A stretch of 64,000 nt of DNA from positions 16,958,975-17,022,974 of the forward strand of contig OZ018409.1 of NCBI GenBank assembly GCA_963969595.1. Reading direction: 5' to 3'. Below the pieces are notes generated by a model. It saw nothing but the letters and a program-made list of their open reading frames with translations, searched no databases and was not told the origin of the DNA. This document shows, one piece after another, positions 1-64,000 of the stretch. Within the stretch, counting starts at the first letter, position 1, and each line of letters opens with the position of its first letter. The position numbers were made by a program, and so were the translations under genes. Source of the DNA: Neckera pumila. Taxonomy: Eukaryota; Streptophyta; Bryopsida; Hypnales; Neckeraceae.

Positions 1-25
1 AAAAATTACAATTTATTTGCAATCC

Positions 26-92
<67 letters not shown>

Positions 93-3028
93 GTGTGTGT
101 GTGTAATTTTGGTCTAAATTTTGGTATCACAATTTTAGGCAATAATGATTATGATGCACAAACCTTACATTCAAAGTGACAAAATCTTCACAATGGTGCA
201 TTGTTGTAATTCACCTCAAAATCACAATTTACTTGCAATCTACAACTGATATGTATTAAAAAATCCACATTTTCTTCTTGATTGCTCATTGGGTTTGCAA
301 CATTTCCTTATAAGATAGGAAGTCCATTGTGAACTATTTGATCATTGCACAAAGTTGCACTCATTGGATTCACAAAAAAAATTATTAAAAGAATAGGAAG
401 ACAAAGATTACTCCTTATGTATCTTGGTCAACTCATTTTGAAAAAATAAAAGATATGTTATAAGATGTCAAAGCAAAATCTCATATTTTCTTATTGTGGA
501 TCCTAAAGGGAGATTGTTCTTGTCTTTTGGGTGCTAAAGGGTCTCTTAAATTTCTATACAATTCTTATGGCAATCCAAAAGTGTCCCTTTACACTGTAGA
601 ACAATCAATGAACTTTTTGCCATTTGTAAAAGTTGCATGGTGGTATTCATTGAAGTCATAAAATGGTGACATTCAACCCAATACCAAACCTTTGAACCCC
701 AATTCCATAGTAAGTGCAATCTTTATTACATTAGGATGCAATAAATGAAATTAGATCTTAGATTACAGATCCAAATTGGATTTGCATATGTTAACATGGA
801 GAAAATTACGTCAAAAGATAGTAAGAGTATGAAAATTTTTATGGATTTTTACCATGGTAGAATCACCTTAAACCTAACAAAAAATTTTGACAAGCATTAT
901 TGAGTGTCTAAAGGCTCTTACATTTAGAACACATATAGACAATTTTGTAGTAAAGTTGGAAGAAATCCAAGCATGATATTTGATTATAATATGCAAAGTT
1001 ATAAGAGGTCAAAGTTGAATTGGTAGATTTTCTTAAAAATTAATGTGCTTTTTTTAATGTTCACACCTTGAAGACAATACAACAAGCATCTACTTTTTCT
1101 TTGTTTTTTCTAAGGCTCGCGTTTGGAAGCGTGCTCAAATTTGGATGATCTTACTTTATGATTATCATACACAAACATGCATCTCAAATTGAACAAGGAT
1201 TGGAAAGCACTCGATTTTTTACAAATTTACATTTCAGCTATATCTAGGTTGTTTTTAATAACACATGAGAATCGAATAATTTTTGGATGTGTTATATGCC
1301 AAGTATGTGCAACAAAAATACCTTTGACAAACAACAAAATCTCCTTGTGTTGTATAATGTGTGTGGTCAATCACATACTATCATGTTGTGAAATTTATGC
1401 TATTTGAAAGTACTTTTTTATGTAAAAGAATATAAATTTTTAATGGAAAAAAAACATTAACCATTCCATCCTACCAGGTTTGAGATGATTACAAAATCAT
1501 ATTCAAATATTGTGAACAATTTTGATGAATTATCCATTGCACGGGGGATTTGATGTACTCCCTTTAGATATGGGATTTTTATTTGTCACCCTTACATGAC
1601 ACACTGAAGATTTTACATTGAACATATAAGGCCTCAAAAAAATAGTAGTTTCCAACATGCTTAACTTCAATAAAAAGGTGCATATTATGTCTATATGAAC
1701 AATGGCACACGTTATTTCTGTTATATCCATCGCATTAGTATAGATTGGACACATATTAAAAATACCCTTTAATTGTAGCCCTAGTTTTTGTATTGTATGT
1801 TTCATATGACCTCCAATATGCAAAAGTAATTAATAATCAATGGAGTAATCTTGCCATTTCAAAATTTAATTGCACCCCTACAAATTCAATTTCTTTAATT
1901 GATTCAAGCATTAGAGATAAAAGATGTCTTCCATGAATCCATATAATAGATATTTTTGGAGAAGTCACCATTGTTTACCAGGGTTTTTTTCAAATGGTTT
2001 TTTTAATTTTTGATGTAAAAACTACAATTGATGTGTCATTAGAAATAAGTGAGTCTAATGAAAATTTTGCCTTTCGTTAATAAAAAAATAACAACTAATT
2101 TATGGGTGTTGTCCTTTGGTTTCTCTTGGTTTTTGAATTGGGTACAAATCCTATCTACAACTACATTCACACTACACAATGCAGTTAGCTGGTTTGGTTG
2201 GAGCAAACAAAGCCCTCATCACAGTTATACAATTCCTGTTTTTTTAATCCCTAAATGCCCAAGGTTTGTTCTGAGCTTCTTGGAATTTGCTCTAAATTGA
2301 ACAAAAAGTCAACTTTTTGATAAGTTGAATCAATTTTTTTTGAAATGTAATTGTACAAATTCAAATTAGACGTGCTAGAGATTACATAGAAAAAGAAAAT
2401 ATGGCAATATCATTTAAGAATTGAAAGATTATAATATTTGATTATGAGAGTGTTAAAATCATGAAAATCTTTTAGCTTTGTTCTTGCAAGTCAAATATGA
2501 AAAATTGGTCACCAAAAAAATATAAAGTTGAAAAGCCTAACATACATAACCCCAATCAATTTATGGCTTCTCAAAAGCTATTCTACAATTTTTTGACATA
2601 AATTTCTAGTGTGATTTTTTCTACCAAGATCTAGTGTAATTGAGGCTCATTTCCAAGAGCCCTCAACACTACGGAAAGTCAAGATTGCAATCATAACATT
2701 CAGTAGCATATGTTGATATTGCCTTAGTTCTACAGTGATGGTGTGCCTCTACATCCTCCACCTGTCTAATTCATCAATAGTTACTGATAAAACATTGTTG
2801 GGGTGCGGAATATACCACACCATCACTATAGAGCTACTGAATGTTATGATGGGTACCCTTGCACAAAATCTTAAACAAGAAAAATCATAATCATTCCTTT
2901 TCAAAATCAGATTTTTGATGCTAAAACTAGACTTCAAAAAGAATTTGTCAAAAATATAGACTACTAAAAATAGAAATTTATTTAGGTTTTTTTAACTTCA
3001 AAGTTTTGTCGACACCAAAATTTGGTGC
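1..3028. other. AT-rich intergenic region
   Basis: I see no supportable gene here. The ORFs are short, lack codon structure and have no recognisable domain. An AT/GT microsatellite lies at the very start. The inverted pair near 2725 and 2825 (around the words for 'catcactatag' and its complement) is a weak fold-back of about 120 bases. Confidence 0.7.
27..104. repeat. (AT)n followed by (GT)n microsatellite
   Basis: An uninterrupted run of alternating A and T from about 29 to 90 passes directly into CTGTGTGTGTGTGT up to 104. This is simple sequence, seen directly. Confidence 0.95.
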
Positions 3029-5209
3029 CTCAGGCATTTAGGGGTTAACATCCAAGTTTTGGAGATCGATTGTAGACCTTATAAAAGTACATTGCATGTT
3101 TTACTTCCATCTTGTATGCGGCTCCGGCCCATGTGCTCATGGTCTCCACAAGCCCAAACTCCAACTTTGTGCAACTGACCCTTTTGAGGGCAAGACTGCA
3201 GGCTCCCCGACGTCGTTGCCGCATGTGCATGGGGAATTGGGGATCTCCAATCCCCCCTTCCACGTCTCCTGCACCATCAACTTTCTTTACCATGATTGGG
3301 CTCCCTCCCTCAAATGACAACCTGACAAATCCATGATTCCATAGAAAATTGGAGTGGAACATTGCAAGCGTGGGGCCAAAGTCATGACCACTTATTGCTG
3401 GGCTGTTACACAGGGGCCTTGCATAATTTGGGTCTCCTTTGTCGGTCCGGTCGGGTCAGTCTTCCCACTTGGGTACACAACCTACAAACGGACAAACCTC
3501 CTGTACGTAGATTGCAAGATAAGAGTCATCTTGCTTGGCTCAAAAGTTTGGAGTGAAGAAGATTGAGTATCATGCTTTCATGATGGGCAGCTAATATGCA
3601 CATGGTTGGTATGCTCATTGTCTGTTTGCATAGTATTTTTTCTGTGATTCCCAAGTTTGGTGCAATTTTAGGGTTTAGGGTCCGGACCTCCTCACCCAAC
3701 TCACCAATCATGCTGATGACTATGGGTACTTATCACTTTGATGGTTAATAGCAGAGTATTAGTTGTTAGACTGGTCAAATTTTCATTGATTTTCTTGTTG
3801 GCACTTGAAAGGAGGTTCCAACACTCCAAAGAATGTGACATTTAGATATTGTATGCAATAGCTATGAAGGAACAAAGTTTGGTTCTAAAACTGTTTCTTT
3901 CACACAGGTATGTAATTGATTTTGGAGAATTACAAAGAGTGAAGATGGCGGGCTTTTTGAACCCGGAGTTTATTCCAGAAATTAACCAAAGAACAAATGG
4001 CAGAAAGCCAAGGGCCGCATCCTGGAGAGATGAATCACATACCACACAAAGAACAACTGAGCCTAGTTTACATGGAGGAGCCACATTCACTAGGCGAAGA
4101 TCGTGGTTTAGGTCAGTGATGCATTTGGGGTTGCCCACCTTCAGCTCCTGTAAGAATTTGAGCTAAATCTGACTGTAAGAATTCTGGAATTTGAATAAGA
4201 GTCAGATTTGGCATAAATTCAATTCTTTAGAAAATAGAAGCAATTCACAACATCCTTTGGGAATCAAAATCCATGATCATGGTCAAAATAATGGCCCACA
4301 GTTTTCCGATGTCAGAACTCTTTAATCTTTCATTTCATGTCGGCGCTTTCTCTTTCAGAAAGCACTTGAGTTCATCAAAATCTGGGAGACCAATGAGTTC
4401 CCGCAGTAGTCTGACAATCAGGCACCGCACCTCTTTTGAAAACGACGGCTGAGTACCTACGCATAGACTGGCTTGCACAAAGTTAAGTTAGTGATGAGCC
4501 AAGTCATGTCAAATTCATGCTCTGTTTCAACAAGTAGAATTGCAGTGGTAATTACGATGCAAAGCTTCTTACTTCCGAACACCCTTAATCCTTTCACTTA
4601 ACGCGACTCCCAGAGAGTATTGGAGAATTCTGCAGAATACTGTAGTCCCAGTAGGACAAAACATTGACTCAGGGATCAGGCACAACAGGCTGGAATACGG
4701 GCGTCCAAAACTATTTCAATTAGTCGAAGACATATCCATAGTGATTCTACAAGGTCAACCATAAAGACAATATGAACAAATCAGGAAAAATTCATTAGTA
4801 CCTGTATACTTCTAAGTAGGTGTTCACAGATGTACATTAGGCACGACGTCAAGATTCCACAGCAAAGAACTAAGAATTACAACATTGAGCAGCTCCCTCC
4901 CACACTACAATCTAAGTACCTATACTGATGGCTTAAACTAACTGATATCAATGCTAATTCAACTAGCATATAATAAAATAGTAATTCAGGATAGTAAATG
5001 AAACTAAATTGGAGGTCATCATGGCTCAGCCGCAAATCTCCAAACTTCAATAATTTCTTGATTACATTTGACAACAGAACGGCTGCCCCAGAAAGTGACA
5101 TGCAAGTCGGATCGAATTTGTTTCTTACTGGGTCACAAACATACAATTACATCCATGACAATTTGTATTGGTACAATACCACTTACAGCCAAGTGCAGGA
5201 CAGGGTTTA
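3029..5209. other. Intergenic region, including the 3' flank of PIR
   Basis: No gene can be assigned. The stretch 3090-3560 and 3900-4160 is GC-richer than its surroundings. An ORF at 3849-4166 (plus, 105 aa) is bracketed by an acceptor-like TTTCTTTCACACAG before 3908 and a donor-like GTAAGA at 4149, so it could be an exon of an unseen gene, but no family is recognised. A telo-box-like TTAGGGTTTAGGG occurs near 3668-3682. The few hundred bases below 5210 should include the PIR 3' untranslated region. Confidence 0.5.
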
Positions 5210-8200
5210 CTAAAGCTTAGGCAAAGTGGCATATACTGAGGGAGAGACAGGATACTTGATCCGATGCACCACTATGCCATTCGCCTTGATCATCGATGCA
5301 AGCTTGTCCTCTTGAGGGGCCCGGGCCCGTAGCAATGAGAAAACATGACTGTTTAATCTTCGCGCTCTTCGTGCATTCTCCAAAAACGAGGTCACCTCCT
5401 GTGAAAACTCAAAACACGAAGATAAGGACTCCTAATCCTTACTCATAGATTACTAATTGAACAAGTGTTCTCAGACCTGTTCACATGGGACAAGTGATAA
5501 TTCATTACCCTCGTAAATAAAGAATTCGTTGCCCAACGTTAAGATATATCGGATCAAGATGAAATTGTCCAGTAGAACGAAGACAATGGGTGGGTCCACT
5601 TACAATGGAATATGAAGTCATTCCATGGGCCATCATTTCAATATATGCCAAGGATGTGGGTAGAGTATCAGACTCGGCAACAGCAAGCACGTGGTATGAG
5701 AAGTCGAGGAGCTCAAACCGAGTCTCTTGGCCCAGAAGATAGACAATTGTGCAGCCCCCCCAGGCTACTGCGTCACCATATCGTTCTTCGAAACTCTCAC
5801 CTTCGTGCTGGTTCTGCTCCTGCAGAAGGAATGCCTCTAGAATGATAAGTGACACTATCACTGCAGCAATTTGTGCGAAACTCCGTTGCTCTCAACGCAT
5901 ATTGTTTTCTGTCCAAAACTAACAGGTCATGACAAAGCATTTTGTGTACTTACATGAAGTGCGGTTTGAAGACCTGGTGGTAATCCTTGCAAGTTGTGCT
6001 GTTACACAAGTAGAATGATGGAATTAGTAGCGGTCAAGTTAACAGTCCAATTCGTTTAAAGAGAATGATTGGAAGTAAGCAGTTGGTGGTAATCCTTGCA
6101 AGTAGGGCTGGCTAGAAAGTACTTCAGTCTCTTAAAACACAAAAAAGCTCATGAGCAGTTGATACGAGTAGAACTAGCAATCGCTGTACCAATATCTTCT
6201 GGGAAACAACAGTGAACCAAGCGAAAATACATAATTCCCAGTGCTGAAGCTCACACAGAGGTGACAAATCAACTTACAAATTGAAAGCCGCTGTAAATTC
6301 GATAATACTCTCTGGAAGTCGTTATTTCAATCAGACCAGATTTGGATGGCTGGTCCCACTTTTCTCGATTTCTAGCGAGCACTGCTCCAAGATATGCCAG
6401 CGTGTAGTCTAAAATGCTACCGGTTTGCAAATTGTTCATGTACAGAATATCTGCACAAGATTGAGAGAATAATCTCGATGTTATTTCTGCAAATTCCAAA
6501 AAAGTATGATACAAGAAATACATTTTCGCAGATCTCATGGCCCGGCCGTTCTTGTCTTACGAAACGCCTTGGAAAATAGAATCTTAACAAGTCCATTCCC
6601 TACTATCATAAGAGAAGACGAGTAATTATTGGATCCTGCACTGATTAAATGCTACGTCCGATTGACACACCTGTGCTTCAAACATGGCAGCCACTGAAGG
6701 CGCTGTCATTCACGGTACCATCCACAGTATTTCTCAATCCATATTACCCATGCACCCACACAATTAAAAAGTGAAGAGTGTAAAGGTGTAAATCTATCTA
6801 GTTCAGCCAAAGGAAAACACCATACCTGCCACTTGTGCCTGCTTTGCCATGGAAACAAAAGCGTTGGGGTTCTCACAGTTTGCAACAACTTCGTCAGTTG
6901 CTTGCTTGAATATACTAACCAAAGGACTGAGGTTGTCATCGGCCAGCAACTGTTGCAACTGACCCTCCTTGTTCGGAACAACACCCAACCATGGAACTAC
7001 TTGCATGAAGTGTACTGTTTCAACTTGCCTCTGAAGAACATCCATGGTACAGGTTAGAAACCATCATATACAGATGGGGTACTTAAAAAAATGTGTTCAA
7101 ATCTTTTCTTCAACATAATCAAGTGCTTCATATGATCTACTCTATATCAAGTGCTTCATATGATCTACTCTATATATTGCTTTATGTAACAGCTAGATTC
7201 AAGGATTTCATGGAATGCTAAGGAGGGTCTTACCATAGCAGTATCAAGAAGGCTCATCCAAAAGATCAAGCTTCCTATTTCTTTCAAATTCTGTAGCATC
7301 TCAGCGAAACCATCATATGCAGATGCCCATTGCAGCTGCTCCGAGAAATTCCTCAAGCATCCTACCACCAACAAGCATGGCCATTATAAGCTCTGCGTTA
7401 CTTCAAAAGGAAACATTTGAAAAACTCACGATAAAAGTTACACCCTATCCTTAAAGGAATGTATGAAAGTATTTGAGCAATAAGCAGCCACTCTCAAGAT
7501 TCTTGATCGCGAATATTCATCGAGTTTTCTTAAATTAAGTCACCTTCATTTAACTAAATCATTTGATGTAAAAAATAAAGTATACCTTCAACGCCCCAAT
7601 CGTGGGAAGGGATAGCGATTGCTTTTGGCATGCTCTTGCGCAAATCTTCTATCCCGGGTTCCATAAATGTTATCTGCAGAAGAGGCACACAATATATTAA
7701 TCGCTTTACAAGTCATACGCTCAGAAAAAGGTATAGTCTGTCAATGGAGCATAACCAGCTAAGCTGGGTACAAAGAAATTAGAATATGGAGCAAACAGGT
7801 CCACATACACAGTCTCGGTAACAGTTATCTTGCATTTAGGTGGATAATATGCTTAACAGCCTCGACTCTTTACCACCTAAAAAAAGTCTGGTCCTGTTAA
7901 AGTGCAACTTGAAAACATTATTATTTTCAAATCAACGCACCTCATTAAATTACCTATTTACAATGCAAAACGTATGAACTCATTCTTAAAGGTGCGAGTC
8001 GAAATAAGTAAGGGGAGTTGCTGACCTTTTGTGATAGGTTGTCCAGCAGGGCTCGAACAAGCCATGGAAGTGACCTCGACCCTAACAACTTGACGAGAGC
8101 GAACATGTGCGGGAGCCCGAAAAAATTGTTGTGCAGTTCCGCCATGTGGCCGTGAGCCACGTTCAGGTCCTGAAAAGAGCACCACGTCAAAACCTTAAAC

Positions 8201-11200
8201 CATAGTTCTGAGAATTCTCATCTAGATCCCTATAATGTACACGTTTCTGTGGACAAGTAGAATGCTGCGAAATTTGTACTTACTGTAGTACCACAGAGAA
8301 AAATGGGATCAGCCTGTGGGATCGCTGGTCGTCGCACGGGTCGTTGATTTTTCACAGAGGATCTAACAAATCGCTGAGTTGCAGTACATAGAATAAAATT
8401 TGGAAAGAAGTCATTCTGAAGCTCTGTGTAGACCTGTTTTCAGAAAGAATAGGTTAATGTCTAAAGTATAAACCAATGATACGGAACCAGCATCTCTGAC
8501 TGTGCCTACATGAAACCAAGTTCATAAAATATTAGAAATATCCCGCACACAATGTAAACGATTATCAAGGTCACTCTACTCAGATTAAACATTCTGGTGA
8601 AGTGGTACCTGCGTGGCTATGCGCCCTGAGAAGGAAACAAGAGAGATGGTCTCAGTCATCTCTCCCATCATCAAAGGAAATGGATCCATCATCACATGCT
8701 CTGACAGAAACTCATGCGTGAGTCTCAAAATATCCACAAGCCTTTGAAGATCCTGTGGATCATCACCATTGAATATCACGATACGGTACAAATTGTACAA
8801 AAAGCATTTGAAATTACGAAAGGAAAAGTACCAAAGGCCTCTAATAACTAAAATTTTGATCAAGTACAAGCCACGCACCACAATAGTGCAGAGATCGTGT
8901 GCTTCAAATCTCTCAAACAGGAAGTCAAGATTCTCCCGAAAAATTTTGTTCATCCGTTGGCCAATAAGGAATGCCAAGTCGATGCTACGACCTAGAAGCT
9001 GTTCCACAGTAAATGTTTAATTAGAAGTACAGCATCGAGCAGCATTAATAAGAAAAATGATGAGATCATGTACATGGGACAGAGGTTTGCGTCATACAGA
9101 CCCGAAGGACACAGTGATAAATTTCAGCCAACTAAGTGCATGCTTCACTTCTTCAAGCCGATAGAAATTATCTAGAACGGCTTCTGTTGGTTCCATATCG
9201 AGAGGGGTAGATTGCACTAACCTTAACACGCCGAATTCGGAAGAGGAGATCGTACCGCTTCGGAAAGGCCTTGTATTTTTCCCGATTATCTACAACTGCA
9301 AGGAATGAAAGATCCAGCATTTCACTGGTCAAGTAACACAACCACCAGCAAAGTTAATCAATAAGCTCCAATCAATATTGGACAAAAAGCAGTCTACCAA
9401 TTGCACAAATCTGCCATGGACAAAGGCTACATTGTTATCATAACAAGCAGGTTATACCTTCGAAATAAAGATTAGTATGAGGTGTGAAGGACATATATTC
9501 AATTATACATGGATAGCGGAGAGATTTCTTGCATCACGTAATCTACATGAGACTTCTAATATTGTTATCCAGACGAACTTGTGAATAAATGTGTTACTAA
9601 TAATAATTACCTTGCTGCACGGGATTTGTAGTAACCGAACATGTTCTCACTCAACTTGAATACTAATTGATCAAAACACAGATCTACCTGCAATTTCAAT
9701 AAACATCAAAACAACTTGTAAATTTCATCAATTCTGAAACCAACCAAGACCAAAATCGGTTTCAAATCAAAAGGTTGATGAATTTTCATCAAATGGAAGT
9801 GCAATGCAGTCCATCAAATTCATTACTCTTAAACCAGGCTTTCAAACTTCATAGTTGTTTCTTACCTCAGCTTCAATTTCATCATAAAGAAAACGCTGCT
9901 TCAGCGCACGAAGTGCGCGGTCTGCTGCATCATTATAGACGTCGAAGGGCATAAGTACACCCTCCAACAAGCCTCCCTCTTTTGACTCAATTACATACTC
10001 CACCAACATCCACGGCAACGAGCACTCAATTGGAAACTGAAAGACAGGAGAGTAACGGGGTCAGAGTCTTCAAAATGGTAGATGAACAAGTGATGGTGTT
10101 GATCCATATTTAAACAGAAAATAAGAATCGCTAGATATTCTCACAACTAGGGTTCATTTCAAACTCCAAATTTCAGGTCACTTTGGCTTCACCAGCAACT
10201 GCAGAGTTTACGCGCACAGTAGAGGTCCTCGTAGACGGACAGTATTAATGAAACCAATGAACAGGCTGAACATTACATTAATTAAAAGTAAACAACAGAG
10301 CGCAGAATGAATTTTCAATCACCTACACAGAAGTGAGATCAGACCTGGATAACCCGTGAAGTTTCCAGATAAAACTCTCGGAACCACAAAAATCCTAAAT
10401 CTGTCAAGTTCGCAAGTGTCGCTGCGAGAAAAAAAATACAGAAAAACTTCTGTCAATACCCAAGGATAAGAAACCCACCACAAAGGATACCCAGCGCTGA
10501 AAAGACGACACTTTTTCCAGTACCAGTGCCATACCTCGATAGTCAAGTATGTGGGGGAAGAAAGCTAGTCTATTGAAAAAATTCTCGAGTTGTCTCATAT
10601 CTCCTACTGGGATGTCGATGTCATTGCCAGTGAAAAAGCCGCCTGATTGTTTTGGGCTGCCTCCAGATACGAGCTCGTGAATCAAATACTGCAAGCAATG
10701 TAGCTGCAAAATATTGACAGGTTAGAGACGTTCTTGCTTTACATGCAGTCGAATGGACAACAAATGAACCTTGGCAGTAATAGTCAAGACTGCATGGTAA
10801 TGCACTGAGTAGAGATTCACGAACAGCGCTTTTCTTAAGCAGTAAAGATTCATACTGCCCGACATCATAAATAAAAAACCACGTTACAAATACTTTCATA
10901 TAAGTGACTACAAGATCACTAAATCTCATCTGGGAAGGCGTGAAACCTGTCCAGCAGTCGGAGCAGCTGGTCGCGTGCGAAAAGTCACTGGGACTCCAAC
11001 ACCCTCTTCTCGAAGTCTTGATGCCTGACCAGCTAGGTGGCTCGTGTTTCCCATCCAATCGGCAGCAATAATTCTCATGTCGTTCAAGACACTGTACGTC
11101 GCAAAGCAGGACATCAATAATGTAGACATAACTGGATACAGCAATGGCGTCAAGAGGAAGTGAAAATGAATAAAGATGATGTAAATAAATTAACAAAGAA

Positions 11201-14200
11201 GCATTTTACTATCATTACCGAGATAGATCTTTCTTCTTCTTGAACGTGGTGCGAAGCATTATCGCAAGTTTATTTTGGACAAATTCTTGAACTTGTGCAT
11301 GCAAGACCTCCCAAATCGAGTCGGCCACAAGGGTGTCCACTCTCTCCATCATGGTACCAACTCCTTTTATGTAGCTTATGAGCTCCACCAGAGCCTTTCT
11401 CTCTAGAGGAGTGTAGTTGCAACGAACTACCTGTGGATGAAAACCATATGTGAAAGATTGCAACCAGTCAAACCCCACCAAAAGACTTATGCAACATACA
11501 TCTTAAAGGAAAATGCATTAAAACACATGTGGAAAGGAAAGCAGACAATGCTCTCAACCTTCTCATAATCAGAAACTTCATTGGATCTCTCAGGATCAAA
11601 TGGAGTCGCATCTTTAGCGGGTCGAGAAAATTTCCAAGCACTCTGTTCCCATATTCGCCCTGTCCACTCACTCAACAGTTGAAATCCCTCTACAACAACC
11701 AGATACATGTCTTGCTTGACATGTGTACTTTCTGCGGAGTCCGCATCCTTAGCCATTTTCACCAGTTGCAGCTGCCACAGAGAACGAGCAAAGAAATGAT
11801 ACCAAGCTCGTCAGCTCAGCCGGAAACGGAAACGAAAAGCTAACAGAAATGCATGCTTCGACAAATGAAGGCTCAGCTAGTACAGTAGAAACCTGGTTCA
11901 AAGCCGCGGCAAATCGTAAGCTGTACTCATCATGCTGAGATCTGATCGTCCCCATGTGATTGACAATGAGATACTCCCTCTGATACGTGCTGTTAGTTAA
12001 GGATTTCTTCAGTCAAATGACTGCAAGGAATGGAAGGAATGCAAGGATGGCAGTCTATATCCACAGATTTCAAAACAACAAAGAAATCAATCTCAACACT
12101 GACAGAAGAATATAAAAGCTGCAAATATAACGAGCTCCGACAGTCAAAGACTGTGCAAAAAGACAGAGCAAGGCTGTTGAGGTGGATATTCTGAAGCTTC
12201 TCGGGGGCTGAGCTCATGAGGCAAAGGAACTCCAATCTGTCGAACCTGAGCTGAAACCTTCTGGAAGTAAGGTGCCAGCTCCTTGAGGATGCTTGCAGGT
12301 GCTAGATGCAAGTCTGGAAACGCAGGTATAACCGGATCACCCTGAAACACGAAAAAATGCGCAGTTTGCAGATGAACAGAATATGATACTCAGGTAGGAT
12401 AACAATAGCCTGAATAATACGACTTTAATACAAAGCTAGGACAGCTTTCGTCTCCATGAAACCACAGCCGACGCGGAAAATGATCAGGATAGCTTCGCCG
12501 CATAAGACCAGACCCTCGTTTACAAAACATCACTATTCATTCAAGTACACAAAGACATCGATGGATAGAGTCTAACCCTGAAGACACGTATAAGTCGTGG
12601 AAGTTTGATTCTCTTAAAAAATGACTCTCCTTCTTTCTCTCCAGATGTGGCCAGTACCACCAGAACGGGCAACACTCGGAGAAGACAGTGCCGCTCAGAA
12701 TAGAGTAAAACACGATCCGATTCAAGAGATTCGAGGCAGAACAATATGAGGACTTGCAGCACGTCCTCCACACTATAATAAAATAAATGGTGGTCAAGGT
12801 ATTGACAAAGACCGAGAAATGTTGAAGAGAACGAATACAAAGACAGGAGGATCAAGAAAGCAAAAATTTATATACTACAGAAAGCTCTGACGGCATGTCC
12901 CTGGATTACAATTTGAACGAGAGGAGGATACCCATTTACTCGAAACACCTCCGCTTGCAAGTTCAGGAGAATTGTCCATCGAGTGCTAAGGAAAATCTGC
13001 TCAAAGAAGAACACCACAAACTGAGATTCAACCGGCGTCAACTATTTAATAAGTGATTTCGACACAAAAATCTATACGAAAGTGAAGAACTTTCCCTCTA
13101 AAGCGAGTATTTGAGCATCAATGCCCACATTGCGATCAAGATTTCATTGCGCGCTGTATCAAGGACGATTAAATGGCAGCAACCTGCAAGTCGTCAAGTT
13201 CTTCACGCATCCCATCAGTATCAGGCCACTGTGTGCTGACTTGGGTGAACGTTCTGCATACAGAAGGAGGTTGGTTTTATGGACTAACGAGTCGAGCAAT
13301 CCATAAAGGATAGTGTGCTCCAAAATATAGACCCATACCAGTATCTGAATGCTTCGATTCACTTAGCAGATTCTAGAAAACAACGTACATACAATACATT
13401 TATATTAAGATGATGCAACAGGTACTACACACCAATAGTTGCAACATCTTCATTTCGGTTTAGAATGAACATATACTAGAACTAGCTGAAGACAGATATG
13501 CAGGACAGGACATCACTTGCTGTGGCAACGGACCTCTTATACCAAGAAAAATCATTGGGAATACTGGCCTTCGCATTTTTGAGGTGATCCAGCTGCAGAA
13601 GTACATCCAGAAGCTTCAGCATGCCCCTGAACATCCATCGCTAACCTCGTTACTACCTTCAGATTACAGTAATGCAATAAGATACGGCTTGACATAGGGT
13701 GATAGCTTATTCTGCCTGAGTGTCTCTTGGCTTAACCTGGGGACTAAGGTACAGTCAAGTCTTCTGGAACTCCGAATATTCCTCGAGAGTCAGAGTGACA
13801 GAGGATGTCAAACTGAAAATTAACGTTCTCGGTTAACTTTTAAGTGTGTCTTCACCAGTCTTCGGTATTATGGATATCCACGGTTACTGTCTCAAGCACA
13901 GCTAACCGTATGCTTCCCCCATACACATTACACATTCGTCTAAAATGTGCAACTGAATGTCATGATCACCGACGTCTATCGTTCACGCGTTTGCAATTCG
14001 AGGTAATTGATTACGCTTAGAGAAGTGAGGAACTTGACGACATGCAAGTTGTTATCAATATATATCCTGGCTGCCAAGGGCAAATAGCATTTGTTCATCA
14101 ATTTCTTGCCTTTGCACAAACTGAGCTCTTTTTAAAGATGCAAAACTGGAACGCGTATATACAATACTTGTCAGACTACTGACATCGTCCGTGCATACAA

Positions 14201-17200
14201 TAGATATCAACCATGACCCGGAGAAGATGGGCAAAAAACAATCCCATGGAAGGATAGGTGCAGAGAAACCTGTGCAGTACCACATGTGCGTGACTGTAGG
14301 GCCCTTAACCTTCTTGTCGGATCGCGAAAATTTGTGCATATCACTTGCGAGCTGTTTGAAGCAAACCAATGATAAAATCAGTGACGTCTACGGCAGAAGT
14401 AAAATAATGGTCCAAGAGCTTGCCAGTCCAACAGACGGACTTCAAGAAATACAGCCTTGATTATTAATCAAGCGAAGGTCAAGAAAGAAATATACTTGCA
14501 ACGTCAATCGATAAAATGCACAACGATGGTCGGCTAACCAAGGTCCAAGTTGGGATACACAAAGACAATGCAATTCGATAATGCAAAACAACTGAAATTG
14601 ATTAGCCAAAACCGTCATACAAGATATAACAATAAGCACAACCACCTCACTCTGTTAACCAATAAAAGAAACATATCTGAACAGATATGCATGTTGATCG
14701 ATTCAATTTCAAAATAGAATTCAACCTTACCTTCGTAGACGCAGCGGCCTGCCATCGTTGCATTCCACGAAGACGACCAATCTCCACATCCAACACCTGA
14801 TATGTCTCCAAGTACAAGTCTCCTTGACTATGCTTCATATACTCTGGCAGCTGTAAACGCATTTGCATACAAGCGGCAGATTAAAAAGCTGTACAATTGG
14901 ACTCACAAGCGCAAGGCTTTATATTTTCCAGCTTCTTTCAAGAGAAATTTGTCAGCACAATAATGTAATACTGTAGTAACAATTAAAAAGCGTTGGAGGA
15001 AGCTGCAGTCTCAAACCTGCGGTAAAGCTTTCACACAGCTCCGGTAAGAATAAAGAACAGCCACAAGATCCCGTCCCTCCATAACAAGAGTATCCTGTTA
15101 CAGAAACAAAGAAAGCCCAACCGAGATACAATCGTAAAGGGAACATAAGCAGGCATCGACGCGAAACTCCAAAGCAATAAGGATAAAATGGCAGATTCTC
15201 CCAAACAGCAAACGTTTACCAAACGAAATTGGGACATACCAGCTGGGTGATTGCAATCGTATCCTCGGCAAGTGAAAGCTGGTAAGCTGGAACATCCTCG
15301 TAGTCTGCAATCATCATATAGAAGGAATCGAAGTTTCATAGTTAGAAGCCCCACTAGCTGAAAAAACTGTGAAACTAAATATTATCCAGAATGCTCGACA
15401 TCACAATATAACAACACGAGCATTTACGATTACCAAGCAGCAGGTCATTCTACAATTGAGACATGCAACCAACGTGTGGAAGTTGACGATGGAAGTAAGC
15501 GCACCTATTGCACTCTCAGTAGTGCTGCGACCACCAATTAATGTGACAGCGAGTCCTTGAATGTCAGGCTGGTCATCCTGCCATTACAAACCCACAATTC
15601 AATCTTATCCCTAAAGGCTTCGATTTGAAGCAGCCTATAAATGATGGCGAATATACTCGATGGCGAACAAACCTCATTCCTTTAGAAATTAAGAAGCGTA
15701 GATGAGCTAAATTTCACCTACAAAATATTTCAGCTTCTAGCTCTTTACAAAACCAGGAATTCCACAAATATGTCTCTCGTTAAAAGATCAGCCAGAAAAA
15801 CTGCTTAACCTAGGTCAATTCAGAATATCAGTATTATAACACATCATGACTCAGAAGGCCATCTGCAAAATGACATTAACAGAGAAGCTGTCTATTCAGG
15901 AAAGATGGTAGAAACTCGCTGCTCGACGTTCGCCCTTGTCAAAGTAAAGTGAGTTACAAACTCAGAAATAATTGTGAGGATTCAATTCCAACCACAGAAA
16001 CGTATATGAAAACTCCCGTTCTATCAATATGAAACTGGTGACGGGGTTACTCATAGTTAAAGAATTAAGCAGATTCAATTCCTCTTCTGATTTGTAAATC
16101 ACCCACTGAATCACCATGAGTACATATGTGGCCCTGGTATGCAATCCATCGGCCATCAAGCAACGACTAGCGGGAATGAAGGATTTGGAAAAATAATACT
16201 AGTCTAAGAACCTTCCGCACTATACGAGGTACTCATGCTCGCAACCCCCCACTTTGAAGCCTAGGGACGTTCCAGCGCATCAGGATTGAAAAAAAGCTCA
16301 TTAAAATCTAGAGGAAAGAGAACTGAAAATTAGGTTCAAGTCCACTTTCTGCTCATAAATCAGTATCTCTAACGTCCCTATTGCCAACCTGCTTGTATAG
16401 AGCCTTCGATTACTGTCTTTCTAGGAGCCGAACTCTCTCTCATGGAAAAGCAAAAGATGGTCATCGCACCATCAGAGACTAGGAACGAACAGTTCAAACC
16501 ACCTAAAGTCTCTATGGTGCACATTACGGTGAAATGCGGAACTTCTTTCAAGAATTTCAGGTCCGGCCAGAAATCCTAGAACTGCAGTTAATATCTAGGA
16601 GATGGAAGTGGCGGCAATCGCTCCGGTAAGTAACGCCTAGATTCAGAAGCAAACAGCATGTCTACGGTGATGGCCAGTACTTTGTTCCTCGCCACTCTCA
16701 CAATGCCTATTAGAATCTATTTTGAAATTAAATTGAATTAAAATATTTCACTAATCCTAAAGCATCACATTGCCCGCCATTCATTCCCCGTGTCCATAGC
16801 TTTGATCGCGTTCAAACACAAGCGCAATGCGCTCATTTAGCAATAGTAAAAAGCTGCCAAAATGTTGTCGCACGTTGGCAGGCGTGTTCCTATCCCGAAA
16901 AAATGGTACAAAATCGTATTGTGAAATTGAATTGAACCAAGCGTGCTGATTAGTCCCTCAATCATCTCCCTGCCATGCATCTACGGAACAGACATTGCAA
17001 ATGTTCCCACCTAGTCCCTTGCTACGAACGCCGGGCCTCAACCCCAACAAAACCCTCAGAGAATCAGGGTCGAGATTTACTGTCGGCCAGTACAACCGAC
17101 AGAGCTACTTATTCTACAGCTTCATAAATCAAACCGCAAGAAATAGCTCTCGAATTCGAATTTCAGAGACTCCTGCAATTCACATTTCCTCCCAATGATC

Positions 17201-17931
17201 ACTACTAGACTCTCCCAGATTCCAATAAAAATCTCCAAAATCCAATGCACACGACCAAAACAGGAAAAAACATCAAGCCTCAAAATCTTTTCGGAAGAGA
17301 CGAATAATGCCCGTGTATATTACACCATTCCAGAAATTCACATCTACTGCCGATCACCACCACTAGCTTCTCAGAGATCACATTCGCGAAATGCATCATC
17401 CAAAGCACTGACTTCCGAAAAAAAACTAAAAAAAAAACTAAAAAAATTTAAATATTAAAAAATCGATGCACAAAGCACCAGCATATCGTTACAGCAATTC
17501 GCATTTCCTCCCAATCACTACTACTAGCTTCACCGAGAAAGCATTCACGCAATCCACCATCAAATGCACTCGACCAAAACAGAAAAAAAAAAAAGGAATA
17601 AACTAACAAACCCAAAAAATTAAAAAAATCGGTGTACATTTTAGACCGGACAAAATCGGTGCATAAGACACCAGCGTATCATTCCAGCAATTCACATTAC
17701 CTCCTGATCACCACTAGTAGCTTCTCCGACATCACATTCACGAAATGCACCATCAAATGCATCGTCCCGAACAGAAAACAGCAGAAACTCGCAAACTAAA
17801 ACGTAACAATTCGGCGCACATTTTAAACCAGCCAGAAACCAAATCTCAGCCAAGTCGGATCTAGTCAACTGACAAACCTCAAGCGAGAAAGTGGCCAGAG
17901 CTGCCACGGCCTCCTCCACAGGGACCGCCAT
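5210..17931 (-). CDS. PIR: PIR/PIROGI (SRA1, CYFIP-type) subunit of the WAVE/SCAR complex, 31 coding exons
   Basis: Large scaffold subunit of the WAVE/SCAR regulatory complex. In this family it binds active Rac/ROP GTPase and releases SCAR to activate ARP2/3 actin nucleation at the cell cortex. Model: complement(join(5210..5398,5604..5819,5955..5999,6278..6450,6826..7030,7234..7361,7586..7673,8026..8169,8284..8433,8609..8752,8879..8998,9222..9324,9611..9687,9866..10036,10345..10421,10535..10703,10947..11091,11219..11430,11559..11771,11893..11986,12190..12341,12577..12772,12932..12996,13184..13253,13534..13626,14281..14351,14731..14850,15017..15094,15240..15304,15505..15577,17878..17931)). All phases join and total 3900 nt (1299 aa); Arabidopsis PIR is about 1283 aa. 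The N-terminus MAVPVEEAVAALATFSLE and segments such as KLLGSRSLPWLVRALLD and AWGGCTIVYLLGQ match plant PIR closely. I chose the ATG at 17931 because family members start there; an in-frame ATG 12 codons upstream (17967) is possible. Exon 5955..5999 is the least certain. No stops or missing blocks are seen, so the gene looks functional. Confidence 0.96.
7118..7173. repeat. Tandem duplication in a PIR intron (2 x 28 bp)
   Basis: The unit ATCAAGTGCTTCATATGATC plus eight more bases occurs twice head to tail without mismatch, in the intron between exons 7030..6826 and 7361..7234. Confidence 0.9.
11987..12189 (-). other. U12-type AT-AC intron in PIR
   Basis: This is the only intron of the gene that cannot be modelled as GT-AG. 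Read on the minus strand it begins ATATCCACC at 12189, close to the minor-spliceosome 5' site ATATCCTT. It contains TCCTTAAC at 12003-11996, an exact match to the U12 branch-site core, and ends AGCAC about ten bases later. With these borders the exons join as ...REAS-E-YQREYLIVNHMG, which aligns with Arabidopsis PIR, and the phases agree (exon ends +2, next exon gives 1). No GT donor nearby preserves the frame. Confidence 0.8.
15578..17877 (-). other. Long first intron of PIR (2.3 kb)
   Basis: It separates the 18-codon first coding exon from exon 2. It has a GTTTGT donor at 17877 and a CAG acceptor next to 15577. It is far longer than the other introns (mostly 100-400 bases). Its 5' part contains an imperfect tandem repeat (17170-17860). 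No coding sequence is recognised in it. Confidence 0.85.
17170..17860. repeat. Imperfect tandem repeat in PIR intron 1, four copies
   Basis: Four related units begin near 17175, 17333, 17494 and 17687, each opening with a GCAATTCACATTTCCTCC-like phrase, then 'atcactactag', then 'cattcacgaaatgcaccatcaaatgcac' and a short A-rich stretch. Spacing is about 158, 161 and 193 bases. Units are clearly diverged from each other. No function can be read from them. Confidence 0.75.
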
Positions 17932-18613
17932 CCCCGCCCCGACGCAGATCGTCTCCCCGCCTTTCACATATTCTCACCACCACGCACGCACTCCCTCAAC
18001 GCTTCCACTACCGTCCCGCATTCGAGCTCCCCCTGTTGCCCTAACTAAGAGCTTCAAAAACCATAACTACACCAAAACAATCCACTCCAAACGCAGAGAT
18101 CCTTGTACACCAAAAGCTTACTAAACTCGGTGCCGCCGTTTCCAGCTTTCATGCGCAACGTTGAAGATCCTCGACGTCAACGCCGAAGTTGTGCAGGTGA
18201 GGTGGATGGACGCGCACACGCAGCGGCATTGATGCGGACGAGGGGGAGCAGATCGAGGCACCGATTGGGGAAAGGGGAGGCGAGACAACAGTCGCAACGA
18301 CTGGTTTCTATTCTGGGAAGCGCGCTCATCAATGCCGCAGCAGCAGAGGCAGGTCTGTGTACATACGTAGGTCGCTGTTCGTATCCTGGACGGGTCTACT
18401 TGTACGTCTTCGTATCGGGTATGAGAGAGGTGTACGCTTGGCGGGGACGCTATTGTACTGTACTGTACTGATTTGTGGTGAACTCCACCGGTACTGTACC
18501 GGTCCGGCGTTCTTGGTTTGGGAGGGTGCTTGGATGCGGCCTGCACTGATGGGACAGGCGGATGACTGCAGCTCGTTGTGCAGGTGGAGAATCTTTTTGC
18601 TTGTGATGTACAT
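17932..18613 (-). promoter_or_regulatory. PIR 5' leader and promoter region
   Basis: A GC-rich block directly upstream of the PIR start codon, unlike the AT-rich DNA beyond it, consistent with a 5' untranslated region and core promoter. The start-codon context GGGGATGG has purines at -3 and +4. Overlapping ORFs on both strands at 18103-18617 look like by-products of the base composition. No TATA box could be fixed with confidence. Confidence 0.45.
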
Positions 18614-19887
18614 TTAACCCCTAAAGTTTCATGACTATGTTCTCACCAAAAACGCTCCAAAACTGCCATTTCTAATACAACTACCAATTTTTTGGAAAAA
18701 ACAATTTTTGACACATGTAACCGTAGGATCTTGTAGTATGATATTTTGAAAACATGTGGTAAAAATTTCAGAAAATTCCGCCGTGTGGATCATAAGATAT
18801 AAGCATTCAAAGTCTTGAAAACCATTTTTTCAATCCTGCGAAAAACCGGGCAGCTGCACTTTGCAAGCTCACTTTTCAATGAAAAAATGCCTATAAAGGT
18901 GGTGCTTCTTTGAATTCAGTTTCCTAAACAAGTTGGCTATATGCTTGAAAAATTTCACATCATTTGGAATTGTACAACATATAGGAAAAAAATAGTAAGT
19001 AGAAAGAAGTAGAAAATGATTCAAAATACTAAATTGTTAAAATTTTAATCATGGAATTTAAAAATCCCAATCCCAATGGTTGTAATGTTGTAATAATCAA
19101 TTTACATCCTAGGATTTATTTTTTTTCCAAAAATATTGAAAATTGAGTTAAATAAACGACTTTAAAGGGTTTTTTAGAGTAGACAATCCATAACTGCCCG
19201 CAAACCAAAAACCCTTATAACTTTTGACTCATTGAGTGAAATGGAATGACTCAAAGCTTTTTGAGTATATATAAATGTAGAGAAACAATTTTTAAAGAAA
19301 ATTCCGGAAAAAATGATATTTTCTGATCTGCCCAAACTGCCCAGTTACGAAAAAAAGCAATATATTAGGTCACAACTTTTGACTCGTATTTCGAAATGTC
19401 ATGAAACTTGGTATACATGGAGATATTCCTCGCCCCCACATTCTATTAAAATTTCAGCCTCAAATATGGATATCTCTAGTCACAAGTACCTGCCCAAAAT
19501 TTCTATACCATTAGGAAAAAAATGAACCCTGGAAGGGGCTGCTTCGTAGTGTAAGCTTCCCCTCCAGGGAACTCAAGGGAACTCAACAGTGATTTACAAT
19601 TAAAAAATATTTAAAAAATAAAAAATTTTAAAATATGAATAAAATAATAATAAATCATAAATCATAAATAATAAAAATAATAAAATAATAAAAATTGTAA
19701 TGATTGCAGTTTGACATGGCATGTGTAGTGCCATGTCAGATCTGAAAATTTTGTAATTTTGAATTTATTTTAATAAAAAAAAAATTTAACGTTTTTTTAA
19801 GCAGTTCAGCTGCACTGTTCCCTGCTGTTCCGCGTTGTTCCGCGCCTGCAGTTCGCTGTCGCAAAAAATTAAAAAAAAATTAAAAAA

Positions 19888-19929
<42 letters not shown>

Positions 19930-20029
19930 CGGCTTGCATTCCTTGCGTTCTCAGGTCTCACGGCCTCTTCCAGGGTTCAACTTTTTCCTAATGAGCCAAA
20001 AAAACGCATGTTGGTCCTTTAGGGGTTAA
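18614..20029. mobile_element. piggyBac-like TTAA element, enlarged copy
   Basis: Starts TTAACCCCTAAAGTTTC and ends GGTCCTTTAGGGGTTAA, with the TTAA as putative target duplication. The left arm carries the family phrase 'aaaactgccatttcta'. The copy is 1416 bp against about 935 for its relatives. The extra sequence is on the right side and includes AT-rich DNA, an inverted pair CCCTGGAAGGGG / CCCCTCCAGGG (about 19528-19570) and a long A run. It encodes no transposase. It lies immediately upstream of the PIR leader. Confidence 0.65.
19862..19927. repeat. A-rich / poly(A) tract
   Basis: AAAAAATT repeated three times, then an uninterrupted run of more than 35 A. It follows a GC-richer stretch (19800-19860), so a small retroposed insertion ending in poly(A) is possible but unproven. 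Confidence 0.8.
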
Positions 20030-22849
20030 GGAGGGGTGAAATTCATCTCAACCCAAGAATGTGCGGATTCTGATTCTAGTCACAACATGGTGTTTTTTTG
20101 TGTAATTGACATAGAAGGTGCATAAATTGAGGGAGAGAGTAGTGACAAAGAGTGTGTCTTCTTGTCAAATCCAAATGAGACATCACACTTACAATTTGGA
20201 TCATGGTTGCAGCTCCTACATGATTGTATGAGATCAAAAGCTACAATATTGTGACTTGTATTCTATGTACATGGTGTTGTATTTGAACATAATAAGGTTC
20301 AAATGATAAAATGACATCCAAATGAAAGATGCTAATTGTCGGATTATCAATTTAATGGTGATGTCTTGTCATATTTTAGTACATAATTTGTATTCTAGGA
20401 ATCAAATATGGTGGTATCTATATGTTTTCCTATATCCCTTTGATGATTGAAATGTACATTACATAGTCACAAAACAAGAGTTTACATTGTGTTTTATATC
20501 ATGTGTTTATATATTTGAGCTTAATGTAAAGATCTTCTAAGGGAAATATCTTACCATTTGAGAAAGACAAAACAATCCACTAAGAGCAAGACACACAAAA
20601 TGAAACCTCACTAGTTTACGTTCCTATCAAATCTCAATCCTCCACCATAGGAAGGGTTATTTTGTCATTTTTTAAGATAAGATATATCCCCATGGTATAT
20701 AATTAGAACCTACTATCATAGTATATTAAGCTAGATTCTTATTTAGCCCCAAATTGTCTTAGGATTTAAGACAAAACTAAAATGTGATACAATAAACAAC
20801 TTCTTTGACTTTTTGGAAGATTCAATATTTGATTTTAGAAAGTATTTGTAAGGTTAAATTTGAAAAAAAAATTATCAAATTAACTTAGATGCATTTAAAT
20901 TCAAAAAATTCACTAGGAAAAAAAATCCATTTCGAATACTTGAATTCTTATATGTTGGAATTAAACTATTAAATTATCCGCACAAAAACTCATCCCATTA
21001 GTTTTTCAAAATGCGATTTCACATTCATGTCTAAAAGATTTATGAATTTGAAATCAAAAGGTAAAAAATTAAGTTTTAAATATGTTTTTCATCTTCAAAA
21101 TTTCATCTCTTATTATCTATTATTCCAATGTTTGACTCAATTGAAATTCAATTTAAGTTTCTACAAGTTCTATTGAACTAATGTAGTAGGATTTTCTCCA
21201 TCAAATTATCAAAAATATGTATTTCTTAGAGGTAAAAGGAAAATATAAAGATTAAATAAGGCATTATAAAAGTTGCTTTAACCTCAATATTATTTATCTA
21301 TATTACCTTTGTATCTTTATGTGTAACTCCAATGATTGAAGATTTGAATTTGAACAATTGCTTTAGAAGATTTTCTATAAACGGAATATATCATTAAATT
21401 TTGAATTTGTAGATTCTTGAAATCCAAATATAAAAGCACATGGGATCAAAAAAAGACTTTTAGGATAGTTTTCATATAAACACTAAATTCTTTACTGAGA
21501 GTCTTTAAAAGGCTAATTTTTTGGTAAAATAATAATGAAACTTTTAACAAAAAAGTATGACATTGGTTGATTTTTGTTCTTATTTAATACACCTTTATGA
21601 GAAATCATAATCATTTTATGATAGGTTGTGTATTATACATTCAACAATGTCAATCACTATCTTCCTAAATACTTTTGGTTGAATGAAAAACAATTATATA
21701 CATGATACACAATACATATACAAATCACATGACAATAGCAAGTTAGAATAATCCTTAAAGAACCTTTTTCAAAATATTTAAACCAATTTCCACCCCATAA
21801 TATGAATAAAATGCACATTAAATAATCAAAAAATAAATATAGAATGTTTTAAAAATCCAAAAACTAGTCTAAGGTTTTGAATTTTATTTATTTCACATAC
21901 TTTATTCACAAACAAGAAGATATACAAATAAACAATGACAAAAACAACAACTTCACATCAACAAATTTTCATATATTATAACAAGCTGTCAAATTTTTTT
22001 CTCCGAAGAAAAAATCACAAATCTACTTTAAGCCATAAAAGCTTTAGATTTTTTTTTGAAAATTTGAAATCACCATGAATTATTGAAGGACTTGAAGAAA
22101 AATCATATCAAATACAAAATACATGTAAACAATTTTGAATTTTTTTCTATAAAAGAATATAGAATCATAATTAAAATCAAATTACTATATCTTCATATAA
22201 TTAGAAAATCAAGAGACCCTATTGAAATACATAAATTTTAGGTTGTAATATAATACCCATATTTTTTAAATTCAAATTTTCAAATTAGAATAGAAAGTAT
22301 ACTCAATAGGCTTCATTTCATTAGTTGAATTCAATTTTTTGTTAACATACATATGGCTAAAATTTAGAAAAAGGTCAATAGCTAGATATGTTTTAAATAC
22401 ACTATTGAGTGATCCATAGATTTAGCATTGTCTTTTCTAGAAAAGATGATAATACCACGAGGTGAGAATACTTGGGGGTGCACAGAGTACATATAAATTT
22501 TGTATCAACATGTGTCAAATGGGTATTTTACAGCATCCTATAAGTAATGCCCTTAGAATAAAAATATTCCAAAATATCCTAAAATTTTCTAAAATATGCT
22601 CTTGTATAATTTTACAAATTCTATATTATTTCTAAAAAAACATAACTTTTTAGGCCCATGCATATTTAAATGCATTGTATAGGTTGGACAAAATGTTTTT
22701 TTACTTTTTGGCCGCCGCCTTTGAGAGGAAATATCCAATACCACCTACTTCCTAATACAATTGGTTGAAAAATTGTCTCTTCCAACTTTGGATTTAGATA
22801 TCACTAGTGTGCCTTGTGTCGTTGCCACAACTAAAATCAAAGGAAAAGT
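20030..22849. other. AT-rich intergenic region
   Basis: Very AT-rich and gene-free. I found no ORF with a recognisable product and no clear repeat boundary. Confidence 0.7.
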
Positions 22850-23005
22850 AATTTTCTAACTCTCGGTTCCACTCCGAGTTCCACTCCTAGAAGCAAGAAC
22901 GCCACCAAAATCAAAGTAAAAGCAATTTTCTAACTCTCGGTTCCACTCCCAGTAGCAAGAACGCCACCAAAATCAAAGTAAAAGTAATTTTCTAATTTTT
23001 TAATC
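22850..23005. repeat. Short tandem repeat array
   Basis: A unit of roughly 66-78 bases containing 'aaaatcaaagtaaaagtaattttctaa' and 'ctctcggttccactcc...agcaagaacgccacc' is repeated two to three times. A related piece recurs at 42725-42766, and its inverted counterpart 'actttttactttgattttgg' at 24385-24406. Confidence 0.75.
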
Positions 23006-23150
23006 AATAAATACTTTGAAATTCAATAACTTTTGCACCACCGCTCCAAACGCCACGAAACCAAGCCAATGCACCCCTCCTCGGCGAGAGCTTTTCGACG
23101 GTACCAAGCACGCGGCCGGGGGACGCATGGTCAGGAAGTTGTCCACGCTA

Positions 23151-23272
23151 CAAACAAAACAAAACAAAACAAAACAAAACAAAACAAACAAACAAACAAA
23201 CAAACAAACAAACAAACAAACAAACAAACAAACAAACAAACAAACAAACAAACAAACAAACAAACAAACAAA
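23151..23272. repeat. (CAAAA)n-(CAAA)n microsatellite
   Basis: About six CAAAA units pass into more than twenty perfect CAAA units. The ORFs on both strands at 23000-23306 (poly TNKQ / CLFV) are artefacts of this repeat. Confidence 0.97.
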
Positions 23273-26200
23273 CTCATTTAAGGTATTGATTGAAGTAGTC
23301 ATCTAATAGTTATCATAGTCTTTGGTGAATAGGTGCATTATTCATTTCTATAATAACCTTGAAAGTCATACATCCAACATTTAGTGTCCTCTACAATATA
23401 TTAAAATTAAATTCTCTTTGAAGTCATCCAAAGGACACAAAAAGTCTACAAGATTTTGTTGATTAATACATATACTACTGCAAATACTAAAATTACACCA
23501 ATAAAGCCATTCATAAATAGCATGCTCCATCTAGGGTGTTAAAGGATCATAACCAATTCTTTTTACGTCATTATTTTTTGGATAGTACAGAAAGCAACTT
23601 CAAAAAGAGTGGTGAAACTATGTACATCCATCAACATAGATGAAATATAAAAATGTGGATGAAATACACACATTCTTCCAAAAGTGTATAAATTTCACCT
23701 ATAATAGAGTAATGTTGTCCCTAGATGTTGTAGCAATTGAGCTATTTCATCGATTGAAATAGAAGAATCTATTGCCCAATACCCCCCTCCAATTGTGTAG
23801 CTTTTGAGAAATAAATTGTCTTCAAAAGAAATACTAGACATAACATTCTTGAGGAATTCTTGCATTCATGATTTCTACAATGAAAGAGGCCTTGATTCGT
23901 AGAAAGCAAAATCTTTGCCTTCAAGTTCAAGTACACTAAATAGTGAAATTAGATTGCCGCTTGCTAATTTTTTTGACATTTGACACTACATAAATATTTC
24001 TTGTTATTGTACAAGAGTGCACTAATTTTTAATTAGATATTGTTCTAATTGGACTCATGAACCTCCATGTGTACGAACAGAAATTTGTGTAGACTTTGAT
24101 GGCTTGTAAAGTAACTTTCTTGAGGTGAGGCAACCTAATTATTTAGGCAACTAAATTCCACTATTTAGTGTATATCCATACTTTAAATTAGGTTGTTTGT
24201 TTTTTTGTTTTGTTGCTTGTTATAGTGAGATCTCCAGGTTACCGTGTGTCTTTAGGTTGCGTTCTTGGTACAGTTGGGAACTGATCTTTGAAGACGGGTG
24301 CACAGACTTTGTTTCATGGCATTGGGACCTACGGTGCTAAAGTTATTGAATTTTGGAGTTTTTATGAATGAAAAAATGAAAAAAAATACTTTTTACTTTG
24401 ATTTTGGTTGTAAATACTACTAGAGATTCCTTTCCCCAACATTGAAATTCATTCACCAATAGCATGCTCCATCTGCTGTCCCCTTGGTAATTTCCTACAA
24501 CAATCCTACAGTAGTAGTAGTAAGGTACACTAGTCCATTACCGTCAGCTTCCTAATTCCGTCAGCCTATGTTTGGCCCCAATTCTGTCCAACCTATTATT
24601 CAAAATTGTTTACTTTTCTGACAATTTCAGTGCATTAATGTCAAAAAGATTCATTGGTGAACACTTGAGTGCCGGCAATGGATACATGGGAGAGTGGCAA
24701 TGACTTGTTCATAGGACGTTTTTGCCTCCACTCTCCAAGCGGTGTTGTAATTTCAGGGCAGCTCACTTCAAAAATTCACAGAAATTACAATTTTGATTGG
24801 AACATTATAATTCCACTTGGGTTTGACTTGTGAAACAAGCGCACATGCACCTGTGAAAAACATGTTTTGCTCTTAAAGATGTCCCTAAGATAGTCATATT
24901 GCAAATCAGGGTGGTCTACCTTAAGTTAATAAGTGTGCCTCAAGACCTGGTACCAAGTCCTTCTTCACTCAGTTGCCCACCTTTGGGTCGGACAGACGGA
25001 TGGACAGACAGACACAGTGTCAAATCTGCTTCCACCCGGCCATGGCTTCAGTGAGTTCTATGGAAGTGCGTCCGTGTGCGGACTCTTTCACTATCAGATT
25101 CGCATGGCTGGATGCCAGTGAGGACCTGAAGGCTGAGGTGGAAAACTAGCACTGAAGCCGAAGGAGCCTCACTCACTGTGGCAGGAAGGAAGGAATGTGC
25201 TCCGACAATTCATATCAGGTGGCAGAGCTTGCATTTGTCCTGTAAGCCTACGTACAAAGTAAGGAGTCCCCACTTCAGTCAGCTTTTCTGTAAAACCCAA
25301 AGTTAAGTTAACTTATGGTGGTGATGTACTGATGTGAGCATGTTTCATCAGGGTCTGTGCCTTCTTTAAGCTTAAGCTTCAATCTAGGCTCCAAGACATC
25401 GCAGTGACAAGGACAAGGAAGCTCTGTGAAGATGAGCTCTATTTGAGATGATGGAGGATTTCAAGCCTTTCATTTGCAAAGGCTCACTGCGTACATTGGG
25501 TTGGTACTGATGAGGTTGGATCCGATGTCCCAAATTTGATCGCTTGTAAAGAATGTTAGTATTTAGTTTCAGTATAAGTTAGTACATGATTCTTTGAACT
25601 CTAATGAGCCCTGTCAACAAAAGCAGCTTGTTGGAATCATTTTCACATACTTCACTCCTTGTGGATTCATACAATAGACTGATTAGTGAGCGCAAAGAAA
25701 TTGCACTCTTTTGTGTGCAATCCACTGGACTGTTAGCTCACCAACATCACATTGGTCCAACATTGGATCACATTGGTAACTTCGACTCAAACAGTCTGTT
25801 CATTCAAGCATTTGATGAGCATATATGGTTTCTACTAAATTAAGTTGTTTAATGTATGGATGGAATTTGGGGGGAGTCAAAACCGGATTTCAATTTCCGT
25901 TTGGTAAGCATGTTCTTGTCACCATATGAATAAACTATGAATTTTCAAAATGTTGAAAAATTGATGTATCAAAAAACAACCCTAAGGCTTCTTAAACAAA
26001 AATTCTACATTTGGGGAGAGAATTTGTAGGTGCTAAATTTGTAAACAAGTTACAACAATTATGCATATTTAGAGCATCCATAGTCCACATTGCAAAACAA
26101 CCTTGTTGAGCCAATAAATATATTATTAACTTTGTTCCTTTGTGCAATTAAAATTTAGTAGTACTATCATTGGAAGCTCATCAAAAAGTACTTAGATTTT

Positions 26201-26579
26201 GGATGACCAAAATAGATGCAATTGGAAACAAGCTAAAACACAAAAAAATTGTAGATGGGTGTTGGCAACTTGTGTTATTTGTAAGAGTTTTTTTTTCTTT
26301 TGCAATATGGACTAAAAAGTATTCTTACTTTAAATAGGAAAGCAATCAAAATAGGTTTATTTAAGAATGAAAATTCACAATTTTTTTTTTTAGTTTTGAA
26401 CTTTTCTGTTGGTGCCAATTTGAAGGTAGAAGAATAAAATTTATGTCAGGTGATGTCGCATTTAGTGTTAACAAGATGGTTTATTTGGTTTATATTGTGA
26501 ATTTAAGGAGTCTTTAGTCATTTAAGAACACCATGTAGAAGCTGACTCTTTGTTCTTGTCAACTAAGAGTTTTTAGTTA
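23273..26579. other. Intergenic region
   Basis: No gene supported. A phrase 'aatagcatgctccatct' occurs at about 23517 and 24455 in the same orientation, suggesting pieces of an older dispersed repeat. The 24930-25450 stretch is GC-richer, with an ORF of 62 aa, but has no recognisable product. Confidence 0.6.
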
Positions 26580-27519
26580 TTTATTTCCCCCTAGACGTTA
26601 ACCAAGGTGATTTTCCTATCAAAAAACACTCAAAATTGTCATTTCTATTGTAAAGACAAAAGAACTTTAAAACCTATTTCTTTTTGCAAATTCAACCGTA
26701 AGATCTTATATTTGACTAGTATATGAATACGTAGAAGAAATTTTAGAAACTTTGACCATGTAGATTGCAAGATATATGCATTTAAAGTGAAGAAAACAAG
26801 TTTTTTTGCACCTTGCTTGACTAGATTTTTTGGCTTTTATTCTTTTAAGTTGAATTTTTTTGCACTATTGATTATGATTTTCTACTTATTTATATTAAGT
26901 AGTTGAGTTGAGAATCTACAAAAAAAAATTTAGGAAAAAAAACACTTAATTTTCACTCATTAAAAAATTGTGAAGTAGAGGTGGATTCAAGATTGAAGAA
27001 GAAACTAAATTGTTAATAGCTTTTGGACGGAAATGAATCACAATAATTCCAACAGTAATATTGTTCTAACAAAATAATCTAACCTTGTCTAACAACTTTT
27101 TTTGAGAAACTCTAAAAATTGCATTCAAAAATGAATTCTACAAGTTATTTTTTCAAGGAGATGCCCAGATTGCCCGAAAAACTAAAAATGTCTCTAAATT
27201 TCTCATTATTAGTCCAAATTGAATGAAACAAAGCTTTATGTGTAGACAAAAATATAATCTTTGAGAAAAAAAATTTGAAAAAAAATTATTTTCACTTTCT
27301 GTGATTTTTTGTGCTGCCCGCCAAACTCTATTCTTGCTTATTGTGCCATAACTTTTGCTCCCAAGCATCAATTAAAATAAAAATTATGTATTCACAAAGT
27401 TCTTGCAAAAATAAACAACCTCCAAAAATCTCAAGAAATATCACTGAAAATTGAGACAGTAGAAACCTATCCGGACCCAAATTGTCCCCTGAGGGGACAA
27501 ACGGTCCTTTAGGGATTAA
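26580..27519. mobile_element. piggyBac-like TTAA element, aged copy
   Basis: Internal sequence is collinear with the copy at 30624-31556 (for example 'aaccgtaagatcttata', 'gaaacaaagctt' and 'gtgccataacttttgctcc'). The right end GGTCCTTTAGGGATTAA has one mismatch to the family terminus; the left end is more eroded. A subterminal palindrome TTGTCCCCTGAGGGGACAA lies just inside the right end. Non-coding. Confidence 0.7.
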
Positions 27520-28870
27520 TTGTCTTTGTTCGTTTGAAAGTTCATGATAATATCATTGCCATTTGAATTGACTAGGCACTCAATGCAAGGTACAAAAGGC
27601 TAGAATTTGGATTGAGATTGATATTGAGATTTGACATCTAAAACTAGAGCGAATGCCATTAAAGAAAGGGCTCACATTTGCATCCAACCTATAGCCTCTT
27701 GTCATGCCCCATTGGACTCATTTTTGCACACTTTCACCAACCCATAGCTCTGATTTAACCCATAACTTTGATTTAGATGTGGAGACATGTTGTATAGTTA
27801 TTTCATCGTGACATTTGGATCCAATTGCATTTATTGCTTAGTCCAAGCTATTTATTGGGGGCAACATTATCAATTGGAGGGGCACTTGAGAAGAAGTTTT
27901 TGATTAATGCTTTGATTGACAATTGTGGCTAGAAAATATATTATATATAGTGATTTGTAACTATATGACACCTAGGTTTGAATATTTGAGCTAGTTTCTT
28001 TCAAAAGTGGTACAAAAATTATAACAATAGCAAAAGTAACAATACTTTGTTGTGACTTGTTTGTAAAACAACCCCATCTAGATTCTTGACTAAAATATAC
28101 AAAATCTATACGTGAGAATCTAGGGTCAATGTATATGGATACCAAAAAATGCATTCTAAGATAATTTTGGATTTCCATTCAACTACTGTACCAACAAGAC
28201 CAAACAAAAGATGTTACAATTCAATAATAGGAAGTACGCCCAAACCTTTATTTGGATGCATTCAAATGTTGTCACTGTACCCAAATTATTTGTAATTCAA
28301 GGGCAAGATCTGCACCTCCATGTAGATAAATATATACATTTTTTTTAAAAATGTATTTTGACACATGCTTAAAATAAAAATATTTGAAAGATTCTTTTGT
28401 TTGATATAAAAAACTTTCTTCAAAAACAATCTCAAAAATATTCTCATCTATTTGAGGATGTTTTTTGTCAAACCTACCTACAACAACTACAACAAATCAA
28501 ATAAAGGAACCGGCTTGTACTAGATTTTGTAGAAAGTTCCTTGTCCACTCTACCAAGTGTCATTAGAAAAAATTTCAGGCCTCTAGAGGGATGCTCCACA
28601 ACCCTCCGAATTACTTTGAAATTTGATTTTTCAAGGTTGAAATTTTTATTCTCCTTCTACTCCTGCGCAGCTAAAATTGCAGTGACAATCATGCAGGAAC
28701 TAAGTATTTTGAGTTAAAAATTTATTATAAAAAAAACAAAAAACAAAACCAAAAATCTAATCTTAAAAAAAATATTAAAAAAACAAAAACAAAAACAAAA
28801 ACAAACGCGAAATCTGATTGTTTTGGCGAGCAGTTAGCTTATTTGATTGCTCAGCAGAGAACTTTTTCAT
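27520..28870. other. AT-rich intergenic region
   Basis: No gene or clear repeat is seen. A/C-rich low-complexity sequence occurs around 28725-28810. Confidence 0.65.
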
Positions 28871-28909
28871 ATTGATAGACCAAGCTTAGAGATAGCTTGG
28901 TTTGTCAAT
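28871..28909. repeat. Short fold-back element
   Basis: ATTGATAGACCAAGCT is followed after seven bases by AGCTTGGTTTGTCAAT, an inverted pair with one or two mismatches. The same core (CCAAATTGACA...CCAAG) recurs in the fold-back at 39665-39728 and as a single arm near 40083. Confidence 0.6.
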
Positions 28910-30067
28910 TTGGAGCAGCCCTTTGAAGGGCATAAAATTTCTATAATGCCTTCCTAGTAAGCTTCTCACTTTTCACCAAGTTTATAATTATAACTTGGAT
29001 TTTTTTATCATTGAGGCGCATTTGAAAGTACTATGAGTTGTTAAATCTTAGAGTGCTATGTGCTTTGGTAACCATGATTTGCCAACTCTTATGTAATTTT
29101 TGTCTTTTAGTTAGCTTTAAAGCAATTTATTTTCATTGCCAAATGTCTAAATTTGAATTTTCTTGTACCTATTCTAAGTACTTTTGGATTTACTTCCAAT
29201 GACTAAAATTTTAAGTTCTAATTACAATGAAAAATAAAGCTATATGTAACAAGATAGTTATACAGGACTATTGTAGACACTTTGAGGATGCTCTTAAGGA
29301 TGGCTTCCATTTGGACTAAAGGTTGGCTAAACCTGCCAACAATGATCCCAAAGCTGGCTAAATTTTGCTCAATTTCTACTTAATTTTTTCATGCCCTTAG
29401 TGTAAATTCAAAAAAAATCTTCCAAAAATGAACATTTGGCTAAAAACCACAAACCCGTTTTGAACCATGAACCCGTTTCTCAACAAATAATAAGCTATGG
29501 TGTAAGAACATTTAAGTTCTAAAATGAGTATCGTCTTTAGATTTGATCGCAATTAGGTCCTTGATCGGGCATGGGTGGTTCTACCTTAAGTCTCTCCTTG
29601 GAAAGAATGTGTTGTCGGGCTATAGTAAGTAAGAGCCCATGGCACAACCTGTCAGTGAAATCCGGGTTTTTGTTGTATGCTGGTGGGGGCTCATTAAAGA
29701 GCCGGGCCCTTCCTTGTAACTGTCACACTCCAAAAATGAATTGACACATCCCTTTTGCCGAGTATTGGTGGAGATGCTTTTATAGAGTAGAATTTTGAAG
29801 GGGTCTAGAAGCTGCTGTTGTAGTCTAAGAGCATCTCTTGTACCCCTCCAAGTATCCCCTCTCTTCTAATTTTTGGATGATAAGCAATCAATTCTAATGT
29901 ATGTCAGGCTCAACCTTTACTTTCATCCATCAAATAATCCATATTTGAAGGAGACCTTTGTGTTCACTACATGCTATATTTTCTCTTGGGACTAGCAATT
30001 GTCATAGCTTACTTATTGCTTTTGCAAAATCTATGACTTGTGATTGGTTGGAAGTATATGTAGTGAG
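28910..30067. other. AT-rich intergenic region
   Basis: No gene supported. A copy of the tag ATGGGTGG(C/T)TCTACCTTA, also found near 35410 and 57220, occurs at about 29580-29597. Confidence 0.6.
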
Positions 30068-31586
30068 TTGTAAGGTAGGGGGCTGTAAAAGCTACTGGTC
30101 TCTAAAAGCGATCTTGTACATTTTGCCTCTAACATGTACTAGAAGTGTACATTTCACATTAGAAGATATTTGAGGCCTCCAAGAGCCCGCAAGTTATCCT
30201 GCATTCCTGCAGCATTCCCACACTGTGGAACGCATGAAAGTTGCTGGGCTGATGTGGTCGAGAGAGTGCCACATCATTTTTGGAAAATAAAAAAAAATAA
30301 AAATTGTATGAAATGATATTTGGGAGAGAATTTTTTATTTTATTTTTAAAATTTTGACAGCCCGTACCAGTTGTTTTCAAATCTGGCCAGATTGAGGAAC
30401 GGGCCTGAAATGGCCCTCCAGTGCCCTCAAATCTCTTCTAATGGGAGGGGGTCGCTTTTAGAAACTACTGTGTTTTCAACTTCAAAAATTCATAAGTAAT
30501 TCCATGAAGGTCCAAAAAACATGAAACTACTTGGATTAGATGCCAATTCCATTTTTCTTACCTCAAAAATTTACCAAAAATTATTTTGAGAAGTTTAGCT
30601 TCCCCCCAAATGCAAATCAGCTCTTAACCCCTAAAGGACCGAGGTGATTTTGCTACCAAAAAACATTCAAAACTATCATTTCTATTGCAAAGAGAAAAGA
30701 GTTTAAAAATTTGTTTTTTTTTGCATATCCAACCGTAAGATCTTATACTTGACTAGTATATGAATATGTGGAAGAAATTTCAGAAACTTTGACCACGTAG
30801 ATTGCAAGATATATGCATTTAAAGTGAAGAAAACAAGTTTTTTTCCACCTTGCTTCACTAGGTTTTTTGGCTTTGAATCTTTTTAGTTCAAATTTTTTGC
30901 ACTACTGATTTTGATTTTCTACTTACTTGTGTTAAGTAGTTGAGTTGAGAATCTACCAAAAAAATTTAGGAAAAAAAGCACTTAATTTTCACTCATTAAA
31001 AAATTGTTAAGTAGAAGTGGGTACAAGATTGAAGAAAAATCTAAATTGTTAATAGCTTTTAGATGGAATTGAATCACAATAATCCCAACGGTGAGATTGT
31101 TCTAGCAAGAAAATCTAACCTTGTCTAACAAAAAAAATTGAAAAATTCTCAAAATTGCATTCTAAAATGAATTCTACAACTTATTTTTTCAAGAAGATGC
31201 TTAGATTGCCCGAAAAACTAAGATTGTCCATAACTTTCTCATTATTAGTCCAAATTGAATGAAACAAAGCTTCACATGTAGACAAAAATATAATCTTTGA
31301 GGAAAAAATTTGAAAAAAAATTATTTTGACTTTTTGTGATTTTTTTTGGACTGCCCGCAAAATTCCAATTTTACTTATTGTGCCATAACTTTTGCTCCCG
31401 GGCATCAATTAAAATAAGAATTATATATTCACAAAGATCTCGCAAAAATACACAACCTCAAAAAATCCCAAAAAATATTACTAAAAATTGAGATCGTAGG
31501 AACCTGCCCGGACCCAAATTGTCCCCCGAGGGGACAACTGGTCCTTTAGGGGTTAAAGGATCGCTTTTACAGCCCCCTACCTTACT
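30068..31586. repeat. Host repeat interrupted by a TTAA element
   Basis: The ends TAAGGTAGGGGGCTGTAAAA (30071) and its complement at 31563-31584 form an inverted pair around the nested 30624-31556 element. The part 30071-30623 matches 32892-33155 in the same orientation, including 'gatgccaattccatttttctt'. Removing the nested element leaves a repeat of roughly 580 bp. Non-coding. Confidence 0.6.
30624..31556. mobile_element. piggyBac-like TTAA element, best-preserved copy
   Basis: Begins TTAACCCCTAAAGGACC and ends GGTCCTTTAGGGGTTAA: 13-bp perfect terminal inverted repeats (CCCCTAAAGGACC) flanked by TTAA on both sides. At 933 bp it has no transposase ORF, so it is non-autonomous. A subterminal palindrome, TTGTCCCCCGAGGGGACAA with one mismatch, lies next to the right end. 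A TTAA duplication and CCC/GGG termini are hallmarks of the piggyBac superfamily; the assignment is by termini only. Confidence 0.75.
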
Positions 31587-32145
31587 GTTGGGGATTAAAG
31601 TGGCCATCCCAGATCTTGATTGAAGGACCAAATTGTTTGGAGGGCTGCAGGAGATGCTCTTATTAATTTCAATGAGTGCTTCCATATGAAGAAAAAACAG
31701 TTACAATAGTCAGGGCAGATGTGGAGTTTGAGTCAGTAGTTTAGTTTTCATAAATCACCAACACGTTCTCAACTTGAGTCATCACTCACTCATCAGACAA
31801 CTGAAGAAGTTGAGCTATCTATGGGGTGATCAGAAACCCGCAGGAATTACGGGTTTTCTATTAAACCCATTCAATTGTCTGCACCCCAGCCGGCCACTCA
31901 ACTACCACTGTTTTTTTAACATAATAATAAGTTATCATTCTTTTCCACTAATTAAAGACCCGAACGACAGGTGATTGATTGGAAAATGGGTCACTGGCTG
32001 CTGCCACCAGCTTCCTTCAAGTTTGGGTTTCATAACTGAACTGCCACACGTTCATCAGTTGGGTGGAAACCACATTGAAGTGGACGGTAGGATGGCATTC
32101 AAGGACCGATTAAGTTACATGCCCAAAAGCATGCATGTTCTATAA
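31587..32145. other. Intergenic region
   Basis: No gene or repeat boundary can be supported in this stretch. Confidence 0.6.
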
Positions 32146-32284
32146 GGGCCTCTTCACACTATGGCCATCCAAGTTGAGAGTCCGTTGTTTCTACCAATCA
32201 TATTGTAGGGTCCGTCGGTTCCACCAATCATATTGCACAGTCCCACGGCCTCTCGACTTGGATGGCCATAGTGTGAAGAGGCCC
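32146..32284. mobile_element. Tourist-like MITE (PIF/Harbinger type), TAA target duplication
   Basis: Starts GGGCCTCTTCACACTATGGC and ends with its complement. The arms stay identical for 29 bases and pair for about 35 with single mismatches. TAA flanks both ends (32143-32145 and 32285-32287), the target size of PIF/Harbinger elements. The 139-bp element contains a direct internal duplication built on 'ccaatcatattg'. Near-identical arms suggest recent activity. Confidence 0.82.
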
Positions 32285-32287
32285 TAA

Positions 32288-32891
32288 GACTGCATGGCCA
32301 CCGGCCACTCAATAGTTGAAGGCCTCTTTAGTGATCTCACACTACTAACAGTGGAATGAGGAGAATCCGTCTTTGGTCTTTGTTGGAATAAGCCAAAATA
32401 AACCTTTGCAACAAGTTGTAATTGTTCATCGTGAAAAGAAGCCACGGGCTCAAATGACCGCTAGGCTCCAACCTCACCTTTGCGGCCCTTGCATGGCTCA
32501 AATTTGATAACATTTGGCTCCGCTCCAAGTTGTTAGCGTCAAGGGAGGGTGGCATTATCAGGTGGCAAGGATGTCGCCCTCTCATTTGTAGTTTTACCTA
32601 GGGTTCTTTGGTTTCTTTGTTTTCTCTGGTCCTTTTTGCTCATATTCTCTTCATTATCCAGCCTCATGGCTTGGCTGTTTTGTATTTTTTTTTTTTGAAT
32701 GCAGTGGGTTCTTCCCATTTGTTCAAAAAGAAAAGAAAAGAAAAAGAAACCACTATATGCCTCCCGAATCTGTGAGTGCATGAGGCACAACGCCTAAGTT
32801 AATGGTGGGGGATTCAATTCACCCATAGCTCGCGAATCGACACAACCACTTTGGAGCTTCATTTTGGACGTACCTAGGTGGCCATGCTCTA
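32288..32891. other. Intergenic region
   Basis: No supportable gene; short ORFs only. A T run and an A/G-rich stretch (32685-32750) are simple sequence. Confidence 0.6.
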
Positions 32892-33185
32892 AGGTAGTAA
32901 GTTTGCTCTAAAAGTAAACATGACACTTGGGTATAGTTTGCTTCCTTCAATGTACTAATAGTGTACATTTCAAAGAAGTGGTTGCTTTTAGTGACCATTG
33001 CATTTCAACTTCAAAAATTTGTAACTAATTCCACGATGGCTCAAAAAATATGAAACAACTTTGGTTAGATGCCAATTCCATTTTTCTTCCTACAATACTT
33101 TACTTAAAATTGTTTCAAGGCATTTAGCTTCCTCAAAAAGGCAATCAACTCTTAAATGGTGACTTTTAGGGTCCATGACTTAGGG
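32892..33185. repeat. Paralogue of the 30068-31586 repeat without the TTAA insertion
   Basis: Matches 30071-30623 in the same order. At 33152-33155 it has a single TTAA, where the other copy carries the whole 30624-31556 element. The sequence right of TTAA ('atggtgacttttag') aligns with that right of the insertion ('aggatcgcttttac'). It therefore acts as an empty site. Confidence 0.65.
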
Positions 33186-35395
33186 CTTTTTTTTTGGCTT
33201 TTTGGTGCCAAATTAATTGCATTAGAAAAAAATAGTTTGGCTAAAAATGGCAAAAAAACCATGAAGTTTTTTGCCAAAAAACTTGGAATTAAAAAAAATC
33301 TTGGATGAAATTGCTAGATTGTGGATGGAAATAGAATTATAGACATGTGATATACAAGGTCGTTGCATGAATGACCTTCCGTTTTTGTTCCACTTTGGCT
33401 GTTTTCAGCCATTTTTTGGGGAGTAATAGAAAAATAGAAAAAGCATTTTTTTTAAAATATGAAAAATATGAGAAATGTATACACCTATAAGAAGAAGATA
33501 CCCTGTGAAGGAAAACCAAAAAAAAAATCTTTAAATAGGAGAACTAGAAAAGTGCAAAATCGCAAGAAAATACATACTTTAACATTTTAATTTGTAAAAA
33601 ATAGGAAAAATAATTTTAAATAAAACTAAAAAATATAATCCAAGAAGACTTCATGGTAAAGAGATTTCACCAAAAAAATGATCCTAAAACCATCTTCAAT
33701 GTTCATAATTGCAAGCACAAGAGAGCCCTCTTTGCATGGACGTAGAGGATATAAAATAAAATGTTTTTTAATGCCCCTTGGTAGAAACATGAGTTCCTAC
33801 TATGGAAATAGACCATAGAAATTTCAGCTCCAAAAAATTAAATTTGGAGACTCCTTACATAGTGAAAAACCCTAAAACTCAAAACATGACAAATTAGTTT
33901 AAATGATTTTTAAATATAAAATGATTTTTGAAAATTTCTAAAAAATATGAGATATGATTAAACTCATAAGAAGATTCTCCACTAAAAATTTCAAGTTCAT
34001 ACAAGTCATGCTTCTAAAGTTATTGCAAAATGAAGCTTCAGCACTGCGTTTGTGACAATGTTTTAGTACCGGTCTTTCATGCAATCACCCTACACTACTG
34101 TGATATTTTCTATCCAGTATGTAGATGAATGTTGAAATTTGGAGCACCACTTTAACATTTTATATCGCCACTTTGGCACTTTATAAAAAATGAAAAAAAC
34201 CCGTAGTCTATGTTCAATCCAAAGAACAAGTAGATGCTTGCTGTACAATATTCAGGATGTGATCATTGAAATTAGGCACATTTTATGAAAAATCTATCAA
34301 TTCAACTTTGATCTTTTATAATTTTTTGCAAAATGTATTTAACTGTCTTTTTTGGACTTCACCCAAAATTAATTGTAATATATCTTTATATGATTAAATA
34401 ATAAGTACTTTGTGTCACACAGCAATGGTTGCCTAATAAATTTGTTTGGTTTTAGGTAATACCTACTAACTTAATCTAATACAGTTGAGTGTAGATTTCT
34501 ATAGGTCCCATGTATCAATTGTAAGTCTTACCATAAGTTAAGTTTGGACGGCATTTTTGTTATGATATACAACAAATTAGTCCTGAAACAAAGTTTCTCT
34601 GCAGTCTGAATAGACCGTTTAGTTGGAAATTTTAGTTGAGATCAAAAACTCAACTTGAATGCAAGTGTGTACAAGTGAGTTAAGATTGAAAAGCTTGTTG
34701 ATAGTAGAATGAGCGATTACGACCTTGAGTCAACGTTTTATTTTAAGGTCTAATTCAAGATGGTCTCAAAAGTATCATTCAAACTCAACTTATGAGAGGG
34801 AATCTAAAAAATGTACAAAACTTATAAATGTCATTATATTACTTTGTATGGACAAATTCTAATTTGGGACCATCTAGAGATTAATCCTACAAGGATGAGA
34901 CTTATCACCAAGGTACTTTGACAAAAATGATCCAAGTCTTGGATCAATGGATACATTCTTCATTTCTTGAAAGTCATCTATCAACCACTTTTTGACCTCA
35001 ACTTCCTTTTAGATTACCATGAATTACTTAGTGTAAGTTTGTGTTCAAGTATGTAAATGATTGGAGAGTCTTGTATAAATGATTTGTTTATGGGCAAATT
35101 TATCCTTACAAGTCTGGTGACGATTGCATATATGGTCTTGAGTTTTCTTCTTGGAATACAAAGTATATACTAAAATATGTCCAGACATACACCTTGGGAT
35201 TGAAAATTCAACATCTGATGAATTTCATTTGGAGGTCATTTTAGTATCTAAACCTTATCATGTTCAAATACAACACCTTACATGTAGAACACGTAGCCAT
35301 TTTGCAACTTCTCAAATTATAAGGATGTGTAATAATGATCTAAATTGAAAGTGCCATGTGTCATTTGATTTGGCTCAATATAAATACAAACTGTT
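33186..35395. other. AT-rich intergenic region
   Basis: No gene or clearly bounded repeat is recognised. Confidence 0.65.
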
Positions 35396-36045
35396 GAAAT
35401 TGTCGTATATAAGGTAGAGCCACCCATAACCGACCAAATAAGGAATTTCAACATGATATGTAGTAGTGAAGGCAAAACAAATATTTTTCAGAGGTACATC
35501 GATAGAAATGACAAGGATTGCAAAAAATTTGGTAATTTTATCACTTGAACTAAAACTACTATGAATTTTGAAAGGTAAAAAGTGCACCGGACCCATAGCC
35601 AACGTTTAGACACTTCTAATTCCAATAGTTCAATAACTTTTTTCCTAATCATTATTTCCTACTTTCTTTCTCACAACTTGGGACATGTGTCATGTATTTA
35701 TTAGTTCCAACCTTGAAAAGGCGAAAAAAACACATTCAACACCGAATTAGGCATTTTTGCACTTGGGGGGTGCGACATTGCACTTGGCTACTACGGCATC
35801 TAAAATGGACAGTCTCATATGTTGAGGGGGGGAGGAATTATTGGAAACGTCATTTGCTCTTAGTAGGAGAAATTGCTTGGTGAAAAGTTGTCAAACACTC
35901 CATTCTTTATAATTATTTCATGAAAACCTTTCACACTTTTCACTCCATACTACTTTTAAGATATATTACTTTGCACTTCACACTCAAATACTTCTAAATG
36001 CCTACAACTATAAGGTCAAAGAGTATTGCATAATATCATACTTCA

Positions 36046-39000
36046 CTAATACATATTCAAATCATTTTGCAGACGTTCGTCATCTAGGTTCTCCATCTGC
36101 ATTGCCATGTATTCCAAAAGATGCGCTTTAGCCTCCGGTGGAATGATCACTGTCTCCTTTGTTTCCACGCCATATACTGTAATGTTGGAACCTATAAGAT
36201 GACCACTTCTCCCTCGACGAGGGACATCCGTCCACGAATATATAGCGGCCTCCTTCTCGGTCCAGCCCAACATCTCACCAGACGGTTCCCACATTGACTC
36301 CATACAGTTCGTGTACCTCACTCGGTTACTACCTGCTTCATCATGTGCTCCAGGTCTCATAGTAGGCCAATACCACATGACCTTCATCTTGGAGGCCCAC
36401 GTCCCCTGACCGAATTCTAGCACCTTCCCTAAAAAAAAGGGTACTCCTCCTCTTACTTCCGCTAGTTCTACGGTAAGGGCTACGTAGTGCCTTACAACAA
36501 CGTCATTCTCTGGATTGAATGGAGGAAACGGATCTTCCTCTGCATCTTGTCGTACCTCTGCTATAACTTCATTCCTTCTGCCTTGAATCCTCCCTCCAGT
36601 CACTCTTCGTGATGTAGCTTGTACAGGTCTATCTCTGTGGGGTCCGAAATACCCCCTCCTCTCAGGATTTGGCATTGTCACCATAATCCTGTCAACGGCT
36701 ACACTCTCCATTCTATTTCCATCTTCATCAGCAACTGCACTTGAATTTGTACCTCCTTCCAAGTCAGGAACAATTCCATCGTCCCTGTTCTGGTTCAAGA
36801 CATCGCTGGGCCAAAATGGTAAATCACGTACACCTTCTCTATTTCGTTGTGGAAATGTCTCCAAATAATCCTTGAATTCTTCTATTTCATCCACCACTTC
36901 CATGTTCCTGATCGGGTTGTAACCTCTCTCTACCATCTTCTTCTTGTATGCTATGAACTCGTCTAATGCTTTCAATTCCCTCTGATCAGCTGCAAACAAC
37001 TCCGCGAGGTCAGGTTTCTCTGCTACGCTTGGTAGTGAATTAAGACACAAATGTCCTCTTGTTGGGCCCCACTCATCTGTGCAAAAATGCTTGTGTTGCA
37101 CACGGACCAACCCATTTTCCACGTAAAATCTCATATGGTGTGGAAAAGTAATGCCCGTCAGTGATTCCCCTCCTCGAAGCAAATGAGGTGTGATAAATGC
37201 CTTCCAATCACGAACATGCTCAAGCTTCCGAGCACTCACAAAAGCCTCTGTGTAGGACGTTCCCTTCTCCACAAGTTGCAACATCTCTGTCAAAGTGTCT
37301 ATGTCTCTCCTCTTCAATGTATTCGAAATCACACTGAATCTCTGATCAATGTCCTCATGTGTGTGGCCCACTATCAGAAAACAAAGATGCACTTCCTTGA
37401 AGAAACCAAGCCCAACTAGTGCAGCGCACATGGCAAACATGTAAGCGTTCTTGTTCTCCCTCGTGGTGTTATCCGCTTGAATCCTCAACGTCGGTGGCAA
37501 TGACCCCTTCCTTCGCTTCACGTCGCATATGATATTCATCACCGACGTTACCACTTGATTGCTATCATGCTTGTAGTGAGCATCTATCCACATGTCCGCA
37601 TATAGGCTGATACCATGTACAAGTACACCACACAAATGAGTCTTCACAAATTGAGATTCGATGTTCTTCACAGTTTGCCTCATCTTTGGTATCATGGTCG
37701 TATTTTGATCCATACCGTCCACAATCAAACACATGAAAAAGTCCGGGGTGATCATTGCGGACCTCTTAAACAACCAATAATCTCGCCTCTCTTCCATTTG
37801 ATATCGAATGTGCAGCACGTACAACTCTTTTATCTTCACCTTCGCTACTGCATTTGTTGTGGACTCCATCCCACATTTGTACTCCCAACAATGATAGCAC
37901 TTTGAGAATCTGGAGAAAGGTGGTATCTGCACATGTGGAAATTCCTTCCGCCAAAGTCAACGAAACGAGTTCATCGACAACTCAGATCCGTCCACCAGTT
38001 TCTTCACTTCTTCATTCACATACCGAAAAACATCCAACTTGGTCGTATTCATTGGCAACAAAATCAGTGGTAACACTGCATTGTCCATTTTCCGGCGAAC
38101 CGATCGATGAGGTTGCTGACACCCTGCTTCATTCACAAAAACGTTGAGACTTTCCCTAGTTGCAGACATTTTTGCACTTTCCCTCCGGTTACACGTGTTT
38201 CCATGAACGGCTGCCACTCGGCCATACACAGCATGTGCTTTCTTCAATTGCTTCAAACGCCTCTGAGAATAACCCAACGCCTCGGCGTAGCATGCATTGC
38301 ACACGACTCTGCCATCTAATTTTGTCACGTATTTGTCTCTTGTTGGACCCTCCGTGCGAGTGTAAAAGGCATTAAGCATTTGCATTATCCAAGTAGCCCG
38401 CACTTCGTACTTCTGCCCCCATGCCATATATCGTTGATCCAAAACATATTTTGCATCTACATCACGCAAACAATTGTGTTTACATGCTCCTCTCTCCTTT
38501 GCACGCAAAACACTTTCCAGAGTAACTTTTTGATTAGTTGATCCCCCCCTCTCTCTTGGATTCCTCTCCCTCACCCTTCGATTTGCCATTGAATACCTCC
38601 TCTTGGGTGTACGGTCAGGTTCTCCTACTCTTGTGAAATCAACAGTGTTGGCTTCAGAGCTTTGCGTTACAGGAGAACTTCCTTCAGGTGTGCTTCTTGC
38701 ACCTTGACTTGGTGGTGTGAACTCGGAAGTGCTTGGACTGTCTTCCACGTCATGAAAATCAAACTCTGGTGCTAAAACAGGAGGAAAACATAAATTATGC
38801 CCCTCCCTTGAAGTTGTTGTGGTTGTTCTCACTTCTGAGGGAAGTGCACAACGAACTGAAGTACGACGCCATTGTATAACCTTATCTACACAATCTCCCA
38901 TAGTCTCCCCCACCAACTCACCAACCCATTGTGCTTCGTGTATAGCATGTGTAACACGAACCGCAATTTCGAAAGGACGTAATTTTTCTTGGTGAAGTTC

Positions 39001-39246
39001 ATCACCGCATGTAACACTCATGTCCACCACGCCAACTCCCACAACATGACCATTGTCCCCAAGAAGTTGAACCATACCATTTGTAGTTTGGGGTACTCCA
39101 CCAATAGGTACACGATCTTCTTCTTGGAAAAGTCTTCCCCGTACCACACGCGCCAATCTTTCTCCAACGCTCCTTCACTCTGTTGCAACTATTGTTGTGC
39201 CTACGCCATTGAATACCACTGGACTTCCAAATGCTTCCGCTGCCAT
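36046..39246 (-). pseudogene. DUF7869-like transposase-type protein with two in-frame stops
   Basis: One continuous frame of 1067 codons from an ATG at 39246 to the stop at 36046, broken only by TGA at 39177-39175 (codon 24) and 37959-37957 (codon 430). Possible zinc-ligand pairs occur in ACKHNC and VVCNAC (N-terminal half) and CYHCWEYKC (about 449-458). The core has VDGMDQN (D510), QADNTTRENKN (D592) and GHTHEDIDQ (E631/D634), spaced like the acidic residues of an RNase-H-fold transposase/integrase. This motif set is what I associate with DUF7869 proteins, which are common in non-seed streptophyte, algal and invertebrate repeats. A beta-rich tail (WYWPTM...NCMESMWEP) resembles the C-terminal module of these proteins. 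There are no introns or frameshifts. If the upstream TGA is ignored, a shorter start near 39156 would use a non-ATG codon. The family name is from memory; the transposase role is inferred. Confidence 0.7.
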
Positions 39247-39664
39247 TATCTGCCGCCACAGGTGCATAAGAGTCACCTACTTTGTATAGAATTCAATAAT
39301 TTCAATATGTTTTTGAACCTTTGCCCTCGTTATAATCCATTCAAATAGTAATTACTAAATAAAATTTCCTTCAATTTCCTAAGAACTACTGAAATTCCAG
39401 TACCTTGACTAATCAAACTGTAACTATAATTAACATTATAAAACTGTCAACCGCTGTTGTGTTTTTATTCCCTTTCTTTGCTTCCAGAAAGTTGTGCAAC
39501 TATATTAGTGAGTTCAATTTTAACAAGAATTGCATGCTGCAACTAGAACTTCCAAAGCATAAAACCCAGTCACAAATCTAAATTCTAAGTTCTCTTTCTT
39601 TAACTTCACAAAACACAAACATCGTTTACGTGGAGCACTACTTCAATTTCTGACCATTCACCCG
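39247..39664. other. Upstream flank of the DUF7869-like frame
   Basis: AT-rich DNA that would hold the promoter of the minus-strand frame. No specific motif could be assigned. Confidence 0.4.
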
Positions 39665-39728
39665 GGGTGTTTTTCCAAATTGACAGGCCAAGGTTGAAAT
39701 ACCTTGGCATGTCAATTTGGAAAAACCC
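39665..39728. repeat. Fold-back element (hairpin) with GGG...CCC ends
   Basis: GGGTGTTTTTCCAAATTGAC and onward pairs with its complement ending GGAAAAACCC across a loop of about eight bases. Arms are about 28 bases with two or three mismatches. It shares its core with 28871-28909 and with one arm at 40080-40110 (GGGCCTCTCCAAATTGACAT). Confidence 0.75.
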
Positions 39729-41057
39729 TTTAGACTACTGATTTCTTCTCTCATGTATGTACATATTTTTCATATTCAAATAACTACTACACCATTTCTA
39801 GTTGAAAGATGGAGTTTCATATCACAAATCCCAATGCTACCTCTGTATTAGTAACCTCACTGAATCCGTTGCAATCTATCTTCTTTTTGAAACTAGTGAA
39901 TATTGCATTCAAAAATGAATCATACATGTAATCTGTAGAAATACAATACTTCGATTGCCTTCAAAATCAGATTGTCCAAAACTTTCACATCACTACTTCA
40001 AATAAAATGAATCAAGTCTTCTCATATGAACAGTAATATTCACGATGAATCAAAGCATTCCGAAGGGCCTCTCCAAATTGACATGTCAAGTTATTTCAAT
40101 CTTTACTACAGTTTTATTAATTTATTAATTGTTTAGGGGACAAAGAACTCTATCAATGGTTTGAGTGGCATTAGTTTTGCATCCTAGCAACACTACAAAT
40201 AAGAATAATATTCACAAAAACGTAGTGCAGTTTGTTTTTCTTTTGAATATAGAAAAAAATCACCACACTAATGAAGGTAGCATGAACCTACCCACAAATC
40301 ATTTTGTTCCTCGAGGGTATATTGCAAATTCAGGGATTCTAAATGAGAAAGGATTATACGGATGGTTTCCACGATAATTAACTACGTCCCTCCAATCATG
40401 GTGATAATGAAATTTCAGGATTTTCTAAGGTCTCAAGAACAATAAAAACAATTCTTCCGATTCCTTTTCCCAAAGGACCCCATATCATAAATTAGACAAT
40501 ATCTTAAAAACTTGAACTTCACAGCAAACGAAATTGTATTTCATTTCCTAGCAAGTATACATTATATTCAAAAAATGCTCCTTTACGGAGCTACTGTGCT
40601 CTAACATTGATCGTGCTCTATAAGTGATCTTCAAATATATCATAAGTGAAATTATGTTCTTTTGATGCAGAAGGATTGAAAATTTCCAATGCAAACACAT
40701 TCAGAAACCAACAAGTATGTACTTCAACAAATTGTAACGAATGAAACAAACGGATTTATATGCCAAAATCATGAAAACTTATTGAAAGTTGTTTAAAAGG
40801 ATTCAACTTCTTCGGAAAAAACAACAATGTTTTAAACGGCCGCTCTTACATTGTTCATTTAAATTCTTTATAGTACGGAGTTCTGAAGTTCAAATACTCA
40901 TGCTTAAAAGTTGAATTGAAAAAATTATGAAAAAATAATAATTTTCATCTTTCAAAGAATATATAGGTATAAGATACAAGGGAATGTTAATGGACTTCCA
41001 GAATGTCAATCCAAAATAAACAATTAATTTAGCAATGTGTCCTATGGGAGTTCATAC
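39729..41057. other. AT-rich non-coding region
   Basis: No gene supported. A single arm related to the preceding fold-back is at about 40075-40110. Confidence 0.6.
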
Positions 41058-41637
41058 TTAAAGTCCCTAAGAAATTTTATGTCAAAAATCACTCAAAATT
41101 GCTACTTCTGTTGCATTCATCGAAGAAATAAAAAAAGTGGATTTCTTTTAAAAAATAATTGTAAGATCTTGAACTACGTTCTCTCTAATTATGTTGTACA
41201 AATTTTGTGATTTTCGACCATATGGATTGAAAGATATTAGCATTCAAAGTAAAAATTTGTTTTTTTTCCAAAAGAATGATTTAATTGCACTAAAAACAAT
41301 AAACTCTATAACTTTCAAATCCCTAATCCAAATGGAATGAATCAAAGCTTCCCATTTCAACAATAATATAATGTATTAGAAAAAAACTATAAAAAAATGT
41401 ATTTCAATTTTTTATGGATTTTTTTTGCTACCCGATCTCTTCAATTTTGGGGTTACAGTAGCATAACTTCTGCTGCCAGACACCAATCAAAATAAAATTA
41501 CATTCCCAGGAAGGTAATGAGTTCTTTTATATTATGGAAACATTTAATAAAGTTTTATTGAAATTTGAGCTTTTAGAAACCTTCCCAACATCCATTATGT
41601 CCCTCGTAGGGACAATGACGGACTTTAGAGATTCAAT
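41058..41637. mobile_element. piggyBac-like TTAA element, internally deleted and eroded
   Basis: The left end TTAAAGTCCCTAAG and right end ACTTTAGAGATTCAA are degenerate versions of the family termini. Recognisable internal phrases are 'actcaaaattgctacttctgttgca' near the left and the subterminal palindrome-like TGTCCCTCGTAGGGACA near the right. It is about 580 bp, so roughly a third of the family length is missing. Confidence 0.55.
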
Positions 41638-42766
41638 TTAGATATTGCATACAATATTAATTTACAGTATTCTTATGAAATATCCCCCACCTACTTTTTC
41701 CATGCTCTACAAAATGATAATTATATAATATAAATATAATGCTCTTTAATATCTTTGAATATATTGCTCTTTATTATGAATGAATAATGCTCTTTCATAT
41801 AATGAATAGAATGTTGTTTAATATGTTTTTTTATACAAAATGCAACATCAAGAACAATGCCCCAAAGTTGTTCACCGCAAGGACAAAAGGATAAAAATAA
41901 TTAATAAATTCTCTCAAAACAGGATCTTCTGTCCCTTTTCATGGAACTTCATCACTGGAATGAAATTTATGGATATATTTTCCATTTTAATTTATTATTG
42001 ACGGGCATAGTTCAAAATTGTATATGTATATATTTTCAATCAAGAATGTTATAATTACATATCATACATACAATTGTGGCATCAAATAATTAATAATTTT
42101 GAAAATTTGGATTCATAAACCGCGAAAACAAAATTATTCTACAAGACTTCCGTTTCCATTAAAACATATTAATTTTCAATTATATAGTTTTCTGAAATAT
42201 TAGCTTCCATTTCCATCAATATCTTTTTTCAAGTGGCTTGAATTAATTTTAAAAAGCACAATTTGGAAAAAATGCATCTAAGACATTTAGATGAACTTGG
42301 CATAAGAAAAAGGAGATTCACGGATTCAAAAATTGTTTGGTTTAAGTACAATTTTGTATTGACATCAAACCAACTCTATGTAGGAATTTATAAAGGCTAC
42401 AGAAATCTAATATAAAGAAAGGACAATTATGCTATTGCATGTCACACTATAAGTCTCTACGATATGTCCGGATGAATACCTATGAATAATTTGTAATTAT
42501 TGTGATTTTTGCAAAGAAAACTTCTAAAAAATTTGTATAAAACTGTGTTCCAACTATGAAGGTAAAAAGAAATTAAATTAAATATGGACATATAATAAAA
42601 CAAATAATTAATCGCACTTTTTATAAATATAGAGTTTAATGTAGAAATCTAATGCAGTTGTATGAAGTCTACAAAATAAAATGCCTTTTTAGTCTTACAT
42701 TTAAAACTACTATGCCCTATGGCGTCGCCACGAAGAAAATAAAAATAAAAGTAATTTTCTAATTTC
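41638..42766. other. AT-rich non-coding region
   Basis: No gene seen. Its right end (42725-42766) carries a piece of the repeat also present at 22850-23005. Confidence 0.6.
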
Positions 42767-43702
42767 TTAACCCCTGAAGGACCAAACGTTGTTGTTTGGC
42801 AACATAGTGATTTTGGTTTGCTCAGTACAAATGGAAGTCTTATTCATATTCTTTGGACATTTCACACAATATGTGCCCAAGGAATAGCTTTAAGGCCCAA
42901 AAATTTTCAAAAATTCTGATTGCATGGTTAAAAAGTTATTGAATAATATGTCTATTCCAATGCTCGGCGGGCACCTTAAGAAAATTCTGAAAAAATCACT
43001 TTTTAAAAAAATTCAAATTTAAAATTGGTTTTCTATATCTATATATACATATGAAGCTCTGAATTATTCCATTTTGATTTATGAAATGAAAATTATGAGG
43101 TGTTCTAGTTTGCAGGCAATGATGGATTCCCTATTCAAAAATGAACTTTGGAGTCCTTTATTTCACTCAAATAAAAGTAATTTTTTGAAAAAAACCAAAG
43201 CATAGGATGTATATTCATTATATTGCAACCTTACAATCTTGGATTTGACAATTTCCAATTCCATAACTAAATTCTTAACAATTTGGTATTTTGAATCACT
43301 CTCCATTTCTTTCTATAACCTATTTTTTTCCCTACAGCTGTACAATTACAAATGATTTGAATTTTTTTGAGCATGTAGCCAAATTGTTTTAAAAAATGAA
43401 TCCAGAAAGTAACCACAATATTGGACATTTTTTCATTTAATTATGACCTTGTAAAGTGCACCTGCCCGATTTTTTATAGGGCCAAAACAAGGGTTTCTGT
43501 AAATTCGAATGCTAATATCTTGCAATGTACATGGTGCAAAATTTTGAATTTTTTTCTACATATTTTCAAACAAGTTTACTACAAAATGCAATGATTACAT
43601 GTCTCCAAAGATGTTTTCTTCCTAAAATTTGATACTTGTACTAGAAATGGCAGTTTTCAAGTGTCTTTGGTAGAAACATACTCTTTGACCTTTAGGGGTT
43701 TA
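42767..43702. mobile_element. piggyBac-like TTAA element, reverse orientation
   Basis: Begins TTAACCCCTGAAGGACC and ends ACCTTTAGGGGTTTA. The internal order is reversed relative to the other copies: 'agaaatggcagttttcaag' lies near the right end. It is 936 bp, matching the family length. A subterminal CCAAAC...GTTTGG inverted pair lies near the left end. Non-coding. Confidence 0.7.
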
Positions 43703-44229
43703 TTCAAAAATTAACTCCAAAATTTTAAAAACCTACACATTGTAAGTTTGAATGCCACTAAATTAAACCAGTGCACCACTTCTTCAATAAGGCTCTACGG
43801 CAGTGCACAGGATGCGGTTGGAAGACACACTATTTGGAAGATCTCATTGAAAGTTAATTGACCATAAATCGCATTATTAAACAATCTAAAAAGATTTAGT
43901 ACGGTTTTCATTTTTACATTGAAATAAAATTTGTAGGGTCCCATTGGTAGTCAAGAGGGGATTCTAGATTCTTTTTGGATGCATTTTTTGGACACCGTGT
44001 GAATAAACTATAAATTCCTAAAGTGCTGAGAATGAATGCAGCCACAAGCAATGATCCAGTCAAATGAATACAGGGAGTACATTTTAGAAAACAATATCCA
44101 TTCTCTGATTTCTGGAAGCGTGCAATTTAGGTGTACTTACCTTAACAAACTAACAAGCAAACAAATAAATAAGAAAATGAAAAAAAAAATAAACAAACAA
44201 GCTCTTCGTAAGCGAAAGAAGCGAAAATT
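43703..44229. other. AT-rich non-coding region
   Basis: No gene supported. The short 44036-44236 ORF is K/N-rich low-complexity translation. Confidence 0.6.
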
Positions 44230-44861
44230 TAAATGAACCCTACGATTTGTGAATCCTGCTCATCGTGCAGGCTTTGTTAGGATTTGTACAGGCTTTGTCC
44301 TACGGTCTGACGTTCTCTTCGGGCTATTTTTTAGGGTTTCCGGCGCTGTCTTCAGGCCCTGTCCGCGGGTTCGAAGATCTCTTCAGACGAAGACTCCTCG
44401 CGTTTTCGACTTCGGAATGCTCCGATGTAGATACACTGAATTGGGTTATCATGTACACAGAACGTTCTTCAATTTCAGACTAGATTTTGGTACCCACAGG
44501 CAATTTCATGATTCGCTTACTTGTGTTTCTCTGCAGCATTTCAGATTGTCTTACAGTTTTAGAAATGGTCGTTGCGAAATTCAGACAGTGGAGAGGACAA
44601 AATCGACAGAGCTAGGGTTGGAAGATAATTCGAATTGAAACTCTAGTTTGAGAGAGGTAGTAGCAATTGTGACGATTATGAGGGAGACGGATACAGAGAA
44701 CTCACGTCGTTAATGTTAGCGCTGTTCCATTAGCGATGAAACAATTTTGTTTTAGTTAGGCAAGGAAAAATTGGAACATGTTCGCTTTACTCAGCCTTCC
44801 AGAGAAACTGTCGCGTGTTGCGAGGCCTTCCGGCAGACGACGTTTTGAGATCAAGTGCGTG

Positions 44862-44931
44862 CAAGTGAACAGTGTTTGCAGTCAGACCCTCCCCATGTGC
44901 GGGGGGTCTGACTGCAAATACTGTTCATTGG
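44862..44931. repeat. Strong hairpin, arms about 30 bp, six-base loop
   Basis: GAACAGTGTTTGCAGTCAGA at 44867 pairs with TCTGACTGCAAATACTGTTC ending at 44926, with one mismatch in that stretch. The arms extend into CCC/GGG next to the loop ATGTGC. Confidence 0.85.
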
Positions 44932-45171
44932 CAAGTTGCGGTTGCGGTGAGAACAGGAACGGAGGTCTTTCCTCCACAAACGACCTACAAGTTCCCGGAA
45001 GTCAACAGCGGTGACGTTGCGGCGTGTTTCTCGGTGGTTTTCAACAGGTGGACGGCACAAAAGTTGGGGGGGGGTGGAGAATTTACCTGACTTTTAGGTT
45101 TCGACTTTTCCGCCGCTCCTCTCTTCCGCCGCGCCTATCTGCCGCCACTCCTGTCTTGTGTTGCCGAGGTG

Positions 45172-45246
45172 TCAATTGCTCTTCTCCTTTGCCGCGCCTG
45201 TCCTCCGTCAATTCTTGTTCTCCTCTGCCACGCCTGTCCTCCGTCT
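45172..45246. repeat. Two-copy C/T-rich direct repeat
   Basis: A unit of about 36 bases, 'ttctcctttgccgcgcctgt' plus 'cctccgtc', occurs twice in tandem with few mismatches. Confidence 0.7.
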
Positions 45247-45434
45247 GGAGCTAGCGCAACTCCCGATCTGCAAATTCACCACGTTCACAGAAATATTGAT
45301 AGTGCAACCACAGTCAAGAGCTCAAGAGTGTTGGAAGGAAGTGAAGCTCACCTAGTGCCTACGGTAGTTCACTAGAACGATCGCTTGTGCATGAACAGAA
45401 TTCTCGCTTGCATTTCACATAATGCTGAATCTGT

Positions 45435-46472
45435 ATCTCCGTTTCTGTGTTGGCCTCTGCCGTTTTTGCAGGAGGATTGACTGTTCATGGCGATGATTGT
45501 CAACTAATCTGTGCGTGTACAATTCAGGGCAGGACGGGAGAGGACGCGCAAGGGAATCAAACTACGAGCTTGGTCAGGACATTGGCAAGGTAGATTTTTG
45601 GTATAGCATCTTGCAATCACTGAGAGTTAGGGTTTAGGCTCCTTCGCTGTTGTTTCGTTTTTAGTTATTTCTGATAACCAAAAAATTTAATAAGTACTGA
45701 CAAGCCTGAGCGATGTCCCCATCATTGAATTCCATGCTCTACTTCGCAATGATTCGGGTCCTGCCATCTCTGCAAATCTGTACAATGAGATGCGAAAGTT
45801 GCGTCAATTTTATGGTCTCCACAGGAATGTGCATGGTAAGGTAATATTTCAACTTTGGGGAAAAACGAGACTTTGTAAATCATCGCTTCAACGCCAAGGT
45901 CTCCGGATATACTCTGGAGCATGAGTTCAGTACACTTTCTTTTTGTAAAGAAAAGTACAGACTTCGACACCAGCCGAAAACTCTTCAGTAATCGCGATCC
46001 CAACTCCGTCCATATTCTGAATGTGCCACGCTATTTACTATAAATTGCAGGAAAACAGTAAGTCCATTTCCTGTCAAAGGCAGTGAAGGAATCATGGGAA
46101 GGTAAAAAAGGAGTGTACATGAATCTTCAACCTAATTCATGTATCCACGTTGTCCTCTGATTCGTCGGCATCTGCTTGTTCCAATTCCGCAGCAAATTGT
46201 GGATCATTTTCAGCATCTGCGTTCCGAAATTATCTCCGTTTCTGATTGTCGGCCTCTCCCGTTTTTGCAAGACGATTGACTGTCCTGACGATGAATGTCA
46301 GCTAATCTGTGCGTGTACAGGACAGGACAGGAGAGGACGCGCAAGAGATTTGTGTGAAACTACGAGCTTCGTCAGGACATTGGCAAGGTAGATTTAAGGT
46401 ATGGCATCTTGCAATCACTGAGAGTTAGGGTTTAGGTTCTTTTGCTGTTGTTTTGTTTTTGGTTATTTCTAG
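45435..46472. repeat. Direct duplication of a telo-box-bearing segment (about 240 bp, offset 798)
   Basis: 45435-45680 and about 46225-46472 match in order: 'ctccgtttctg', 'ctaatctgtgcgtgtaca', 'gagaggacgcgcaag', 'gtcaggacattggcaaggtagattt', 'gcatcttgcaatcactgaga' and 'gctgttgtttcgtttttagttatttct'. Each copy contains TTAGGGTTTAGG (45627 and 46425), a telo-box found in plant promoters and leaders. Confidence 0.85.
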
Positions 46473-46820
46473 AAGGAAAGGCCCCATTGGGAAGCACTAT
46501 TCACTATTTTCAGTTTTAGGCAAGAATCTAGTGTCAGCTCCTTCATTTTTTGACATTGTTGAGCACAGTGTCATCGGAGATTGGTCGGAGAGAAACTGGT
46601 CGTTTGTGAGGAGATACAGACTGATCCAAGAGATTCAGCACGAGTGAGCTTTGATTTCTGAGGGTAGTCCCTGTGCGTGAGAGATTCAGCTGTACTGTTG
46701 CTCTTGGTCGTTTGAGATTGAGACAGATTGGGAGGCGAGGAGGTTGTAAATTGCTTTCCTCCTGTGCACTGTAATCGTAATGACGAATTTTCTGTTTTGT
46801 GAACCTTACCTGAGGAGAAG

Positions 46821-46898
46821 GTAGTGACGAAATTGTGAGAGAAAAGGTAGTGACGACATTGTGAGAGAAAAAGTTCTGACGAAATTGTGAGAGAAAGG
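46821..46898. repeat. Tandem repeat, three 26-bp units
   Basis: GTAGTGACGAAATTGTGAGA plus six bases repeats at 46821, 46847 and 46873, with a partial fourth after 46899. Confidence 0.9.
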
Positions 46899-47530
46899 GT
46901 TGTCACTGAGTTTATATTTCTGGATCTTCCGAATTTCTCAGTCTTGTGCATTTCATACCACCCACCCATACAGGACAACTACTGAAGTTAAAATGATTGC
47001 ACACTCTCAGCTTCTGGAATGCCGTAGGAAATTGGTCCATCCTTGGATCTTTCTGTTTGTAGAGAAGCTATATGATTTGGTAGACTTGTATTGTCATTGC
47101 CACATAGATTTGTGCAATGAATGAAATTATTCAATTTTGCTGGATTCATAGGAAGGTAGTAATTTTGCTTGAACATTCTCTTGGGTTTAAGGCGTTTGGG
47201 CCTTCTGAATTTTTTTATGAAATGAGCACTGCATTCCTGGAATCATAGTCAGTACATCACATGTGTGTGAAACAGTTTGTGAAAATCACGTGACTTTGCC
47301 CAGCTTCCCGAATGTTGAGATCGTCTCTTAACTTCTGACTGATAGTTCAAGCAATGCTGGCATTCTTAGATTTTCTGTTCTGTTTTGGTCCCTTTTGTTG
47401 TTGCTTTTATGTGTTTCTCTCTTATATCTACTGTGAATGCGAGCTGCAAGCAACTGCGAGAGGATTGAGTATTGGTTGGTGAAGGTTCGGAGCTTTTCAA
47501 AAGGCATTCGCAAGGGTGCGCCTCCTTGCT

Positions 47531-50500
47531 TTTGTTGATCTGCTTTTGAATTTATTTAGATTGGCGTTTGTCGTTTGTGGAAGCCCTGGCCGTGGTACAT
47601 GGTATGTGAAGAACTGATTTGAAGATGAAAGAGAGTTCGGGAGAGAGTGTTGCCTGCGTTGGGATTTACTGTTGCGTGGTTCTTCTTTTAATCGTTTTCT
47701 TTTTATTGCTCTTGTTTAGGCGTGATAGTGAGAAGCACGATAAATGTACATCTGGGCTACTGAAAAATTGAAAAGAATGGTTTCAGCCGTTTCAGGTAGA
47801 AAGAATGTTTTGACATGTAGTATGCTAGCTCTGGACAACTACTGAACTTTTGTTTTATTTGGAAATTTTTTGTTTGTACCCAAATATAAAAAAAGCACCT
47901 TGGTTTCGTGACAACATTACTAAAAAGTTTATGAATAAATGAAAAAGAATTTATACTTGAATTGGTTTTGTTATTTGAAATTTTTTTCTCAAAGTGTAGT
48001 GAAAGTATGAAGCATGTGATTTCAAGAAAGATTGATATGATTTTTCTATTATAATTTTGGGGCATAGGTGTCCATTGCAATATTCAATGTATATAGTGTT
48101 GATGACTCTTAAAAGCAAGCCTCCCCTTTAACTATTCCTGTATCCAAGAAATCGCAGTATACATTTAATTCAAAAAATTGTGCACATACTGAAAAGACAT
48201 AAAGTAATTCGGGTTTGAAGTTAGGTATAACAAATTAAAAGAGGAATGGAAGACTATTATTCATTTTTGCTTTTGAAATACCCTCATGATCTAACGTTTT
48301 CATCTTGAGATGAAAGATGACATTGTTGTGTTTTCTACTCTCATGTATTATCTAATACATCTAGTTTTTAGAATGAGGATGCTTTAAATTATGAAAAATG
48401 TGATTCAACTTTTAAACTGATTGTCTTTTTGTTCAGTTTAGAACAAAATCCTTGAACTCAGATAAGACCTTGGGCATTTAGGGGTTCATACATGTACACG
48501 TGAGAAAAGAAAGAATGACAGAAATCATCATTATATAACTGGACATGGCAACTCTGTCAAGAGTAGGATCTATAGTCTACTTATTAACGTCATACGGAAG
48601 CATCACATTGTCTCCATATTTCATTTTCATTGCAAGGTGCAAATGTTTGAATGTACTAGTTGTATCTGCAACTTGAACTTTTTATGTAGTGGAAGATTAG
48701 TGTAATAATTAAAGGGAGGCATTTCTAAAACTTTCATTGCACACATTGTGAAATAGAAATGTTTCAAGGAAAAGGAGATTTGGTATTTTTTAAGAATGAC
48801 ATTGTTATATACAAGTAAGTACATGATGAGAATGAAATAAAATTTGACACAACCAAAAAAGTGAAAACAAAAATGTAAAGCACAAAATGAATTTATCAAA
48901 TTGTTATATCTATAAAATTTCATTCTATAAACATATTTTTTCCGAGAAGTTGTGCGAATGCACTTTATGATTTTTTTTATTTTTTTTATTATACTGTGGA
49001 AAGAAGATATAAAGGTTGCTCGAAAAGAAGATTTTTGAAATCTTTTGGATTGGTCCAAAAAAATGAAATAAATTAGAGCATTGGATATTGACTACACTGA
49101 TGTATAGGAATTAAGAATTCATGAAAGTATCATTGTTCAATTATGTTTTGTACTGTGCTTTTAGACAACCTCCATTTTTACTTCTGTATTTGATACATTC
49201 TTATTGATGGTAACCACAAGGTACCAAGAATCATAATCATCCTTATACTCATACATTAACAATAGGGTTCCCTTAAATTGTTTCCCATAGTATCGTTAAT
49301 CCACCCCCATGTTTAATTGTGGTTGGTAGGCTATGATATTTTAATTTTTTTGAACTAGAACAATGGAACTGCAATTGACTTTGGTATAGTTAGTATTGGG
49401 AAGTTGGATTTTCAAAATGCATTACAAAGTTAATGATTTATTAAAAAAAAATTCTCTTTCGATTGTAAGAACAATTGAAATAAAATAAAATAAAATGGGA
49501 CAATTCGAATTGTGAACTTGTGGAACTAGGACTTTATGATATTCCGCAGAAGATCATATTGTATAGAGTTCTGAAGTGACAATTGAGTTTGTTTTATTTG
49601 TCTATTGTATTGAAAGTGATTACAAAATGATCAATAGCTTTAAATGAGGACAATAGGAGGAAGTTCTCAATTGTTACTGAAATGAATTATATTGGGTTGG
49701 TAGATTAAGTGGTTTCATTGAAAGGCAACATTAAAATGAAAATGAAAACTAATGTTGCCAAGCATATAGTTTTCAATTACTTATTCTCTATTACTTAAAA
49801 ATTAAAATTCACAAATACTTAACTACATGACAGGTGCTCAAAAGGATTGCCTGAAGTCTAGCATACATATTTTGCTATTGTAAATTCATTCTCTTTTTTA
49901 TGATGCTTGCCATTTTATATTCACTTTGTGTTCAATAGTGCAACCTTGGAGTCGTATGAATATCCTTATAATACTTCTTGAATGTTTGGAAATTGAAGGT
50001 TGTTATGTTCTATGAATGTAATTAAGTATTTAGGAGAATTTGAGACCTTTGATTTTGAAGCCTATATTCTAGAAGAGAAAGAATGGTGGAGTTGTTGATA
50101 GTGCATGTTGCTTTACCAGATATCTCCAAAAAATCAAAGGTCGCAGAACGCAACAATTAACAGTGGAAGTAGCACAATCACGCGTGTTAAATAGTTATCT
50201 GTAGAATCCAACCAGCAAGCAGATCTGCATCAGGTACTTTTTCCCCCTTTTTTCAAGAATGAGAGCATTTCATTAATATATGTCGGGATGTACTCATGTC
50301 GATTTCATTCTCATTCTTTAGAGCCTGTTATTTCTTCTTTGCAAATATAAATTAAAGTGTTTGTGGAAGATATGAATTTATGTCATAACAAACTGTTTTA
50401 TGATTACTTATGAAGAATTTCATAAATCCAATACATATTATGGATGAAGATGGAGTCAAAATCACTTTGAAATTTATAACTAAAAAATATAAAATGTTAA

Positions 50501-52228
50501 ATCCATTCAATCCATTCAATGTATGGGGGACTTTTCAAGGTTTAAGTTCCTTGCCTTCAGTTTTGTAATGTCCAATTTTGGGTGCTTACTGGAATTGATA
50601 GTAAACAAACTGAGGCTCTATAATTTATGAACTTGTAAAATTAAGACTTCATAATCTTATGAAGAAATACAATTCATGCAGAATTTTGAAGTAGCAGGCA
50701 AGGGGAGGTGTATTGATCCATTCCTTGTTGTCTCATCTAATTTAATTATAAATAATTGTTTTTTTGAAAGCCGTAATGATGTTCGTTCCAAAGGAATGGC
50801 AGAAGTAATAATTATAGTATTTTGAACCAAAAGTTTAGTAACATCTAGAAGAAATTCTAGAATCCCCCATCCGGAACCAAGATGAAGGGAACCTCGAGAA
50901 TCAATCAAATTTTTTTTTAGCAATATGTATGTATTTTAGAGGTTCTATTTTAGAACAAAGCTAAACACCATTTTTTTATGGAAGTGAAATGTATGATTGT
51001 TTCATGGAAACTATTGACTTTAGCTATTGTGTATTCAAATCAATTTGAAAAAAAGGTTAAGAAACTTTGAATGTTCAATGTTCTTAAAGGAGAAATTACA
51101 GTAAATATTGAAGTTGGAATGGATAGGTGTACCCTACAAAGTACAAAGGGGGAATTTTCTGTTACAATTTTTGTATGAGTACATATTCAAAAGCAGTTAG
51201 AAGGTATCTAAAAATACCAACTATGTAGACTTTGTCTATCAGTAGTTTATAAAGTATTCCATTTCAATTGCCATATATTTCGAAGGTCCTCAAGCGCGAG
51301 TTCATGAAATTTAAAATTTGAGGAATTATTTTTGTTGGCTTTGCATAAATTTTTTTTTGGTTTTCTTTCATGGCTGTTGTTATTCTGTAAATGGTTCTTC
51401 AATTTGTTTTGCTGTTGCAATATTGTACTAGAATATATTATGTATATTCTAGTTGCATTCATGTTGTTTGTTTGTGTTTAGAAATTTCATAATAGAAGTT
51501 CCCATGTGATGTCCATCATGTACATAACCAGTTTGTTGAGCCACTATCGAGAAAGGAAACATTGAAAGCAATTAGACATTACATTTTTTATGTAATTTTA
51601 TTAAACTAAAGACATTGTCACAGTGAACTTTGTACAACATCTGAAAGTGAACATTTAAATAAGTGAAATTGAGTTTCGAACTAGGAGTTGAGGAACTGAA
51701 AGGTATAGTGATGGATTTTTATAAGATAACTTTTACTTTTGTGTGTGGAACTGATTTTACTTTATTTGATAGACCAAGGAACAGCATATATAGGTAATGA
51801 TATAATTATACATGTAATGTTCTCCTGAAAAGAGATATATAATATTTTGACATCCCAATTATATTGTTTTTTTTTGGACTGAGAGTGGAGTGCATCTGTT
51901 AGAACAATTGTGATATTCATTGTCATGCATAGAACTCGGATGTTATTCGAAAACAATTGCCTTTGATTTCAAAGATAGGACTATTGTTGGAATACAGTTT
52001 TTTTTTCATTGGTGAGCTTGGTCTTGTCTTTATTTACATTTCGTACCATAAAAAGAGTATTCGTTTGTTTTAGTGCAAGAGTTTTTCAAAACTCACAACG
52101 AATACAGTGTGTTTTTCAGATTTGATACAATAGAAATTACAGTTTTTAATTTTTTCAAATGTATTTTAGAACTTTTGAGAACGTCAGTGCATACTAAAGT
52201 ATTATTGAACTTTCATTTTCAGGGCATC
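47531..52228. other. AT-rich non-coding region upstream of the ParB/methyltransferase-like frame
   Basis: No supportable gene. The last few hundred bases would hold the promoter and leader of the following frame. An acceptor-like TTTCATTTTCAG lies a few bases before its ATG, so a leader intron is possible. A phrase GGGCATTTAGGGGTTC near 48470-48486 resembles the TTAA-family terminus but has no partner. Confidence 0.5.
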
Positions 52229-55200
52229 ATGGCACCAAAGATTCATTCAAAGTGGTTGGAGCACAGATGGTGGATCGTAGCAATAAACAGTAAAAAGTCT
52301 TCTTTGTGGATCACAGATTTCCCAATTGGGCAGGGGACTTATGAGTCTGCATTGGCGTCTTCACATGGAGTCATCGAGGGCCTCACGGGCACCGCTGACG
52401 GAGGACTAACTGTGTCGGTGACCACCACAGAAACGACACTTGAGAAGTATAAACTGAAGAAGATGTTGATGATGGCTCCGATTCCGGTACAACTTCTTTC
52501 AGTTCTTACTCCCATACGTAGCTTGAAGAGTGTGGCAAAAGATTGGAAGAAAGTGCCTCATGAATTCCAGATTAAACGAGAGGGAGCGGTTCATAAATTC
52601 ATGGAGATGACCAGTGAACAAGTGCAAGCATTGCGTCATCGATACCGGGAGATTGTAAGCCGTGAAGAATTAGAAAGGATGAACCCAAGTGCTGTCCAAG
52701 AGCGGCCTGCACCAAGAGATCCAGAAGACTTCAATGAAATCTATCGGGATCTTGCTACACCAGTGAATCCAAATTGGGTTCCATTGGATGAACGGAATCG
52801 GAAGCGAGCTGCTGTTCAAGAGGGATTAGGAATCCATGCAGATGAAGGGGTTATTTCTGGTAGACCGAGGGCACAACGTCAACGTCTCCAATCTGCGGCA
52901 ATCAATGTTGTTGTTCAACCTACAGGTCATAATGAAGAGGTACAAGTGCAAGGGAGCGCTGAAGTGAGGCCACCATTAGTGGAGATGGAAGTTGCTGAAG
53001 AATTGTTGCAGTCCGGGGGGGGGGGAACTCAAAATCCTGTATCAAGTGAATCCTCGGTTTTCCCTGAGTTTCCTAGTGAAGGAGAAGAAGGACCTCCAAC
53101 CACGGTCACGGAAGTTGGATCAGGATCAAGATTAAGGCAACCAAGAGTTGGCTCAAGTGACAGAGTATACAGGTCACATGTTGTAGTAGCCAACGTGGAT
53201 GCTGGAAGGGTTGCTGATTGTGCAGAACGGGGTGCTGTTAGGAGACGGGATGTTGGTGCAAGACGTAGTGCTGGAAGAGCACGTGGTGGACCGGAGTTGC
53301 AACATGATTCTGCAGTGCCAGACATTTCTGGAGACCAATCAAGGCGGCGCACTCGTGCAACAAATGCTGCAGAAGAGCAAGGCATTAGGAAGCAAACAAC
53401 AGCACAGATACGTCGTCGAAGAGCAGCCTTGCAAAACCGCCCTCCACAAGGAAATGATGGCGAAAATGATATTATTGAGGATGATTCCTCTGAGGGTGAA
53501 CCGGAGCAAGAGCCTAGAAGAGTATTGCCGAAGAGTATTACGAAAGCACCTGTGGTTTTTCCTACAGAGACCGAGTACAGAGCAGGATATATATGGGGGC
53601 AGAGTTTGATTTTTGATGCAAAGATTGATAGCATCACCGAAGTGGCTAACGCAGAGACAAACCACAGGGTGCTAATGGATTGGCGTGTAAATGAAATGTA
53701 CGAGCGCCTCAGGGGATCCGAAGCTGATGGAGTCAGTGCGATTACCCTTCGTCCCATTGCATATCGCTATGACAGTAATAATGACGAGGGCGAGACAGAG
53801 GTGATAGAGGTGCCATTCAGCCAGGAAAGTACTGCACGTGAATTTGAAGCCGTGTATTTAAGACATTGCCAAGTGAATTCATCCCTCTCGACCAGCGCAT
53901 TACAAAAAAGGTGGCTAGAGAGCAATATTGTATGGGAGCCAGTAGATGGCCAACATATTGTTGGTGCTTGTAAACGAGCCCAACGGGAAAAAGAAGAGGG
54001 ACACTTATCCAATGAAGAGTATCATGCGCAGTTTCAAAGACGGAAAGCAAAATTTCTGGTTTACAACAATCCTCAATTTTGTATAGAGGCGTCTGTGAAA
54101 ATCAATGCAAAGGAGTTTGACAGGAAGTTCTTCACCACACATTATGAGAATCTCATCAAACTACGCGATATATGGAAAGCGTGTGGAAGACCAAGTGTTG
54201 TTACTCGAGCTAATGATGCACATAGGGCAAAAGCATTGACAATGGCTGCGAATGCGTTACATTTGAGTCAAAATTTATCGAAGCATGTATCATTGGGGGA
54301 GCTGTCGAGAAAGATGGTGGATTATACACGCCACGCTTGGCATGAAGATGAAGAGTCCTATAAGGCCATCTTGCAGGTGTGCAAAGATTATGAGGACAGG
54401 AAATTGTTTTTCAGCAAGAAGGCGGAAGATAAATGGAAGAAGATGGCTAGAGATCGGAATCTTGATGTCACAGTGGATGGGAACCCAAAGAGGAAGAGGA
54501 TGGAGAAGACCTGGTGGAGGCCCTTGAATAGCATTTCTACGGAAAACTATGTACGTGTGGTCCAGAAGATGGCTGCAAAGGATGTGGTGAATGGAAAGCG
54601 AGCTTCGCAGCGATACTATTTCAATGATGCTGCTTCTGCAAACCCCTCTAAAGGTACAGTGGCATATGCGGTGGACACTTTACAGCGCAAAGATGCAATC
54701 AGAAACCAAATTCGGTTTCTTATGGTAGAAGCAGGGGATGAAAATCCATTGTCCATGGATGATTTCTTCTGCATCGACGCAAGCAAGTATGGAGATGTGG
54801 GAGGAAGATAGTTCATCTTGATGGGGAGGACATTAGATAATGACACAAAGACCTCGTGGATTTTTCCAGCTGTAACGACGGTTCAAATGCTTAGCAGTTT
54901 AGAGAAGGTAGTCCCAGCTTTCGTTAGGCAACACTTTGTGGATATCCGAGCGGGTCGCAAAGGTTATGTGGGATATGGTTGAGACGTTCAGGATGTATCG
55001 AATGCTCGCTGGAATTGGCAAGTTGCAATCTCTGTAGTGCAACACGAAGAGCGTGAAGCTTTATTTCACGTGAGATGTAGAGGAGGGTTCTTTGAGGACG
55101 AGTACATTGAACTTGGCGAACCATGTTTATGGATTTTTGATTGTAGACGTGGAGGTTCCCAAGGAGAGGACATCGCATGGTCGAACGAGGATTACAGCAA

Positions 55201-56626
55201 GGTTGTGCAACAACTGAAGAACTGGATGTCTTGCATTTTTCATTGGAATGCCGTGTTTATGTTTCCACCAGGCGTATTTTTTGACGAAGAGATGGAGTCA
55301 AGGATGGCGTTGCCAGAGGGTTGCCACGTGCTCCGAGGTTCTTGGATATTTCAAGCAGAGACAGTGTCCTCATACGTGCATGATTTGCGGCATGGCGAGC
55401 AACGACGACGCGGTGTACAATCCATTGGTGGCATTCTCATCATCATGAATTATCCCGAGGAGAGTGGGTTCATGGAAAACCTCCCTAACAGTACGGACGA
55501 CTTACAAGTTATATTTCAAGACTCGTGGAGTACGGAAGTGATGCCTCGAACGCAAGACAAGTTTGAGAGGACACCAATAGAGTTGAAGAGATTGGTACAA
55601 ATGTATTTGCCACGCAATTGGGGGTTGGTAACATTGGGCATAACAATGGCAATGCCAGGGATTTTAGAGACAGGATATGTGGGTCATGATGTCATCATCA
55701 TGGAAGGTGTGTCCGTCAAAACACAATTTGTGTACGACAGATTGCAATCGATGTATGGGGAGAAGTTGGTGATGGTGAACAGTGTGAATATGGCCGCCGA
55801 ACGCAGACCCTCACAAGTGTTGACTACAGAAGAGAGCTTGCCTGTTTCCGATGTTTCTGAAACAAATGGAGCTGTGCCACGTGGTAGAGTTGAAAGACTA
55901 CCGCGGTCATCCAGGGACTCTTCCGATGAAGAAGAAAGATTTCAAGTGACTAGACGGGGAAGGGGGAAGGGAAAAGCCGTAGCAGTTGATTCGGGAGACT
56001 CATCGACAAACGAAGATGAGAGTGATGCCGAACGGACAGAATCTGACAGATTACCAAGTGCTGGCCGAAGTTTAGGTTCTCGTAACACTGATGCAATCAG
56101 TGACGCCCGTGGTGACCAAGCAAACTTGATGGAAGTGGAACAAGATCCGGATTTTATTGTTGCAGAAGCAGTTGATGAGATGGACGACGTGGAACCGGAA
56201 CAAGTTGAAGGAGGCGTAGGAGAAAGTGCAGATACAACAGCACCAACGGAGTCCATGTCAGCATTCTCTGCATTTAGCGAATTGGATCAAATGAACTTTG
56301 TCCCGGATGGTGAAGGATGTTATCGTAATAGGGACAACGTTCGATTCACTCGAACAGGTGAAGGACCACATTACATTTATCACCGGATGACTTCCATCTT
56401 GGAAGGACCTTCTATGTCACCAACTTTATCAGAAAGAGTAACAACGCCTATTGCAAGCGCTACGGTGGATACAGCATTGTAGTATACCTCTCTGCCTCCA
56501 GTGAGTCCAATCAGTGGACCAAGTGCACATGATCAAGCGGAGTCAATTGGTAGAGGAGAAGGAGACCACTTTGAACAATCATCTGCACGAGTGTTGGAGA
56601 CACCGGATGAAATAGGGCCGTTATAA
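52229..56626 (+). pseudogene. ParB/DGQH-like plus degenerate permuted DNA methyltransferase-like protein, three in-frame stops
   Basis: One frame of 1466 codons from ATG 52229 to TAA 56626, with internal stops TAG 54809, TGA 54980 and TAG 56480. It stays open and in phase across all three. Order: N-terminal globular part (1-200); acidic and Arg-rich linker (200-430); a domain at about 440-640 with WEPVDGQHIVGA (569-580), resembling the DGQH/DGHHR motif of ParB/sulfiredoxin-fold proteins; a helical part; then about 940-1180. This last part has CLWIFDCRRGG at the position of the DPPY motif, and RTPIELKRLV...NWGLVTLGITMAMPG...GYVGHDVIIMEG in the arrangement of motifs X and I of permuted N4/N6 methyltransferases (KPleLl...FxGxG...E). 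The catalytic residues are missing (DPPY to DCRR, no FxGxG), so methylation activity is doubtful. The tail is acidic and low-complexity. ParB-methyltransferase fusions are known from phages and mobile DNA; this assignment is motif-based. A run of 11 G at 53015-53025 is a slippage risk. Confidence 0.6.
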
Positions 56627-57120
56627 TAGACATAGTAGTGCATGTGATGGTAGAATAAAGTATGTGAGAGTAGAGACGTTGTGTGTTAGTTTTAAAAGTC
56701 TATGAAGATGTTCAAATGACTATATGGTATTATATTGATGTGAGCACATAATTTAAAAATGTGAAGGTAGTTGCTAAACCTTCAATGTCATTCTGGATTT
56801 ATAAATAAATATTCCTAAAATTATAGTGAAAATTGCTGCACGCATGATATCCGCATTTAAATATTATAACACTCATGTAATAGCAATGTACAAAGCAGAA
56901 AGATTAATACATAAGACCAAAAAAAATGATTAATAGGAAGAAATAAAATGTGTTGGACTTGTGTGTCTCTTGGAAGAACTGAAATTGCATCTTCATAGAG
57001 AGTTTGCATTCAAAGTGATAGTATTGCATGATGAAATTAAAAAATGGATTTCTTTAAAATCTGGGGGGTACTCAAGTTTTTGATAACACATTTTTTGTGA
57101 ATAGTTTTGCATATGATCAT
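56627..57120. other. 3' flank of the right-hand frame
   Basis: AT-rich DNA without a gene. It leads into the tag region that may mark the element end. Confidence 0.5.
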
Positions 57121-57325
57121 TGCACTTGGCCAAGTGCAAAAATGCCTAATTCGGTGTTATTCTAAGCTTGGTCAAAAATACGTGCACCTATAGATCCGGA
57201 ATGGTCACTGGTCGAGAATGGGTGGCTCTACCTTATACATCATTTCATACACCTTGTATGTCAAATATACAAAAAAACACCATGCAACCCAAATTAGGCT
57301 TTCAGACCCCCAAGGGTTAACACAT
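57121..57325. repeat. Right-hand terminal-type repeat with palindrome
   Basis: Contains the perfect 18-base palindrome TGCACTTGGCCAAGTGCA (57121-57138), tag B complement (about 57127-57155), tag A complement (57216-57236) and a B-like piece in the opposite sense (ACCCAAATTAGGCTT, about 57287). Both tags recur inverted at 35396-35770. Confidence 0.6.
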
Positions 57326-59720
57326 TCATTGAAACTAGATATACCTTTTCTACATATACCTAATTTTGATATTGAAAAATGGAGACAAAAATTGGAAAAT
57401 TTTCAATTTTTGCAAGATTGGATATTGGATCCATCTGTCGGTGTACAATGTGTTGCCGCTATCAACTTCCCCACTGCTTGCTGTTTGCCGACCACACAGA
57501 ACAAGATAAGTAACTAATGCCAAAAAATACGTTACACTTTTAGCTAATCCCTCATCCTCAAAGAATAAATCCATAAAAAGAAGCCATAATTAGTATTTAC
57601 CAAGCTGGCACACAAAACTTCACGTCTGATCCAATTGTCGCCGCTAGTTTGGAACAAAATCGAAACTTCTTGTATCTTCCTGACTTGCGCAACACCTTTA
57701 CATTAAAGCAGCAATATAGACTTCATAGTCTACAGCAGCGGTCTTCAACAACAGTCTTCACTCAGGCTACAATGTTGATTATCACGGCATCAATCTGATA
57801 AGCCTTGAATGCCCCTACGAGCACCTGTTGATTGGTTGGATTGCTTGAAAAGAAAGAGCGAAGGGTGAACAAAGAATCTTTTAACTTAAGTGATTTCGTC
57901 TAGAAAAGCAGGCTGATTTTGAAAATATCACGGTTACATGGTCACATTAATAATCCTGTGTAGCCTGAAAGCTTACTCTAGAATTCGAATTCTCAGCTGC
58001 ACAAGGAGGAAAAATGTAGGGACTGAGCGAGTTATACCTGATTCAAAAAATTAAAGGATGCGCAGAGGTATGCTATGCTTCCCACATATGAGGAAGTTTA
58101 CATACCAGAGCCACACTTTTCCTCCAAAATGGCCTAAGTTGTATACTCAACCGTGCAGCCAAGTCCGTGGAGCAAGCTGAATCGATCATGCCTCAGATTT
58201 AATCAATCTGAATGTGCAGTCACCTCCCTTGCGCCAGAGTGTATGAAATTGGTGAAGTATAAATTTGGCATTAGACCATTAGGTCCTTCGCTAGACTTTG
58301 ATAGAATCAATCTATTCTCTCGAGGCTACCGATACATCAAGCGCTGAGCGAGCTTTTTCGAAGCCTGCATGCTTGAGTTCCTATAAAGATGTATCCACGA
58401 ACCATTCAGAGGGATCTCCGAGTTTTCGATAGAACTTCTGCAACGACCTCCGTACTTAACAGGTGAAGCGTCGACTCATGATACTCAACAATTCCGCAAC
58501 AACTAGGGTGTGAGAAATAAAGCGAGCATGCATCTCTTGCCAACCAGATTGCTCTGCCGTAGAGCTAGTTCAAAGTGTCATTCCAAAACGACACGGTCAA
58601 CTAATCAGCAGAAGATAGCCTTCCATGTTCCAAAGAGAGGAGTCACCACTCACCAGCACCACAGCTTCGTTTTCTTCTGACCTCGGGACTGCGATGACGC
58701 CGACATATTCACACTATCAAGCTTCCCTCCTGAGGTGGATATCGAGAGCATGAGGAGGTGATCAACAGACTAAACTTAAGATAAGAGGATACTAAAACTG
58801 TAAGGAACCTGATCCATTGTCCTCTACTGATCCTTGTTACCGAGAGGAATTCTCCTATTCATACACTCGGCTGGACAACTGATGTAAGCATGACTTGGCT
58901 AAATGACTGCAATCTCTGAGGTCCCAGATCTTTGAATGTAAATGGGATGTTTTACCATCACTAATAGTGGTTAAGAACCCCTCACCCACCCACTATTAAT
59001 AGCAGAAGAAATTCATACATATTTGATCTGAAACAAATTTGGTTGTTGTACCCAAAGATCTTTCCACAGTACTACACCAATCTCCAAGAAACACACTCCT
59101 ACATATGTTAAATACTCATAGTGCCGCAATATTAGTATCCATTACCTTAAACAACACAAGCCGTCAAGCCCTTTGCCATGTGATACCATCCTCAGGAATT
59201 ATTGAAGACTTTGCACGGGTATGTAAGTTCTGTACCATGGTTGCCTTCCAGCTTTGTGGACACATGCTAGAAGTTCTAAACGCAAAGATGTCAAAACTTT
59301 TAAGCACAGGAGAACAAAAAGAACAACTCCTCTGTCACCAAAACACACAATCACAATTCACAAGGAAGCTAATCATCATAGCCATGGAGAATTGCAATTA
59401 AAACCACGGCAGAAGCTAAACAATAAACACCGCTGTAGCATACAACCCTGTGAAGGGTGAGCTGCTGCTTTGCTTCACTATCTCTAAAAATGAGAGGGAT
59501 GGAGTTCAACCTCGAAGTCAGACGACAATGCTATTTGTCCATCTGGTCAATCTAACTAGAACTATGTACAAAGGCCTAGGTCGTCTACCCTGTTCGACAT
59601 CCACAAGGGGATGATCGACGCAGGAATCAACCAGGAGAGGACTATTGTACAAATGCATCTGTGCACCCTGCACCACTAGGCACCCGCCATTCGGGTGGCC
59701 GGAGGATTGCTCGCTTTCTT
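57326..59720. other. Intergenic region
   Basis: No gene supported. From about 57600 the composition becomes less AT-rich, as around a gene. The part nearest 59720 should hold the 3' untranslated region of the next minus-strand gene. Confidence 0.5.
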
Positions 59721-60391
59721 TCACTCCAGCAATCTCGTCACCACGCGTTGTTGCTCGGGCACGCTAGGAATCATGAACAGGTACTTCGCACGCGGGCTGT
59801 TGTGGATTCGCCGGCGTGGCTGCGGGATCATCATCCCGGTGTCGCCACCTTGCCAGGTCTTCTTCTCGCGTCGATGCGCCACCATCTCTTTCCATTTCAA
59901 TCCATCCTGAGGGGTACACACAACCAAGCATGTTTAGGCTTACGGATTCTCTTCAAGGGATACATACAACCGAGAATGTTTAGGCCTACGGATTCTCTTT
60001 GAGGGATAGAACACACTGTAGGTCGTTGATGAAGAAGCTCTCCAGTGTTGTTACCTGCGTAATGCAGAGCTCGGGTGGTGGACACCGAGCTGGCTGGTCC
60101 AAGTCCATGGGCTCCGAGGGATGCTTCACGGCTTCAAATCTCTCCGTGGACGGCACGCTATGCACTATCGCGGCGGGACTGATCCGGTTGCCTCCAATTC
60201 TTTCTTCCTGCAGCGCGAGGCATATTAGGGTTCCGTTACATCCACAAATTCTACATTAAGAGACCCAACAGCCAAACTACTTTTACTGTAAGATACGCCA
60301 CACACTCATCAGAGAACACCTCGACATTTGAAGTAGAAAACTCAATCGACATCGCGAAGCATTTCGCATCCTCCGTTGGGGCCCATTCCAT
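59721..60391 (-). CDS. Unrecognised small protein, three exons, 149 aa
   Basis: Model: complement(join(59721..59906,60055..60207,60281..60391)). All introns are in phase 0, with GT donors (GTAGTT at 60280, GTAACA at 60054) and AG acceptors (CTGCAG before 60207, CCTCAG before 59906). The total is 450 nt including TGA. The ATG at 60391 is the first after an in-frame TAG upstream. The protein starts MEWAPTEDAKCFAMSIEFST, has a Pro/Asp-rich middle (SEPMDLDQPARCPPPE), then DGLKWKEMVAHRREKKTW and a basic tail ending RVVTRLLE. No signal peptide or membrane segment is seen. I do not recognise the family. The second intron is 147 bases and the first 73. Codon-like composition and matching phases argue for a real gene; the exact start is less sure. 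Confidence 0.5.
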
Positions 60392-61230
60392 ATGCCTCAG
60401 TGGCGGTACAACCCTAGCGCTATCAGATTGCAAATGAAATCTGTTCCCCGAGGGCCTACGGGCTACGACCTACCCCCAGAGTAGCGACGCAGAAAGTGCA
60501 TTCCGAACTTTCGGGGAATTAGCGACTGACCAAGAAATGGTGGTGCCGAGCGCGAGTGCTTGGTCGACTGCACGAGAATTTCGTGAAAGCTCCCACCATG
60601 TCGAGCTCCTCCAATGCTGCACCTGCACACATGCACCCACGACAAGAATTCACAACTTAGCTCAATCTCTTCCACCACCTCTCCTCCACCACCTCTCCTC
60701 CACCATTTCCTTGCACAGTGAATCACAAAGGAGGTTTCTCTGCGCTTTCACAAAGCCACACCTACCTTGCTTCCTTCTCACCCAAGCCATCTCTTCAAAT
60801 CCTATACAACGAGCTCATTCTCACACTCCTCTTCTAGAATACCAACAGCCCCTCCCCCCTCCTCCAATCTCAAATCACAAAAGGCTCTGAAAGCAAATTA
60901 CAATGAATCTGCAACATTTCGTAACGATACACCAGAGCCTGGGAGTACTAAGTTCCAATCTACACACCTTGATGGAGCCGATTCGCACTCAACTCAACCT
61001 CATATCTCAGGGAGGTTAAGTTATCCCTGAAATCACCACCGAACGCCACCATCCGCAGTCAAGGCAAACTAATAAGAAGCTGGACTGTAAAGCGAGAGCA
61101 TCATCGTCGCAGGCAGTCAAACTGACACAAAGCGCAAGTAAGTTAGCTTGGGGCAAGAGCTCCCTCGTCCATGCTGACTACGGGACACACTGCTAACTTA
61201 CTCACATAGTCACATCAGCTTCCTCATGTA
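60392..61230. other. 5' flank of the small gene
   Basis: Less AT-rich than the surrounding intergenic DNA, with C/T-rich stretches (60660-60860) typical of leaders and promoters. ORFs here are proline/serine-rich by-products. No separate gene is supported. Confidence 0.4.
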
Positions 61231-61557
61231 CCTTGAAGAAAACGACTGTCACTGACCCTCAAAAAGCTTTAATGACTTCTGCCAGAGGCTCAGTCACAAT
61301 GCAGCCCAGCTCTACAGCAGACCAAGCTGCTGCTGCTGCTGGAGCTCCTCCTCTTGCAGCAGGGCTGCTTCTGCTTCTGCAGGCAGGCAGCCAGGCCACT
61401 TGGGGTTTAGCCCCCGCGGGCAAAGTGCTCAATAGGGGTTAAACCCTGAGGCATTTGAGTGCCCTGTCTCTCCGGTTCATCCGGTACCAATGTTTATACC
61501 CGCACTTTCGTTCACGTCAAAATTTTACTGTTGCTTTTTACTGCATGTAGTACACCC
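61231..61557. other. CTG-rich low-complexity stretch
   Basis: GCTGCTGCTGCTGCTGGAGC and related triplets at 61320-61395 yield an Ala/Leu-rich ORF (61233-61442) that I do not consider a gene. A GGGGTTAA at 61434-61441, followed by ACCCTGAGGCATTTG, resembles the TTAA-type termini but is unpaired. Confidence 0.55.
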
Positions 61558-62080
61558 ATAATCAACACTGCCCAAAAATGTGACCAAAAATGTGATAGCA
61601 ATGTCACTTTTTCTTTAGATTTTGATTAACACCTTTAATCAACACTACCCAAATGCAATACCTTTGTCACTTTTTCTTTAGGTTTTGATTAACATCAATG
61701 ATCAACACTGTCCAAAATGTGACACTAATGTCACTTTTTCTTTCTATTTTTATTAACATCCATAATCAACACTACCCAAATGTGATACTAATGTCACTTT
61801 TTCTTTAGGTTTTTATTAACATCCATAATTAATACTACTGTACCCCAAATGCAATACCAATGTCACTTTTTCTTTAGTTTTTTCTATTAAAAACCATGAT
61901 CAACGTTGTCAGAAATGCAACACCAATGTTATTTTTTCCAAGGTTTTGATTTTTATTAACACTCACAATCAATAGTGCCCAAAATGCGACACCAATTTCA
62001 TTTTTTTCTTAGGTTTTATTTAACATCTATAATCAGCATTGCCAAGAATGCTACACCAATGCCAATTGTTCCTAGGTTTT
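61558..62080. repeat. Minisatellite, about eight units of roughly 62 bp
   Basis: Each unit runs 'ataatcaacactgcccaaa', 'atgtgacaccaatgtcact', 'ttttctttaggttttgatta', 'acatc'. Units diverge progressively toward the right end. It is not a CRISPR array, since there is no alternation of conserved repeats with unique spacers. Confidence 0.9.
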
Positions 62081-62843
62081 GATTAGAACAAGATGTACAA
62101 AACATGAAAATCTACAAGAATCTATACTACTGTTATTTTTTGGTACAGTACCCAACAATCATATTATGAGCACCTTATTCTACCATTTTAAAGAATTTTG
62201 CACCATCTAGAATACTATTGGCATTGTTTGTTTTGCTTAATCAACATTCAAATTCTTTCACAATCTCAATCAAGCATACCAAATTTCAGTTTCAAAAAAA
62301 CAAAATTCCATTTCTACACAATTGTTTCATTTAATATTCATAAGTTTTACTTTATAATTGGTTAAAAAGCATTGGTGATGATTTTAAAAAATTGATTGCA
62401 TAGAAATGAAAGAAGCATCTATACACTCATCTTTCATGTTTAAATATTGAATTAAGTAACATAAATATGATCTCTACATAATTCAATCTAAAGTATCGTA
62501 TGACCAAACTTCGTAAAATAGATATCTCTTATTGTAATTAGATTTTGACAAACTTTAATTGTACCATCATGTTCAAAGGTACATAAGTAGTCATAGTGTA
62601 AAGATCAATATTGAGCAAGATTATTAGAATGGTACAAGAACTAGATGTTTGAAACATGGTTGTTGGATATTGTACATCTAGAAATATACTATAGTTTGAA
62701 AAATTCATAACTTGTTCACATTGTGCCCAAATAACTCATTCTAAGGTGTGTTGGAATCCCCTTTCAATTGCCAATAGAATGTAAAAAAAGAACAAATTAT
62801 AGATAATTATATAGATGGACACACACATGTATGATTCTACCGG
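62081..62843. other. AT-rich intergenic region
   Basis: No gene or repeat is recognised. Confidence 0.6.
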
Positions 62844-63040
62844 TATAGTAGAACCTCTCTTAGTGCATAGTGCGGGGATTATACACTAAGAGAGGTTTAT
62901 GCAGTAAGAGAGGTTCTGTCATAACTTTGGCTAACGTGGCCTCTCACTATGGGGCCTCCAACTACTGTTCACAAATATCACGACCTCTCTTAGTGCGTAT
63001 ATACACTAAGACAGTATGCACTAAGAGAGGTTCTACTGTA
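62844..63040. mobile_element. pogo/Emigrant-like MITE with hairpin ends
   Basis: The left end TATAGTAGAACCTCTCTTAG and right end CTAAGAGAGGTTCTACTGTA are inverted repeats of about 24 bp, flanked by TA. The terminus resembles the CAGTAAAACCTCT end of the Emigrant/pogo family of plants (established knowledge, recalled). Each end is also a hairpin, since the AACCTCTCTTAGTG word recurs inverted inside (62883-62897, about 62986-63010). It is 197 bp with no coding capacity. Confidence 0.72.
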
Positions 63041-63325
63041 TTTATTCCACCAACAAGAAATTTAAAATTTTAGCTGCACTTGTTATTAGCTGGTTGCTAT
63101 TATGGATTTTGAACAACCAAGTGAACCGACTGAAGGCCGGCGTATCCAATGATGTACAGTACTTAAGTTTATTTTTGAAACTCTATGACTGGTGGCTATC
63201 ATTAGCTCGTACCCAAGTCAGGATAAGAAAAGAATTCCCTTTTCTCTTTTTTGTACCCCATTCAGTTGGCTCAATGATTGTCAGGGTTTAAGCTATTGGT
63301 GCTGAAGAATTTGCTAACCATTCAC
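63041..63325. other. Intergenic spacer
   Basis: No gene seen between the two elements. Confidence 0.6.
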
Positions 63326-64000
63326 TTAACCCCTAAAGTTCCAAGGCCATTTTTCTGTAAAAATGATTCAAAACTACCAGTTCTGTTGCGTTCATCTAAT
63401 AAAAGAAAAAAAATATAGTGACTTACAACTTGGATCCTTTTGTTCTTTGGACCAATGGATGTGTGGTCTCACCAACTTTTTAATCTTTTTAGAATCTAAT
63501 CGTAGGATCTTGTACTTAACTTATCTCATATCACGTGGTAAAAATTTCATAAAGTTTGACTGTATAGCTTAGAAGATATCATTATCCAAAGTTGGAAAAA
63601 TTTGATTTTTCCAACACTGACTTGCAATTTTAGATGACTTTGACCGTCATTTGTAAAAAAAAATTGCATTACAATCTTTTATTTTATTTTATTTTATGTT
63701 GAATAATTGAAGTGAGAATCTAAGAAAAAAAATCCCAAAAAAGTACACTTGATTTTCATTCTTTAAAAAATAATTTAAGATAGAAGTAGGTCCAAGGTTG
63801 AAAGAAAATCTAAATTGTCAATAGCTCAAAGATGAAATAAAACACTATAAGGCCAACGGTGAGATTGTTTTAGTAGTCAAACTTAGCCTTGTCAAACAAT
63901 TTTTTTTGAAAAATTGTGGAAATTGCATTAAAAAATGAATCCTATTTTTTCAAGAAGATGCTCTAATTGCCCAAGAAATAAGGTTGTCCATAACTTTCAC
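63326..64000. mobile_element. piggyBac-like TTAA element, cut by the window end
   Basis: Begins TTAACCCCTAAAGTTCC and follows the family internal order ('caaaactaccagttctgttgc', 'tcgtaggatcttgtac', 'caacggtgagattgtt', 'ttgtccataactttc'). The right end lies beyond 64000. Confidence 0.7.

What the first reader, a model, noticed from the sequence alone, without database searches (positions are those of the whole stretch)
52229..56626. Transposon-borne ParB/DGQH-like plus methyltransferase-like fusion in a plant genome
Seen: a single 1466-codon frame with WEPVDGQHIVGA in the middle. About 400 codons later comes a block laid out like a circularly permuted N4/N6 DNA methyltransferase (motif IV position, then KPleLl-like RTPIELKRLV, then the motif I position and ...HDVIIMEG). 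Known: ParB-methyltransferase fusions occur in phage and plasmid DNA. Inference: a prokaryotic-type anti-restriction or epigenetic module was captured by a plant mobile element and lost its catalytic residues (DCRR for DPPY, no FxGxG). A non-catalytic DNA-binding or SAM-binding role is possible.
Basis: partly seen in the sequence, partly recalled or inferred. Interest (0 to 1): 0.8.

Follow-up and report, generated by a model that had tools for sequence, protein, structure and literature searches.

The report
Transposon protein with dead enzyme folds
A 22-kilobase jumping gene in a probably plant genome carries a protein built from two bacterial or phage-type enzyme folds, a ParB-like domain joined to a DNA-methylase-like domain, and the relatives found so far lack the same key active-site residues, so it probably binds DNA rather than modifying it.

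Summary
The single 1466-codon open frame is not there: three in-frame stops (54809, 54980, 56480) interrupt it. Homology still runs through that frame with no frameshift, so this is a decayed copy.

The expected ligand residues are missing. The ParB GxxR box reads GQHI in 51 of 51, DPPY reads DCR[RW][GN] in 14 of 14, and the FxGxG loop is absent in 10 of 10 that reach each site. This is a conserved double pseudoenzyme, not decay of one copy.

Nested inverted repeats (29/29 and 26/29) enclose this gene and a divergent DUF7869 gene, defining one 21.8-kb DNA transposon. No relative turned up in the viral, phage, plasmid or prokaryote-genome searches run.

Most likely it is a non-catalytic, DNA-binding accessory protein of the transposon. 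Function, phage or bacterial origin and plant host are inferred.

The parts
35408..57237 (.). the whole transposon as bounded by the outer inverted repeats (21,830 bp)
   Evidence: nested inverted repeats in the same outside-to-inside order at both ends; no target-site duplication identified
35408..35436 (+). left outer terminal inverted repeat, TATAAGGTAGAGCCACCCATaaCCGACCA
   Evidence: 26/29 against 57237-57209; the first 20 bases identical, 0 expected in 100 shuffles
35738..35766 (+). left inner (subterminal) inverted repeat
   Evidence: 29/29 against 57158-57130; only 2 matches in the window, 0 expected
57130..57158 (-). right inner (subterminal) inverted repeat
57209..57237 (-). right outer terminal inverted repeat
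36046..39267 (-). DUF7869 gene (candidate transposase), itself broken by in-frame stops at 39177 and 37959; start chosen by eye
   Evidence: Pfam PF25273 E 5.1e-53 in the 628-aa piece 36046-37932; frame read with stops shown
52229..56482 (+). ParB-fold/pseudo-methyltransferase gene (decayed copy; stops at 54809, 54980, 56480)
   Evidence: relatives; tblastn continuous in frame +2
52229..52804 (+). N-terminal domain, fold not tested (MAPKIHSKWLEHRWWI...)
   Evidence: matches P0053 residues 1-194 (32%) and the N-terminus of P0001
53606..54121 (+). ParB CTPase-like fold; WEPVDGQHI at 53933-53959 (model residues 19-190 carried over to the window)
54122..54979 (+). helical linker region, possibly including a ParB-type DNA-binding domain
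   Evidence: low confidence in model 1, better in model 2 where the ParB match extends to chain residue 228 but with rmsd 10.7
55019..55755 (+). pseudo beta-class N6A/N4C DNA methyltransferase domain; DCRRG at 55139-55153, motif X RTPIELKRLV at 55568-55597, shortened motif I at about 55622-55660

Best explanation
This is the second gene of a 21.8-kb terminal-inverted-repeat DNA transposon. It encodes a large protein: an N-terminal domain, a low-complexity linker, a ParB-type fold, helices, a permuted methyltransferase-type fold, and an acidic tail. Both folds are kept, but the ligand and catalytic positions of both are replaced, at the ParB box and motif IV by other residues that are themselves invariant. 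Proposed mechanism: the protein is a non-enzymatic, DNA-binding accessory factor, an analogue of transposon helper proteins. It recognises element DNA, perhaps the terminal and subterminal repeats, through the ParB/helical and pseudo-methylase parts. It then helps the DUF7869 protein assemble on the ends, or counteracts silencing of the element. SHOWN: the element boundaries as inverted repeats, both folds by prediction, invariance of the replaced residues in the relatives that reach them, and decay of this copy. INFERRED: DNA binding, no catalysis, the accessory role, and descent from a phage-type ParB-methylase fusion.
For: Folds: from models of two clades. Same domain order as viral proteins: BFVD hits H9YSJ8, A0A6J5MMM5 (named ParB/Sulfiredoxin) and A0A2D1A3U0 align over 693-770 columns in both searches, with low TM-scores; that the two unnamed ones are ParB-methylase fusions is inferred from that span. 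A named phage protein with Pfam ParB_N followed by N6_N4_Mtase, L015, has GHGR, DPPY and DPFGGSGS where this family has GQHI, DCR[RW][GN] and a shortened loop. GQHI in 51 of 51 proteins that contain GQH; DCR[RW][GN] in 14 of 14 that reach the position; no [DNS]PP[YFW] anywhere in the 63. Motif I: 10 proteins reach it and none has FxGxG there; hhalign, not significant, opens a 4-residue gap at that loop. Same element as the DUF7869 gene. Clusters of up to 51 member sequences and proteins on up to 38 contigs would fit a repeat family, but may reflect repeated sampling. Literature: replacing the Box II arginine by alanine abolished nucleotide binding in ParB-fold proteins (PMC12704722, passages); SPPY to APPA abolished activity of the rotifer N4C methylase (PMC8885841, passages).
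Against: No DNA-binding or functional assay exists. Sequence profiles do not detect either fold: Pfam, NCBIfam, PHROGs and PADLOC found nothing convincing, and hhalign against 12 methylases related to YhdJ is not significant (probability 0.1%; a first run gave no alignment). Invariant DCR[RW] could be a new active site rather than a dead one. No target-site duplication was found, and the linkage to DUF7869 rests on this one locus. That DUF7869 is a transposase is inferred. The target-recognition part of the methylase domain is poorly modelled (model 1 residues 601-670, pLDDT 38-66).
Confidence: 0.55

Rival explanations
1. A re-purposed enzyme: the invariant Asp-Cys-Arg-[Arg/Trp] at the old motif IV position, with other invariant residues, forms a new active site acting on DNA or nucleotides (for example a modifying or nicking activity used in transposition).
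For: Residues are invariant at the old catalytic site in 14 of 14 proteins from two clades 21-32% identical in the rows compared. A ParB domain fused to a methylase has been reported to nick DNA (Bce_0392, passage in PMC5512222).
Against: The SAM loop and the ParB pocket arginine are both absent; PMC5512222 ties nuclease and ATPase activity of the superfamily to that arginine (passage).
Confidence: 0.15
2. An anti-silencing protein only: it binds host chromatin or methylated DNA as a dead methylase decoy and is not needed for transposition.
For: Dead methyltransferase partners with structural roles exist (METTL3-METTL14 and MTA1-MTA9 entries appear among the matches; the partners' roles are recalled). 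Accessory proteins of plant transposons that relieve silencing are known (recalled).
Against: Nothing tested here bears on chromatin; no chromatin-reader domain was found by Pfam.
Confidence: 0.25
3. An ordinary host gene family, with the transposon linkage at this locus accidental.
For: Only one locus with full context could be read; no duplication of the target site was found.
Against: Nested repeats 29/29 and 26/29 in the same order at both ends, 0 expected by shuffling; the copy is decayed and so is the DUF7869 gene.
Confidence: 0.1
4. The methyltransferase or ParB resemblance is a prediction artefact of AlphaFold2.
For: No sequence profile supports it; model 1 has mean pLDDT 68 and pTM 0.49.
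Confidence: 0.07

Closest known systems
Phage ParB-N6_N4 methyltransferase fusions (PF02195 + PF01555), e.g. phage NatCom_17901 XTK82662.1; surveyed in PMC12704722
   Same: same two folds in the same order in one chain, on a mobile element
   Different: phage protein keeps GHGR, DPPY and DPFGGSGS and is found by Pfam; this family has none of the three, is 804-1271 aa in its longer members with long helical, low-complexity and N-terminal parts, and sits in a TIR transposon of a eukaryote
beta-class DNA methyltransferases: M.BceJIV, CcrM, M.RsrI, M.PvuII; rotifer N4CMT
   Same: permuted fold, motif order IV ... X-I
   Different: no DPPY/SPPY, no FxGxG at motif I; 4-13% identity over aligned residues
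ParB CTPase domain (Myxococcus ParB 7bnk)
   Different: GxxR arginine replaced by Ile in 51 of 51; long insertion in the fold
DndB / DGQHR proteins
   Same: DGQH string in a ParB-type domain (family motif recalled)
   Different: DGQHI, not DGQHR; no such NCBIfam match in 7 members
Bdelloid rotifer N4CMT (PMC8885841, abstract in listing and passages read)
   Same: a bacterial-type beta-class methylase fold inside a eukaryote, structurally close
   Different: N4CMT is active, a host gene, fused to a chromodomain; here the motifs are missing and the gene is transposon-borne

Membership tests
ParB CTPase-fold superfamily | ParB N-domain fold | tested here: met
ParB CTPase-fold superfamily | Box II P-motif GxxR arginine | tested here: not met
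   GQHI in 51 of 51 proteins containing GQH; 12 of 63 lack GQH, of which only P0023 covers the position. The equivalence of GQHI and GxxR rests on the predicted strand-G-helix pattern, not on a residue-level structural alignment
ParB CTPase-fold superfamily | profile match to PF02195 | tested here: not met
   window; 57 members of A3, none
ParB CTPase-fold superfamily | HTH DNA-binding domain after the CTPase fold | tested here: inconclusive
   one search match extends to ParB residue 228 with rmsd 10.7
ParB CTPase-fold superfamily | NTP binding | not testable with these tools
   needs a bench assay
beta-class N6_N4 DNA methyltransferase | permuted Rossmann methyltransferase fold | tested here: met
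beta-class N6_N4 DNA methyltransferase | motif IV [DNS]PP[YFW] | tested here: not met
   0 of 63 proteins contain it; DCR[RW][GN] in 14 of 14 reaching the site
beta-class N6_N4 DNA methyltransferase | motif I FxGxG SAM loop | tested here: not met
   absent in 10 of 10 proteins reaching it and in the window; the string FxGxG occurs in 5 of 63 proteins, but in the middle region
beta-class N6_N4 DNA methyltransferase | profile match to PF01555 | tested here: not met
   hhalign against 12 methylases not significant
phage ParB-methyltransferase fusion | both folds in one chain, ParB first | tested here: met
   yardstick L015
phage ParB-methyltransferase fusion | sequence relatives in phages, viral contigs, plasmids or prokaryotes | tested here: not met
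   tblastn of P0002 in phages and P0035 in plasmids: only E > 1; no relatives in viral contigs or genome contigs. These contig scans rest on one to six short peptide patterns each
TIR DNA transposon | terminal inverted repeats | tested here: met
TIR DNA transposon | target-site duplication | tested here: inconclusive
   longest flank match 7 bp and not at the ends; a 2-bp TA cannot be told from the repeat itself
TIR DNA transposon | DDE-type transposase | tested here: inconclusive
   PF25273 domain of unknown function present; D..D..E-like residues seen by eye only; no PDB sequence match
TIR DNA transposon | several copies in one genome | not tested
   The genome search did not answer in 12 tries
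DndB / DGQHR family | DGQHR with arginine; NCBIfam match | tested here: not met
   (7 members scanned)

The most novel reading that the evidence does not exclude
A whole class of eukaryotic DNA transposons, DUF7869-type, uses a helper protein descended from a phage ParB-methylase fusion. Its two enzyme pockets have been rebuilt, around GQHI and Asp-Cys-Arg-[Arg/Trp], into a sequence-specific DNA clamp or a new catalytic centre that marks, protects or cuts the element's own ends.
Probability: 0.2. Interest if true: 0.9.

Novelty: new variant of a known kind. Interest (0 to 1): 0.7.

Why it matters
The 2025 survey of the ParB fold (PMC12704722; abstract, sections 7 and 10 and passages read) describes ParB-methylase fusions from phages and bacteria and names sulfiredoxin as the commonest eukaryotic member. 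The words 'plant' and 'transpos' do not occur at a word start in its main text; its supplement was not seen. A conserved, transposon-borne ParB/pseudo-methylase family in eukaryotes would extend that architecture to another domain of life. It would also add a pseudoenzyme class to transposon biology and give a testable candidate for how large DNA transposons recognise or protect their own ends. I found no description in print with searches of the open PMC library. I saw only the top of the longer listings (20 of 879, 15 of 43, 10 of 861, 12 of 77); subscription papers and preprints were not covered.

Tried and rejected
Considered and rejected: (1) Decay of one copy explains the odd motifs: rejected, because they are invariant in the relatives that reach them. 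(2) Membership of a catalogued family: Pfam, NCBIfam, PHROGs, PADLOC and PDB sequence searches gave only noise. (3) Relatives with intact DPPY and FxGxG: none among 63, though the searches reach only relatives sharing exact 5-residue words. The string FxGxG does occur in 5 of 63 (P0004, P0005, P0007, P0019, P0036), in the middle region and not at motif I. (4) Another locus of the family inside the window: tblastn of 10 of the 63 relatives found only this one. (5) Rfam and tRNA scans of the window: nothing. (6) hhalign of 13 family rows against 12 methylases: not significant (probability 0.1%, E 0.68; an earlier run in the same call gave no alignment), although its weak alignment has the expected motif X/I register. 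The 12 are E. coli YhdJ and 11 phage proteins found by similarity to it; PF01555 was confirmed for 4 of them. (7) Phage proteins L002 and L003, fetched in the hope of ParB fusions, are methylases without ParB_N. Foldseek TM-scores for the viral proteins aligned over both domains are low (TMq 0.19-0.21), which may mean only that the domains are placed differently.

Rows dropped: the motif counts use only proteins reaching the site. 49 of 63 lack DCR, and none of these covers the position by blastp against P0002; 12 of 63 lack GQH, and of these only P0023 covers the position. Motif I counts 10 of 63; my first pattern had caught 9. Three regex hits for DG..R (P0008, P0010, P0061) were checked and lie elsewhere. 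A4 used 26 of the 63 proteins as whole rows plus the P0035 core and two window pieces; A3 used 54 of the first 56 proteins as whole rows (P0050 omitted, P0002 entered as its core) plus two window pieces.

Limits: relatives are unnamed cluster representatives without genomic context, so the DUF7869 link, copy number and host taxonomy could not be checked elsewhere.
Full report
WHAT IS THERE. tblastn with relatives runs through these stops without a frameshift: P0001 residues 10-1004 match 52229-55360 at 39%, and P0002 residues 7-779 match 53441-55759 at 46%. So the frame was once a gene and this copy is decayed. The nearest relatives found are P0009 (69% over 428 aa) and P0029 (57% over 371 aa).

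RELATIVES. The first search gave 4 proteins. A profile search gave 56, these included. A search with the most divergent full-length member, P0035, gave 8, of which 7 were new. That makes 63 proteins in two clades. The P0035 core is 21-32% identical to the 19 clade-1 proteins in alignment A4 and 54-80% to its own clade. Ten lie on contigs of 156-683 kb, and others stand for clusters of up to 51 member sequences. No informative name is attached to any of them, so taxonomy is unknown. No relative was found in viral contigs or in the prokaryote genome collection; these scans use one to six short peptide patterns each. P0002 in phages and P0035 in plasmids gave only matches with E above 1.

ACTIVE SITES. 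The predicted pattern places GQHI where ParB has GxxR: strand, then G, then helix. The Ile is present in 51 of 51 proteins with GQH. DCR[RW][GN] stands at the end of the strand that precedes DPPY in methylases, in 14 of 14. The loop between the motif-I strand (model residues 692-696) and its helix (699-707) is too short for FxGxG, and 10 of 10 proteins that reach it lack FxGxG. hhalign, though not significant (probability 0.1%), opens its gap there. A phage ParB_N plus N6_N4_Mtase protein used as a yardstick keeps GHGR, DPPY and DPFGGSGS. From the literature, the Box II arginine is required for nucleotide binding (PMC12704722, passages) and the SPPY motif for rotifer 4mC methylation (PMC8885841, passages). 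I conclude, by inference, that neither canonical activity remains. The replacement residues at the ParB box and motif IV are nevertheless invariant where seen.

THE ELEMENT. Two inverted-repeat pairs, 35408-35436 / 57209-57237 (26/29) and 35738-35766 / 57130-57158 (29/29), lie in the same outside-to-inside order at both ends. Neither is expected by chance. They enclose the ParB/pseudo-methylase gene on + and, on -, a gene with Pfam PF25273 DUF7869 (E 5.1e-53) that is itself broken by stops at 39177 and 37959. The 3' ends of both genes point outward to the repeats. A third, weaker copy of the outer repeat (3 mismatches in 20) lies at 29571-29590 on -. No target-site duplication was found. DUF7869 as the transposase is inference: Pfam gives it no function and no paper in the library names it.

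MECHANISM. A transposon carries, next to its probable transposase gene, a long two-fold protein with replaced ligand sites. The simplest reading is a DNA-binding accessory protein that helps assemble the transposition complex at the ends or relieves silencing. I hold this at about 0.55 overall. The fold assignments alone I would put at about 0.85. Rivals and refuting results are given in their sections.

KNOWN VERSUS NEW. Fusions of ParB and N6/N4 methylase folds are known in phages (PMC12704722, section 7 read). A eukaryotic, transposon-borne version with none of the canonical motifs was not found in eight paper searches, which cover open PMC papers only and of which I saw the top listings. 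I therefore rate it a new variant of a known kind.

The motif I count rose from 9 to 10, the FxGxG strings elsewhere were added, the number of protein searches was corrected to three, and wording on the viral hits, the comparison methylases and copy number was narrowed.

Noticed in passing
window 5508-5861 and 8588-9007 (-): Exon-like pieces match Pfam FragX_IP (PF05994, E 2.9e-15 and 1.4e-24), recalled as the PIR121/SRA1 family of the WAVE complex, in the order expected of one gene on the minus strand; intact or broken not examined.
   Followed up: partly
window 36046-39267 (-): DUF7869 gene with in-frame stops at 39177 and 37959; residues DGMDQ, QADNTT and GHTHEDIDQ look like a possible D-D-E set by eye.
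   Followed up: partly
window 29571-29590 (-): A third copy of the transposon's outer repeat motif (3 mismatches in 20; bases just inside also similar), possibly the end of another element of the same family.
   Followed up: partly
window 26601-27519 and 30638-31556: Direct repeat of about 920 bp, 88% identical, 4 kb apart: looks like a degraded pair of LTRs.
   Followed up: no
window 35437-35737 versus 57159-57208: The spacing between outer and inner repeat is 301 bp at the left end but 50 bp at the right, suggesting an insertion or deletion in one end.
   Followed up: no
window 52229-52804: The N-terminal domain shared with P0001, P0010 and P0053 has no Pfam match and was not folded.
   Followed up: no
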